DNA of 64,000 bases. It comes from Favolaschia claudopus. Taxonomy: Eukaryota; Basidiomycota; Agaricomycetes; Agaricales; Mycenaceae. The position numbers and the translations under genes were made by a program. Below are positions 1 to 64,000 of the stretch, piece by piece. The stretch spans positions 1,632,843 to 1,696,842 of the forward strand of contig JAWWNJ010000039.1 in assembly GCA_037176885.1 (NCBI GenBank), given 5' to 3'. Positions within the stretch are counted from its first letter, which is position 1; each line of letters opens with the position of its first letter. The notes beneath the pieces were generated by a model. The model was given only the letters and a program-made list of their open reading frames with translations. It ran no database searches and was not told the DNA's origin.

Positions 1-53
1 GGATGGCTGGCTGTGTCTGCACTGAAGATACCCCAACCCAGAGCAGGTGCCTT

Positions 54-1619
54 CTACATCCAATCCCAAGTGATTTCATCTCCCGACAGATCAAGGACCT
101 TGTCCGCGATTTCCACATGTGTCCAACGAGCAACTGCCGGAGGGACTGCGCGAGAGGCAAGTTGTGCATCCGTCCAATGCCGCGATTCAAGGAACGTAGC
201 TAGAGGTTTCCACAAGACGTTCTGCTTGACAAAGAGATCCTCCGCATCCCCGTCTTCAGTGCTAAGGATGACGAGATGGTGCAGGAGGGGGACGAGAGGT
301 GGAACACCTTCCTTGTATGTCAAAGCGCGGCATGTAGCTTTATCCCAGGAATCATCGATGAACCCAATTTTCAGATGCGTAAGGTTCGTCGCATGCTGTA
401 GAATGGCCCTCAAATCGTCCGAGCTGATGGGGTCGGGTTTCACCAACTCGAGGCGGGAGATATTTGGTGAGCGTAGTTGGAACGCAGAAAAGCGCTCCTC
501 ATCCCACTCGACCATATTATCATCATTGTCCCACACCAGCTCTTCCAACGCAGGAAGACATAAGCGGTCGAAAAATGGCGCGAGATGAAGATCTTCCTCA
601 ACGCCTTCGATTGAGTGGAGAGAGAGGGTCCGCAGGTGGTGAAGGGTCACTATGGGTTCGACCTCGGGAAGGTCTATGGACGGAGTACAGCAAACGGATG
701 CCTGGGTGAGATTTGAACATTGGCCAAAGATTTTCATCATGATAGGAAGAATGTATTCAGTGGTGTAGAGAAAGTTGAGGGAAAGCGTGGTGATTTGGAT
801 CCAAGGTAGAATTATTTCGGGTAAATGAGGTTGCTGTTCTATCACAAGGGATAGCGTTCGAAGGCGAGGGGCAGGGCCAAACTGTACTACGACTGTATCA
901 TCGTCGCCTGGTGAGAATTTCAGCGCTTCCAGTCTGTCCAGGCTGTACTGAGCTAGCCCTGGATAACACGGACATGGTTGAGGAGGAAAACCGTAGCCGC
1001 GGAAAGATTCGACCGAGAAATCGAGCGACTGCCATCGACGAGACGTCTTGAAAACCTCTTCCCAGACTGGAGAATCTGAAGAAGGAGCACACTGACGGAT
1101 AGTTGTGTATGGAGACCGATAATCCGAAGGCAGTCTCAGGAAAACGTGCAATTCGAAGGAAATCGAGAGGGAACCGGAGCGAGCGAGCCATGTGTTCAAA
1201 CCCGCGATGTAAGCGTGCTCCAATTTACGACTTCTTTTCCAAGGGCTGACTTGGAGGGGGCGCGTCCACAGTCGTGCGGTGTTGTGGGCAACATGTCTCC
1301 AGTCCGAGCAGACCTGTGAGATTCTAAATGTGTCCTTGATATGGGTTTGGTCTCGAATGGCGAGGTCGAATATCTCGGAGAGCAATTCGACCGGCAGATC
1401 ACGGATGGGCGAGGCGATATGCCTGAGCACCTGGATTGTGGCGCGTTCTTGGTCGCGTAGAGCGATAAGTGCGTCGATTTGGGATTCCAAGGATGCAATT
1501 TTCGAAACACAGTCTTCAACGTACTGCCCAATTTCCGCCCTTGAACTGAGTCGCGTCCGCTCAGTCTGCTCAAGGAGGATATCACGAATAGACAGCGTAG
1601 GGTTTTCTATGGTTGGCAA
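54..1619 (-). CDS. F-box protein, Agaricomycete LRR-like type
   Basis: This is one open frame of about 521 residues. A predicted coiled coil (residues ~35-68, around ASLESQIDALIALRDQE) precedes an F-box (~72-115, core IRDLPVELLSEIFDLAI, then the CSDWRHVAHNTARLW signature of basidiomycete F-box proteins). The rest is leucine-rich and fits irregular LRR repeats. F-box proteins hand substrates to SKP1-CUL1 ubiquitin ligases; this one's substrate cannot be inferred because the family is hugely expanded in mushrooms. The odd point is the start. The frame begins at a TTG, has a stop shortly upstream, and has no in-frame ATG before the F-box. An upstream exon or a damaged start is therefore needed. 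The stop codon is at 54-56. It is transcribed divergently from the amidase gene. Confidence 0.8.
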   Translation of the reverse strand: MPTIENPTLSIRDILLEQTERTRLSSRAEIGQYVEDCVSKIASLESQIDALIALRDQERATIQVLRHIASPIRDLPVELLSEIFDLAIRDQTHIKDTFRISQVCSDWRHVAHNTARLWTRPLQVSPWKRSRKLEHAYIAGLNTWLARSGSLSISFELHVFLRLPSDYRSPYTTIRQCAPSSDSPVWEEVFKTSRRWQSLDFSVESFRGYGFPPQPCPCYPGLAQYSLDRLEALKFSPGDDDTVVVQFGPAPRLRTLSLVIEQQPHLPEIILPWIQITTLSLNFLYTTEYILPIMMKIFGQCSNLTQASVCCTPSIDLPEVEPIVTLHHLRTLSLHSIEGVEEDLHLAPFFDRLCLPALEELVWDNDDNMVEWDEERFSAFQLRSPNISRLELVKPDPISSDDLRAILQHATNLTHLKIGFIDDSWDKATCRALTYKEGVPPLVPLLHHLVILSTEDGDAEDLFVKQNVLWKPLATFLESRHWTDAQLASRAVPPAVARWTHVEIADKVLDLSGDEITWDWM

Positions 1620-2059
1620 ATGGTTGGTGAATGGATGGAATATAGTTCAGTGAAGAATATGAGATGGTTGACCACTCTTGATGAACTTGTACCCAAACTT
1701 CAGCCGTTCGGGAGGGTCGAGATCAAATTGGCGCGACTCGAAGCGTTCGAATCCAAAACCTTCTTGAGTTCTGTGCTGTTCAATTTTGGAACGAGATGAG
1801 TGAGGATGAGTGGTGTTGATTGAAAGTTTAAAAAACCAATCACGTCAGCGTGCTCTTCATCTTCAGCGCTTCAGCCACGACGGCTAAGGATGGTCGTATA
1901 TCAGCGTATATCCCGAATATGCAAATTCTGGTTCCTGAACTCGTGTGCAGAATGTCCACGCCGGCGTCCGCAAATCATTGATGGTGGCCGCCTCTCAAAA
2001 ACACAAGATGTACGAGGCTGAAGCGCGGTTACGCGTCTTCAAGTTCCCACTTACCCACT
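1620..2059. promoter_or_regulatory. Divergent intergenic region, F-box / amidase
   Basis: About 440 bases lie between the divergent F-box and amidase genes. They should hold both promoters and perhaps the missing first exon of the F-box gene. No convincing TATA box or repeat was seen. Confidence 0.4.
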
Positions 2060-4355
2060 ATGCTTTTCCGCTCTCTATTACCCTTCTTGGTTGCATTGCA
2101 ACCAGTCCTCTCGTTCTCAACTTCAAAACCAAATGCGCCAACGTACCCGGATCTATACGAGGCCTCACTCACCGACCTTCAAGCCGGACTCGACGCAGGG
2201 CACTTCACGAGCGTGGATCTAGTCAATGTACGACAAGTTTTCTTTGAATCAAGTGCGAAGCCGCGTGTTAAAGTGCGTATATAGGCATACTTGGCTCGAA
2301 TCAACGAAGTCAACCCCGTACTGCATGCTGTGATCGAAACCAGTCAAACCGCGCTCAAGCAGGCAGCACGTTTGGATGCTGAGCGCAAGCTGGGCAAAAA
2401 GATAGGGCCTCTCCACGGGATACCGATTCTGGTCAAAGACAACATCGGGACACGCATACAAGATGGAATGAACACGACTGCTGGGTCGTATGCGCTTCTT
2501 AACAGCGTTGTTCCAGAGGACGCGACGATAATAGAAAAATTGCGAAGGGTAAGTGTGCTCGTGTAATCACTGTTCCCTGATTTTGAGTGTCTTTCAGGCC
2601 GGGGCAATCATCCTTGGGAAAGCTAACTTGGTATTACATCGTGAAAATGCTTCCGAGATAACTTTGTTCATTTCTATCCGTAGTCGGAATGGGCGGCGTT
2701 TGGTTCAGTCGCGCCTGATGGGTGGTCGGGCCGAGGTGGACAAACCACGAATCCGTATTATCCCGGGGTGCGTCTTGATTTAACTCGTCTGCTCTTTTCT
2801 CAAAAGCAGTAAAGGGGAATGCTTGCGGCTCAAGCAGCGGTTCTGGGGTGTCGAGTGCCATCGGCCTCGCAGCAGCAACCCTAGGTTATTTTTCCTCCTG
2901 CGACGATACGGACAAGTAGGCCCTGATTTTTGTGGAACAGGAACGGAGACTACCGGCAGCATCATTTGCCCCGCAAGTCGGAATAATGTTGTGGGCGTCA
3001 AACCTACAGTGGGGCTCACTTCGCGCAAAGGAGGTCTGTTTTTCATTGTCTGGTTTTCGAGCTGATTCAGACCTTCTGCGCAGTTGTCCCCGTCAGCGAG
3101 CATCAGGATACCGTTGGTACGTGCATATACGCCGCTCTGTTGTGTCAAATATATGGCTGACCGCTTGTAGGACCTCTGGCACGTTCTGTCACGGATGCCG
3201 CTATCGTTCTTTCCGGTAAACCTACTATGACTATCAACAAGTATCATAGAGCTGACGAACGACCTTAGCGATTGCCGGAAAAGACTCTGCCGACAACTAT
3301 ACTGACGCGCAGCCCGCGAAAGTGCCGGACTATCTCGCTGCACTTAATAAAGACGCCCTCAAAGGCGCTCGAATCGGTGTCCCGCGTGGCATCTTCCTTA
3401 ACGAGACCTATACTCGTACGTCAACATGTGATCCTTCTCCCATGTCTGCTTGATTTCTTTGCTAGATGTTCCCGGCACACCCGCTCTCGCAGATGCATTG
3501 AAAATCATTCAGGACCTCGGTGCCATTATCACCGACCCCGCCGATATACCCGTTGCGGAGGAAATTTTGACCAACGAGGCCTTCGGAGTTAGTCCCCCGT
3601 TCAGCGCATCCATTCGATTGACACCAACCAATGCGTTATAGCTCGTCGTTGAAACGGATCTCAAGTTCGGTATGCAAAAATACCTTGGGTCTCTCAAGAA
3701 GATCCCAACGGATGTACACTCCGTGGCGGACATTGCTGCCTTCAATAACGCGCACCCGGACCTCGAGCAACCGGCCCTCGATGCTTATACCAACTGGAAT
3801 CTGTTCTTCAATCTCGCAGCGTCGATGGAGAGGAACGACGCGTATTTCAATGCGGTGAAGGTGAACCGGGAGATTGGTGGGCTCAGGGGCATCGATGCCG
3901 TTTTTGAGCAGTATAATCTCGATGCGTTGATTCTACCTGAGACTATCTTCATGCTCACGCTGGCCGGCTATTGTGCGTTCTGTCTCTATCTTTCACTTCT
4001 GCTGACCATGTCACTTACGTGGGCACGCAGGTGGCTATCCGATAGGTACGTGCATGTACATGAGTACATCGATGAAATTGTTCGCTAATTGCTCGCAGTG
4101 ACCGTCCCCCTCGGTTTCCAGCCGGACGACACTGAGCCTGTGGTCAATGGGAAAGACGTCCCAATCGATACCGCTCCTGGGATGCCTTTTGGGCTCTTGT
4201 TCGTGGGGAAGGCTTTCACTGAGAGCAAGCTCCTATCGTATGCGTATGCGTACGAGCAGGCGACACAGACGAGACTGAAGCGTAGGGCGTATGAGAAGGC
4301 GACGCCGAAAACACAGCTCGTGGATGTTGTTGGCAAGGAATGCGGGGAATTGTAG
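2060..4355 (+). CDS. Secreted amidase-signature (AS) family hydrolase
   Basis: It is a multi-exon gene that would hydrolyse amide bonds by the Ser-cisSer-Lys mechanism of the amidase signature family. The first exon encodes a hydrophobic signal peptide ([20 protein letters not shown]), so the product is probably secreted. The catalytic lysine lies in [12 protein letters not shown] (exon 2), the cis-serine in [11 protein letters not shown] (exon 5), and the nucleophile in [13 protein letters not shown] (exon 6). Exons read from the sequence start 2060-2227, 2285-2548, 2598-2630, 2684-2767 and 2815-2884. They continue from 2941 through several more GT-AG introns to the TAG at 4353-4355, giving about 10 introns. 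Later blocks include [21 protein letters not shown] and the C-terminal [14 protein letters not shown]. No frame break is needed. Substrate is unknown; relatives include acetamidases and peptide amidases. Confidence 0.85.
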
Positions 4356-4493
4356 ATGACATCGACATCTCGCTGCATTGACGGTCGTAATTTCATTTCC
4401 TAATTGGTATTCATGTACCATCCCTGCTAATACATTACGCTTTGGCTGTACAGGCGCGATTGCTCATCCGTAGCACACATACTCCAGTCCAAC

Positions 4494-6717
4494 TCAAAGC
4501 CCTTGATTGAAATTGGGAAGCCCCATTTTAGCGCGTACGTTTTTGCCGTGGCGCATCAGGTAAAGGACTGGAAGGAATGTGACAAGACTGATGAGTGCTA
4601 GGGTGATACTCTCATATTGGAAACCGATTCGATTTCCCATTGGACTGCAATGGATCAGTGGCGAACCTTTGGAACGGTGATGGGACTGACATGGCCCAGA
4701 AGCCGACAGTCATTCCAACCGTCTGACGAGTGAAGTTTAATACTTGTGCGATTTCAGGCGTTTGAGGCTTATAACCTGCCAAATAAAGAGTCATAAGATA
4801 ATCCAGTCGTCATCGTAGGGTGTACGTACAATCGGCGGTGTAGGAGTAGAGAACAGCTAAAACATTGTTAATGGGCATCGGAGATTCGTGTTGAGAGGTA
4901 ATTCTAAGTTGACGCACTGCTAATGATTCTAATGAAGGAGCTTCATCAAGATCCGCCCCACGTAACAGTTCGAGAGCAATAATCTTACTGGATGGCGAAA
5001 CACATAATAGCGAAGCCCATGGTCGGGCCAATCCACGAGGCTAAAATCACTGTCAAAAGTTAAGAAATCATCTCGGGACTTGGCTGACTTGGGTACTGCC
5101 AGCAGAAGCCCCAGATTAGAAGGCCAATCTATGAAATGACCTGGCGTGGGCACAGGGAAGGGCGAAGACTCGACTGAATCTCTCTCACAGGCTGAAGGAT
5201 CGCACCAGCCCAGATAGCTTGTAATCTGACCTCGGGAACAACTTCTCCTCCCTTGACCTTGCGACTTCGATACATGGTGCGGTCAACGACAATACCGCCC
5301 AGCAGTTCGCCTAGAGTAGACCCAATCAAAGTGCCAAATCCAAGCGCCAACCCGGTTTGGGAGGTGGTGAAATTATGAACAAGTCGGAAGAGAGTTGCAG
5401 AAGTAACGGCGGGGAGAATAGAGCCCAGCACAAAAGTGACGGAGTAGTAGGCAGCGGAGATGAGGACCGGAGGATATATGAACCTGCCAGTGGATTAATC
5501 CGGCTTGCTGTGTGTATGAAAGCTCGATATTCTACATTTGAAATGGACGCCCGAAGTCCGAAAGTTTGAGATGTTTTTCCTCAGGGCGGAGACCCCATAG
5601 CTTCAGTCGTCGAATAATTGGACGACGAGTGACAATTGGCGTAGAGCCTCGCACATAAATCGTCTCTGGAAGGCAGAAGAGCATGATGAAAAACATCGTC
5701 AAGTCAAGAATGCCAGGCTGCCGAATGTGTCAACAAGCTCTTTATGATTCAAATTGAGGCGTACGAGGTAGTAACACCTGGAGAATCATGTATAGGTTTG
5801 AGTTCAGAAAAAGAAGAGCGCACATACCATCGGAAATTAACATACTGGGCGAGGAATCCGCCCGGGATCGGTGCAACATGTGCGGAATTGGTCAAGAAAA
5901 CAGTGAAAATGCCCATTGCGCGACCTCTCTCATGCAGAAAGAAACAATCGGCAACTACGCCAGCTCCCAATGTGAAGAATGAGCTGGTTCCGATGCCATT
6001 CAGTATCTGTTTATTTCTGAGTGAGTATTCCATGAAGCGCGGACTGATGCAGAGACGGATCTACCCGAGTGCCAATGAGTTGGGCCCAAGTTTCCGCTTT
6101 CCCAGAACCGAGACAAGAGGCCGCAGAAAGAAGTGTCGTAAAGAGTAGGACAGGGCGCCGCCCATATGTGTTTGCCAGCGGTACCCAGAGAAACGAGCCA
6201 ACGCCAACAAACGCAATCTATTCTCCTCAGTCAGGGCTGGCTGCATCATGATTGACATAGCGTACAGCAATCGTGGTTTGATAGCTGGCAGAACAACGGC
6301 AGAAGTTGAGTTGGGCGTTTATCATACGATAGTGGAAGAAGAGACCTTGCCACGACCGTTGTCTTGTGGAAGTGAGCAGCGAGGGGAACATACGCTGTGG
6401 TGAACCCAAATGAATCTACAATCGGTCTGGGTGTAACGAAATGAGTGCTTGCCTGGATTTATGACCGCTTGATTCAGAGGACCAAGGCCAACCATGAAGC
6501 TAACCTGAAGCAAAATAACTATCTTCAACCATTGAGGAAAATTCAAGGGGTCAGAGGGGTCTGTCGATGGCTGGGGGATGAGAGGGAGCCCATGGCTGTC
6601 GAGCTTGATTTCTTCTTTGCCAAGTTGGTCTGGTGAATGAGGGTCTGTCTCTATGTATGTATAGCGAGGAATATTGAGTTTGTGAAACAGCACAGAGTCC
6701 CCCTCACGCACGCGCAT
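4494..6717 (-). CDS. Major facilitator superfamily transporter (DHA1-like)
   Basis: It is a multi-exon minus-strand gene for a 12-helix plasma-membrane transporter. The N-terminus has the fungal MFS leader YIETDPHSPDQLGKEE, then SHGLPLIPQPSTDPSDPLNFPQWLK and the first helix (IVILLQVSFMVGLGPLNQAV). Later exons show FTLGAGVVADCFFLHERGRAMGIF (the signature loop after helix 2) and PIPGGFLAQYVNFRWY. Near the end are GFGTLIGSTLGELLGGIVVDRTMYR and GFQYESITLALISLVTFLPVLYLMRHG, before the stop at 4494-4496. The chosen start at 6717 is the first in-frame ATG; an ATG further upstream (6752) could start an additional exon. Family members export drugs or take up small metabolites; the substrate is unknown. 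It is convergent with the amidase gene, with 138 bases between the stops. Confidence 0.8.
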
Positions 6718-7033
6718 CGACCTCTCCCTGCTGCGCCTTTTCTTCAAACATTGTGATGGAAGAAGTGCAAGTGAAAAGCCCGTTACTCACACATTATTAG
6801 CTCTGCCCTGGGCCTGCTTCTTTCTGTCATATGTCGTCCATTCATTGTTTAAACGGCGAACTCGAGGTACTTGCCATATCGAGAAACAAATGATCCATAC
6901 GCAGGTCGGAGCGGTCGAGTTGCATGTCATACGATCTCACTGTGGTCACAGGACAAGAAATTTTGGGGCATGAAGTTGCGCAGACACTGACATGGGAAAG
7001 CCGTTTTAACATCTTCGTTTGATTACTTGAGTA
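6718..7033. other. Intergenic, MFS promoter and pectinesterase 3' end
   Basis: About 315 bases lie upstream of the transporter start and downstream of the pectinesterase stop. No gene or repeat was recognised. Confidence 0.4.
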
Positions 7034-8675
7034 TCAGAACAAGTACCCAAAATCAATCCATTTAGGATGCTCCAGGAATACCCCGTCAATCGTCAAGTCC
7101 AACGTCTCAACTTGAGGTGGGGTCAGAAGGTGTTCTATGGGCACTCGGGCGCTGATGTTGCCGCCAGGACCTACGGCAGGATTTGTAAATCAACGTGGGT
7201 CCAGGTAATTTGAGCCTAACCTGTGGAATTGAACTCGGCGTAGAAGGTCGTGTTGGCGATTACCGGTCTGGATTGAGTTACAATAAGTACAGGTTGAAGT
7301 CTGTGCCGTTGGTGTAATGACCTACCTTGCGCTGTCAAAGGGTTCCCATCCCGCGGGACGTATACTCGCGTCCATGAATGTGGAGAGATAGACGGTAGTA
7401 GCGAGATCGTTCCATGGCCGACCCAGGAAACACAGTCCGTTCGTTTGTGTAGTTGCGTTGGCATCGGGGCTCTGCCGGCGGATAAAGAACAAAAACATCT
7501 TCCGTGGATAAAACACGTACGCGGATGACCTGCGAGTTGGATATGTACGCGCCATAGCGATTACCCGGAGCATCGGTCAAGTTAGTTCCTTTCCAAGCAA
7601 CTATGCCCCCGCCGCAAGCTCGGTTGGCGAGAATGACATTTTGAAACCAGCTACGAAGTGAACGTTCGATGACAACAATGATCAAGATTGAAACCGACGT
7701 ACGCGGTGCCAAAGCCGAAGAGGTCTGGCGGAATCGGTGTGAGTAAGGGATAGGGGTCAGTGCTCAGGGAGGCGAATCAAACGTAGAATCTGTTTGCCCG
7801 AAAACCACGCTGTCGACGACATAAGTGCTTGCATTGCGTCCCGTGTACCATGTATCTTGAAAGGACGCGAAGGAGCATCCATAGAACGACGCATTTGCGT
7901 AAGAGATGTCCGTGACGAGGGCTTGGGATATGGCGAAATTAGCCTACATTGGACAGGTCAGAAATTCCCTTTCTAATGCCGAACAGAAAAAAGAAGACAT
8001 ACAGCGCGGTTCTGGAAATCGAGATTATACGCTTTGAAGTCGACATTGCCGAACTCGGGCTGGAGGGGGGCGCCTGTGGGGCCCGCTCCAATGAGCGCAC
8101 CAGCAAGGTTCGGAGCAACGGTGAGGACGGCGGATGTGGCGTCGTCTTGGCCGGTCATCACGAAATTGGTTTGGAATATCTGAACGAGATTCATGTTTGG
8201 GGAGGAGGCGTTGGCGAAGGGTTTGCCAGCTAGAGCCATGGCGGTAGCAGGGAGTTGGCCCTGCGAATTAGTGAATTTCAGTGAACAGATCAAGTACGAG
8301 AAATAAGACCAGCAGGGTGAGCGGCGCGGTACGAGTGACATTGAGCGTTTCGTGGTAGACTCCTTTCGCGATGAGGATGGTAGCAGCGCCCGTTGGGGGA
8401 CTGCACTCAAAGTGAGCCACAGCATGTGCTCTCCGGGTGAAACTAGAAGAAAAAAATTACAGAGACGCTATGGCGGCTTGTATGGTGGTAAAGTCTGCTT
8501 GAGAATCGCTAGTGTTCGCGGAGACAAATATAGTTCCAGGTGGGCATCCTGAGAGCGGAGACATATGTGATGGCTTTTGCATCTGACATGGAGTGAATTC
8601 AGGGGAAAGGGCGAGTGCAAAGTGCCAATGCCCCAAGGCGGCGAAGACGAAGACAGAGTATAGAGGATGATGCAT
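7034..8675 (-). CDS. Pectinesterase (carbohydrate esterase family 8)
   Basis: It encodes a secreted enzyme that removes methyl esters from homogalacturonan. The ATG at 8675 opens a signal peptide (VFVFAALGHWHFALALS). CE8 landmarks in order are DFTTIQAAIASL, a GVYHETLNVTR block, AVLTVAPNLAGAL, the QAV-like SQALVTDI, QDTWYTGR, the catalytic-Asp region VVFGQTD..LFGFGTA, and LGRPWNDLATTV. The C-terminal exons end ...HPKWIDFGYLF at 7034. At least six introns are visible. The join between FGQTD (~7775) and LFGFGTA (~7720) does not give an in-frame GT-AG intron. A frameshift, a non-consensus splice site or a sequence error may therefore sit next to the active site. It lies near a transporter and an amidase, which fits plant-debris use, though clustering may be chance. 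Confidence 0.82.
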
Positions 8676-9065
8676 GCAAAGAGCGAGAGGATATTTTGGG
8701 TTGGCTACTTATGCACTCGCGAATGACCAGCGTGACCTTGGAAGGCTCGAGGCGGACCGCCGGACAGCGAAATTTCTGCGGGGTGTTCGGTGTCATAGTT
8801 CGAAGGTTCTCATAAACAGTTGGGGCTTTGAAAGGTTCACCAGCACAGAGTTCACAACTTGACTGGATGATAGTTAAGCGTTGTCACAGTCACAAGATTG
8901 TGACAGCTCGCGTTCCAAATCATCGATGCTCAACGTGAGTGGTGTCTTCGATGTTGTGTTATCGTCCTACAGGACATACCCCTACATCCACATCCGCATC
9001 GTACATAAGGCTTTAATAGGTATATAGTACATTAACTGTACAACATAGAATAAGTACAACAGAAA
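8676..9065. other. Intergenic, pectinesterase promoter
   Basis: About 390 bases separate the pectinesterase start from the stop of the next minus-strand gene. No gene was seen. The stretch should contain the pectinesterase promoter. Confidence 0.4.
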
Positions 9066-10790
9066 TCACCAATCACCAATAGTCCGAGCCCCGCTGCCAC
9101 TAAAGGTATGAGTCGTGTTTGTTGGGAGCACTGTCTGGAAGACGAGGGTCCCCGGATCTCGCAAGACCGTGCTTTGGAGCCTCTTGTCTGCACATTTTTT
9201 GAGATTGAGGGTGATCCGGGACATCATCGTGACCTAGATTTCGCTTTCCTTGAGCGAGCGGACGGATATAATCAATGATGAATCTTACCGTGATTCTGCA
9301 ACGAAAATGGAGTCAAGTCAGCGGCGATCGCTAGCGAACTACTCACAAGAGCTCCAGTCTACGTGAAAAATGTCAGAGAGAAAGCAATGTAATGATGGTT
9401 AGTGAACATACTGAGCGGCAATATTTTTCAGTCCTGAGAGTGAGGAAATGAGGTAGCATATATGAGTTCGCCACAGGGCACGAACCTGGAGGTGCAAATA
9501 TGATCATGAGAGTCAAGACGAGGGTCACGCAGAATATGGCTCTGTCAACGCAGTTGTAACGAGTCCGTCCAAGTCGGAAAGATTAGGCGACTGACGCGTA
9601 ATAGATGAGACCATCTTCGAGGATCCGTTTCACCATATAGGTCGCGCTGCTATTCCGCACCAAAGGTATCGTTTTCTTGAGAGTCAGAAAGAAGACGACG
9701 GAATCGTAGAGAAGGGGGAGCCAGGCGGAAGAAGAGGCAATGGCGCTTCTGAATAGACCGTTAAAAATGTAGAGGAGGCTGCGGTAAACAAGACACACAT
9801 TTCCGGAGGAAAGATCATGGTGCACGCTGTATTGGATGAGAAAGAAGTATAATCGTGCGATCGAGTTGAGATACCTATGACTTTTGACTGGGGATTGTGT
9901 ATAACGTCTATGGCACGAACTCAGAGACTCGCCAATGACAAGGCACAGATCTGACATACGTTCGCCCCGCGAGAGTAGCCACGCATTGATGGAGAACGAG
10001 ACCAACAATAAAAAAGCGACAAAACCAACGATAGGCCGATTTGCTGAATATATAGCGTGAATGCTGTAGTATTCATGAGTCGCGGCTTGTATTATTGACG
10101 AAGAACGTTACCGTAGAAGCATCATGATACCCACAACATGAATTCCGATCAAGGTCATTGCACCTTCGAATCGAATGAAGTCTCGGCATCTGCAACGAAG
10201 GATGGTTCCCAACAAGAGCAATGCCAGACCAAATGTCTTACCGCTAGCGGCATATTGAGTAGGGACTACGACGAAACAGTAGGCTCGTACCTCATCGGTC
10301 CACACAGGCGCTAGGTAGGCTGAGGGAGACATTCAGTCGGATTCACTTATGATCGAAATATGCAGGTACCGAAGAGGTTGACGATGAATCCCAACGGCGT
10401 CAGGTAACGGTTGAGGAGGAACAGATATACGACTAACAACCATGTCAGGGAATTGATTAGTCGAGCTGAAGGAACACAGCATACGAAGTCCCTTCTTCCT
10501 CTTCCAAATGTACTCGACCTATCCAACTCAGTTAGCAGGCACATCATCGCCATGCAATCCCATACTTCGGTGGTAAAAGTGTCGATGTGGTCCCAGATCA
10601 AAATAGTGAAGGCCGCGAAGCCAACACACTGTTACAAGCCTTCAGAAGACAGTATAAGATGCGAGGACGCCACCCACATTCGTCCGCAGGCTGAAAGGTT
10701 CCACTTGCAGGTCAGCATTGCACGGAAAAACTGCGTTGAGCGGCCCGCACTTTTCAGCAATGTCGTCATTTACACTTGGTATGCTCGGAG
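9066..10790 (-). CDS. DUF6533 multi-pass membrane protein
   Basis: It is a minus-strand gene with many small exons, of a family nearly confined to Agaricomycetes and of unknown function. The DUF6533 core reads CVGFAAFTILIWDHIDTFTTE, then VEYIWKRKKG, then FLLNRYLTPLGFIVNLF. It continues as FIRFEGAMTLIGIHVVGIMMLLR and FLLLVSFSINAWLLSRG, each run being a membrane helix. The C-terminus has the usual MMSRITLNLKK block and ends ...TIGDW with the stop at 9066-9068. The first exon is not settled: several ATGs lie between ~10,700 and 10,790, so the given 5' end is approximate. About seven transmembrane segments are expected. Nothing shows a ligand or partner. Confidence 0.72.
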
Positions 10791-11598
10791 TCGTCATCCC
10801 GCCAGCGCGCGATGTCTGAAGGCTGGCGGCGGGTGGCCGGCCACACCTTATTGGCCAAAATTCCGAGAGTCAAGTTATGGTGAGGGAGAGAAACGAGAAG
10901 GGAATCTAGAACATGTCCGACCAAGTGTTTTATATGCATCTGTCTTCACATCGCCCGTAATATGCAATTTGAAATTGCGGGGAAGTCAGGCACTTGTCAA
11001 TCACGCGCAACCGCTGTCTCCCCCACGATTCACGAACAACGAATATGAGCACCAGCGATGCTTACCATTCCATCGAATTCGAATTCTGAAGAGCACTGAG
11101 AGCCCATTCCCATTATTTTGAACGAAGAATGAGGCGATTAGTTCACGGGAAAATGGCTCAAAAGCTTGGCTGGACGTTGATTCTGGCAGCTGCAGACAAC
11201 GGTACCACGGTTGATGTCGGCGATTTGTCCAACAATCGGTTGCAATATCCCGACATTTACAAGCTCCGACTGGCGGCCAACCGAGACTAGCCTTTTTTAT
11301 TCGATTCTGGCGATCCTCAATGACATAGTCCAAGACCGGTGGTCCAGATTGACACAGGAAAAGCGTATTCCAAGGTCAGTGCGAGTTGTCAAGTAAATTC
11401 TCCCTCCACATCCCAGTGGAGATGACGCGGTTGATGGTGCAGTTTGACTCATTGAGAACGCTGGGGGCAACTGCAAGATTATGGACCACAAAGAGCGTCG
11501 AAGTTGCGTTGAAGAAAAGAATCCCAGAGGACACAGCCACCTCAATCTTCTTCATTCACTACCACCATCTCACCATCGTTTCTTGTCTAATAATCCGC
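10791..11598. other. Divergent intergenic region, DUF6533 / PITH
   Basis: About 800 bases lie between two divergent genes. Open frames here on both strands have no recognisable motifs and look like chance or decayed sequence. Promoters for both genes must lie here. Confidence 0.35.
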
Positions 11599-12494
11599 AT
11601 GCCGCACCAACACGATTCTCACTGTAGCCACGAGAGTACCGAACACGACCACGACCACGGTGATTCAGAAGGACCCAAAGACAATCTATTCTCTCAGATA
11701 GACATTGACAATGTCGTGGCCTTGAATGCTACGGGACGTGGATCCACAGTGATCAAGCCGTGGCACCAACGTCTTGACGAAGAAAAGGTTTCTAAGCCCT
11801 TGAGTGCTCTCTCAGACTGTTCAATTCATATGCTGTATCTCTCAGTCGATCGAGTCCGACGCAGACGACCAAATGTTAGATATTCAATCTTGCTTGATGA
11901 ACAGGCTTGAGCGTCTGGCTGATTTAGGATTATACGCGTTCCGTTTACTGGCTCTGTGAAACTACGTTCTCTTCTTTTGAAAGCTGGCCCCGCCGATCAG
12001 ACGCCACTCAAAGTGGTTTTGGTTAGTATGGTCTCGCAGACCGCGCGCGCGGCTTGTCTGACGCGCTTCACCCTAGTTCTCTAACGAGGAAAGCTTAGAC
12101 TTTCAAGATATCGCAGACAAAGCGTCGACGCAGGAATTCATGGTCGCGCAAGGGCGGGAAGTGGGTGAATATGCTCTGAGGTATTTTGCACCCTTCCTTG
12201 GGCTGTTTTGTCCTGGTGAAAGGATTACAGGACCGCGAAATTCTCGAACGTCTCGTCGATTTCGGTGTTCTTCCCTCAATCCCAGGGCGCCGATACGACT
12301 CAGATATACTACCTTGGATTTCTGGGGACCTGGACGGAGGTAACTTCCTGTCTTCTTGCTAACAAGTATCGCGGTAACACGTCCGTCAGCGGAAGATGAG
12401 CGCGCCGATAACCGTTTACGAAGCGCAGGCAAATCTCGCGGACCACGAGAAAATACAGGGGACGGAGATGGGTTCGAGTTCGCCGCAGTTTTGA
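11599..12494 (+). CDS. PITH-domain protein (PITHD1-like)
   Basis: Six exons join cleanly: 11599-11787, 11847-11875, 11928-12021, 12077-12180, 12231-12339 and 12390-12494, coding for 209 residues. The N-terminus is His/Glu-rich (MPHQHDSHCSHESTEHDHDHG), as in PITHD1 homologues. It is followed by IDIDNVVALN, a WHQRLDEEK block, the core IIRVPFTGSVKLRSLLLKAG, FSNVSSISVFFPQSQGADTT, and the closing YYLGFLGTWTE. The PITH fold is a beta-sandwich, also found C-terminal to thioredoxin in TXNL1, that contacts the proteasome. PITHD1 itself is a small eukaryotic housekeeping protein. The length matches the family and no damage is seen. It is convergent with the alpha/beta hydrolase, with 166 bases between the stops. 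Confidence 0.9.
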
Positions 12495-12660
12495 CGAGCC
12501 TCACGATGAAGAATAATACTGAACAGATATTGAGTTGGACCAATTACGATTGCGTTACATACTGTACAAACGAACTAGAAATACAAACGAATATGTATAA
12601 CAGCGTCTTCTAGCCTCCCCGCACCGTAAAAGTGTATAAAAGAATTCTACTGCGTGACTT

Positions 12661-13931
12661 CTAATCCGACTCGACGTCGCCGTCTTGGAAACCGTGTCGC
12701 GCCAGCTCTTCGGAGAATGGAGACTCAACCGCGTCGGGCGGGGGTGGGAGATCTGAGGCATTGCAGTTGGCCGTAACGAAATCATACAATAACGTATTTG
12801 TTCTATGTATTAAATTCAGTCAATTCGAAGAAACGAACGGCGAATAGGTATGTACTCACTCATCCGGGTGCGTCACGCTCCCCCAATGCGGCGCCCCTTC
12901 GATCATTTCGAGCCTCACATCGACATTCGCCGTATGAAGAAGGTTCAGGAGCTCCTCCGCGTGATTTCCTGAGTACACGACATCTTCGCTGCAGTGTACG
13001 AGCAGCATCGGGCAGCGGATCCGTTGAAGCGTCTCAACGGTGTAAATCGGTTGATTCAGATGGAATTGAATCGTCAAGAGCTCGATGTAATGCAGATTGT
13101 CTCCGGTCCAATTGTGTTCGGCCTTTTCGATCGAGTGGTCCCGGATACTGCTGGTCTGTTAGCGAGAAGTGACGATGCCCAAACCAGACGCACGGACGCT
13201 CTGACGAATGGCGTGTCTATGTTACTGTATGCTAGCTGTAATGTCCCATATATGGCATCCTCAGCAGCAACTCTATCGGCGGCGTTTGCATTGGGCTGGT
13301 GAGCTTGCATCCAGTAGCGAGCTATCTCATGTCGGCCTTGCATGCTTTCTGCGGGCTGTGATGATTGTATTCGGGCTCTTTCAGAAGGGAATGTAGAATG
13401 TAATACCTACTTCATCTTGTGGAGCTGGCGACATCATGAAGACGGACAAGATTCTTTCTGGAGATGTGATGGCCAATTGCAACGCTACGGAGCCGCCCGT
13501 GGAAATGCCCGCGACATGGAAGGTAGGGATTTTGAGGGGATCCTAAACGATATCAAAGCTCAAAGCCGCAAGCAAGAGCCACGAGGATTCACGAACCATG
13601 AGTCTCAGCACGTCATCCGCTACGGTTTCACTGCTATACGATTCGTCCACCTTTGCTGAGGTCCATCCGTGGCCGCGTAAATCCATTGAAACGAGATTGA
13701 ATCTTCGCAAGTGGCGGCTGGCGTATATGGCTGGGATCAAGCAAGTCGGTTTATGTTAGAGACCGAAGAAGTAGCAGGCGGCTGACGGTGAAATATCGCT
13801 GAGCCTGTGTAGGCTGGATGTATCAAGACGAGAGTGGGTAGGGCTTGTATGATATTCGAAGCGGAGGGCTCGGAGGGTGTGGCGATGGTGTAGAAGAATG
13901 TTTCTGAGGGCTCGAGGTCGATATGGGGCAT
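12661..13931 (-). CDS. Alpha/beta hydrolase fold protein
   Basis: It is a multi-exon serine hydrolase. The start is the ATG at 13929-13931, giving MPHIDLEPSETFFYTIAT, the usual N-terminus of this Agaricomycete family. An ATG slightly upstream would add MCKLLLLALISIP. Visible blocks are LPTLVLIHPAYTGSAIFH, the strand-4 motif FNLVSMDLRGHGWTS, the nucleophile elbow HVAGISTGGSVALQLA, and a cap region. The late Asp and His follow in LVHCSEDVVYSGNHAEEL and EGAPHWGSVTHPDE. The last exon runs to ...FQDGDVESD, with the stop at 12661-12663. The catalytic triad is complete. Similar proteins act as esterases, lactonases or epoxide hydrolases; substrate cannot be told. Confidence 0.83.
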
Positions 13932-14738
13932 GGGGATTGAGATGAGTGCGAGCAAGAGTAGCTTACACATAGGCGCCGTGCCCAGTATCGGTGGTGGAGT
14001 TGCACAGACTACGGGCCATTGTGAGGTTGCCGCACGCTGCGGACGCTTGTCGATGGATATTTGCGGTAGCTGAAAACTGCGCGGAAATCGCGAGATCATC
14101 AGATAATGGCTCTATACACAAGGAAGTAGCGAGCGCTCCGACGCTCGGGTGTCCCGGCACGACAGCATTTTTACGTCTGATGAGATATATATGCATTTTG
14201 TGCCATGTTGACGGCTCCGAGATGACGAGACGGCGACCAAAGCAGAGGATGAATCGTAGACGCGGGCATCATGAGCGTCGCTCGAATTCACGCTTGAAGG
14301 GTATTTTGAATGCGGTCATTGAATGGTGGGTTAAGTATAGGTTGCTCAAGGCAGAGAACGCATTGAACAATTCCGGATTCGAGAAAAGCGCATTGGGAAT
14401 GGTAATACCAAGATCTTCCAGCAGTCCGTTTTGGAAACCCGCGACGTTAATGGAGTCCTTGAGGGGCATAAACTAGACAATGTGAAGATTGATTCGATTG
14501 AGCGCGAGTGGTAGACAAGTTATAGGGATAGGGAGGGCAGGAGTGAGTGAGCGAGTTCGAGAAATCGAACGTTCTCAAAGACGGGTGCGCTGCAGTCGAG
14601 TCGAGGTTCAAGCTGGCAGCTTCAAGTTGGTTGGCAGCAAGTTGGCAGTCTGAGCGTCCAACTCGTTAGTGGCTGTGCCGAGACAGCTGTTTGTTTCGGC
14701 GCGTTCTCTTTCAGTTGTTCCTACTCAAGTTGCCCACC
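13932..14738. other. Intergenic, hydrolase / CAND1 promoters
   Basis: About 800 bases lie between divergent genes. A 66-codon minus-strand frame (see next entry) is the only protein-like element. The 14,590-14,650 stretch repeats ttggcag/caagttgg words upstream of CAND1. Confidence 0.35.
14269..14469 (-). CDS. Possible small protein, unrecognised
   Basis: A 66-codon frame with an ATG at 14467-14469 begins MPLKDSINVAGFQNGLLEDL and ends at 14269. Its composition is protein-like (IPNALFSNPELFNAFSALSNLYLTHH), with no membrane segment and no motif I know. It could be a small gene, or an exon of an unfound minus-strand transcript. Chance is also quite possible at this length. Confidence 0.2.
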   Translation of the reverse strand: MPLKDSINVAGFQNGLLEDLGITIPNALFSNPELFNAFSALSNLYLTHHSMTAFKIPFKREFERRS

Positions 14739-17700
14739 ATGACCAAGGCATATCTAATGACCAGTCTTGTCGAGAAGGTCAGTCAATCTACTCATTTCCT
14801 CTTTCACCTCTGACTCGGTATGTGCCCCAATAGATGCAGTCTCCCGACCAGGACTTTCGGTACCATTCGACGCGCCTTTCACCCCCTCCACTCGATAGAT
14901 GATCCATTCTCAGATTTATGGGCCTCAACGATTTAATGAACGAGATCAAGCAGGATCAGACCTGCTTCGTGGGCGACGAAGCTGTGGAAAACAAAGTCTT
15001 GATGCAAGTCCTGGCCCTTGTCGAGGACAAGATTTCGGAAGTAAAGAATCAGGCAGTCAAATGGTGCGTTTCAATTTCGCCCTGTTACGCGTGTCTGAAC
15101 TTTTCTAGCCTCGGCCAATTGATCAAGATTATCCGCCAGCCTCAGATGGAAACTGTGGTGGATAAACTCATCGATTTTTCGGGTGGCCAGGATGAAGAAT
15201 TGCGCGACATTTCCGGCCTTGGTGAGTTTTTATTTTCTGGAATGTTCTGTTGATTTAGCTTTTGTAGCCCTCAAAACAATCACGGCTGAACTTCCACCGG
15301 ATGGCAAGATTGCTGCAACTGCTTGTTCTAAATTGACCCCAAAGCTACTGGGTCAAATTTCGAACGTACGCTTCCCCCTGCGTATCTTCCTAACCTTATC
15401 AACTTCCTCCAGCCAACAACCCCTCCAGAAGCGCTAGTCGAAACCCTCGCCATCCTCACCATCCTCATCTCCCGCTTCCCAGCCCATCTCTCCAGCGCCA
15501 CTCTGTCTCCCCAACCACTGACTGTGCTTGCACCACTATTGGTTCACCCCCGCCCCGTGGTCCGCAAACGCGCCATCGTCACGCTCGCGCAGTTCGTTCC
15601 CATCTCTCAAGGCTACCTCTTCACCGACCTCCTCGCGACCCATGTCTTCCCTTTCCTCGCGCCCAACGCGAATCTTGAGAAACAGCGCACCACGGTGCAT
15701 CTCATCGCTGCTGTGGCGCGCACGGCACCTACCCAGATCGCACCCGTCCTGGCAGAGATCGTTCCGGGTGTGCTCAAGGCCGTGCAGCGCGACGACGACG
15801 AACTCCGAGAGGGCGGTTTGCAGGTAAGCGTCATTTGGATTTTTTCGCGGGTGTTGTGCTGATGACGAGTTTAGGCGCTTGAGGCGCTGCTGTTGCGTTG
15901 CCCGACGGAGATTACGCCGTATGTCGCGCCCATCACACAGGCAGGCATTCAATACATCAAGTATGATCCTGTATGCCCAATCATACGCTGTCCTTGTCAC
16001 CCTCCTCCTCATCGCTTTCCTCCAGAACTACGCAGGCGACGATGAAGACGAGGAAATGGCAGACGCAGACGATGATGACGACGAGGCTGAGTTGGACGAG
16101 TAAGAATTTCATCTCGATTCCTGTCCCCGCTGCATGTCTGAGCTTTTGAAGATATTCCGATGACGAAGACACATCCTACAAAATCCGTCGCTCGGCAACG
16201 AAACTACTCGCGGCCATCGTGGGCACGCGCCCCGATCTGCTTTCCTCGATCTACAAAGACGTTTCACCGGTGCTTATTTCGCGCTTTGGCGACCGCGAAG
16301 AGACTGTGAGGCTGGAGGTTTGGGCTACTTACGTCGTGCTTCTCAATCAGACTGCGCTCTATGCCAGCCAGCCGCAGAGCAAAGCTCCAGAAGACTCTTC
16401 GCTGAAGCGGAAACGCGATCCGGAAACCATGGACGTTGAGGAGGGACCGTACAGTTTGCTCAAGGCACAGGTCCCTGCCCTCTCCAAGACTCTGCTTAAC
16501 CAGCTCAAATCGGCGAAAACCCCGCCGGCGACTTTGCAGGCTGGGTTCGCGCTGCTTCATACCCTGCTTGATGTGCTTCCTGGGTCCCTGGCGAGCCAGG
16601 TGGCCTCGATCGCGGCGACTTCGAAATCTATCCTTTCGCAACCGCCAAGCACTTCGACCTCGACGCTGCATCTGGCGTGTTTGTCCTTCCTCGTCCTTTT
16701 CTTTGCAACACATTCTCCCCCGACCTTCACGCCATCCCTTCCCAACCTTACCCCGGCCCTCCTTCGCAGCCTCGGCGAACGTCACCCTCGTGTCGCCTCC
16801 GAAACTTTCCGCGTCTTCTCAGCCCTCCTGAACGCGTTGAAACCGGTCAAAGCCGGCGGAGAGTGGGCGGAAGCGGTCTACGAGCAAGCTGTTGCTCGTC
16901 TCACCGCGCATGACACGGACGCTGAGGTGCGGGCTTGTGCTGAGGCGTGTGTTGGCGACTTGTGGGTGTGCGCGACGGATGTCGTAAGAAGTCGGGATCG
17001 TCGGGAATGGGAAGCTATTTGTCGTGCGGGTGCGAAGACGGAGGGAGCGGTCAAGGTTGTTACAAGGGTTGCGAGAGAGGTGCCTGGGGCGTTGGGAGAT
17101 CAGTGGGTTAATGGGTGTGTTGAGTGGGCGATGGGGTTGCTGAAACGGGGAGGCCGGGGTGGGAAGATGGAGGTTTTCCAGGGACTCGATGTTTTGTTGC
17201 GCAGGTTGGTGTGGGCTTACATTTTTCCATTTATCTGTCCGCTGATGGTTTCTCATCTAGTTATACGGAGGGTGTTCCGGCAGCCCTGCCACCGGCCCTT
17301 GTGCCACAGATCAAGCCCTACCTCTCGACTAGTGATATCCCGCTTTTGTCTCAGGGGCTTTCGCTGTTGGCGCTTTTGTTGGAGTTGGCGCCGACGACGA
17401 CGTTCCCTGAGATAGAGAGCGACCTTCTCCCTGACGTTTATCGCATTGCGCACTCGCCGTTGGTCTCTGGCGCTGCGCTGGACTCTCTCCTGAGCTTCTG
17501 TGCTGCGCTTGTGAGGGCGGATAATCAGATAGCGACGCATTTGGTGCCCAACCTTGTGATTGCTGTGGAGAAGGCTCCCAAGGCGGATGCGAGCCCGAGT
17601 AATGTCGCTAAAGCGGTCGCGCAGATTGTGAAGAGCCAGCAGGCTATCGCTGCGGGTACGATTGCGCAGTATGCTAAGAATATCAAGGTCGCGTCGCGTT

Positions 17701-19204
17701 TGTCTGGTTCTTGGTGTCTTTTGACTAATGCGCGTGTGCGGTAGAAAACTTCCAAGGCGAAGACCCAAACTGTTGTGCTCAGTCTTCTCATTCTCGGGGA
17801 GTTGGGACGTTTCATGTATGTGTTGCTGATACTACTATCCGCTGGCCCTGGTTGTTCAACAGTTCTGTGATAGTGATATGTCTAATCAGCAAGACATATT
17901 CCGGGATGCGATTGAGCATTTTGCTGGAGAGCAAGAAGAAATTCGTGCTGCCGCTTCGTTCGCGGCTGGCAACATCGCTATTGGGAATCTGCCGCAGTTC
18001 TTGCCTGCTATTGTCAAGATTGTCAAGAGCGATCCGAAGAAGCGATTGTTGTCGTTGCATGCACTGAAAGAGGCATGTTTTGTTCTTCTTGTGTCTGTTC
18101 ATCAGGAGTCTGAGTTGTGGTATTGGTTTAGGTTGTGACGCATTGCTCTCAAGGACAGTTGGAGGGCGTTGCTGATCTGCTTTGGGTGCCACTGTTTGAG
18201 AACTCTGAAAACTCTGAAGAGACCACGCGCAATGTGGCCGCCGCTTGTCTTGGGAAATTGGCTACGACTCATCCCTCGAGATATCTTCCGCAGCTACATG
18301 TAAGTGACTCTTCGGTTTCGTTTCATGTTTCTTCTCATCTGTCTTGTAGGCTCGTGTTCAAGACCCCAGTGCTGATGCTCGCGCCACGGTTGTGTCTGCA
18401 ATCCGATACACTTTCGCTGAGACGTCGTCATCGTACGACGAGTTGCTCGCGCCGCTTCTTGTGGACTTCTTGTCTCTCATGCTTGATGAAGATTTGGTAT
18501 CTCGGACGCTTACTTACCTTGTCAGCTCACTCTGATATTTTATTGCAGACTGTTCGACGATTGGCGTTGTCTGCCTTGAATTCGGCGGCACGCACGAAGC
18601 CTCATTTAATCCGCGAACATCTACCTGCTCTCCTGCCTAGCTTGTACAGGGAAACGATCATCAATCCCGACCTCATCCGTACTGTGCAGATGGGCCCATG
18701 GACGCACAAGGTCGATGACGGGTTGGATGCTCGAAAAACGGCTTATGAGACTATGTACACTCTGGTGAGAATATGGTGTTTTGATATCGTTGCAAGGCTA
18801 ACATGGTATAACAGCTTGACACTTGTCTGGCGAAGCTCGAGCTGCCCACGTTCCTTGGACGTGTGCTCCCCGGTCTAGCAGACGATTCTGACGAGATCAA
18901 GGTCATTTCGCATATGATGCTGTTCAGGTTATCCCAGGTGGCTCCCGCTGCTGTCTCGCAGAAGCTGGACGAGGCAACGCCGGAACTGGAGAAGACGATG
19001 AAAGGAGCGACAGTGACGAAAGACACCGTGAAGCAAGACTTGGAGCGTGCGGCGGAGCTACAGCGTAGTGCTCTCCGCGCAGTAGCTGCTCTCAGCAAGA
19101 TTGCTGGTAACGGGGCTTCGCCCAGATTCGACGCATTTGTGGAGGAGCTGAAGAAGAACCCGCAATGGGGGAGCGAATTTAAAGAATTAGCCGCTCAGGC
19201 TTAA
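14739..19204 (+). CDS. CAND1: Cullin-associated NEDD8-dissociated protein 1 (CAND1/TIP120)
   Basis: CAND1 wraps un-neddylated cullin-RBX1 and exchanges F-box/SKP1 modules on SCF ligases. The ATG at 14739 has a strong context (CCACC). The protein of about 1,200 residues is HEAT repeats throughout. It starts MTKAYLMTSLVEKMQSPDQD, then FMGLNDLMNEIKQD, LEDKISEVKNQAVKCLGQLI and HPRPVVRKRAIVTLAQF. The acidic insert (about 16,030-16,170) leads into YSDDEDTSYKIRRSATKLL, diagnostic for the family. The TIP120 C-terminal domain follows, with TVRRLALSALNSAARTKPHL and KVDDGLDARKTAYETMYTLLD. The last block is HMMLFRLSQVAPAAVSQKLD, and the stop is at 19202-19204. About ten short GT-AG introns join without frame errors. 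It is apparently intact and the length is close to animal CAND1 (about 1,230). Confidence 0.95.
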
Positions 19205-19475
19205 TGTACAACTCTTGTTTTCAATTGCTTTCTATACAGTATCAACAAATATCATACGCATTCAACATTCCTTGTCGTTCGTACATACTATAGACTGCGG
19301 GCGTTCAGCGTTTGGATTCCGATGTCGATTGCGAGAGGTTACATCTGATTCCACGATCCCGTGCCGTGCAAATAAAGTACAAACAAACGGTTGGCGCTCT
19401 TTGCGCCTTTTTCTTTTGCCACTTCCTCCCCCATTCCCCACCATAACACGCCTCCGTTTACGACTCTCACGAATC

Positions 19476-20199
19476 ATGCAAAGTCCAGGGTCCAAGAGCC
19501 AGTTTCAACAGACGTCCGCCGAAAGCTTTGAGGCCAGCTTAATGGCTGGGGGATATGGCGTTTATGTACGCAGCCGACTTCTCGTTCCTATGCTTTAACC
19601 CTCTCACTACGTTGGCTGCACAGAAAACTACTGAATGGGTTCGTCAACCGCAATTCTCTGGTGATTTCCCAACTCCGCCACCACGACCCGCGAAGCCCAC
19701 AATCATCCAACCCATTGAACTCCCGCCCCCTTTGACGGAGAAACAGAAGCGGAAGAAACGGCGGATAGAGAAGTTTAGAAACGGCGGGTTTGGTCCTCCG
19801 CAGCGGCTGTTCGCGGGCCATTTAAACGGGTTTGGCAGGGTGATACTAGACGAGAGTCCCCTCAACGGCAGTTACGTCGATGCAATGGTGGGGGCCGGGA
19901 GGCGTGCTATGGGTGAGAAGGGGCGCAAGAAAGCAACGACGGAGTTGGCAGCCAAGGAGCGGGACAAGAAAGATCGGGAACTGACTTTGGACGATGTGCC
20001 GACGCATCCCAATTGGCCGGATGACGATTTTCCATGGCGATTGCAGGAGGAGCGGAGAGTGCAGCTTCAGAAGCAGGATCGAGAACTGAGAATGCGTTAT
20101 ATTGAGGAATTTTTGGCTGGGGACACAGACGACGAAGAACTGGAGGATGCCGTGGAGAGATCATATATGGAGCGAGAGCCTGTAGCCCGTGGTTCATGA
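19476..20199 (+). CDS. Small basic protein of unknown function
   Basis: Two exons, 19476-19565 and 19624-20199, join at a 58-base GT-AG intron and code for 221 residues. The protein begins MQSPGSKSQFQQTSAESFEA. A proline-rich stretch (FPTPPPRPAKPTIIQPIEL) leads to a lysine/arginine cluster (KQKRKKRRIEKF) that resembles a nuclear localisation signal. A glycine-rich segment follows (GFGPPQRLFAGHLNGFGRV), and the charged helical C-terminus is acidic near the end (AGDTDDEELEDAVE). No enzyme or binding domain is recognised. The clean intron and ordered composition support a real gene, lying 270 bases downstream of CAND1 on the same strand. A role in RNA or ribosome biology is only a guess from the basic patch. 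Confidence 0.65.
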
Positions 20200-20860
20200 T
20201 TCACCATTTTTCCGCATTCTGGGAACACCAAAAGTGGGCAATTGTTTGCACAAATCTGTGTGCGCGTGCTGCAGTCGCTGTCTCGACTTTCGGATTTAAT
20301 GCAAGAGGTAGGCGGTAATTCCCGGCGGCACACACTTTCAAATCACCGGAGTTGCGAGAACAAGCAATGTGTAGAGAATTCGGCGGATCCGGCGGACGGC
20401 ATCATGAACGAGAATAGCCAGTGTTCACAAGTTTGTAGAGAACATTCAAGTGAATACAACTCTCGCAAGATGCCGTTCAGATTGAAAACGATCTTCCACC
20501 TCGTCCTAAGCTCGTAATAACCAGCCTGCCTACAATTTGCAACGGGTTTTACATGGGGGTGGTCTGTTGCCGTAGGCAGGCTGGGACTTCTCGGAGCTGT
20601 ATCATAATAAAGTAACATTTTTATAGTAACTGCACACCGTTTACGGCGTATGATGCTACTACTTATCCTGGACTACAGTGAGGTACGTGCGGTAGGGGGC
20701 TTTATGTATATGTTGCTGTTTTATGTATCTACTGGTAAGTATATAGGATCTTTAGGAGTGCGTAATGTGATTATTTGAAGTGGATGAGTTTCGTGGGTTG
20801 ACAGGTTACTTATGGTGTGCCCAACTGGGGAGGGGCAAAGAGCCCGGTATGTAGATGTAG
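20200..20860. other. Intergenic, gene-to-transposon boundary
   Basis: No gene was seen. The right part, with short T- and G-rich words, may include the 3' tail of the LINE fragment that follows. This is the edge between the gene-rich half and the transposon-rich half. Confidence 0.35.
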
Positions 20861-21256
20861 CTATAGGAGGGAAGAAGACGGAGATTTTGGGAAATATTGA
20901 GGGAGACAGTTGGTGTTTTTTATGTATGTAAGTGTAAAGCCGATATTCTTTAGGGAGAGAAGCGAGGAGAGGGTGAAGGGTGTATGGGGATTAAAATTGG
21001 CACGGAGGGAGCTGCGCTCGGCGACATATCGACGACAGACGAGGAGGTAGTGAGAGACAGTTTTGGGTACACCGCATTTGAGGCACATTGGGCAATTGAC
21101 AATGTTGATGCAATAGAGTGGGGCATGGAGTCCAATGTGTCCAGTTCGGAGTTGGGTGATTATCGAAGCCTCAGCGCGTGAACGATCCTTGTAGAGTTTG
21201 AGAATACGGGCTGCTGGTGGTGTCTTGTCAATAGGTGCTAATTTAGACACGCGTGA
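20861..21256 (-). pseudogene. 5'-truncated LINE (Tad1-like) C-terminus
   Basis: The frame reads DDSRVSKLAPIDKTPPAA, then a zinc-finger-like tail with QLRTGHIGL, CPMCLKCG, H and C residues (CPMCLKCGVPKTVSHYLLVC). This CCHC-like end closes the ORF2 protein of basidiomycete Tad1-type LINEs, after the RNase H domain. The reverse transcriptase and endonuclease parts are absent, as in the usual 5'-truncated insertion. The frame ends at the TAG at 20861. It is a dead fragment. Confidence 0.75.
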
Positions 21257-21619
21257 GTCATCACCAAAAGTGTCGGAAACTTCCGAGGGATTGTGGCGGT
21301 GATGAGGCCTGTCAAGATGCCGGCAATCCGGCTCAAGACTTGGACGCGACGGTCAAGGACGCGTTAGGCTGGAGCTCATCTCTCAAGGTCCTCGCAAGCA
21401 CGACCCCGGCCCCGGCCCCTGTTTCAAGAGGCTTCTGTCTGTACAGACTTCATTGGTCCAATCTGCGCTTCCAGAGGACTGCTTTGCACTCTTCTCGACC
21501 ACCGCGACAGCTTGTAAACGACTTCACTTGCCTTCACCCACCGTCTCGATATCCTTCCTTTGGTCAACTACATGAAAACCCTTGCTTACCTCCTTCTCAT
21601 ATCTACTTTTCTTGTCATC

Positions 21620-23180
21620 ATGGCTATCAAGTGCACTTTCTGCAGAGAGGGCGTCAGTGGTTCTCGGGGCCTCTATCATCACCACAAGAAGTGTCAGAAA
21701 AAGGTGGAACACAATAATAACTCGGTCTCACATGCTTTGGAGCATCACCACGCCGAATTGGCCGCTGCAGCCGCTCGTGCTTTGCAGGAAATTGCGTTGC
21801 AGGCTATAAACGATCCGGTGAGTACTCTGATACATTTAATTTCTATTCAAATGTTGACCTGACGTATCAAGCCCCATCCGGGAGCTGCCATGTTCGCCGA
21901 GCCCTCCCCCACCTCGCCCGAGTGGTCGCCCCGGGCGCCAAATCCGACTCCCAGCACGATACCGCGATGAACCGCCAGAACCACTGCAACCCTTACCACC
22001 CCCACCTCCTACGATCGTCACCGAACCAGATCCAGACCCTGCACCGAGTTCATGCGCGTCCCCCTCGCCCCCTACTTGGATTAAAACCAAACCCAATTCA
22101 TTTGGTGTATATAAAATCTTTCCGCACCGTCCGACACACGACCCTGAGGACCCCATATGTCTGGAGGACTTGTGCCGCTCTCCTGGTCTTTTGACTCCCG
22201 ACTCTGTCGTCTCAACCGATGATTCTTCGTCAATTTCACCATGGTTTCCCTTCCTAAACACTACTGTTGGGCGGTTGATGAGCTGGTTTCATTTAGGCGG
22301 CAATATACGGACCGCCCAAAAGCTAGATGAGCTGGTAAATAAAGTTATTTGGTCCGAGGACTGGGACGGCGAACATTTACGGGGATTTAGTGCCGCTCGA
22401 GAGAATAAGCGACTTGACGACGCCGTTGATGCTCTACCGGGCCAGGCTCCCGATGGATGGAAATCGTGCAGCGTGAAACTCAAGCTGCCTGCTCCCAAAG
22501 TCGCAGTTCCCGAGGCGCAGGCAGTTGAGTTTGAGATTACAGGAATTATGTATCCTCCGCTTCTGGACGTCATGGTCGAAGCTTTCCAGAGTCTTAAGCA
22601 TTGCATTATTTGAATACAACACCCACCGCCATTTAGTCTGTGAACTGCATCCATAGGTCGTTTACTACCCTTAGGACTTGGCTGCGGATAATCCATTGTA
22701 GCATCCTTCAAGTTATTACCATACCCGAGGTTCCCGGCTTCCAACAGTACCATATAACTCCATTTGAGTTGTGATGGGATCCCCAGCACGACCCCGACAG
22801 CTCCGTTTCTTCGATGAGTGAGCGTGACCATCCTGTTGACGAGTATGGTCTACCTCCGCTTCCCCCTGGTCACCAACCACTCTATGGCGAGATCTACACG
22901 TCCCCTTCAATGCTCAGGGAACATAAATTTCTTCCCAAAACTGCCTCGCTACATCTTGAGACAATAATCGCTGCCTACATGTTTTGGTCCGCCTCGACAC
23001 ATCTCGCAAATTTTGGTGACGCCTTGCTCTGGCCACTTTATACATTCTTTGGGAAACAATCAAAGTACACACGAGCCAAGCCCACCTCTAATGCATGTCA
23101 CCATCAAGTGTACCCAATTCTTCTTTCGTTTCATGCTCTAGATTCCTTTATTGATATTTCTTATGGCAACACAGACTGGA
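21620..23180 (+). pseudogene. Plavaka DNA transposon, N-terminal half of transposase gene
   Basis: This is the start of a Plavaka (CACTA-related) transposase gene. The ATG at 21620 gives a small zinc finger (MAIKCTFCREGVSGSRGLYH, then HHKKC). Downstream blocks are LNTTVGRLMSWFHLGGN, WDGEHLRGFSAARENKRLDD and PLYGEIYTSPSMLREH. The most diagnostic are ASTHLANFGDALLWPLYTFFG and KQSKYTRAKPTSNACHH. The blocks lie in changing frames with stops, only some of which are explained by introns, so the gene is decayed. The homologous reading stops near FIDISYGNTD (~23,175). It resumes about 4.9 kb away at 28,055, so a later insertion, probably in an intron, splits the gene. Confidence 0.75.
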
Positions 23181-23551
23181 CAGCTTACATTTGGCGGAAT
23201 TATCAGTCGATATATGATCGCCGGGTATGTAGACCCCAGAGACACCTACCAAAAGTATATAATGAAGCGTATGGCGGGTTCATGCGCCTATGAAGTTGAT
23301 GTTGTTCATGCAATCAACACTGTTACAACTTGTTACGACAAGAGGTAGCACGGTCTTCGAGTAAGCATTAAGAAGCTGAGAGTACTTAAGTACTATAGGT
23401 GTACCGGCGAGCCATGAGGACAGCCGCCACAACCAAAGAAGGTAATGTACAGCCACACCACGAAGTTTTCATCTTCGACATTGCCGACTTGGAATCGTCT
23501 TTCTATACACGGGATTCACCAGCAAACTATGAATGAGCCATATCTACTGTT

Positions 23552-24118
23552 TTAGAGCACCCCTCCAGGCTGCAAAACATAGTCCAGACACTGGTCCTCC
23601 AACCTGAAGCAACGGCTCGCAACTGTCAAGACACCTTGACAGCTCCTGTCCTGTACCAACCCGTCCACCTTCTCCCACAAGCCATTGACCACATTGGCGG
23701 CTCCTTCCAACTGCGACTCAATTTCAACTTGCAGCTCCGAGGTCGGTCCTGTGATAACAAGAGCGGACGCCAACAATAATGCGACATCTTCCTGTGCTTC
23801 CCCCGAGCCGTCGTATAGCAAGACCCTGATCTGAAGATGCACCGAAGGGTAAACCAGGATTCCCTGAAGCCTTGGGAGAGAATCCCACTCATCTGCTTGA
23901 GGACTGGTAAAACACCATCTATACGACTATTGTGGACACTCACACGGATTGATCTTGAGACAAATATGCTTTACTTTCAGCCCGAGTTTGTTGTCAAGAA
24001 TATAAGTGAGGTATTCGTGATCGTCCGACTCAATCCGCAATGTAGAAATTTCAACCTGAGCCCCCGCGAAGCACTGCAGCATCTCGAACATCAGGCCGCA
24101 CTGGGAGAACTCAAGCAT
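23552..24118 (-). CDS. Unrecognised minus-strand frames beside the alpha-kinase gene
   Basis: Two minus-strand frames, 23552-23842 (LLYDGSGEAQEDVALLLASA, ending ...YVLQPGGVL) and 23927-24118 (MLEFSQCGLMFEMLQCFAGA), look protein-like. They might be exons of one decayed gene of F-box/LRR style (for example LKVKHICLKINPCE). Plus-strand frames here are poorer but could be the missing 5' part of the alpha-kinase gene. There is no clear start or domain; treat this as a weak candidate. Confidence 0.2.
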
Positions 24119-24147
24119 TCCAATAGACCGAAGATCAATACCTGGGA

Positions 24148-26562
24148 ATGGCGGCCCTAACTCGTCTGTATTGGTGTCGCTTGCTCCGCTGGGGCCGTCA
24201 TTGGGGTACGGCTACACCGATAAGCATGCAGGCTACCTCGAAGCACGAGCCCACCTTCAGCAACTTGCATACACTCCTACTTCAGATCATCGAATCACAT
24301 TGGATTTGCGCGGGGTCATTAAAAAGCCCGGGCGTGTCACTCGCGAAATAGTAGCGGTAAGTTTTACTTGCAGCTTTCAATGATTTCATGGCATGATATT
24401 CATGAGTGTCCATTAAGGATATGTTCTGTGTTGTCGATAAAGTCAAGGCAAGTGTTGGAGCTTCCGACATCCTGACTCTGGCTTGGATGCATCTAAGCCC
24501 CAAATGGATTGAGCACACCAACAACTACCCGCTATCAATAACCAAGTGCAGCATCTTCACCAAAGACTGGGTCGAGATCACTCCTCGTAATCCTGATGTC
24601 AATGTTATAGCCAAACGCTTCTACAAACCCAATACCAAGTCACCAAATCAACCTCATTTCAAGACTGGGAAAATGCTGATCAATCTCTGCATTCCGTCCA
24701 ATACTTATCAAGCCTGGGAGGAGTACGATACACAGCAACAGATCGATCAATTCAGCAATGCAGATAGCGAAAGAAAGTCAGTCGAGTCAGAGGATGAATC
24801 GGTGATGATGATCTTGTTATATTATTCTCTATCTTCAATGTCTGCTCTTTCTAGGTGGCTATAGTGTCCCGAACGACCATTCAAACTCGCAGCAGAGCAG
24901 GAAAACCACCCTCACGATCAGCAACCAAGTCGCAACCCTTGTTTCTAGGGGCCAGTACCGCTTCGGGCTCAGGCTCACCAGCAAACTCTGCTCTCAGACC
25001 TGCTTCATTTTCTGGTATGTGTCGAGATTGAACATCTTGCAACTATTGATTGTCGTCGCATAGATTCGAAGCAATCAGGAAAAGAGAACAGCGCATTCCG
25101 ACATGAGAATGGTTTGACTCGTTCACACCTAGAGGTATGTCCTGGGACCTGCTGTCGTATCAGGTTCACTTCAATGATCTTTCCAGAATGGGGACGAGGA
25201 TATTGTCCCAGCTTCAGATACCAGAACCATTGGTTGTCCAAGCACGCTCTCATCACAGCTTTGACTCAACAGACACCGCCTTCACGTCTAGAGATGGGTG
25301 GTTTGAGTATGTTAATTCGTTGCTACCTGATATTGCGACGTAAACATTTATTCTGCCGCAGCGAAACTCACCACCATTTCGGTCCAAGCCAGTGTCGTAA
25401 AACAACGCACTCTATCTGAGCTACTATTTGATTCGGCCAACTTCGAGTCTTTTCTGGAATCGCCGCCCATGAACATTGTTTTGTTTCTCAATCTTACTCC
25501 CGGAGCCCAAAAGCGCAGTGGTTTCAAGCTAGCAAGTTTCGGCAGGGCCTCGAAGCCCTTGTTTGCAAGAGACTTGAGGACAGACATATGCGCCAAGCGG
25601 ACGTTCTATACAGAGCAGGATGAAGGGGGCATTGTTCATGTATGTCATTCCTCCTCATGACCGCGGTATCTATGAATTTTTCCCGGTGTCTGTAGCATAT
25701 TCCGAACCCCTCGTCCCGGCAAGCTGCGGATCTCGCAGTTAAGGTCCGGTGCATTGCATGGTCTGCTGCATTGTTATAAGATGTGTATGAGGGGGTTGAC
25801 AAGTAAGTTTTCGAACAGCTTCTTTGTATATTCTACTGATCAGTGCCGGAATCAGCTTTATTGCGACTCGGAATGCAGTGGACACACAACTTCCGGTAGA
25901 GATACCCCGCATGCGCTTTGTCCAAGTGGTGTTTGCAACGGAGGGGAAGACAGGAGAACCGGGAGGTCGAGGTCTGTCTTTCTGGTTGAAGAATTGATCG
26001 ACAAGCCGGCGCAGGGCCAATTTCGGAAATACATCAACAATCGAACTCCCGTGCCAACCAACTTCATCCCCCGTACAGAGAATCATAATTGTGCACTCTT
26101 TCTCGCCTTCATTCAACACTGGAAATTCAAACGCACTCACGGTTTGGCTTTCGTCTCAGATTATCAGGGTAAGCAGGACTTCAATACCACCTTCCGGCAC
26201 TCAGGTATATATTGCAGGCGGAAACACACTTCTCACTGATCCCCAAGTCATGTCTGATGAGTATGTCTTCAAACCTTTCTCTTCACCGTTGCTCGTCCTC
26301 GAATTGAAGATCACTCGGCGATATTTTTGGGTCTGGAAATATACCGTCCGGGTGTAGCAGCTTCAAAACCACCCACTGTTGCAACATTTTCTGTGAATAT
26401 TTCAAGATTTATGGGAACTTCGATCCCATGGATGAGGACCTCCCAATCGCGATGTCCATCAGCCGATCTGCTTTGCCTGTACCCTCCACGAAGGGCAAGC
26501 GTAAGGCGGAGGAAGAACCAGAGGATAGCCGGTCTGGGAGCCGGCGTAGGGCTGAGACTTGA
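24148..26562 (+). CDS. Alpha-type protein kinase domain protein
   Basis: It is a multi-exon plus-strand gene for an atypical (MHCK/EEF2K-type) serine/threonine kinase, a family expanded in mushrooms. The N-terminal exons read YTDKHAGYLEARAHLQQLAY and ASDILTLAWMHLSPKWIEHT, then a Ser/Ala-rich linker. The kinase part includes GAQKRSGFKLASFGRASKPL, FARDLRTDICAKRTFYTEQD, and an MRFVQVVFATEG block. Near the C-terminus LLTDPQVMSDD is the alpha-kinase metal-binding D-P-Q element, followed by the zinc-binding His-x-Cys-x3-Cys motif (THCCNIFCEYFKIYG). The tail is lysine-rich (STKGKRKAEEEPEDSRSGSR) and stops at 26560-26562. The start is uncertain. The gene lies wholly inside the stretch that splits the Plavaka transposase. 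Confidence 0.62.
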
Positions 26563-28040
26563 AGGCAAGTGCATTAACCTTTAACACCTTGCATCTACTT
26601 AGCTCAGTCCAGCAACCCAGTCGGGGTACATTCATTTTCCACTTGCACATACCTTGTACAACTACTCATCTTTTTCTCGTTACAAACACACCGTACCTAA
26701 CGACTCGCAATCCACGACCCTCATGACTCTTAGACTTTGGAATCAGACGCATGCGCAAATTAGATACAATTAATACCTTCATCTACGAACCCAGATTTGG
26801 ATTACCTTCCGTCCCCTCATTGTCTTCATTACAAATGATTATGATTCAATCGGAACCCTCTGAATGAGTTGACCAACTGGTATGACGGTGTTTTCGAACT
26901 GATTGTTTCAATTAACCTCGTAATCATTCCGCTTTCATGCTATACAAGGAAAGTCGCAGCATCTACAATTACAGCCGCATGCGAAGCCGCCAATGAGACG
27001 GAGACTAATTAGCCTTTATCAATGCAAGCTTCTGCTGGTGTGTAAATTTCCCTCCTTGCCCTTGTCAATGGTGTCAGACGGCTTGAGTACAACGATCTTG
27101 TGTATGATGGTTCAGTTCGGGCTCGTAGAAGCTTGAGTAGCTGTAATATCATATAGGTTTGGTCAAGAAGAGGATATATACATGAATGGGAGACGCACTC
27201 GCAATGTCGCACAAGTACCAGGTTGACGAAAAGGGGCAAATTGTATTGAATGAAGCTGGTATCGTACGCAGAATGCCAGTAGTTAGTCTTGATCCGTGTC
27301 GAAGTCGAGTTCGTCGCCTATGTCAAGGAGGTAGTCGTCGAGTTCGAGCTGGCTAGTTGTCAAGGTCGGAGAGGTCCTCATCGTGGAGCGGGTCTTGATT
27401 CAGATTCGGGTGCAACATCTGGTCATTGTTGAGGTGGTCAGATCGTCGTTGTTGGGAAAGTAGTTGTCGAGGTCGCGGAGGTAGTTGTCGAGGTGAGCAG
27501 TCGATTTGGGACAACAGTTGCCGATAGAAGCCTCCATTCGTGTAACACTTCCGGGGGCACAACGGAAACTCCTTCCTTGAGGTTCAGTGTAACACATACT
27601 ACTCAAGTCCGGGACCTCAAAAAATTTTGCCACCAATACATGAACAGGTTCGGTGCAACATATCGCCCGACACAATGGTGGCCTGCTTCCGAAGTTCGGT
27701 GCAACACGTACTTTTCAAGAAGGCCTCAGTCCGCTTGAGTGACGGCGGACCGTTTCACAGAGTGAGGATGGGTTAGAGGATGGGAGGTGAGACCTTATAT
27801 AGCCTCTAGCCGCTGGAGCGCTGGCCGCTTGCCACTGCTCAATAAGGATATGGCGAGAGACGTTTGAAGCGGACAAAGGAAAGTACTATATTGGGAAATG
27901 GCTTTGGCAGACAATGGTGGTTAGACAGGCTCGGCCACTGGGGAGTTTTGGGGGTCCCGACGAGCCCCAACACCTCTCCTCCTCGTTTATCAGTCGCCTA
28001 ACGCGGCCCGGGCTGTCGTCGGGCATCAAACCTAAGCTGT
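26563..28040. other. Noncoding stretch right of the alpha-kinase gene
   Basis: No convincing gene is present. A minus-strand frame (27288-27675) has an acidic, Asp-rich C-terminus (LDDYLLDIGDELDFDTDQD) but no domain. The plus strand carries dispersed copies of a GGTTCGGTGCAACA-like word near 27,581, 27,646 and 27,693. A TATA-like ttatatagcc lies near 27,796. The right edge of the insertion that splits Plavaka should lie near 28,040. Confidence 0.4.
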
Positions 28041-30778
28041 CCAGTCTGTGTTACTATAATTTCTTTCTAGCTTCCAGACATTCAGCAGAGGTCCTTACGC
28101 ACCTGAAACGAGAGTTGATACATCGCGTATGGGATTTGCTTTTATCCCTCGAATTTATTCATGCCTACGTCAATGGGATCGTAGTTGAGTGCTACGATCA
28201 GGTCAAGCGGTTGATATTCCCTCGTTTTTTTTTTCACGTATGGCGCCGATTATCCTGAGAAGTACATGTTCGGTTTTGAGTCTGTGATTTCGTGCTCACT
28301 TTCATTCTTTGTAGAGTTTTACTCGCTACCATCAAGAACCTTGGCGGCTGTCCCTGTCCACACTGCTTCTTCACAAAAGCTGACATGCGCCGCCGAAAGA
28401 ACTTGCGGACTGATGATAGCTTGTGGCGAGGCACCATTGAACAAGTTCGAGGTTGGATTTTCGGATGAGGGTATCGGGTAAATGCGGCGGCTGTCATAGA
28501 CAATCCTGGGTTCCAACTCAAGTACGTTTCAACAATCTCTGGTTCCATCTGATACTGAAATAAACCAGAACACTTTTCCCGTGCTGGCAGAGCACAGATT
28601 TAACCTCTTCTCTATGTTTGTTCCTGACCTTTTGCACGAAGTCGAGCTGGGAATTGTTAAGGCTTTCTTCACTCATGTTATCCGAATTTTGTACACGCTA
28701 GGAATTGAGGCAGTTGACGAGTTAAATTCACGGTAAGCTCCAGCTTCCTTTCAAGCTATTCATTTCTTCATCAGCAGATAGATTCTGACAGATTCCTACA
28801 TTCGGCTGAGGCACAATACAGCGCTTCCACCGAAACGTGTCGGGTATGAAAAAAATGGCGGCGCGAGACTTTGAAGACATTCTGCAGGTTGGTCGCTCAC
28901 AACGTGGCTGCTCATTTGCTAATTCTCATCTCAATCAGTGTCTGATACCAGCTGTTGAGGGTCTATTACCAGAGCCACACAACAGCATCGTCCTTACTGT
29001 TTGCTTCACATTGGCAACATGGCATGCCTATGCCAAACTGCAGCTGCACACGTGCTCCTCCCTCGATTGTTTCTGCAACACGACCACCGTTCAGATGCGC
29101 CGCTTCAACCGGACAACGTGCGAAGCCTACGAAACCTATGAGCTTCTGTCAGAATACAATCGACACATCCGGCGGCAGGCCAAGAAAAAAGCTCAATCCA
29201 CTTCTTCAGCCTCTACGCAGTCTCACAGCGGTTCAAAGACACAAAAATACTTTAATCTTTCGACGTACAAGTGGCATTCTATTGACCATTATCCAGACGC
29301 AATCCCCCGAGTTGGCACGACTGATTCTGTCTCGACTCAAAACGTAGGTTTATATTGTCGTTGAAATACAGTGCGACACTGATTATTTTGTTCTAGTCTG
29401 AGCTTGCACACCGTCGCGTCAAACAACTTTATTCTCGCACCAACAAGCGCGATGTGGAGCCACAGATTGCCAATCACAAGCACCGTACTCGCATCTTAGT
29501 CTCCATGAACGATTGCATGAACGATGCAGCCGCCCAGGCGAATCTTGCCTCTCTGGACGACATCCCAAATTCTAAAGCTCGAGAAAAAATCCACCCCGAG
29601 ACCGAGCCTTTACCGCGCACACCTTCTCATCAACATCACCATATATCAGAATCAAAAAGAGACTTTATCAATGTTCATGAATTTCTTGATGAGAGGGTGA
29701 TCCAGCGGTCGCGGTGAGTGAGCTGCTGTGTCAGCGCACGGGAGGTTAATTTTAATTCAGAACTTCTTGCCGCAACTGAGAGCGCATCTCTTGATGTGTT
29801 TACTTGATCTTCCATACGACGGAGATGAGGTAGAATTCTCTGATCAAGACCTGCTGGATGTGAACATTGTTCAGCATCGCATTTATGCTCACCAGGTAAT
29901 GCGTATCAATTACACAACCTACGACATGCGCAGAGATCAAGCTTGACACGTTCAACCCGTGAACTAAATCCGATATCATGGTTCTGTCTCATGAAGATCA
30001 AAACGACACATCTACCGCTCATCCTTACTGGTACGCACACGTCATTGGAATTTTTCACGCAGGTATTTGACATGTTGGAGAGAGATCTAAATCCTTGCGG
30101 ACCCAACGTATGGAGTTCTTGTGAGTGCAATGGTTTGGACGTGACTTGAGCTACAAAGCGGGCTGGAAGGCGTGTCGGCTTCATCGTGTTGGGTTTGTGG
30201 ATTTCGACGACGGCGGAGCGTTTGGCTTTCTGGATCCGTCAGAGGTAATACGTGCAGCTCATATCATCCCGGTGTTCCATTATGGGTGCACTTCTGACCT
30301 TCTACCTCCCTCTATTGCTCGTCGACCTGAACAGAGCGACTCCGATTTTCACTTCTATTATATCAATTGGTGAGCAGACGCACTTCTGTGTTAAAAAAAC
30401 TGATTTGACACCACCTTTGTTAGTTTTGTGGATCGAGACATGTTCATGCGGTACTGTGAGCATGCTGTTGGTCACAGAACTACTGTGTTTGGAGCATCGT
30501 CGCCTGGAAACGTTGCAGATTTGGATATGTATGAAGAAGGTGCCTATTCGGAGGATGAAGGTGATGCTCTCGAGGCTGCCAACGAATCTGATCTCGAGGG
30601 CGATGGAGATGAGGAAGAAGACGACGGTGAAGATTTAGGACCATCAGACTCGGAAGGTGAAGATCAAGAAGACTCGGAAGACAAGGATGTTGACAATGAA
30701 GACGACGGTGGCGATGAGGAGGGTTCCGAGTGTGGAAATGACAACAATACTGCTTCATATGGATATGATGAACTGTAG
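28041..30778 (+). pseudogene. Plavaka DNA transposon, C-terminal half of transposase gene
   Basis: The gene resumes at LTHLKRELIHRVWDLLL and continues through VLLATIKNLGGCPCPHC, VPDLLHEVELGIVKAFFTH and DFEDILQ. Then come VEGLLPEPHNSIVLTVCFTL, FNLSTYKWHSIDHYPDAI and FVDFDDGGAFGFLDPSEVI. FVDRDMFMRYCEHAVGH and a long acidic tail finish the protein, all hallmarks of Plavaka. Damage is clear. A T-homopolymer near 28,228 shifts frame inside the FPRFF block, an extra base lies near 28,464, and an in-frame TGA sits at 28807-28809 (probably once CGA). The stop is at 30776-30778. This copy cannot make an active transposase. Confidence 0.78.
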
Positions 30779-31629
30779 TAGTACAAATAGTGTTGTATAA
30801 TTGATTCTCTCCAGTAGGGATTCACGGCAAGCTGAAAAAACCTCTCGACATAGCCAGGAAAAATTATTATTGTGGTGTTTTCAGCTGAGGGGGTCAGAAA
30901 ATTTGTCATAAAGCTGCCTCCTACTTCTACGAGCTATCTATAAGCAACCTACAATTTTTGCTTGAAGGAATGAATACCGGGAACAGCAAAAAACAAAAGA
31001 AAATATGTGCAGGACACGAAAGTCATAGAGCACGTGAAATGTGATGTCACACTCCTTCAAAACCCTCCTCCTCTTGCCGCCTCCTCTGGTCTGTCTAGCT
31101 CCGCCCAGGCCGCATCTACGATCCCTCCAGCTTCCTCCCTCCCTCCAGCCGTCCAGTGTCGCTACGATGAGATTGTAAGGGGGATAGCGCCGGGAAGCAC
31201 GGCAACAAGCGCAAGAGAACGGCTTAGTGAGCTGCTCTCTCCAGTCTACTACTAAGTCGCATTTCTTCTCCCAGCCAATCTATGAACGCGTTCAAGAGAC
31301 TGGTTTTGGCGTAGAAGCATTTCCCTCGCGGGGTCAATCCCTTCTTCGACATCTCGCTGGTGATGACCTACGGCACTGAAGCTCACTGGGGTGAGGGTTC
31401 GGTATCGTTCTCAGCCGAGTACTCTTTTCTTCACTGCCCAACAAGTTGCTAATCAAATTCACCCTTAGCGAGCTTTGCTACGCCGCTGCTGTCAATAAGC
31501 TCTTCGCTGTGGCCCCCTGAACTCCTGGATCCCTTTGATATCCTTTGAGTCCGCGCGAGCTTACAGCTTTGTGCCAGTAGCCTACCCACGCCACCTGCAT
31601 CCTCGTGGGTATTCTCCTTTGTTCCATTC
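30779..31629. other. Between Plavaka and DUF6698 relic
   Basis: A plus-strand frame (31007-31255, Pro/Ser/Ala-rich, no ATG) could be the decayed N-terminus of the DUF6698 gene that follows. Otherwise nothing is recognised. Confidence 0.35.
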
Positions 31630-32440
31630 TTGTGCGCTGATCTCCCTGCTCAAGTGATGATGAAAATTCTCCTCCGCCAGACCCGTCTCCTCCGAACCCG
31701 TGGGTATTCAGTTGCGCACCGTAACCCAGATTGTTTATACGCACCCGCAAGCATTTTGCAGAATATTGTCGCTGGCAGATACAAATTACTTTACAAGCCT
31801 TATCCCTCTTTCCTCTGCGCAGACGGCTCTTACGACCCCGAGATCTTGGAAAATGGATACTTCGCGGCGACGCGATACCCCGGGTATCTGCACTATTTTT
31901 CTTCTTCCCTGAGTCGTTGGCTAACGGTTTTGGAGTTCTTGCGCCATATTGGGCTCGGCCCAAAGTATGCTATCCTTGGCGTCGACAAGAAGATATCAAA
32001 AACATGCAACACCTCTCTGCATAACGTCAAGAAGGTGACACCGGAAATGATATGCTATGCAGTTGTACAGGTGAGTGTTGTCTCGTATTTCTACGCTGTA
32101 TGATATTCATTTGCTTAGGCCCGTACCGCTCTCGGAACAAGCGACTCGCGACGGCACATACAATTTCGAAAAATTATTTAATTCTCTGATCAAGCTCTTT
32201 GTTACGGACCCCGACAATCCGGAAGATGTATGGGCACAAGAGCTTCTTGATTGGTGCCAACAGTAACTATCTCTTTGTTGTTTCATCTGATTCGACTCAT
32301 TAACGGGTGATTCCAGAGAAGTCTTTGGCGGCGCAACGATTGAATTGGATTCGGAAGCTGAGAAGAGTCCCGACGAAGAAGATATTCTCGCGCAGCGTCG
32401 GCGACGACGTCGTGCTGCTGCCGCCACCACTGCTGCCTAA
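31630..32440 (+). pseudogene. DUF6698 protein relic
   Basis: Blocks of DUF6698, an Agaricomycete family of unknown function common near transposons, appear in order: CADGSYDPEILENG, ILRGDAIPRVSALFFFFPES, VKKVTPEMICYAVVQ and ARTALGTSD. After an intron and a frame change come RDGTYNFEKLFNSLIKLF and DPDNPEDVWAQELLDWCQQ. The last exon is EVFGGATIELDSEAEKSPDE, ending in an Arg/Ala-rich tail at 32440. At least two frame changes (near 31,848 and 32,145) are not explained by introns, so I call it a pseudogene. No function is known; abundance near mobile elements suggests it travels with them. Confidence 0.55.
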
Positions 32441-32886
32441 GTATTGCTGTTATGACTCTTTTGTCTCGGTACGAGATTCCCTCTTCAAGTTATTACGCAT
32501 CACACAATCCTCATTGTCACCCCAGGAGATTCATTAGCTTTGGACAGCTCAACAGTGTGCTTGTCCCGTCCGTTCATACTACAAACCTTCTCATTGATTT
32601 CATCAGATTCTTCCCCTCTTTTTGCAACAACAATGAATATTTTGGTGACCACATCTGGTTGTGTTGACGAGCGTTACTAATTCCCGTGCAGCTGTGATCG
32701 AATGGACTTCATTCTTTATTTTCATGGCTAGGATTCAGACTGTATATTGCATTGGCTGTAAGTCGTTCCAAGTTGCATCTTGCTGTCATTGATTTCTTTG
32801 TGCAGTGTAACACTTACCTCGACTCGGTAAGTTCTTTATAGTCAGCTCTCGACAACGCTGACTCGTTGACTCCCAGGATTTGATTG
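32441..32886. other. Noncoding, left flank of solo LTR A
   Basis: It is T-rich sequence with several possible splice-like sites but no gene. It is continuous with 33,295 onward if solo LTR A is removed. Confidence 0.35.
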
Positions 32887-33294
32887 TGTTGAACAGGCAA
32901 GCACAGAGGTCTGAAGTCAACAGTGAGAACTCTGGTAGATTGCAATGTGAAGTAAATACTTGCCTGAAGTCAACAGTGAGAACTGAGGACTCAAGGCACT
33001 AGCTAGGCTGTATATATATAGGTACAGGAACAAAGGGAATGCTACATATGGTAGATAAAGGGAAGACCTAATTGGGCACAAAGGAACTACCTAATTGGGA
33101 ACAAGGGGATTACCATAAAGAGGAGCCATAAAGAGAACAAAGGACATAGGATCAGTAGGATCAGGTATCAATGATAGGATCATAGGGGTGCATAGGATCA
33201 GTAGGATCAGATATTGATGATAGGATCATAAAGGATCAAAGTGGTGACACTCATGAGAGTGAGAGATGTCAGAGGCAAAACCCACATTCCAACA
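32887..33294 (-). repeat. Solo LTR A of a Ty1/copia-like family
   Basis: This 408-base LTR is bounded by the termini TGTTG...CAACA (canonical orientation on the minus strand, starting TGTTGGAATG). Perfect 5-bp target duplications GATTG flank it at 32882-32886 and 33295-33299. The middle has repeated ggatcagtaggatcag and gatgataggatca words. No internal region remains, so it arose by recombination between two LTRs. It is homologous to 52453-52854 and to 57093-57441 (inverted). Confidence 0.88.
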
Positions 33295-33718
33295 GATTGT
33301 AGTCCCCTCTGTAACGGTGCGACTATTGTTTATAACTGCATAGGTTCTAATACTCATCTCGTGTACAGCTAACTAGAAGACAAAGTAAGTCTCTTGTTTA
33401 TACTTCGTTTTCCTCCATTCACCCTGCTTTTGTCATCCAGTGGTTATAATTCTTGATGTTCAACGGTGTGTTTTTCCATTCTTTGCTTGCAGTTCGTCGC
33501 TGACTTCATTATGGTAGTGTACTTCGACTTAAATAACTGTAGTGTTGCTGTACTTACTTGCGTAGAATGAATATTGTGTTAAATTGAATTGTTTTGAATG
33601 AACTGAGAAGGTAAAAGAGCAGATGAGGTGGCCCCAGCGCTCGCAAGCACGCTCAAGGGCTCGTAAGGGTATTCCAGCCTGGGCCCCCTTACGTGGAACT
33701 GAATTTTTGCTTAGTCAG
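33295..33718. other. Noncoding, right flank of solo LTR A
   Basis: No gene was seen. It is T-rich and ends next to a LINE RNase H scrap. Confidence 0.35.
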
Positions 33719-34085
33719 TTATGAGAGCATTGAGAGGCGGCCCAAGTCTTGAGTTCCCTCATGAGGTCTTGAGTGCATTTGAAGGCTGTCAGGAGGGGCT
33801 GAAGAGACGTTTACATTTTTGGTGATGGACGATTGTGACCACTGAACTCTCCACTCTGCTACCACCTGCTTCTTGGATTCCGCACTTCGTGCTGCGATTC
33901 TCACCGGTAGAGCCAACTTGAATAGCGCGACTTTACCTCCAAACAACACATCTGACCTCCCCTCTGCTGCCTCCTTTGCTGCTGTGTCCACCAACTCGTT
34001 ACCGATGACTCTCGATATGACCTGGGACCCACACGACGTGGATGTTGCCTTTCAGCTCCGGTTTCGCTTGCAGCAATTTATGTAG
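33719..34085 (-). pseudogene. LINE RNase H fragment
   Basis: In minus-strand order it reads KPELKGNIHVVWVPGHIES, then with a frame change NELVDTAAKEAAEGRSD. This is the RNase H end of basidiomycete Tad1-type LINEs: the W-V-P-G-H motif, then the N-E-x-V-D motif with its Asp. It is followed by an Arg/Ser-rich stretch and a stop at 33719. Only this piece of the element is present. Confidence 0.6.
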
Positions 34086-34124
34086 TTGCTAGTGGAACTC
34101 CTGGATCAAGTAATTGGTCAAATG

Positions 34125-34651
34125 TTCTTTTCGCGATTGGTCGGTAGTTATACCAGCCAACTCGAATATTTGCCCAACATGATCTACAAAGGTTTTTAGG
34201 TCCTCATAGTCATCCGTAGTAAACTTGGGAGCGTTTGGATCCAAGGAATTTTGAAGCTCGCAACCCTAGGGTTTTGAGCATTTTGCGTTTGACGATGATT
34301 AAGAGGAACATAAGGTTTGTGAACTTTGTGTAGCAGAAGGGGAGTCTAGAGGATTGGTTTGTTCCTCGTCAACTTCCTCCTCTATAGTAGGTTGTGTGTT
34401 TAGATCCGACAGAGTACTAGTATTCGCGATAGCTTTGCACTTTCCTTTATAGGCTGTAACCCGTTCCTTGGCTTTAGCTCGAGATTGTGATCTCCCTGCC
34501 TCAGTAAAACTACGCTTTTTCTTCCTAGGAAGAGGATCTAAGTCTGATGGTGTAAATAACCGACTAGACCGGTGTGGTTTAGGTTTCGCGAATGAGGTGG
34601 AAGCAAGTTCACCGTCCGCAGATATTTCTGACGATTCTGGTTGCACCAAAA
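34125..34651 (-). pseudogene. LTR-retrotransposon gag fragment
   Basis: The minus-strand frame from 34649 begins with a TTG, not an ATG. It reads VQPESSEISADGELAST and a basic Ser-rich region (PLPRKKKRSFTEAGRS). In another frame follows APKFTTDDYEDLKTFVDHV, then GQIFELAGITTDRSRKEH, which resembles the Gag of basidiomycete LTR elements. It abuts the LINE fragment at its far end. On its upstream side TGGTGCAACCAG, a possible primer-binding site, lies next to an LTR-like terminus (see 34652). Confidence 0.4.
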
Positions 34652-35846
34652 TGTTGACCTAAGTCAACGGTGCTTTGAACGAATAATTCGTTCTTCTTGG
34701 ATGTAAGTCCAAGGTATAATCCTGTATAGGAAGGTAGAGATATTTCTATACGCCACAAGTCCAAACTCGGTGATAGGGCCGCCACGCGGCTAGGCATGAA
34801 ATGCCCAGAATTTATCGATTTTCGAGACCTATCAGCGGGAGAAGTGAGGCTAGAATAATAGAAGATATGCCCGTCCTCGCGGGCAGTATCTTATTGCTGT
34901 GGATAGCCGACAAGCTGGCGGGACACCAACGGGTAGCAGCGGCTTAGCGACGTTTCCCTAAACATGGGTGCGAAACTCTGCCGCTGACTATTTCTAAAAC
35001 TGCCGGGCCAAGGGACTTAGTGGGAAACTACTATCTCGAGGTGCTGGAGGCGACTAAGAGGAACTACCAACCTCCCTGAGGTTAGGCGCTCACCCGCCGA
35101 CCAACATGAAGAAGATCTAGCGGGGGACCATACTGAGTTCAACTTCGAACTCAGGACGGCCACCACTCTACCGACGAACAGGATCACCGGCAGGCTCTAA
35201 CCGAGCACGCCGGCTGATTACGGACAGCCAGGACTTAACCGACTGCCAGCGGGAGCACCGCGGAGCCAGCGGCTATCCAGCCAACGGCTCTGCCAGAATG
35301 ATGAGAAGGACATGGCGAGTTGCCGGGGGCATTTCCCGCTGATTGCGGACAACCCGAACGGCGAGTGGCGAGCCGCTAACACGGCTCGGCTCTCCCTATT
35401 TTCCCTGGGACTTAGACTGTTCTGAAGATAGAAGACGAGACGAACTTGACCGCTGTCGAGCCGTTGACTAACTACTCAGCGGGAAGCCTTTTCGACTTCA
35501 ACTCAACCAGCGGCAAGACCATATTATGAAGGAAGAATTTCGTGTCCCCTCCCGGGGACATGGCAACCAGCACGCCATTGCACTGCAATAAGGCGCAATA
35601 CCCACCCGCCTGCATGGACTTTCTCCGGGAGGCAGTCTTTTCACTCACGACTCGCAATCCTGAATATACCATTGGTTCCCAGCGGGCGCGGCATCAAACT
35701 TGGACACTCTCTCATCATGATTTTATTTGGTTGTTTCTGCTCCCGCTGCATGTATTTAATCTCCCGGTGTACTTTTTGTTACTCAGTCAATTACCTACCC
35801 ATAGACAAGGGCAGTTTGTAGCGGACTCTAGAATTTGAATTGAAGC
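34652..35846 (-). repeat. Probable older LTR, split by the chromovirus
   Basis: The sequence opens TGTTGACCTAAGTCAACG directly beside the gag fragment above. In minus orientation it ends in ...GTCAACA, as an LTR should. It has no gene over 1.2 kb. If the chromovirus is removed, it continues at 45,543. The other end and a second LTR were not found, so this is inference. Confidence 0.35.
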
Positions 35847-36385
35847 TGTTATATCCGTGTCGAACAAAGGGACGGAGGACGGGTGGCCGGAGGCCGGATG
35901 ACGGAGATGACGGAAGAGACGGAGGACGGAGGACGGATACGGAGGACGGGTGAAGCGATACCACAGGGGGCTAAGGGTACGCCACTAACTAGACTTCCAA
36001 GAAGATAGAGGATTCTGACCACGGAGCAATGCGGAGGCAAAGCACGTTAATTTTCAACTGAAGTTACAAGACGAAGTAGATAGGTATATATACGTATTAC
36101 GGAGAAAGGCCATATAAGGTAATAGTAAGTAAAGACAATAAGAGTTGTAAGCGAAAGAACAATAAAGACAATAGAGACAATAAGGGAGAAGCATACAGGC
36201 ATAGATCATGGGATTGATTCGGGAACGCTCAGAAGACCTTCATTGCGAAAACCCGATGGGTGTATGCTTCGACGGATGAACCGGAGCACATAAGGACGGA
36301 CAAGTAGAAGTAGGCCGGGGGCCGGATGGCCGGAGGCCGGGGGACGGATGGCCGGACGACCGGGTGAAACTGCATGGGCGTAACA
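35847..36385 (-). repeat. 3' LTR of the chromovirus
   Basis: It is the 539-base LTR with termini TGTTA/TAACA. Left of it is the GAAGC target duplication, and right of it (inside) the polypurine tract. It contains a symmetric TATATATA at 36085-36092 and CGGAGGACGG-type repeats. Because TATATATA reads the same on both strands, this copy could also start plus-strand transcription toward the antisense gene (ATG at 36574). Confidence 0.93.
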
Positions 36386-36400
36386 GTATCCCCCTCTTAA
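36386..36400 (-). other. Polypurine tract of the chromovirus
   Basis: On the minus strand the bases just before the 3' LTR read AAGAGGGGGATAC. This is a purine run in the exact place where plus-strand DNA synthesis is primed in Ty3-type elements. Confidence 0.75.
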
Positions 36401-36573
36401 GGTTCCTTGACCCTAAGGAACCTAAGAGTTCTGTGGAATCAGAATGAGTCGTAGGGATGACGAAAGGAAGGCCGAAGAGTCCGATAGAATAATTGTTGAC
36501 TGCGCATCAAAAAGTCACGTGAGATCGTGGGAAGTTGAACTTGGCAAAAAACTTCTCTCTTCCTACTACCACC

Positions 36574-38434
36574 ATGTCGCCCGCCCCGTCCAACTCGTCT
36601 GCCCCGCCCCGTCTCACCGCCAAGCAGAAAGCCAAGGGCCGCCTGGTGCAACGTCGCCGGGTGGAAAGCGAAGAGGAACACCCCGAGGACGCCGCCTCTG
36701 TCGACGAGGACCACCACCGCCGACAAATCCCGCCGCCTCTCTTGGAGGAGGCCAACAAGCAAGCGGATGGGTTGCTTGCCCACCAACTCCATGAACAAGA
36801 GCTGGAGTACTTGGACGAGATAAAGACCCTCAACAAGCTCATCAAGGATAGGAAGGCACTTCGTCGACGACTGGAGACTGGCAAGGCCGACAACAACGAC
36901 CGCGTCCAGGCCACCGACGTTATCCGCGGGGTCACTCCGGACAAGGCGGACGTGCCGGACGAGTCGATGCACTCCAGCGATCATAGTACGGTGCCGGAGG
37001 GTATGGAGGAGGTTGTAGAGGATGAGGAAGTGGCGAAGAAGGCGGGAGGAAAGCGGGGACGGAAGACGGAGGAGACGGAGGAGCGTCCTCGCAAGAAGAT
37101 GAGGCCGGAGGAGATCGAGTGGGAGGAGAGGAAGCCGGGTGAGTCTTCGTCCGGGTATTGACATTGACGACTAACTTCCAATAGCATGCAAGAAATGCGT
37201 GGCGAAGGGCGTTCCATGCCTCTTCGCCAAGAACAAGAAGCAAGACGCTTGCAAGGCCTGCGCCGAGGCCCACATCAAGTGCCCGGCTTTGCCGGAGAAC
37301 GCTGCCCGCCCGCCCACTGTCAAGAAACACCGGGTGGAAGAAGCTCTCAAGGCGAAGTCGGAGGGCCGGGCGAAGCCGGAGGTCAAGAAGACCAAGACCA
37401 AGGTGGTGACGCGTGCCCCGGCTGCGACGGGTGGGCCGGACGTTACTCCAACGTCCGCTGCCCACTCGTTGGAGCTGAGGAGGGTTAGGGCGCGCGTCAC
37501 CCAATTGGAGACCTTTTGCGACTTCATGGCGGAGCGGTTCTGCAACCAGTGGGAGAAGGATATTGGGGGAGTCGTTCCACACGAGATAGTGGAGTATTTG
37601 CAGAGCAGGGGAAGGATGCCGCTGGATGAGGTGAGGGACGACGACGAGAAGGAAAAGAAGAAGGAGAAGAAGAAGGAGATGGATGACTGGCGGAAGAACG
37701 TTTCGCCAGGTCAGCCGGAGGAGGAAGAGGGAACGGACGAGGACGAAGAAGAGCAAGCTCCGGCTCCGGCCCCGACCCGTCCACCTACCCCCGGCCCATC
37801 GCACCAACCCACCACTCCCCGCACCCCGCGCACCCCTCGCACTCGCCTTGGTACGCGCGCACCGACCTCCGGTCGTTCGAGGAAGTCGGTACAATCGGTG
37901 AGCACGTTTGCCGGCCCCTACCTCATGCTCAACCAATACACGGCATTGTATCAGATGCCGCCGGAAGAGCCGGAGATCAAGCGGGAGCCGGGCGTCGAAG
38001 AGAAGGCGGAGATCGCGCTGGCGTTGGAGCGTAGTGCGGCGAGGAAGACGGAGAAGGTGGCGGATAAGAAACGGAAGGAGGAACTGGAGAAGTTGAAGGC
38101 GGAGAAGGCGGAAGCGGATAAGCGGAAGGCGGAGGAACAGGAGAGGGATAAGGAGCGGGATGAAAAGATCCAGGCGCTCCAGGTGTCGTTGGAGGAGGTG
38201 AAGAAAGAACCGGAGGAGCAAGTCGTACCTCCGGCTGAAGTGCCGGAGGGATTTATGAGGACGGTTGAACAGGGGAAAGAAGTCCTCGTCCTCATGGACT
38301 CGGATGACGAGAGGGATGGAGAGGCGGAAGAGGAAGAGACGGAAGAGGCCGGAGAGGCGGAAGTGGCCGGAGAGGCCGGGGGAAATGAAGAAGGGCCGGA
38401 TGTTGGAGGTGAACAGTCCCAGGCGGACTTGTAA
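36574..38434 (+). CDS. Antisense Zn2Cys6-like coiled-coil protein inside the chromovirus
   Basis: Two exons (36574-37138 and 37185-38434) join at a 46-base GT-AG intron with a CTAAC branch site, coding for 604 residues. The ATG sits in ACCACC context; an upstream frame start is only a TTG. Residues ~60-110 form a coiled coil. Cysteines 190, 193, 200, 211, 214 and 221 give C-x2-C-x6-C-x10-C-x2-C-x6-C, the spacing of fungal Zn2Cys6 DNA-binding domains. A Pro/Thr/Arg-rich hinge (~350-400) and a charged coiled coil (~455-530) follow. IKRE (453-456) and VKKE (527-530) match the SUMO-acceptor consensus, and VLVLMDSDDE (555-564) resembles a SUMO-interacting motif. The last ~40 residues are acidic. 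It is tail-to-tail with pol, 153 bases apart. A nuclear regulator is inferred, not shown. Confidence 0.82.
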
Positions 38435-38587
38435 ATAAAAAATGAACTTTTTGTAAATAAAATCGAATAGCGAACCGAATTGTTTTCTTGGTCCTTTTTG
38501 GTGTGAAGTAAGCCAAGTCGGATGAGCCGGGTGACGGGTGAGCCGGAGGACGGAGGAGCCGGAAGACGGGTGAACGCGTTCATCCGG

Positions 38588-41500
38588 CTACCACTCGGGT
38601 CCTGGCTTGTCGGGATATTTGACATGGAATTGCGCTAACAACTCGGGCGAATCCAAGTCATCCGCAGCAACCCATTCCGAATTGTCGCCAGTATGAGTCC
38701 AACCCTTCCACTCTACAAGATAGCGTAGAGGACAACGTCGGAATCGTCTATCGATTTTGGAGTCGAGAATAGCCGACACTTCGTAATGTTCTTCCCCATC
38801 GATCACTTCGACCGGACCGGGCGGAATATCATTTCGACCGGGGAATGGATTAGGATCGTGCGGTTCAAGTGAGGAAACATGAAAGACCGGGTGAATGCGC
38901 GAAAGAGCTTTGGGAAGTTTGATCCGGTACGACGCGCCGGAGGTCTTCTCGAGGACTTCGTAAGGACCGAAGTGCGTCTCAGAGAACTTCTCCGTAGGAC
39001 GGGTCGTGGCAATGAACTCCGTAGAGATGAAGACCTGGTCGCCCGGCTTGATGTCCGGGTCGGGAAGACGTTTCCGGTCAGCGATCTCTTTGTAACGCTC
39101 CGTAGCAATAGTGAGCTGCGTACGAAGGTATTCATGAACGGATTGAAGTTCATAAACATAGTCGCGAGCCTTGTCGACGTTGTTGCCTTCGACAGAGGTC
39201 TCGTGGAATGTAAGAGCCGGATGATAGCCCTTGTTGGCGAAGAATGGCGATATACCGGTGGAAGCGTTCGGAGCGTTGTTGAGAGCGAACTCGCCAAGAG
39301 GCAGAAGCTCGTCCCAGTCGTCCTGGTGGAACGCACAGTACATCCGAATATACTGCTCGACAGTTTGGTTCATGCGCTCCGTCTGCCCGTCCGCCTCCGG
39401 ATGGTGGCCGGACGTGAAGTGCATAGTCATGCCGAGTAGTTCGCCAAGTGCGCGGAAGAAAGCCGATACAAACTCCGTCCCGCGGTCGGAGGTGATGTGG
39501 GACGGAACTCCATGTTTCGAGAAGACGTGAATAAGAAAGAGCCGGGCGAGTTGGACGGACGTGATGTGGAAGTCGCAGGGAATGAGGATGACCTGTTTCG
39601 ACGCCCGATCAACTATAACGCAAATACAGTTGTACTCGCCAGCATAAGGAAGGTTTTCAATGAAGTCGATAGAAATAGAATGCCATGGACGGAGTGGGAC
39701 GGGAAGAGGCCGGAGGAGTCCATATGGCTTGTGCCTCGGGGCCTTGTTGCGCTTGCATTGAGTACAGGATCGGCAGTAATCCCGGACGAACGTTCGCATG
39801 CCGGGCCAGGCGTATTCGCGCCGGACGAGAGCCAAAGTTCGGTTCTGTCCAAAATGGCCGGAGAGAATGTGGTCATGCTTGTTCTGAAGAACACGTACGC
39901 GTAGGATATCGGGAGTATCACCAGAAACCTGCGGGACATAGACGCGGTTGTTGAGTAAGAGTAGACCGGTTGCGTCAAGAGTCCAGCGCGTGGTGCCGGA
40001 GGAGCCGGACGATGCGATATCGAGTCCGGCTGCTGCAGCGGGGTCGTCGGGATAATGGGATTTGATGTCGCGATGAAGTTGTTCCGTGTCCATTAGAGCT
40101 GAAGCACGAAGGCAGACATCTTCTAGGTAGGTCGCATTAAGGGACGCAGTCAACTGATCGGTAGAAAAGATGGGCCGAAAATTCTGAGGATTGACTTTAC
40201 TGAAGGCCGTATCCCCCTCTTTCGGATAGACGTCCCATCGTCTAGTTAACGCGTCCGGCTTGCCACCTAGTCGTCCCGGACGGAAGCGAATCACCATATT
40301 AAAATGGCAAAGGTATTCGGACCAGCGTACTTGGCGACGGGTGAGAGTCTTGGTCGTCGCAAAGTATTCTAGATTCTTGTGGTCCGTGACAACGTCGACA
40401 GGATGTGCGGTACCCTCGAGATAATGACGCCAATGAGTAAAGCAATCAAAAATAGCAAGGAGTTCCTTATCGTGCGTGTCGTAGTTTAATTCCGGGGGAG
40501 TGAACGTCCGGCTCCGGAATGCCACAGGATGCCATTCGCCGTCCTCTCCCTGAATAGAGAGGATGCCGGCGAGAGCATAGTCGGACGCGTCTGTCTCGAC
40601 CATGCATTCGCGACCAGGGATCCAGTGGGCTAGTATTGGCGCCGATGTGAAGGCAGCCTTGAGAGTGTCGAACGCGTGCTGACAGGCCGGACTCCAATCC
40701 CACCGGACCGCAGCCCGGGTGAGCCGGGTGAGCGGAACAGTGATGCCGGAGTAGCCATAGATGAAGCGACGGTAGAAGTTGCAAAAACCAAGGAAGGATT
40801 GAACGTCCTTCACTTTCCGGGGGACGGGCCAGTCAGTGATAGCGGAGATCTTCTCCTCCGACATGCGGAAACCGTCCGGCGACAGGATGTAGCCGAGGTA
40901 TTCGCAAGTCGTAACACCGAATTCGCACTTCGGAAGCTTGCAGTACAAGCCAGCTTTACGAAGGCGACTGAGCACTTCACGAACGTGCTCAGTATGGTTG
41001 GACGGGTCGTCGGAGTAGACCAAGATGTCGTCGAGGTAAACGACGACGTAAACGTCCAAGAGATCGGCGAAGAGGGAATTAAGGAAGCGCTGAAAGGCGG
41101 CCGGAGCATTGGATAGTCCCTCCGGCACGACTCTGAAATTATAAGAGCCATACCGGGTGCGAAAAGCGGTTTTGTACTCATCTCCCGCGGCAATCCGGAG
41201 CAAATGGTATGCGTGCCGGAGATCCAGTTTCGTATAAATTCGAGCCTTTCCCGGGGCGTCGAGAAGGTCCGCAATCAGAGGAAGCGGATAGCGGTCCTTC
41301 TTGGTGATTCGATTGAGGCCACGGTAGTCAACGCAGAGCCGGAGACTTCCGTCCTTCTTTTTAGCGAAGAGGATTGGTGCGCCATGGGAGGAACGAGCCG
41401 GAAAGATGAAATCCGACTTTAAGTTCTTGTCGATGAACTCCCGGAGCGCAGCCAACTCGGCCGGAGAAAGGGAATAGATGGGACCGACCGGAGGCTCCGC

Positions 41501-42499
41501 GCCATCGATAGTCTCGATCTTCAGATCGTAGTCTCGATGGGGCGGTAGATTGTAAGCCTCGGATTCGGAGAAGACGTCGGCGAAGTCGTGGTACTCGGGT
41601 GGAATGCCTTCGGTGCTGAAAGGCGGGCCATCCGTAGTAGCACTTCGTCCGGCAACCTCGTCCGGAGGTTCCATACGAATAGTGAACTGGGTGGTGTCTT
41701 TGTCGCGGATGATGACGCTGTATGCAGCAGCATTGATGATCGACACAAGGGGTGCGGTGAATCTAGAGCTTGTCGCCGGAGGAGACTTGTCCGGTCGATC
41801 CGACGCCGGCGGGGAGAAGGCCGGACGAACCTCAGGAGCAGAGCCGGAGGTTGGCGATGATATTATGTTGGATTGCGATTGAGACGGAGGAGCAATTGGG
41901 GTTGCCAAGTCGTCCGCCTTCTCCGTAACTGGAGGTATCGCCGGTAGAGTCGGAGCAACGTCCGAGTGTGTCGACACAGCAGAATCACCGTAAACTGGAC
42001 AGAACTTTAGTGAGGCTGAACGCCAGTCAATCGACGGATTGTAGCGGCGGAGCCAATTTAGTCCAAGAACCGAGTCGCAGGTAGAGTCTAGACGGGTAAC
42101 ATAAAATTCCATAGAATGGACATCGCCGGTTGGAAATCGAACAAGAAGCTGGATTTGCTTGTCGATGACCGAAGAGGAGCCGTCGAGATATCGCAGTTTG
42201 ACTGGCGGGACCGCATACGGAGAAAACCCATTAGATTCGCATACTCGAGCAGACACAAAACAGTGAGACGAGCCGGAGTCGATGAGTGCCCGTAAGCGGG
42301 AGTTGAATCCCGCGGCAACTCTTGTTACAACGTCCGGACGCAGGGTTAGGCCTACGTCCGAAGTGGGAGGAATACCGAAAATGCCGGGCGTAATGCCGGA
42401 CGAGGATAAATAGTCCGCGGAAAATACAGATACATCAAGATCAACATTAAAAGAGTTCGGGGAAAGAGCGGAAGCGTTGAGTGTCACCTCTGGATACAC
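38588..42499 (-). CDS. pol: Chromovirus Pol (protease, RT, RNase H, integrase, chromodomain)
   Basis: It is open for 1,303 codons from a GTG at 42499. No ATG lies nearby, and the frame is open back to the gag stop region, so Pol is made by -1 frameshifting. Numbering from that GTG: aspartic protease DSG at 74-76; RT with LDLRHAY (~425-431) and YLDD at 488-491; RNase H TDASD at 636-640. The integrase zinc-binding part ends C909-x2-C912-x2-C915. The integrase triad is D945, D1005 and E1041, with exactly 35 residues between the last two. A C-terminal chromodomain follows, with YEVSAILDSKIDRRF and YLVEWKGWTHTGDNSEWV. The length and order are those of a full Ty3 chromovirus. No stop or missing catalytic residue was seen. 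Confidence 0.95.
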   Translation of the reverse strand: MYPEVTLNASALSPNSFNVDLDVSVFSADYLSSSGITPGIFGIPPTSDVGLTLRPDVVTRVAAGFNSRLRALIDSGSSHCFVSARVCESNGFSPYAVPPVKLRYLDGSSSVIDKQIQLLVRFPTGDVHSMEFYVTRLDSTCDSVLGLNWLRRYNPSIDWRSASLKFCPVYGDSAVSTHSDVAPTLPAIPPVTEKADDLATPIAPPSQSQSNIISSPTSGSAPEVRPAFSPPASDRPDKSPPATSSRFTAPLVSIINAAAYSVIIRDKDTTQFTIRMEPPDEVAGRSATTDGPPFSTEGIPPEYHDFADVFSESEAYNLPPHRDYDLKIETIDGAEPPVGPIYSLSPAELAALREFIDKNLKSDFIFPARSSHGAPILFAKKKDGSLRLCVDYRGLNRITKKDRYPLPLIADLLDAPGKARIYTKLDLRHAYHLLRIAAGDEYKTAFRTRYGSYNFRVVPEGLSNAPAAFQRFLNSLFADLLDVYVVVYLDDILVYSDDPSNHTEHVREVLSRLRKAGLYCKLPKCEFGVTTCEYLGYILSPDGFRMSEEKISAITDWPVPRKVKDVQSFLGFCNFYRRFIYGYSGITVPLTRLTRAAVRWDWSPACQHAFDTLKAAFTSAPILAHWIPGRECMVETDASDYALAGILSIQGEDGEWHPVAFRSRTFTPPELNYDTHDKELLAIFDCFTHWRHYLEGTAHPVDVVTDHKNLEYFATTKTLTRRQVRWSEYLCHFNMVIRFRPGRLGGKPDALTRRWDVYPKEGDTAFSKVNPQNFRPIFSTDQLTASLNATYLEDVCLRASALMDTEQLHRDIKSHYPDDPAAAAGLDIASSGSSGTTRWTLDATGLLLLNNRVYVPQVSGDTPDILRVRVLQNKHDHILSGHFGQNRTLALVRREYAWPGMRTFVRDYCRSCTQCKRNKAPRHKPYGLLRPLPVPLRPWHSISIDFIENLPYAGEYNCICVIVDRASKQVILIPCDFHITSVQLARLFLIHVFSKHGVPSHITSDRGTEFVSAFFRALGELLGMTMHFTSGHHPEADGQTERMNQTVEQYIRMYCAFHQDDWDELLPLGEFALNNAPNASTGISPFFANKGYHPALTFHETSVEGNNVDKARDYVYELQSVHEYLRTQLTIATERYKEIADRKRLPDPDIKPGDQVFISTEFIATTRPTEKFSETHFGPYEVLEKTSGASYRIKLPKALSRIHPVFHVSSLEPHDPNPFPGRNDIPPGPVEVIDGEEHYEVSAILDSKIDRRFRRCPLRYLVEWKGWTHTGDNSEWVAADDLDSPELLAQFHVKYPDKPGPEW

Positions 42500-42511
42500 C
42501 TCGGAGTCAAC

Positions 42512-42559
42512 GCGGCTCGGGCCAGGTGCAGAGGGGGCCGAGCCGCTGACTATTTTTTT
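42512..42559 (-). promoter_or_regulatory. -1 ribosomal frameshift signal between gag and pol
   Basis: In the gag frame the last codons are CCA AAA AAA TAG. This gives the slippery heptamer A-AAA-AAA (42553-42559) immediately before the stop. Six bases downstream a perfect 9-bp GC-rich stem (GCGGCTCGG at 42538-42546 pairing with 42512-42520) closes a loop of about 17 bases. The -1 frame then reads IVSGSAPSAPGPSRVDSEV straight into Pol. Heptamer, spacer and stem all match known -1 frameshift sites. Confidence 0.85.
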
Positions 42560-44964
42560 GGCTCGGAGGTGTTGGCGTTAGCAGAGGCGCCAGGCGGCTG
42601 AGAAGCAGTAGCCGCCTTGCCTTGAATCGCACTCTGCCGCTTCCGACAGTCGGCAGCCTTATGTCCGGGGTTCCCGCAGAACATGCACAGATTGTTCTTC
42701 ATCCGGCGCTCACGTTCCTCCGGCTTGAGACGGCCGGAGGAGTCGAGTTTGGCGGCGTACGGCTTCTGCTTAGGCTGAGCCTGTGCGCCGTTAGCAGCCG
42801 GAGAAGCGGGAGGATGGTTTGGAGACGGATTAGGCTTGCCGGACGTAAAGGGCTTTCCCCGGCCCTTACCCTTCTGTTGTCTACCACCACCGCCGCCGCC
42901 TGCACCGGGAGAATTGCCGGGCGGATTGCCGGACGCATTCGGGGTGCCGGGCGAGCGATGAGCCGCAGGCGGATTGGTCGCGCGTTCCCAATTCTTCTCC
43001 TGCAAGCGCTGGTGATAGCGCTGGTCGATCGAACGCGAAAGGTTCTTGAGACCCTGCAGAGAAGCCGGGATGAGGCCGCGGCACAATTCGTCCTTGATGC
43101 GGGACGGAAGACCACGATAGAAGAAGCGGTGAAGGGCCGTGTCGTTATACCCCGTCAACTTTGCATGCGCATCGAACTCGACTTGATAAGTCGCGATGCG
43201 ATCCCCCGGCTTCATACTCAACTGCTCCAAATGAGCCCGCGCTTCTCCGGCCATATCGGGCGGACCGAAGTTGGTAACGAGCTCTTGGATGAACAGCTGG
43301 ATGTTGCCGTCCCAAGCCGGAAGAGGTGCTCCCTGATTGAACACATCCATCTGGAACCATTGTTGGGCGGTTCCACGCAGGTACGAACGGATGTAATTAA
43401 TTTTATCATCATCCGTCGGAAAATCCTGCGGGCGTTCGTCAATGTGAAGATAGACTTGGCCGATGAACGTAGGAAGCTTGCTCGGGTCCGAACCATCGAA
43501 GGTGTCCGGAGCTCTGAGAGCCGAGCGATTCGAACGCGGAGGAGCTGTCGCGTTGTTGGCAAGGATTGCCATGGCTTGGGAGATCTGCTGGACTGCGAGA
43601 TCAAACTGGGGATTATGCGGAGCAGGATAATAATAAGCCGGACCAGGAGGGCCGGGCGGACCAGGAGGACCACGGGGACCGGGAAATGGCGGAGGACCAA
43701 AAGGACCACCGCCGCCCCCGCCACCACCACCACCCCCACCACCTCCGCCGCCGTGCCCTCCAGCGCCACCTCCACCGGGGCCATAGCCGGGTGGGAAAGG
43801 CGCGTTGGGAATGTTGGGAGGCTGACCGCCTGGACCGGGAGGATTGCCACCAGGACCACTAGGCCCACCAGAACCGCCAGGACCGCTCGGACCACCAGGT
43901 CCAGGAGCGGGCGGAGGAGGCGGAGCCGGGGGAGCCGGAGGTGCTGGGTTCGACTGAGAAGGTGCCTGTGCTTGTTGACCAGTCGGTTGAGCCGGAGGAG
44001 CTGGTGCGACCGGGGCAACCGGAGGAACTGGAGCAACAGGAGCAGTAGGAGCGACTGTAACAACAGGAGCAGCAGTTACCGTGGTAGAAGCATCCGGAGC
44101 CGGAGGGGCGACCGGAGCTGCCGGAGCTACTGGTGCTGTTGGAGCTGCCGGGACCGTAGTGACAACAGGTGCCGGAGCATTAGGTGCTTGAACAGACGAA
44201 GTCGATTGAACAGGAGGCAATACAGGAAGTTGGGGTCCAGAGGTAGATGCCTGTGGGGCCGGGGGAACAACCGGAGGTTGGACAGCCGGAGCCACAGGTG
44301 TGAGAGGATTAGCGGGTTGTTGGCTAGGCGGAACGAACGGGAAGCTGGGTGCCGGAAGTACGGGAGGCGCAGTGTCAGGGCGCGCAGTTGGCCGAGGAAT
44401 ACGAGGGCCACCGAACTGAACCGGACCAGAGAAATCAGCCAAAGGAAGGAAAGGACCCTTAACAACCGGAGCCGGAGGAACAGCCGGAGCAGGTTGCATT
44501 GGAGGAGCGACAATCGAAGGCAAAGGAGCGAGTGCCTCAACCGATTCCGAAGATTTCAAGGAACCGGGAAGAGCAACATCTTCCGCCTGGCCGGACCACT
44601 CGTGGATAGTGGACGGAAAGGCAGAAGGCCGGATCGGTGTCGGAGAAGGGTAACTTTCTTGACTGCCCCGTCGTTCGCCATAGAAAGAAGGACCAGGGTA
44701 CTGAGGAGAATTCGAGATGACGGGAGAGACCGGACGAGCACGAAGAGCCGAGCCCTGATTCGCTCGGGAAAGTGGAGAATGAGTCCACATTACCGGAGCA
44801 TTGGGGCGAGGAATTCGAGACTCATCGAAGTGCGCGGTCCGAGAGTAGGGGTCATCTTGGTAGTAAGAACCTGGAAGATCGATTTGGATGGAGCGGGAGA
44901 ATCGGCGCGATTGGCGACGATTGTCAACCTGGGAGGTATTAACGAGGTGCGAGTAGTCGGACAT
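42550..44964 (-). CDS. gag: Chromovirus Gag
   Basis: This 804-residue structural protein starts only 34 bases inside the 5' LTR (ATG at 44964, MSDYSHLVNTSQVDNRRQSR). The first ~340 residues are Pro/Ala/Val-rich. Next is a collagen-like and glycine-rich tract (GGGGAGGHGG, then a run of about 16 Gly, then GPRGPPGPPGPPGP). The retrotransposon Gag domain follows (FIGQVYLHIDERPQDF, RGTAQQWFQMDVFNQG, FDAHAKLTGYNDTALHRFFY). A basic Gly-rich linker leads to one CCHC zinc knuckle (CMFCGNPGHKAADC) near the end. Ty3-type Gags are usually much shorter; the length comes from the disordered N-terminal half. It ends at the frameshift site. Confidence 0.93.
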   Translation of the reverse strand: MSDYSHLVNTSQVDNRRQSRRFSRSIQIDLPGSYYQDDPYSRTAHFDESRIPRPNAPVMWTHSPLSRANQGSALRARPVSPVISNSPQYPGPSFYGERRGSQESYPSPTPIRPSAFPSTIHEWSGQAEDVALPGSLKSSESVEALAPLPSIVAPPMQPAPAVPPAPVVKGPFLPLADFSGPVQFGGPRIPRPTARPDTAPPVLPAPSFPFVPPSQQPANPLTPVAPAVQPPVVPPAPQASTSGPQLPVLPPVQSTSSVQAPNAPAPVVTTVPAAPTAPVAPAAPVAPPAPDASTTVTAAPVVTVAPTAPVAPVPPVAPVAPAPPAQPTGQQAQAPSQSNPAPPAPPAPPPPPAPGPGGPSGPGGSGGPSGPGGNPPGPGGQPPNIPNAPFPPGYGPGGGGAGGHGGGGGGGGGGGGGGGGPFGPPPFPGPRGPPGPPGPPGPAYYYPAPHNPQFDLAVQQISQAMAILANNATAPPRSNRSALRAPDTFDGSDPSKLPTFIGQVYLHIDERPQDFPTDDDKINYIRSYLRGTAQQWFQMDVFNQGAPLPAWDGNIQLFIQELVTNFGPPDMAGEARAHLEQLSMKPGDRIATYQVEFDAHAKLTGYNDTALHRFFYRGLPSRIKDELCRGLIPASLQGLKNLSRSIDQRYHQRLQEKNWERATNPPAAHRSPGTPNASGNPPGNSPGAGGGGGGRQQKGKGRGKPFTSGKPNPSPNHPPASPAANGAQAQPKQKPYAAKLDSSGRLKPEERERRMKNNLCMFCGNPGHKAADCRKRQSAIQGKAATASQPPGASANANTSEPKK

Positions 44965-44998
44965 GGAAACGAAGCCAGTTAGGGTGAGTTGAAAATAC

Positions 44999-45537
44999 TG
45001 TTATATCCGTGTCGAACAAAGGGACGGAGGACGGGTGGCCGGAGGCCGGATGACGGAGATGACGGAAGAGACGGAGGACGGAGGACGGATACGGAGGACG
45101 GGTGAAGCGATACCACAGGGGGCTAAGGGTACGCCACTAACTAGACTTCCAAGAAGATAGAGGATTCTGACCACGGAGCAATGCGGAGGCAAAGCACGTT
45201 AATTTTCAACTGAAGTTACAAGACGAAGTAGATAGGTATATATACGTATTACGGAGAAAGGCCATATAAGGTAATAGTAAGTAAAGACAATAAGAGTTGT
45301 AAGCGAAAGAACAATAAAGACAATAGAGACAATAAGGGAGAAGCATACAGGCATAGATCATGGGATTGATTCGGGAACGCTCAGAAGACCTTCATTGCGA
45401 AAACCCGATGGGTGTATGCTTCGACGGATGAACCGGAGCACATAAGGACGGACAAGTAGAAGTAGGCCGGGGGCCGGATGGCCGGAGGCCGGGGGACGGA
45501 TGGCCGGACGACCGGGTGAAACTGCATGGGCGTAACA
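44999..45537 (-). repeat. 5' LTR of the chromovirus
   Basis: It is identical by eye to the 3' LTR over 539 bases. The TATATATA at 45237-45244 is about 270 bases upstream of the gag ATG and is the likely promoter of the genomic RNA. The adjacent internal sequence (GTATTTTCAACTC on the minus strand) does not match a tRNA 3' end that I recognise, so priming may be unusual or self-primed. Confidence 0.93.
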
Positions 45538-45542
45538 GAAGC

Positions 45543-47576
45543 TTTGAACGAGACTAGACTTGATATCTGAGAGAGATTCGAGTGATACGGAAAGACTTGT
45601 GGCATACCGAGCCGCCAGAACTTTGAGAGCCCCGCCAGCCTTTGAGCCCGAGCCCTCCTGAAATACGAAGCCCCGTTTCTCGCCGTTCCGCGGTATAACC
45701 AAGACCCCCGTTCGTGCTTGATTCCGCGCCGTCGACGCCCCGTGTGCCAGCCGTTCCGCGGTATAACCAAGACCCCCCGTTCGAGCTCGCCGCCGCGTAG
45801 TGGTGTAACTGCCCGGGTCACTGTTAGTGTCCGCGCCATCGACATAAGAGCCCCGCTTCTCGCCAGAGCCGCGCCGGTCGTATAAGAACCCCGTCCCGCT
45901 GAGCCGCGCCTTCTGCCCGCCGGTTGTCATCCAGAAAGCTTCTTGCCGGTTGACGATCCACTACCGGGCGACGCTTTTCTATTGGCACGGAGACCCTCCC
46001 CGCTAGACTCAGAATTTCTCATTTCGAAGTCTCAGAAAGAGTGACTCTTCGCTTCTCCCGCTGCGAATTGTTTTGCCCGCTACGTTCTCGCTAGACAATC
46101 TAATAGTTCGTCCCGCTCAAACGTAGCGACCTTGATTGATTGAAGCTTGCACAAGTATTCTGAGGGACGATACGTGCTCCCGCCACCCCGAACACACACA
46201 CACACACACGTCGTATTGGATTAGATTTTGTGATTTTATATTTCGGTATATTTCACGCCTACACCTACACGCACCGTTTCATCGGCTCGAGATTTCTACT
46301 TTGAAGTATAGAGATAGATGAATGAACCCCTCGCCGTAGGCTCCAGATGAAACATAGGGCAACTGTGGAAAACACCCAAGAAATGAACGGAATAAATCCT
46401 GATCAAATCCCAAATATAATCCTAACCACTATGAGATCGACGTGCGAGGTTCGGGGTTCCAGTCCAGTATAGACTGTGGGTATCCAACTATCTTAATACT
46501 CAAAATATACTAAACTTAAGCTTTCGCGATTGCTGACTTTGTACAGAGAATGTCTATACGAATCCTATGTTGACACAGGAAGTGTGGGTTTCAACAAAGG
46601 TTGAGATGTAACTCTTCTCAGAAGGTTTAGGTGTTTTAGTTGCTTGTAGGGCCGCGGATATATCTATCGTGAAAGATGTCTATAACTGTTTCACGTGTCC
46701 GAATGCCAAAGTCTTATAATTCCACGCGTAATGTTCTCAAAATCTGATATTCACGCGTACAATTCAAGATATGATCCAACAGACAATATATATTGACAAA
46801 ACAAACCAAAGAAAACAAATAAGCTGCTGGAGTTTATCTCGAATGGAGTCCAACGTCTAGTTATTCACAAAGCCAATACTGGCTTGACGCTCACAACCAG
46901 AGGAGGGAATCCACTGGAGCCCCAGTACATGAAACGATGCCTTTTATACCTTTCACTGATAAATAATAAGAGACCGAACAATTGACAAACAGGTATATGG
47001 TGAGAGAAACCTAGGGCCCGCCTTGCCCTTGCCCTATCCTTGGTTGCCAGAACAGGAAATGGATCAAAAGTGCATTGAGTCCCACTCCCTTATCCCAATC
47101 ATTATGTTATGACAGTGGCCCGCTGCGGCCCAATCAATATTGCCCAAATTGGCATTAATGGGTGTCCCTCCTCGGACCGTGCTCCTTGATCGTAATACGG
47201 CGGCAGCCACCTCGGCATGACGTGTAGTTCCTTGTAGGAATATTCTACGTCCGCAAATCCCTCGCAATTGATTTATAGAATTATTTGTGAAAGCCTCTTG
47301 CCTCCAGGAAACACTCCTTCTGGCCTTTCGGCAGGTTCTTATAAGTCTCAAGTTATATCCCACTCATTCTGCCTTTGGTCGGAACACAGGGTGACTCCCA
47401 ATCCTATTCCGGATGGTTAGAGACCTATCGTGATAGGTCTGTTCTGGAATATTATAACTTCCACGCTATTCCAGCGCAGTCGTAGACAGTGCCAGACCTC
47501 CACTTAGTGTATAATCCTTTAACTGGCCGCTCAGGCAAACACCAGTCCTCATACGAGCGTATTCCCTTGATATTTA
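45543..47576. other. Noncoding, right flank of the chromovirus
   Basis: The first ~600 bases are CCCGC/GCCG-rich and probably continue the older LTR cut by the chromovirus (34652-35846). A short (AC)9 microsatellite lies at 46192-46209. The rest is AT-rich with no gene, and leads into a copia gag relic. Confidence 0.4.
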
Positions 47577-48620
47577 ATGTATTACTCTTTTAATACATTA
47601 ACACTTGCACTGAAAATGAATAAATTCAGCCCTGGCCCAATACCGGGTCCATCAATGTCACATGTCACACTTTCCTGTGATCACATGGCTCCACCCCCTA
47701 TCACCACATCTCTGACTAATGTCCTCACTGTCATACTATTGGGCCAAGTTTGTGAAGAATTTCAAGGTCTTCCTTCTCTCGAAGCTCTCTGGCAGGTCCT
47801 GGTACTGAAGCCGACCATCTCTCCCTTGATCGCATGATCATCCCCCACCTCTACTCCCAGCTCCATAAGGACTATCAGTATCTTGTTGAGAATCCGGTCT
47901 CGGCTACTGCGGCTTTTAAATCTCTCAAGAGTCACTTCGAGAAATCGAATATGACCAATTGTATTGTAGGTCGCGCGGAGCTTAATGCTGTCTGCCACGA
48001 TCCTTCCAAGGATATCTCCGTCTACACCTGTGCTATGGCTGATGCTGTCAAGAAGCTCACTGTCATGGGGGTCACCATTGACAATGCATATTATAAGGAT
48101 CTTCTCCTTATCAACCTCCATCCCTCCTATAGCTCTGTCCGCACTGTCCTTCTCACCCGCGCTGCGGAGGCCACGCTCAAAGACGTCACCGACCTCCTCA
48201 CGGTGTCTGCTGCTGATCCTGGGATCAAGCAGGAGGATGATGGCCTCAGTTCCCCTTGCTCGTAGGGCTCCTGTTCCCCGTCGCTCTGCCCTTGCTGCCA
48301 CCTCTTCTTCCTCTTTGACCGGCAGCATTTCTTTGGACGGTTTTCCTCAGGAGTCCCAGGGCTTTCAGTGGTGCGATCCCACTAACTCCAACTGTCATCG
48401 TTGTGGTCGTGTTGGCCATATCGGTCATAAATGCATGCATACCATGCCTGCCTTCGTCAAGGATTGGATCAATTCCAATCTTTGCTCTCTTCAGTCACAC
48501 AAAGCTGCCGCTCTCGATGCTGGCCTCGATCCTGAGGTGTTTCTTGAGCTCTGGGGCATCCACGTTACAGTGATGTCTCTGACCTGGCCCCTCATCGGAC
48601 TTAGCCGGATCAGTGGGAGA
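47577..48620 (+). pseudogene. Ty1/copia gag relic with zinc knuckle
   Basis: Blocks of copia-type Gag (UBN2) occur on the plus strand: LDRMIIPHLYSQLHKDYQYL, SATAAFKSLKSHFEKSN, DISVYTCAMADAVKKL and YYKDLLLINLHPSYSSVRTV. A CCHC knuckle follows (CHRCGRVGHIGHKC). Frame changes occur near 47,770 and 48,240, and no protease or integrase follows, so it is a truncated, dead copy. The capsid-like domain would be about 230 residues. Confidence 0.72.
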
Positions 48621-48682
48621 TGGAGTGTTGGATCGGTGGGAGTATTTGTTCTTTGTTCGCTTTCGTCTGTCCCAGGTGGGAG

Positions 48683-48780
48683 TGTTGAATGTGGTGTTTG
48701 GTGTGGTTTGGTACAGACGGTGTTGCTTTCCTTTTTCGTACATTGTCACGTATTTAGGCAATGTGACGAGGCTTTCCACC
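48683..48780 (+). repeat. Dispersed ~98-bp repeat, copy 1
   Basis: TGTTGAATGTGGTGTTTGG and the following ~80 bases (GGTACAGAC, TTCGTACATTGTCAC and TATTTAGGCA words) recur at 53246-53345 with a few changes. It starts TGTTGAA like an LTR end. It may be an LTR fragment of another family or a small nonautonomous element. Confidence 0.6.
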
Positions 48781-49799
48781 TCCAGGGAGGTTTTGGGGGG
48801 TCACAGGGTCAGGTTCTTCTGAGACCTTGGTATCCGCTCATGGAGCACCACAGTAGAGCTCCTGTTATAGCGAGAATGCTGGGAGGAGAACATGAGAATC
48901 TGAGCTCTAGCAGCAGAGAACATCTTACAAAATCAAGTTGAGACAAAGTTGCAATTGTTGTGCCACAGAAGTATGCTGGCTACATGTTACCAGGCCAACT
49001 TGAGCCTCTTGCTTCGCAAACACAGAAAACAGCATCATCTTCCTCATGGGGGCAGCATCCATGTAAAGTCTTGAGGCATGGATAAGCAGAGAGATATATA
49101 CGGTGAATGGGTGTACAACACCCTTGTGGAGATTAAGGGGCTGGGTTTCATGAGGTATTTAGGTGCATCATTCTTGCCATATTTATTCTGAACTGTGCTG
49201 ATTTTTTCTTTCTCCACACCGAACACTGGGCACATTGTAATGTCTAATGAGTTTTTCCCCCCTCTTCCCCCCTCCCTCTCTCGGAACAACAGCGCGATGG
49301 TGCCGAACTTGCACTGTTTCCGCTTGTTGTGGCACCGAAGCAGTGCTTTGTTTGCTTTTGTCACTTGCTTGCGCTGTCTCTCTCCTCTCGTTGTGACACG
49401 CACTGCAGCGAGATGACCCCTGCCCATGTCATTTGCCTGTCACTGAACTTGGCCAGGAGTCCCTTCTATTTTTTATTGGCTTACTGACCATTTGCAGGTA
49501 AAACGCGCAGTGGCGCATCTTACACAGCACTTCCGCCGGACCCCCCTCTTAGTTGGATGTTGACCTCGAAGCGCTCTTCCAGTGCAGCGAGGAAATGCGG
49601 CAAACCGAAGCCCTTGACGACCATCGTGCTCGTGCCCCCCATATTGACCAGCCAACGGCGCTCATCTTTCCCACCCCTCACCGCCGCCGCCAAGGTGCAG
49701 TTGTATGCCGCTGTAGAAGGTGTGCATGTAGCTCGGATGGCAGAGGCGAGGGCAAGAAGGTGCGCAATCACTCTAGCCTTCATCTCTCTCAGGTAACTC
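48781..49799. other. Noncoding / unrecognised
   Basis: A minus-strand ATG frame (49520-49783, MKARVIAHLLALASAIRATC) and its plus-strand shadow both look somewhat protein-like, but neither has a known domain. The rest shows nothing. Confidence 0.3.
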
Positions 49800-50785
49800 T
49801 GTGCTCAGAAAATATCCATTTCCTGCATTGACGACACCTCTGTTGAGCGCGGTGCAGATGCCGACCTCGCGCAGCTCACCTCCGGCTCTCACCCTCCTCA
49901 CCAAAAGCTGAACAAGGCAGCCTATCATAAGGCTCGGTGCCAGCAACACCAAGTCTGCATGGACCGGCATTCACCCTACCAAGGGCACAGATATCCGCCC
50001 TTATTCGTTGGAGAAGCTGCAAAAGACACACAAATTTAGGGAATATGATTGCTAACATGTAACATCATAGGACATGTCATCCACTCGTTGACAAGGGGAA
50101 TCAGGTTGCCTTGCTGGACGCCTACGCGAGGAGTCCTACAATGATGTTGTCGCAGAGGCTACCAACTTGTTCTACAAGGACTCTGAGCAGGCCACAGGTG
50201 ACAGCCGGCGTGGTGACTTCATCGCTGTTTCTGCGGGTGTCTCTTTTGGTGGAGGCCAGAAGGTACGTGTTGAACCTACTACATATACCTCTCATACTGA
50301 ATGCCTCTATAGCGCCCAGGTGCATTGTTGAACAACAAGCGTAACTGTACCATCTGCTCTCAGATGGTGCTGAGCTGGGCCATCATGGGCATCGTTGGGT
50401 TTGCTACAGGTATTAGCCTCTACCTTATATTTTTTCCTCCATCAATCCTGCATGCAAAGGCATTTTCAAGGCCTACTCACCGAAACTATTCAAATACTAT
50501 TCGGAGACACCTCACACCAAGCACTCCTATCTCTGCTACTGGAGTCACCGCCTTTTCTGCCTGCACTTTCAATTTTGGCCCGCACACCATTACAGTTCCA
50601 CATGTCAATGCTGCCAACCTCGTTTGGGGGTTGGTGCTGCATTAATGCACTCGGTCACTTCAATCCAGACTTGGGGGGTCATCTGGTGTTGTGGGATCTG
50701 AAATTGATCATTTGATTCCCCCCTGGTTCGACAATCTTGATTCCCTCTGCCCTGCTTCGCCATTCGAATACAACTATACAGCCTG
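49800..50785 (+). pseudogene. TET/JBP-type 2-oxoglutarate dioxygenase relic
   Basis: This is a broken member of the fungal TET/JBP family, which oxidises 5-methylcytosine and is amplified with transposons in mushrooms. Blocks in order are a YSLEKLQKTHKFREYD-like N-terminal motif, YNDVVAEATNLFYKDSEQAT and GDFIAVSAGVSFGGGQKRPG. The double-stranded beta-helix core follows: FKAYSPKLFKYYSETP, FNFGPHTITVPHVNAANL and CINALGHFNPDLGGHLVLWD. It ends FPPGSTILIPSALLRHSN, then TTIQPGE. Several frame changes, a TGA at 50713-50715, and loss of the last conserved block (cut at ~50,785 by copia sequence) show it is dead. The iron-binding H-x-D reads H-V-N here (50601-50609). Confidence 0.68.
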
Positions 50786-51240
50786 GTGAGAGACACAGAT
50801 TGGATCTGGCTTCTGATTTGAAGTGAGTTTCGCACCAGTAACCAGATTCTTATTCAAGATCTCCTGGCTGTCATTGTGATGCCCAAGTCGACGATGCAAC
50901 AGTTCCAGATCAAGAGGCAAAGTCCCAACTGCAGCCAAAGCTGAAACAGAATCAGAAGGCACTTCTCTCACAAATGCTTGGTTCCTCTCGTCAATATCTT
51001 CAAAGAATGTTTCACCATCCTTAACAAAACAAATAGTGTTCTGCTCCATGAGAATAGAGTAGCCATGAACACGAGATAGATAGGTGGTAGAGACGATGTT
51101 GGAATGTGGGTTTTGCCTCTGACATCTCTCACTCTCATGAGTGAGGAACACTGTATGAGATAAAACGTAGGGCTTGAAATCTTCCTCTGCCAAAATGCGG
51201 GCTGAACTGACGACGTGAATTTTGAACAAGCAGTTCAAGT
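50786..51240 (-). pseudogene. Ty1/copia pol fragment (gag-pre-integrase region)
   Basis: The minus strand reads YLSRVHGYSILMEQNTICFV, KDGETFF, LPLDLELLHRRLGHHN and ILNKNLVTGAKLTSNQKPDP. This is the gag-pre-integrase domain of fungal copia elements (the H-R-R-L-G-H-H zinc site). It is cut at ~50,785 against the TET/JBP relic, and no integrase core follows. A 47-base LTR end lies in frame inside it (51097-51143). Confidence 0.7.
51097..51143 (+). repeat. 47-bp LTR terminus embedded in copia coding sequence
   Basis: TGTTGGAATGTGGGTTTTGC and the next 27 bases match the start of the solo-LTR family (A, B and C), then homology stops. Its frame is open in the surrounding copia fragment, so it is read as protein. 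No second LTR end or target duplication is visible. Confidence 0.7.
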
Positions 51241-52452
51241 TAGCATGGTTTTGGAAACACTAGCTGCTAGAATGTTGATCTTGAAGTCTGCCCTCCGTTC
51301 CTGAGCTGCCGAGTCGATGTAGTTTGCTGAATTAGTGAAGCCTACTCGCTTTGCCAGTGTTGCTTGGAACAGACTTGTCGACAATTTCCTCGATCTGGTG
51401 AGAGAATCTGCCACCACACAACCTTCCATCCAGGTCACCCTCTCCCGACCTATCTGTCATTAACCTGCTGCCTTGCCGATTGCTGACTTCCATGCACCGC
51501 AAGCTCTGTCTCCTGAGAGGGTTGGTACTCAATATATGTACATCCTGCACCAGCATGCTGCTGTTTGCGGGGAGGAGCAGAATAGACAACATGAACTGTT
51601 CTGGAAACAGGAGAATGCACTCAAACTTCAGCACGATGAGGGTAACAGGGCAATTGATCAGCAGATTACCCAGGAGTTTATTGCCTGGGGCATAGGACAC
51701 TACACATGTGGATCCAGGACATCAGTCAAGAGATAGGATCCGTCCGTGAAAAGCAAGCCGCCAGTGAAAAGGCTGTGTGCCATATTGAGAAATTGCTGAC
51801 ACGCTGTCAACTGTTCAATTCAATTTGTTCACACGTGTGTGGCCACATTTTTTTGGGTTACCCCACTGAAGAAGCAGCGTACAAAACCCCAGCAGATCCC
51901 GGCAATCACTAGTAACCAGATTGTTGCTCAAGATCATTGTGATGCTCAAGTCGACGGGCAAGTGGGGACTTACATCAGTAGTATGGTATTCAAAGGTGCA
52001 GGGGCAATGAAGAGAAGAAAAAGGTGTTTTGTCACATATGTCACATCAATGCAATCAAAGTTAGGTTGATCCTGACCCTAATGAGCTTTTGTGTGAATCA
52101 TCCTTCCATATCAAATAAATTCGTACAACCTGCAAGTGCTGTTCACAATAGCATTGTTAGTTGTATTCACTTTGACTGCTATTCAGCCAACCCACCGAAT
52201 ATCTACTCGGTTCTATTCCCTGCTGTTTGCTACCAACACAGCAGTGCGGCTTCCAGCCACAGGCATAAGAAAGTGCTATTGCTAATTTTTTTAATTGTCC
52301 TAGCTTAGTTAAGGAGTTTGGGCAGAATCTTGCTGCATATGTAGGTGAGTTCAATAAAAGACCTCATTTGCAAACAGGAAGGTTTGGCCAGATGATCGTA
52401 TTTACTACTCTAAAGGCAATGAAATTCGATTTTGCAATTCGAACCACATGAG
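51241..52452. other. Noncoding / unrecognised, left of solo LTR B
   Basis: A plus-strand frame at ~51,510-51,730 looks like a coiled coil (AVCGEEQNRQHELFWKQENA) but begins without an ATG and has no known domain. A related-looking run (SEKAVCHIEKLLTRC) follows to 51,910. Nothing else is supported. Confidence 0.3.
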
Positions 52453-52854
52453 TGTTGAACAGGCAAACACAGAGGTCTGAAGTCAACAGTGAGAACTCTA
52501 GTAGATTGCAATGTGAAGTAGATACTTGCCTGAAGTCAACAGTGAGAACTGAGGACTCAAGGCACTAGCTAGGCTGTATATATAGGTACAGGAACAAAGG
52601 GAATGCTACATATGGTAGATAAAGGGAAGACCTAATTGGGCACAAAGGAACTACCTAATTGGGAACAAGGGGATTACCATAAAGAGAACAAAGGACATAG
52701 GATCAGTAGGATCAGGTATCAATGATAGGGGATCATAAAGGATCAGAGGGTGCATAGGATCAGTAGGATCAGATATTGATGATAGGATCATAAAGGATCA
52801 AAGGGGTGACGCTCATGAGAGTGAGAGATGTCAGAGGCAAAACCCATTCCAACA
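52453..52854 (-). repeat. Solo LTR B of the Ty1/copia-like family
   Basis: It has 402 bases, termini TGTTG...CAACA, and perfect 5-bp target duplications ATGAG at 52448-52452 and 52855-52859. It is very close to LTR A, differing by small indels (a 10-base agccataaag-type duplication present in A is absent here). No internal region remains. Confidence 0.88.
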
Positions 52855-53738
52855 ATGAGGTGATGCGTAGGGCATTATCAGAAAATATACAAATAGCACC
52901 AAAGCAGCAGTCTTTCTGGCCTTGGCCCACCCCCGCAGATACCAATCTCCCCTCTACCCTACCCAAATTCTTTGATTCTGTTGTTCCAGCTCAATGCCTC
53001 CACTGCCATATACCAAATTATGCAAAAGGGGCTTTGATACCTCTTGTCAAATCAACATCTTCCGGCACCTAGGTCTCCTTCCAAGCACCCCCGACCCTTC
53101 AAATATAAGGCAGCTCAAATCCGAACTGGACTAGGCTATATGCCACTCTGCTCACTGATTGCTTCTTGCCGATCCCTCCTCGCTTCCCACTCCTAGACCC
53201 TATGACCCCAATTCTGCAACCTTCAAAAGATCTTTTACACCTTACTGTTGAACATGGTGTTTGGTGTGGTTTGGTACAGACAGTGTCACTTTCCTTATTC
53301 GTACATTGTCACATATTTAGGCACTTTGTGACAATGGCTTTTCGCCTCCCATCTGGTGCTCTATTTGCCTTTTCGGCTTCCATCTGGTGTACACCCTCCA
53401 ACATCTTACGTGCATCCACAAATTTCCCCCTCGCCATGTTAAGATGGGCTTCACATGTCTCCAGTCTGACTGCTTTTGCTGTTATGTACCTGTGCTTGAC
53501 ATTCTGTATTTAGCTACTGGGCTTATTTTTCTTCTCCACTTCCTGTTCTGATGATGGTGTGACATTAATTGCTGGGTTAAACTTTTGATGCGTCTGTGTG
53601 TGGCACTTGAAGCGCGAGCTGAGGGATGCATGAACATAAGCCGCAACTGCAAGTGCTTTAAAAGAAGGTATATTAGCTTCATGTAGCATAGCCATAGTGT
53701 GCTCATCAATTGTGCGATAATAACCGGCGAAGTAGCTT
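52855..53738. other. Noncoding / unrecognised, holds repeat copy 2
   Basis: Plus-strand frames near 52,860-53,072 (QQSFWPWPTPADTNLPSTLP) look like scraps of a gene cut by LTR B but are unrecognised. The region includes the 98-bp repeat copy listed separately. Confidence 0.3.
53246..53345 (+). repeat. Dispersed ~98-bp repeat, copy 2
   Basis: This is the second copy of the repeat at 48683-48780, starting TGTTGAACATGGTGTTTGG. Differences are single-base changes and a few small indels. Confidence 0.6.
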
Positions 53739-54253
53739 TTGAGGTGCTACCTACCGCGACCTGTGCGATTCAATTGGAATACGCGTGGAGTCTGGGTCCT
53801 TGGATTTGTCTTTCATATGGCGTGGACAGCTCTCTTACATCTGTTGGAGAAACACATCCATCTTGCTTTAAGGACCAGTGATTTCTATTCTATAGCCGAC
53901 AACGCCAGCCTTGTCCGTAGCGTGTTTCAAGTTCAGAATCCAATACCAAACATAGACGCTCTCGCAACGTCTCTCACTTTGATGTGGACATTGACACCCG
54001 AAACGTGGTTTGATTTGCCCTGGGCCCAGCTCGAAAGCTACACGGTTGAATAGTTTTCATCACGATCTGGAAGCCTTTTTGGTCCGCTGCCCCAGTTTGA
54101 GCATCCTTTCTCTGGCGCTTCAGATTGTGCATACCGGAGCCACGATCATACAACACATGCGCGCCCTCCTGCTTTGCAGTCCCTCTTCGTTCCCACTGCA
54201 AACTGAGACTTGTTATTTTGATTCGTTTATATCCAGCTTGCTGCGTGGTTTTT
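53739..54253 (+). pseudogene. Possible F-box/LRR protein relic
   Basis: The plus strand reads WFDLPWAQLESYTVE, then in another frame DLEAFLVRCPSLSILSLALQ. Together they resemble the leucine-rich part of Agaricomycete F-box proteins (LPW-x-QL followed by CP-x-L repeats). Stops and a frame change break it, and no F-box is present. The call is weak. Confidence 0.25.
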
Positions 54254-54679
54254 TCCTCGCTAAGAAACAAATCAAATGGGTCCGTCCGTGTTTGTGGCTG
54301 CTACCGGGGCACCACTATTGTTGAATGGGACACCTGTGGCTGGGCCAATTTCGAGCACGACTACATTACAAGAGGTGCCGTCTGAAATACCTTATGTTGG
54401 ATGTCTCGCGTGAGCACAGATTAAGGACATCATTGCTGAGCTCAAAAAAGCGGAGCAACTCCCTGCTGGTGTGTTGCAATCTCTCTGACGCTCGATCTCC
54501 TTGACACGTTCTCAGCACCATGGGAGGCATTTTGGGCTCTTCCTGGTTTCCCTGGGGTCGTGGGTCCATGCGCGCGTTGCCACAATGATGAGGATGACAT
54601 GCTCGCAGTTGGAACACAAACACATTCCCGTGATGGGTTGAGACGAAGCCCTCCGTATCATGGTGGTCTTCAAGCATCC
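54254..54679. other. Noncoding / unrecognised
   Basis: Short plus-strand blocks (FPGVVGPCARCHNDEDD) hint at a decayed Cys-rich protein, but nothing can be named. Confidence 0.3.
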
Positions 54680-56489
54680 TCAGATAAGTTCGTTTTCCCA
54701 GCGGACCAGCTCGGGATAGGCTCGGTCTTTACTGGGTAAAGGTACGCTCCATGTCATATCCGTGCATTCGTCCACCAATTCCATTGAATAGTAATTATAA
54801 CGCGTCGACATGACTGCCTCCGGTCCGGTCAAATCTACGTATACCACCCCCAGCTTCCTCTTCGACCTCTTGTGCGCCCTCACTTTCGGTACGGGTTTAC
54901 GAGTCTGTTTTCCGAGACAGTAATGTTTACATGCGGGGGGTAGTTCCGATGGATCGACGGGCATACCTTTCGCTAGCCCACGTTCGGCCATTTTGCGAAT
55001 CGTGGACACACCAATGTGGCCCAAACGGCGATGCCAGGTATCGAGGTTTGCGGGGGCTCTCTTGGTGATGGCCGTTAGCGCAAGAGCGGGGTCCGGGCAA
55101 TGAATGATGGTGCCGTCTAGTGAGTAGAGTTTCTTGTCGCGGCGATATCCTGTCGCTATGATGCTGTTACTAGCATTGTCGAAGATTGTGAGCTTGCTGT
55201 TGGTGAACTCGGCGCGATGGTTAGCGTTGGCGATGCGGCCAATGGAGAGTAGCCGCATTGCTGCTTTGGGAACATACAGCGCGTCTTTGAGGACGAACAC
55301 GGCTCCGGTAGTGTGGCGTATGTGGATATCACCCTTCCCTATGGCTTCAATGTATGTCCCGCCGACACCCCAGATTTTCTGCGCAGGGATGGCGCGGATG
55401 GAATAGAAGTCGTCTCGGACAGGAGAAAGATGAACGGTGGCACCCGAGTCGGCGGCAAATGAGGGCTAGCTGCTCCACTTCCGCAAACATGGAATAATCA
55501 GATGCCGAGTCGTCCCATTCTTCAACGTCCTCGCTCTCCGAGTTCACAACGGCTCCAGCAACAGCTGTTGTGGCAGTTTCTGCTTTGTCGTCAACCATGG
55601 TGAAGTATACTGTCTTCCCGTTGGCGTCTTTCCTGGTGAATTTGGGCTTGGAGGCCGATTTGGTGTCTGTGGTGTTCGCGGGTCTCCGTCTGTTTGGAAT
55701 CTTTGTCCTTTCGGCGTGCCGCCCTCCGCTCGATCACTTCGTCACGACGGCCTTCCATAGCGCCGCCCTCAGCCCAGCAATCATCCGTGCGGTGTTTGCC
55801 GCTGCACGTCCCACAGAGCCGGCCCTTTGTGTTCGCAGTCTGCGGCTTTGTCGAGGTGCGTGCGGCATTCGCTCTTTCAACCCCTTTCATCTCCTCCTCC
55901 CAGCGCAGCTTCACCTTCTCCAAAGACGCCACGATATCAGCGGGTGTGGACGTCTCGCTATCCTCGTGCTTGTCGCGGGTGTTGCTGAGTTCTGGGGAGA
56001 GTGCATGGAGGAGGATGACTCTGGCAAGTTTGTGCTCGTCCAGAGTGCCGATTTCGAAGATTTGTGTGCATATTTCGCGGATGCGAGCTGCATTCTTCAC
56101 CATGTCAGCATCACGGTCTATGCGAATGGAAAGGACGTCGTCGAGGAGCGAGGTCTGAGTTGCCGTCTTCTGACGGTGTCGGGTCTTCACTCGGTCCAGA
56201 TATCGGAGGCGGATGCGATGGTGCAGGAGCGGAGGTAAGCCTTCTCGCCCTCAGAAATGTGCATACGAATGCCCGCGCGGGCGTGATTGTCGTTCTTTCA
56301 TCCAAATTGGGAAGTCGGAGTGGCTTTTCTGCGGGTTTCGAGATTTCTCCGAGCAACGTATTCTTGGATTCCGGTGTATAGAAAAGCGTCTGTAGCGTTC
56401 TCCGGCCCATCGAACATAATTTTTCTTGTCGATGTCGAGAGAGTCTCGAGACCAGTGATTGCTTTGGCTTTGATGAGCTCAAGCGGCAT
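54680..56489 (-). pseudogene. Ty1/copia gag-pol relic, truncated in integrase
   Basis: The minus-strand order starts with the gag ATG at 56489 (MPLELIKAKAITGLETLS). Next are the Gag core (RIREICTQIFEIGTLDEHKL) and a zinc knuckle (CGTCSGKHRTDDCW). Then come a protease-like AADSGATVHLSP block and a pre-integrase block (ALYVPKAAMRLLSIGRIANA, then HRRLGHIGVSTIRK). The start of the integrase core follows (GVVYVDLTGPEAVMSTRYN) and ends in a stop at 54680. Frame changes occur near 56,300 and 55,470. The rest of integrase, the RT and the 3' LTR are missing. A primer-binding site and LTR start lie upstream (56613 onward). Confidence 0.75.
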
Positions 56490-56612
56490 GGTGGTAATTT
56501 GTGTTTGAGACAAAGAAGATGTGAGGCGTCCGAGGCCGTGAAGTATGTTTGTGTGTTGTCAGGATATGTAGGAAGGTCTAATTGCAATTTGGGTCCAGTC
56601 TTCAGCAGCAAT

Positions 56613-56623
56613 GGCCCATAACC
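56613..56623 (-). other. Copia primer-binding site for half-tRNA-iMet
   Basis: On the minus strand GGTTATGGGCC directly follows an LTR end (...CTAACA). It is complementary to the anticodon-loop end of initiator-Met tRNA, the half-tRNA primer used by Drosophila copia and many relatives. It lies 124 bases before the gag ATG. Confidence 0.65.
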
Positions 56624-56760
56624 TGTTAGAAAAACTAGACACCAAAGTAAGTATAATATTCTCAGTACGTCGTAACAGTACTCGGGGAGACTGTACCTAG
56701 ACACCAAAGTAAGTATAATATTCTACATATCTATCAGTCCATGTACAGTCTATAACGGAA
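56624..56760 (-). repeat. Partial copia LTR with tandem repeat
   Basis: The LTR side begins TGTTAGAAAAACTAGACACC on the plus strand. It holds two copies of a 28-base word (CTAGACACCAAAGTAAGT...) at 56635-56662 and 56697-56724, 62 bases apart. The outer end was not found; the given end is arbitrary. The sequence to 57,092 shows no gene. Confidence 0.5.
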
Positions 56761-57092
56761 ATTAGTGGCTACGTCGTGTCAGTACTGAGGAAAGCCTTAA
56801 TGAGGTGGTCTCTTTCAATATGTCAAAGCCGCAGCCAATCATTCGGTGGCGATACAACCGGCGATCATTGCGATTGCTGCTCTCGCTGGCGACAAGCGAC
56901 AACATACAAATTTACTCTGCGGGTAGGTCAGAAAAAAGACTGTGGTTAATAAATGGTGTCAGCTCACCTAATAAATCGGCTGTGTTTCGAATATCCGCCT
57001 TCGTTCTAATGCAGTCCTCCTAAAAAAAACTCCCAGTGGTTGTGCGTGCATGCGCACGGGAACACCTTGATGACACAGCCAGGCGTGTATTG

Positions 57093-57441
57093 TGTTGGAA
57101 TGTGGGTTTTGCCTCTACATGAGACCACTTTGATCCTTCATGATCCTATCATTGATATTGATCCTTCATCCTCTGATCCTTTATGACCCTATCATTGATA
57201 CCTGATCCTATGTCCTGTGTTCTCTTTATGGTAATCCCCTTGTTCCCAAGTGTAGTTCCTTTGTGCCCAATTAGGTCTTCCCTTTATCTGCCATATGTAG
57301 CATTCCCTTTGTTCCTGTACCTATATATACAGCCTAGCTAGTGCCTTGAGTCCTGACTTCAGACAAATTATTTTACTTCACAATTGCAATCTACTAGAGT
57401 TCTCACTGTTGACTTCAGACTCTGTGCTTGCCTGTTCAACA
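57093..57441 (+). repeat. Solo LTR C of the Ty1/copia-like family, inverted
   Basis: It has 349 bases and runs from TGTTGGAATG to GTTCAACA. Perfect 5-bp target duplications TATTG flank it at 57088-57092 and 57442-57446. It is in the opposite orientation to LTRs A and B. It is shorter: the segment GACATCTCTCACTCTC near the start is missing and the repeated ATCA words are fewer. Confidence 0.87.
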
Positions 57442-57993
57442 TATTGTTGCTTCTGGCAACAAGTAAACGTCGTCCAGAAGGAAGAGTGGGACTCACCAGT
57501 GAGTTTCACGCAGTCAGTTCTCCAGTGATACAGCATTTCTATCGTCCCACATTTTTTGTACTCCCGTTGTCGAGCGAAATTCTTCGTCAGCTCGTATTTG
57601 ACGATCGACCTCCATTGGCCGTAACGACGTTGAAGTAGTCCTGCCTCAACGCGTAGATGTAGCCTCTGTAGTCTTTATATCAATTGAGTGTCACCAGGAA
57701 CTTGAGGTGTTGTAAGGACAGAGCTAGCTGCCCCATGCTTCTCTATATATTGATCATACATCTGATGATCCGAAGCCAGGAACTGTTTGGAACAAATCCA
57801 CTGTACCCGTTAGGATCATCGAAGACACTGAACTCAGTAAATTCAAGATCTACTTCATCTTCATGGTTTTGGCCCACTGAAGAACCAATTGCAAATACTG
57901 CATATGTAGCCAGTCAAATGGTTAGCCTGTGCAACACTTGAAGAGTGTTTGAAAACTGTTTTGACCCATATCCATACTGAAAGCATGTCCACA
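57442..57993. other. Noncoding between solo LTR C and DUF6729 relic
   Basis: No gene was recognised in these 550 bases. Confidence 0.35.
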
Positions 57994-58311
57994 TCAAGTC
58001 AAAAACAGGCATTGATATTGCCCTCTATGGCTGAGATGAGCTGGGAATTCTGCTGCCAGAGATTGTGGAAGCAGGGCGATGATTTTTGGATCCCAACTAT
58101 TAAAAGACACTGTAGCTTTATTTGACTCCTTGTTTCTGCATTTCTTGCATCTGTGTCTCTGGCCAACCAGATGAAAGCAATTATTTAGATCAACAACTCG
58201 TCGAGGTCTTGTAAGACCATGTCTCTCTAGCTTGACGCTGCAGTGGGGGCAACAGAGTCTACGGCTGACCAAGTAATCTGGATCCCACAAAAACAGTCTT
58301 GCGGTGTACAT
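57994..58311 (-). pseudogene. DUF6729 domain fragment
   Basis: The frame reads LFLWDPDYLVSRRLCCPHCS, LTRPRRVVDLNNCFHLVGQR and HRCKKCRNKESNKATVSF, then WDPKIIALLPQSLAAEFPAH. This is the DUF6729 domain, with two CxxC pairs, that opens long Agaricomycete proteins also bearing a 3'-5' exonuclease. An in-frame TGA lies just upstream of the ATG, and the frame ends early. The exonuclease half lies next to it but on the other strand, so the gene has been inverted in part. Confidence 0.65.
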
Positions 58312-58557
58312 CAGTTGAGCACTAGGCTTGGCTCTTGAGAAAACAGGATCCCAGAGGCCTCAGTATCAGGATCATCATCTTCTTTTTCCTCTCTTTTTCT
58401 GTACCTAAAAGGCTTAAGAGACTGTTGTCAAATGATTGGGTGATCAGGCTCTTCTAGAGGAATAACATATTCAACTCTTGGAGCGCATTCTCGTGTCGAC
58501 GTGTTCCGCTCCTCTCAAAACCTTCTCTATCGCTCAGACTGCATGCGTTTAAGAAAT

Positions 58558-58577
58558 CCGAATTCCTGGGAATTCGG
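58558..58577. repeat. 20-bp perfect palindrome
   Basis: Two 9-base arms (CCGAATTCC and GGAATTCGG) face each other across two bases. It lies between the inverted DUF6729 fragment and the plus-strand exonuclease part. It could be an inversion scar or chance. Confidence 0.5.
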
Positions 58578-58721
58578 CTTCTCACTCTCAATCTCCAACT
58601 ACCAACATGGCCTGTACCCGCGTCCCAAAGCCTGTTCCATAGCCTGCATCGCAAACAAAGACGGGTATGCGTAGATGTGAGTGGGTCTTGTTATTTTCGC
58701 GATATATACAACGATTAGCTA

Positions 58722-60560
58722 TGGATCAACAAGCTGCAATGAAGAGTGCCAGACTTGCTGCTGGGGACCACAGTTATAAAACAACAAAGCAGATCATGAA
58801 ACTCAATGGTGAATCTATCTCACTCTGAATTCGAGGCTGCTCTGTTTAAAATGCAGACAAACCTCGCTTTGTATGGGTTGGAGCAACCAGAAGTCATCTT
58901 CACAGACAATCTGGCTGCAGACAAGCAATTTCTGGAGAGGATTTTTCCTTCCCTCAGCAAAAATGTTGTGCCAGTGAAAAATATTCTCATCTGGATCCAG
59001 TTGCTCTCCCTGACAATTTTGATGTGCGGACTATGAGCACGGCTGCTGCAATTGAAGAAGCACTTGAAACTATCTATCAAGATATAGATCTTAATGATGA
59101 ATCATTCAAGCTTGTTGTTGGCTTTGATACTGAGTGGAATGTCGACCAAGGCAGAGCTGGTGGCTCACGCCCTACAGCAATCATTCAGATAGCATACAAA
59201 ACAAGTGTATTCATTTTTCAAGTGCGACACTTCAATGGCAACCTGCCTGCAGCCTTGACAGCATTCTTTCCAATCCTCAGATTTGAAAGCAGGTCGTTCT
59301 GTTACGTGATTTGACACGACTGGCTACAGAGAGTAAACGGCCCCTTTCAAGAAGGGGTTGAGTTAGCAAAACATTAAAGATGCTCGTCTGGGACTCGCAG
59401 AATTATGTGCTCAGGTCTTGAAACTCAGACTTGAGAAACCCGCAGATCTTCGGCTAAATAATGAATGGGATCTTTCGAACCTCTCTCAGCGTTATATAGA
59501 ATATGCTGCACTTGATGCTTTTGTGTTGCTTCGGATCTAGGAGCACTTATCTGCAAAAACAGTCCCAGGGAAGATATTTGAAAATACTAGGACAGGTGCT
59601 TCAGTTGAAGTCCATCAGACTGATCATCGAGACATTGCCTATGGCATCATATCTCCTGATACAACCCCTCTCCCTGGATGCCTGAATTGCACCCCAACAC
59701 GAGTTTGAATCAAAGTGACAGATTACTGGTACCTGACACAACAATCGAAATGGTCTCAGCTCAAGCTGGCGCCAAGGCATTGTCAGCCTTTGGTTCACCA
59801 CCATTTGATATAGTTGTTCAACAAAGCACAGTCTATACACAGAATGTTGATCAGATATCTGAAGATGTAGCGAATGAAGATCAGACAGAAATGAATGAAG
59901 CTCTAGCTGCTTTAGAAAAGGTGATGGATTCCTCATTCCAGGAATTTTAGCTCGCTCAGAAGATGATACCGAAGGCCTAGATTGGATTGATGATACCCAT
60001 GATTCTCATAATTCTGAAAATGACATCCCTCTGGATGATGTTGATGAGGCTGCTCTAGCTGAAGGATTCAAACTGCTCAATGATCCTGAATTCTGAACAC
60101 ATGGTCAACAGTCATCCGAAGCCGTGTTATTATGGATATTTGGCATGCTATGGCCCGAGTCAAAGTTCCAAAAGAGCATGACTTGAGACGAGCTTTTGGT
60201 TTCGCTCTCAGAGACGCTATTCTGATCCCAAATGCTGAAGACAAGCAGAGAATTGAAAAATTCTTGTTACAGAAAGGCACATCTTTGGATGAGAGACTTC
60301 ACTTCAAATCCAAGGTGGTTGTGGCAGCGTTGCCGGAGAATTGTCCTGAGCAACTCTATGAAGCTGTCAGTGAGGTATTCTATGTGTATGCTATTTAATC
60401 CTACCGCATGGAAGGATGCACGCAATGTTTTGAAGGCTATTCATTTGGGGCTTATGTCTGATCCCTCTGGAGTTCAGACTGGTATTGACAGTAAAAATGG
60501 AAATTGCTACAGACACACTGGGAGAATCAATATCGGAAGTAAGGGTAAACAAAGGACTTG
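58722..60560 (+). pseudogene. DUF6729-associated 3'-5' exonuclease (DEDD) relic
   Basis: It is the plus-strand half of a mobile-element-associated nuclease gene. It starts near MDQQAAMKSARLAAGDHSYK. After an internal deletion follow FEAALFKMQTNLALYGLEQP and IFTDNLAADKQFLERIFPSL. The DEDD-type exonuclease comes next: Exo I FDTEWN (59121-59138) and Exo III YIEYAALDAFVLL (around 59,490-59,525). Its C-terminal part has RRAFGFALRDAILIPNAEDK and WKDARNVLKAIHLGLMSDP. Stops and frame changes occur at ~59,310, 59,540, 59,690, 60,395 and 60,558. RNase D/WRN-type exonucleases trim 3' ends, but this copy is dead. Confidence 0.6.
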
Positions 60561-62339
60561 AATTCTGTCAATACCTCTGCATGCAAATCACTGGACTAAT
60601 TTTGCTCCACTGAATTTCACCTAACTTTTGTTCACGCAATTCCGTCAACAACCAAATCCTCCAGGGAATCTCCTCCACAACGCAGCAGTTTCCCTTCTGT
60701 GCAGTATGGAAGCCAAGAGAATGGAAATCTGTGAAGAGATTCCCGTAGATGAAGTTTGCTGGCAGTGTAAAGTTTGCCCGCGTAGGCAGATTTCCGTGTA
60801 GAGTAGGAAGTGAGAGAAGAGAGGTTTGGACCCATTGTACCAGTGGAAAGAAGAATGGAGTGTATATTGCTCTCCGAGTCGTAAGCTGTCAAGAGCGCAG
60901 ATCTACACAGGCTGCCCAAAAGCACAGCCTCTTGGCAACCTCTTGAACGCTGGCGACAGCTGTCTAAATTATATACAACCTTTGTGCTCAGGTCAGGAGT
61001 TATTGCTGTAACAAAGGGTTGCGTGAATTTGGGGGAACACTAAGCTACAATGAAGAGAGTGCAGATTTCTTATAAACCAAATAGATTTGTATAGCTTTTG
61101 ACAGCACAAAAGGTTTCGTTAAACAAGTACAGAATATTGTACACTACGTTCCAACTCCCTGGGCCAACAGGGATAAATTCGAGGAAGGGAGATGCTCAAG
61201 GCAATCGGTTCGCCACCGTGTACACCTTGGTCCGGGTTAAACAGATGAAAATTGAGTGAGGAATGTAATGTTTACCCTTTTATGCAGTACGGCCCGGGAC
61301 AGCGAGCACGATGTTCCCGTGGCAGCGCTGACTAATCCAAGCACAGGAGAGGCTTGAGGGAGTCGAATCGTTGCTGGAGAGGTTTTGGCTTGAGGGAAAC
61401 AAGTGAGGAATGCGTGACAAACATGTAAATGAATTTTTTTTATCTTTTGAGGCCCAGACTTCGAGTTCAATATTCCCGGGCCAGCATGACGACTGCAGGG
61501 GAGGTCTGGAGAAGTCGATTCGTCGCTAAAGCCACTTTGGTTTGGGCAAAAAGAGTGGGGAACGGTTGAGAAATGTTGTGTTTAGGTTTCTGGTGCTGAG
61601 ATGAGTTTGGTAGAAGGAGACGTCAAAATTCTGAGACATCAAGTAGGGAAAACAGGCTTGTAGAGTGTAAAATCAATTGAAGCTATTGGGAGGGGAGCAC
61701 TGGACGCCGGGAGTAAGTAATCAGGTAAGGCAAAGTATTTGCGGAGGAGCAGTCAGTGTTTGGCTCTGTGTGGCAGCCACCTCTCCCAACACAGCTTACC
61801 TCCAACCAAATGCCTGAACGTCATGAAGGTCAACCACACTGCCGACACACTGTTGAACACCCTTCCTCAGCCTCCAAGCAAACCTCCGGAATGCTGGTGG
61901 AATTATTGATGATCTGCATCATCAGCTTGGAGACAAGTGAGTTCTGACCATCCTTTGAAGCGATAGGTTGTGTCAATGGCATCCTGCGTCTTTTCAGCGG
62001 ACTGGCAAATGTGCATTTTGACAACAATGACTCTGGATCCCGTTTTTTTGTACTCTCCATGAATACCTCTCCGCAAACAGGGAGTACAGCTGACAATGTT
62101 CAAGTTAATTCTAGTGCATACAAACTCTCGCTGTTTTCTCCTCGTAGTACTAGATGACAACAGTTTTCAGGAGAGGCTTGATAAATTGATACAGCTGCTT
62201 AATGAGGCTTATGTGCACCAGGAAATCAGCGTATGAATGAATGCCAGCTGTAGTGTTCTCCGTTGTCTCCATGCACAAAATAAATCCCAATGAAATATGC
62301 TTTTGATTAAGTCGTGCGGTTACAAGGCAGATACCTGAG
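60561..62339. other. Noncoding / unrecognised
   Basis: About 1.8 kb holds only short frames on both strands. A minus-strand ATG-less frame (61830-62096) and another at 60632-60925 have no known motif. Confidence 0.3.
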
Positions 62340-64000
62340 ATCTAGCTACTTGGAGAGGGGTAACCTTTGTCCACATTTTGCCATTGACTGCAGCCTTCAA
62401 GGTCCCAAACACCCAAGCAATGCGGCTATTCTCCATTGGCCGCATCGCCAACGCTAAACAAAGCTCCAGACCTCCGCTCTGCACACGTCCGCACACATTG
62501 GTATGGTCGAACGTCGTCACCGAACCGTCTTTGAACTCGCACGGTCAATGCGGTCTGCATGTGATGCTCCCGCTAACCTATGGGATTATTTTGTTGAGAC
62601 AGCGGCATACATCGCTCAAAGACGACCTACCACATACCAAAGGAAGATCACTCCATACGAGGCGTGGCACGACGAGAAACCAGACCTCTCAAATCTCCGT
62701 GAAATTGGCTGTCAAGCGTGTATTAATCCAGGACAAGCATAACCCAAAAATTTTCAACCGCTCCAGGGAATGCCAACTCATCGGCTACTCACCAAACTCA
62801 CCTGCGTACATTTGCTATGACAGGGTCGAGCGCAAAGTCCGCACCTCCTACCACGTAGAATTCATTGAATCGCACCAATGCAATCCCCCGCCCCTTGCAT
62901 CCCGGCCGCGTGATCAACACAGAGGAGAAGAGTCTACACACCTCCCATTTGTCATCGAGGAGGATGACGACGAGGATAGCTCGCCCCCCCCCCGGAGACA
63001 CCAGTAGCCGATGCTGCAGACCCAGCTGATGCTCAGCCAGCCCATCGACATAGCAGCCGTGTAGCAGGAGAATCAACGGAAGAGAGAATCCACCGTACAG
63101 TGCAAGAGGCTCAAGAGGCTGGGGATCGTGTCAGATCTAATCGAGAAGCGAAACAAAAGGAACGCGATAATTCTGCTCACCTTGCTGATCACATCGTCCT
63201 CAACGCGCTCCACGTGGACGAGGGACATATCAACCTCGAGTATCCCGACGATCCAAAGTCCCCCAAAGAAGCTCTCAATACTCCCCGGGCCGCCAAATGG
63301 CTCGCCGCAATGAAAGACGAGCTGAAATCCTTTAAAGAGATGGGTGTCTGGAAGCTAGTGCCGCGCTCTTCAGTCCCAAAAGGCAGAAAAATAATGAAGG
63401 GTAAATTCGTCTTCAAGACAAAACGCGATGCGACAGGGATGGTTTCGCAGTACAAGGCGCGCTTCGTTCTCATGGGCCACCAGATGATCTATGGGAAAGA
63501 TTACACGAAAACCACATCCCCTACCGCTTGATCTGAATCTCTCCGAACCCTATTCCACATTGCGGCTGCGTTAGACTATGAACTGACGCAGATTGACGTC
63601 AAAACCGCTTACCTGTACGGAGATATCGACGAGACGATGTGGATGGAACAGCCGAAAGGTTTTGAAGAGCCCGGTATGGAGGACTATGTCGCAGAGCTGC
63701 AAAAAGGCATATACGGCATGAAGCAGGGCAGACGGCGGTGGAACCACGAAATGGATGGGCACATGAAGTCAATAGGCTTCACGCAGCTGAGCGTCGAGCA
63801 CTGCCTTTATTACCGCAAGCGTGACTCTGGGACCGTATTTGCAGCAGTACATGTTGACGACTTCACTGCCGCAGCAAGTAGCGCGGAAGAGGAGGATCGA
63901 TTTGAGGAGGAGTTGTCGCAGAGGTGGAAGATATCGCGAGGAGACGCTAAATTCATTATTGGATGGGAGGTGCGCAGAGACAGGGATAAACGCACCGTTC
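62340..64000 (+). pseudogene. Ty1/copia pol relic, runs off the window
   Basis: The plus-strand order starts with a pre-integrase scrap (AMRLFSIGRIANAK) joined near 62,458 directly to the integrase C-part (TSAHIGMVERRHRTVFELAR, ANLWDYFVETAAYIAQRRPT), so most of the integrase core is deleted. A frame change near 62,705 precedes RECQLIGYSPNSPAYICYDR. The reverse transcriptase begins WLAAMKDELKSFKEMGVWKL and meets a TGA at 63529-63531. It continues QIDVKTAYLYGDIDETMWME, LQKGIYGMKQGRRRWN and the catalytic VHVDD (~63,850), to ...FIIGWEVRRDRDKRT at the window end. It is of the same family as the relic at 54,680. It is partial and dead. Confidence 0.75.

What the first reader, a model, noticed from the sequence alone, without database searches (positions are those of the whole stretch)
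36574..38434. Spliced antisense gene carried inside a young LTR retrotransposon
Between pol and the 3' LTR the chromovirus carries 2.2 kb that is useless to the sense RNA but encodes a 604-aa protein on the other strand, with a good ATG context and a 46-base GT-AG intron. A sense-strand intron would be lost at each RNA cycle. An antisense one is invisible to splicing of the genomic RNA and survives, just as in laboratory retrotransposition reporters. The protein has Zn2Cys6 spacing, two coiled coils and an acidic tail. HTLV-1 HBZ, an antisense-encoded leucine-zipper regulator, is a functional analogy only. A self-encoded transcriptional regulator of the element is my inference.
Basis: partly seen in the sequence, partly recalled or inferred. 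Interest (0 to 1): 0.88.

Follow-up and report, generated by a model that had tools for sequence, protein, structure and literature searches.

The report
Swappable antisense gene in retrotransposons
Two families of a jumping gene in this genome carry an extra gene, written backwards and interrupted by an intron, that is mostly kept in working order yet differs strikingly between otherwise near-identical copies, which hints that the jumping genes swap versions of a control protein.

Summary
It is no one-copy accident. All 11 family copies found in this genome carry the gene or its remains; 9 are full-length and open. A sister family (pol about 69% identical in DNA) has an antisense gene at the same place in 9 of 9 copies, 8 open, with a 46-47-bp intron beside the same cysteine spacing. 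New here: the gene is a hypervariable, mosaic cassette. Copies whose pol differs by 0.5-0.8% differ by 12.5-12.8% in it, yet within an allele class gene and pol diverge alike, so old alleles were exchanged, not hypermutated. The sister family repeats this. dN/dS (0.40, A-B) lies below 200 of 200 neutral simulations. The likeliest role is a nuclear, element-encoded regulator, but there are no expression or binding data. Antisense accessory genes are known (plant Retand/Grande, Botrytis brtn, HTLV HBZ); the intron kept across two families and the exchanged alleles make this a new variant.

The parts
35847..36385 (-). 3' LTR of the element (539 bp)
   Evidence: identical to 44999-45537; TSD GAAGC at 35842-35846 and 45538-45542
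36386..36573 (.). 188-bp stretch between LTR and antisense ATG: polypurine tract of the element, palindrome GGTTCCTTGACCCTAAGGAACC (36401-36422), and a likely promoter/5' leader of the antisense gene with a TCACGTGA box at 36515
   Evidence: 0-3 differences in the 155 bp 36386-36540 among eight copies; the last 33 bp before the ATG vary more in alleles C (5) and D (10); CACGTG in 11 of 11 copies checked, palindrome in 10 of 11; the 17-bp LTR-end/PPT string has 24 exact hits genome-wide, 0 for the reversed control; promoter role inferred
36574..37138 (+). antisense gene, exon 1 (predicted N-terminal coiled coil by composition, basic NLS-like stretch)
37139..37184 (+). 46-bp GT-AG intron with CTAAC branch-like motif
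   Evidence: 46 bp in all 10 family copies in which it was read; 46-47 bp in 9 of 9 sister-family copies
37185..38434 (+). antisense gene, exon 2 (zinc-cluster-like motif, coiled-coil-like stretches, acidic tail with SIM-like VxVLxxSDDE)
37187..37282 (+). C-x2-C-x6-C-x10-C-x2-C-x6-C motif
   Evidence: sequence and alignment; Pfam Zn_clus 13 bits, below cut-off 21
38435..38587 (.). 153-bp gap between antisense stop and pol stop, with AATAAA signals just after the antisense stop
   Evidence: signals seen in 4 of 4 copies printed; 96-100% identical to the window copy in 8 of the 9 other copies with this segment, 95% in allele D
38588..42499 (-). pol (protease, RT, RNase H, integrase, chromodomain), 1303 aa
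   Evidence: Pfam
42550..44964 (-). gag (Ty3 capsid-like; CCHC below cut-off), 804 aa
   Evidence: Pfam
44999..45537 (-). 5' LTR

Best explanation
The region is a standing accessory gene of a chromovirus clade, transcribed against gag-pol, most likely from the conserved 188-bp stretch beside the 3' LTR, spliced once, and ended at the AATAAA signals before the pol stop (inferred). It encodes a charged protein with a basic stretch, a six-cysteine cluster and coiled-coil-like stretches. Shown: the gene and its intron are kept in two families, the window family's gene is under purifying selection, and divergent alleles sit on near-identical elements and recombine, also piecewise. Inferred: the protein acts in the nucleus as a DNA- or chromatin-associated regulator of element expression or silencing. 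Its cluster region is conserved and its first part variable while LTR and leader barely change with the allele, so the variable part probably meets protein partners (itself, rival elements or host factors) rather than a changing DNA target. Exchange is most simply by template switching during reverse transcription, with DNA-level conversion possible.
For: Gene in 11 of 11 family copies found by LTR+leader, pol and gene searches, and in 9 of 9 sister copies found by LTR+leader. NG86 dN/dS 0.40 for A-B (bootstrap 0.29-0.55) against 0.51-1.29 in 200 neutral simulations. Antisense CDS differs 12.5-12.8% between A (window, L009, L010) and B, the 3' 2.86 kb of pol only 0.49-0.80%; within that A group gene 0.17-0.33% and pol 0.31-0.45%; within B gene 0.28-0.39% and pol 0.38-0.59%. 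Mosaics: L011 is mainly A with a run of 25 B-type sites over the intron and cluster (0 of 20,000 shuffles); L016 is mainly B in exon 1 and mainly A in exon 2. Sister copies are patchworks too. Residues 151-285 are 67-72% invariant across four alleles, residues 61-105 33%; a psi-K-x-E site and a SIM-like stretch occur in 4 of 4 alleles.
Against: No RNA or protein evidence. Pfam Zn_clus is below its cut-off in the three proteins where it is listed and not listed for allele C or the sister protein. Allele C has F at the second cysteine. CGG triplets, the usual half-site of Zn2Cys6 proteins (recalled), are enriched over shuffles in LTR, gap, pol and gag alike, so no LTR-specific target shows. With transition-weighted sites A-B dN/dS rises to 0.52 and A-D to 0.75, with no simulation made for that weighting.
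Confidence: 0.6

Rival explanations
1. Anti-silencing or host-evasion factor: the protein counteracts the host's silencing of the element and diversifies in an arms race, in the manner of the plant VANC proteins (recalled). This is a special case of the regulator reading.
For: In four sister copies the first 90 codons show dN/dS 0.85-1.39 in five of six pairs and 17 nonsynonymous to 1 synonymous change in the sixth (S2-S4).
Against: The S2-S4 result is one of six pairs on few changes (0.6% of bootstraps at or below 1). The window family's gene as a whole is below neutrality for A-B. No host target known.
Confidence: 0.25
2. The allele pattern needs no selection for diversity: elements with old divergent genes co-existed, one backbone spread, and ordinary recombination left it with several antisense alleles. 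(This concerns the variability only and can hold beside any reading of the function.)
For: Few exchange events are needed. Recombination between divergent LTR variants is discussed for the fungal element crapaud (PMC10787394, abstract and passages).
Against: The pattern recurs in the sister family, and the divergence is confined to the gene in both, with leader and 3' gap changed little.
Confidence: 0.35
3. The antisense RNA, not the protein, is the product: it pairs with gag-pol RNA and regulates it.
For: Convergent overlapping transcription would form dsRNA, a possibility raised for plant antisense ORFs (PMC7264820, passages).
Against: Selection acts on the protein frame: open in 9 of 11 and 8 of 9 copies, splice signals kept, third-position excess.
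Confidence: 0.07
4. A particle, RNA-transport or integration accessory protein rather than a regulator.
For: Highly charged protein without a confident DNA-binding domain.
Against: Antisense placement with its own leader would uncouple it from gag-pol; NLS-like stretches and the SIM-like motif suggest the nucleus (motif reading recalled).
Confidence: 0.12
5. A captured host gene carried as a passenger.
For: It has an intron, as host genes do.
Against: Present throughout two families at pol identity of about 69%, under selection, and the DNA searches list no further copy apart from short weak matches (73-145 nt, 70-81%), which were not inspected. A protein-level search of the genome could not be run.
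Confidence: 0.03

Closest known systems
Plant antisense additional ORFs between pol and 3' LTR (Retand TRP28, Grande gene23, RIRE2)
   Same: Same place and orientation, kept in many copies, suspected nuclear or DNA-binding regulator (PMC11963269 and PMC7264820, passages).
   Different: Retand is a non-chromovirus lineage; other protein domain (TRP28). The word 'intron' does not occur in the main text of those two papers, and no allele swapping appeared in the passages seen.
brtn of Boty-like elements of Botrytis cinerea
   Same: Antisense gene in a fungal LTR element whose gag-pol carries a chromodomain (PMC8365987, PMC4227169, passages; the original 2011 Virology paper was not seen, only its title in reference lists).
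   Different: Other host; sequence relation, intron and allele structure could not be compared here.
HTLV-1 HBZ
   Same: Antisense-encoded regulator, functional analogy (recalled, and a passage in PMC11963269).
   Different: bZIP protein of a retrovirus (recalled); no homology claimed.
Ty1 copy-number control by the self-encoded p22
   Same: Self-encoded control whose reach depends on the subfamily version of a gene, with versions moved by recombination (PMC7055915, abstract).
crapaud LTR subfamilies of Podospora
   Same: Divergent modules on otherwise alike fungal LTR elements (PMC10787394, abstract and passages).
   Different: The variable module is half of the LTR, not a gene.

Membership tests
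Chromovirus (Ty3/gypsy LTR retrotransposon) | gag, pol with RT-RNaseH-integrase order and a C-terminal chromodomain, paired LTRs, short TSD | tested here: met
   Pfam RVT_1, RNase H, integrase and Chromo above cut-off, Ty3_capsid above cut-off; LTRs and TSD
Antisense additional ORF of LTR retrotransposons (aORF-3R) | ORF between pol and 3' LTR, opposite strand, in all or most copies | tested here: met
   11 of 11 (one of them largely deleted) and 9 of 9 copies found
Antisense additional ORF of LTR retrotransposons (aORF-3R) | transcribed | not testable with these tools
   no RNA data
Fungal Zn2Cys6 binuclear cluster proteins | six-cysteine spacing CX2CX6CX5-12CX2CX6-8C (recalled) | tested here: met
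   met in the window and alleles A, B and D and in 8 of 8 open sister copies shown; not met in allele C, which lacks the second Cys
Fungal Zn2Cys6 binuclear cluster proteins | Pfam PF00172 above gathering score | tested here: not met
   13, 11.2 and 10.6 bits against 21 (window, B, D); not listed for allele C or the one sister protein scanned
Fungal Zn2Cys6 binuclear cluster proteins | zinc and DNA binding | not testable with these tools
   single-sequence model of 178 residues has pLDDT 57.8, not informative
Boty brtn | sequence homology to BRTN | not tested

The most novel reading that the evidence does not exclude
The antisense gene is a retrotransposon self-recognition locus: its protein represses elements that carry a matching allele, so rare alleles escape and are favoured, and elements renew their allele by swapping whole genes or pieces. 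This would be a eukaryotic retroelement counterpart of phage immunity repressors.
Probability: 0.2. Interest if true: 0.92.

Novelty: new variant of a known kind. Interest (0 to 1): 0.7.

Why it matters
Antisense accessory genes of LTR elements have been known for years without a proven function. Here one is kept with its intron across two families, is under measurable selection in one, and in the window family is, of the parts compared (LTR, gag, pol, gap), the only one that exists as old divergent alleles on a young backbone. That makes the question testable: allele-matched and allele-mismatched pairs exist naturally in one genome. The retained intron is itself a sign that the gene is read antisense.

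Tried and rejected
Hypermutation or a faster intrinsic rate of the region: rejected, since within allele classes gene and pol diverge alike. Sense-strand (env-like) reading of the region: rejected for the window family by stops in alleles B and D and by codon-position bias; in the four sister copies tested the mirror frame is stop-free, so there the case rests on intron, motif and position. LTR-specific CGG target array: not supported. A distant chromovirus at C40 (L054; chromodomain judged by eye): no plus-strand ORF of 100 aa or more beside pol, which does not exclude a gene of short exons. A third group of four elements sharing the LTR end and polypurine string: two looked at (L051, L052), no homologous antisense gene found. 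Homologues in viral contigs: 60 pattern matches, none confirmed. Solved structures: best E-value 0.22. Structure model: too poor to search with. Positive selection across the whole window-family gene: not seen. Papers: in the listings of nine searches (at most 10-20 papers shown each, open-licence papers only) I saw no description of an intron-bearing or allele-swapping antisense gene in a fungal LTR element; most listed papers were not opened.

Full report
Observation. The element occupies 35847-45537 on the minus strand. Its two 539-bp LTRs are identical and flanked by GAAGC. Gag and pol match Ty3-type capsid, protease, RT, RNase H, integrase and chromodomain profiles. Between the 3' LTR and the pol stop lie 2202 bp with a plus-strand gene: ATG at 36574, exon 1 to 37138, a 46-bp intron, exon 2 from 37185 to the stop at 38434, 604 aa.

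Copies. The own genome (264.6 Mb, 460 contigs) holds 11 places with LTR end plus leader, the same 11 with pol at 95% or more (40 of 155 candidates scored), and the same 11 with the gene. The tool calls such counts lower bounds; the exact 17-base LTR-end/PPT string gives the same 11 for this family. Nine genes are full-length and open (604, 604, 604, 604, 600, 605, 594, 594 and 613 aa); one (L016) is open for 486 codons up to a nested insertion; one (L018) is largely deleted. The intron is 46 bp in all ten copies where it was read, although its sequence varies; the GT, the CTAAC motif and the AG are kept.

Selection. NG86 dN/dS between allele classes is 0.40 (A-B), 0.40 (A-C), 0.44 (B-C) and 0.55 (A-D). 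Two hundred neutral simulations at the A-B distance gave a mean of 0.82 and a range of 0.51-1.29. The A-D value lies inside that range, though those simulations were made for the A-B distance. With transition-weighted sites the values are 0.52, 0.53, 0.58 and 0.75; no matching simulation was made for that weighting. Pol is far more constrained: 0.07-0.23 for ten copies against the window copy.

Hypervariable cassette. Four allele classes were found: A (window, L009, L010 and mostly L011), B (L012, L013, L014), C (L015), D (L017). Antisense synonymous distance from A is 0.26 (B), 0.26 (C) and 0.44 (D), while pol synonymous distance from the window copy is 0.026-0.031 (B), 0.062 (C) and 0.161 (D). 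The divergence is confined to the gene: the 155 bp 36386-36540 show 0-3 differences in eight copies, the last 33 bp before the ATG 0-2 in A and B copies but 5 in C and 10 in D, and the 3' gap is 95-100% identical. Within class A (without L011) the gene differs 0.17-0.33% and pol 0.31-0.45%; within class B 0.28-0.39% and 0.38-0.59%. So the region does not mutate faster; older alleles sit on a younger backbone. Recombination is visible inside the gene. Of 217 A/B-diagnostic sites L011 has 40 of B type, 25 of them in one run over the intron and cysteine cluster (0 of 20,000 shuffles reach this). L016 is mainly B in exon 1 and mainly A in the part of exon 2 read, with a short B-type stretch near 37966-38048.

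Second family. Pol hits at about 69% DNA identity led to a sister chromovirus. Beside its pol lies an antisense gene with an intron of 46 bp directly before CEHCVQDNAKCERRVGGRASACARCAGKKLGC, the same cysteine spacing as in the window. The intron is in phase 0 there and phase 1 in the window, within 2 nt relative to the first cysteine codon, so homology of the intron is likely but not proven. Sequence similarity between the two proteins is confined to the cluster: BLASTP E 3e-4 for allele C in a single comparison, 12 of 38 identical; tblastn E 0.04, 0.032 and 0.004 for alleles A, B and C and no match listed for D. Nine of nine copies with LTR and leader at 98-100% carry the gene at 83-100% DNA identity to the first. 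All nine were read: eight are open and one (C81) does not keep the frame. These copies are patchworks: S2 resembles S4 in the first 246 nt (5.3% different) but S1 in exon 2 (1.6%), and S3/S7/S8 resemble S5/S6/S9 in the first part (0.4-2.4%) but differ by 6.5-7.0% in exon 2, while the 3' gap differs by 0-2.8% among all pairs. dN/dS over the first 90 codons of four copies was 0.85-1.39 in five pairs and 5.9 (17 against 1 change) in one pair, suggestive but not firm evidence of positive selection.

How widespread. The 17-bp string at LTR end and polypurine tract occurs 24 times in the genome and its reversed control never: 11 window-family, 9 sister-family and 4 copies of a third group. Two of those four were read and show no homologous antisense gene. 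A distant chromovirus (L054) shows no long antisense ORF either.

Protein. Conservation across the four alleles is highest at residues 151-285 (0.67-0.72 invariant), which hold the basic stretch and the cysteine cluster, and lowest at residues 61-105 (0.33). A psi-K-x-E site near 453 and a V-x-V-L-x-x-S-D-D-E-like stretch near 555 occur in all four; reading them as SUMO site and SUMO-interacting motif is recalled knowledge and untested. Allele C lacks the second cysteine. Pfam Zn_clus never reaches its cut-off.

Mechanism. Shown: kept, intron-bearing, selected, exchanged. Inferred: own promoter in the leader (conserved, with a CACGTG box in 11 of 11 copies), nuclear action, regulation. Since LTR and leader are 98-99.5% alike between alleles A and B, allele differences probably do not reflect a changed DNA target. 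The intron can persist because splicing of the sense RNA cannot remove it (established logic of retrotransposition reporters).

Known context. Antisense ORFs at this place are described for several plant elements, and a regulatory role has been proposed (PMC7264820, PMC11963269; passages). Botrytis Boty elements carry the antisense gene brtn (PMC8365987, PMC4227169; passages; original paper not seen), and a Monilinia transcript resembles BRTN (PMC5987419; one passage). Self-encoded control with subfamily-specific reach is known for Ty1 (PMC7055915; abstract). Modular exchange in a fungal LTR element is discussed for crapaud (PMC10787394; abstract and passages). The present case adds a spliced gene kept in two families and allele cassettes that recombine. 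The host taxon was not established; that it is a fungus rests on the element type and short introns and is an inference.

Noticed in passing
window 45538-55561 and L012/L019 (C109): The C109 copy (allele B) shares the window copy's right flank (99.6% over 9.9 kb), but the 9.7 kb fetched to its left match nothing in the window, and its two flanks do not carry matching target duplications. It may be a second haplotype with rearrangement, ectopic exchange between copies, or an assembly mis-join.
   Followed up: partly
window 44987-44996 and 36050-36059: The stretch just inside the 5' LTR (ATTTTCAACT on the element's sense strand) is complementary to AGTTGAAAAT within the LTR, some 25-30 nt after a TATATA, which looks like Tf1-type self-priming (read by eye; Tf1 recalled).
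   Followed up: no
L051 (C28:920.6k), L052 (C10:1859k), also C108:32713 and C244:69441: A third group shares the LTR end, polypurine string and, in L051, a similar hairpin beside it, but L051 and L052 show no antisense gene of this kind; possibly non-autonomous relatives.
   Followed up: partly
window 36401-36422: Palindrome GGTTCCTTGACCCTAAGGAACC next to the polypurine tract, kept in 10 of 11 copies; a possible protein-binding site or hairpin.
   Followed up: partly
L016 (C28:1080000-1089999): A nested insertion of about 4.4 kb lies inside exon 2 of this copy.
   Followed up: no
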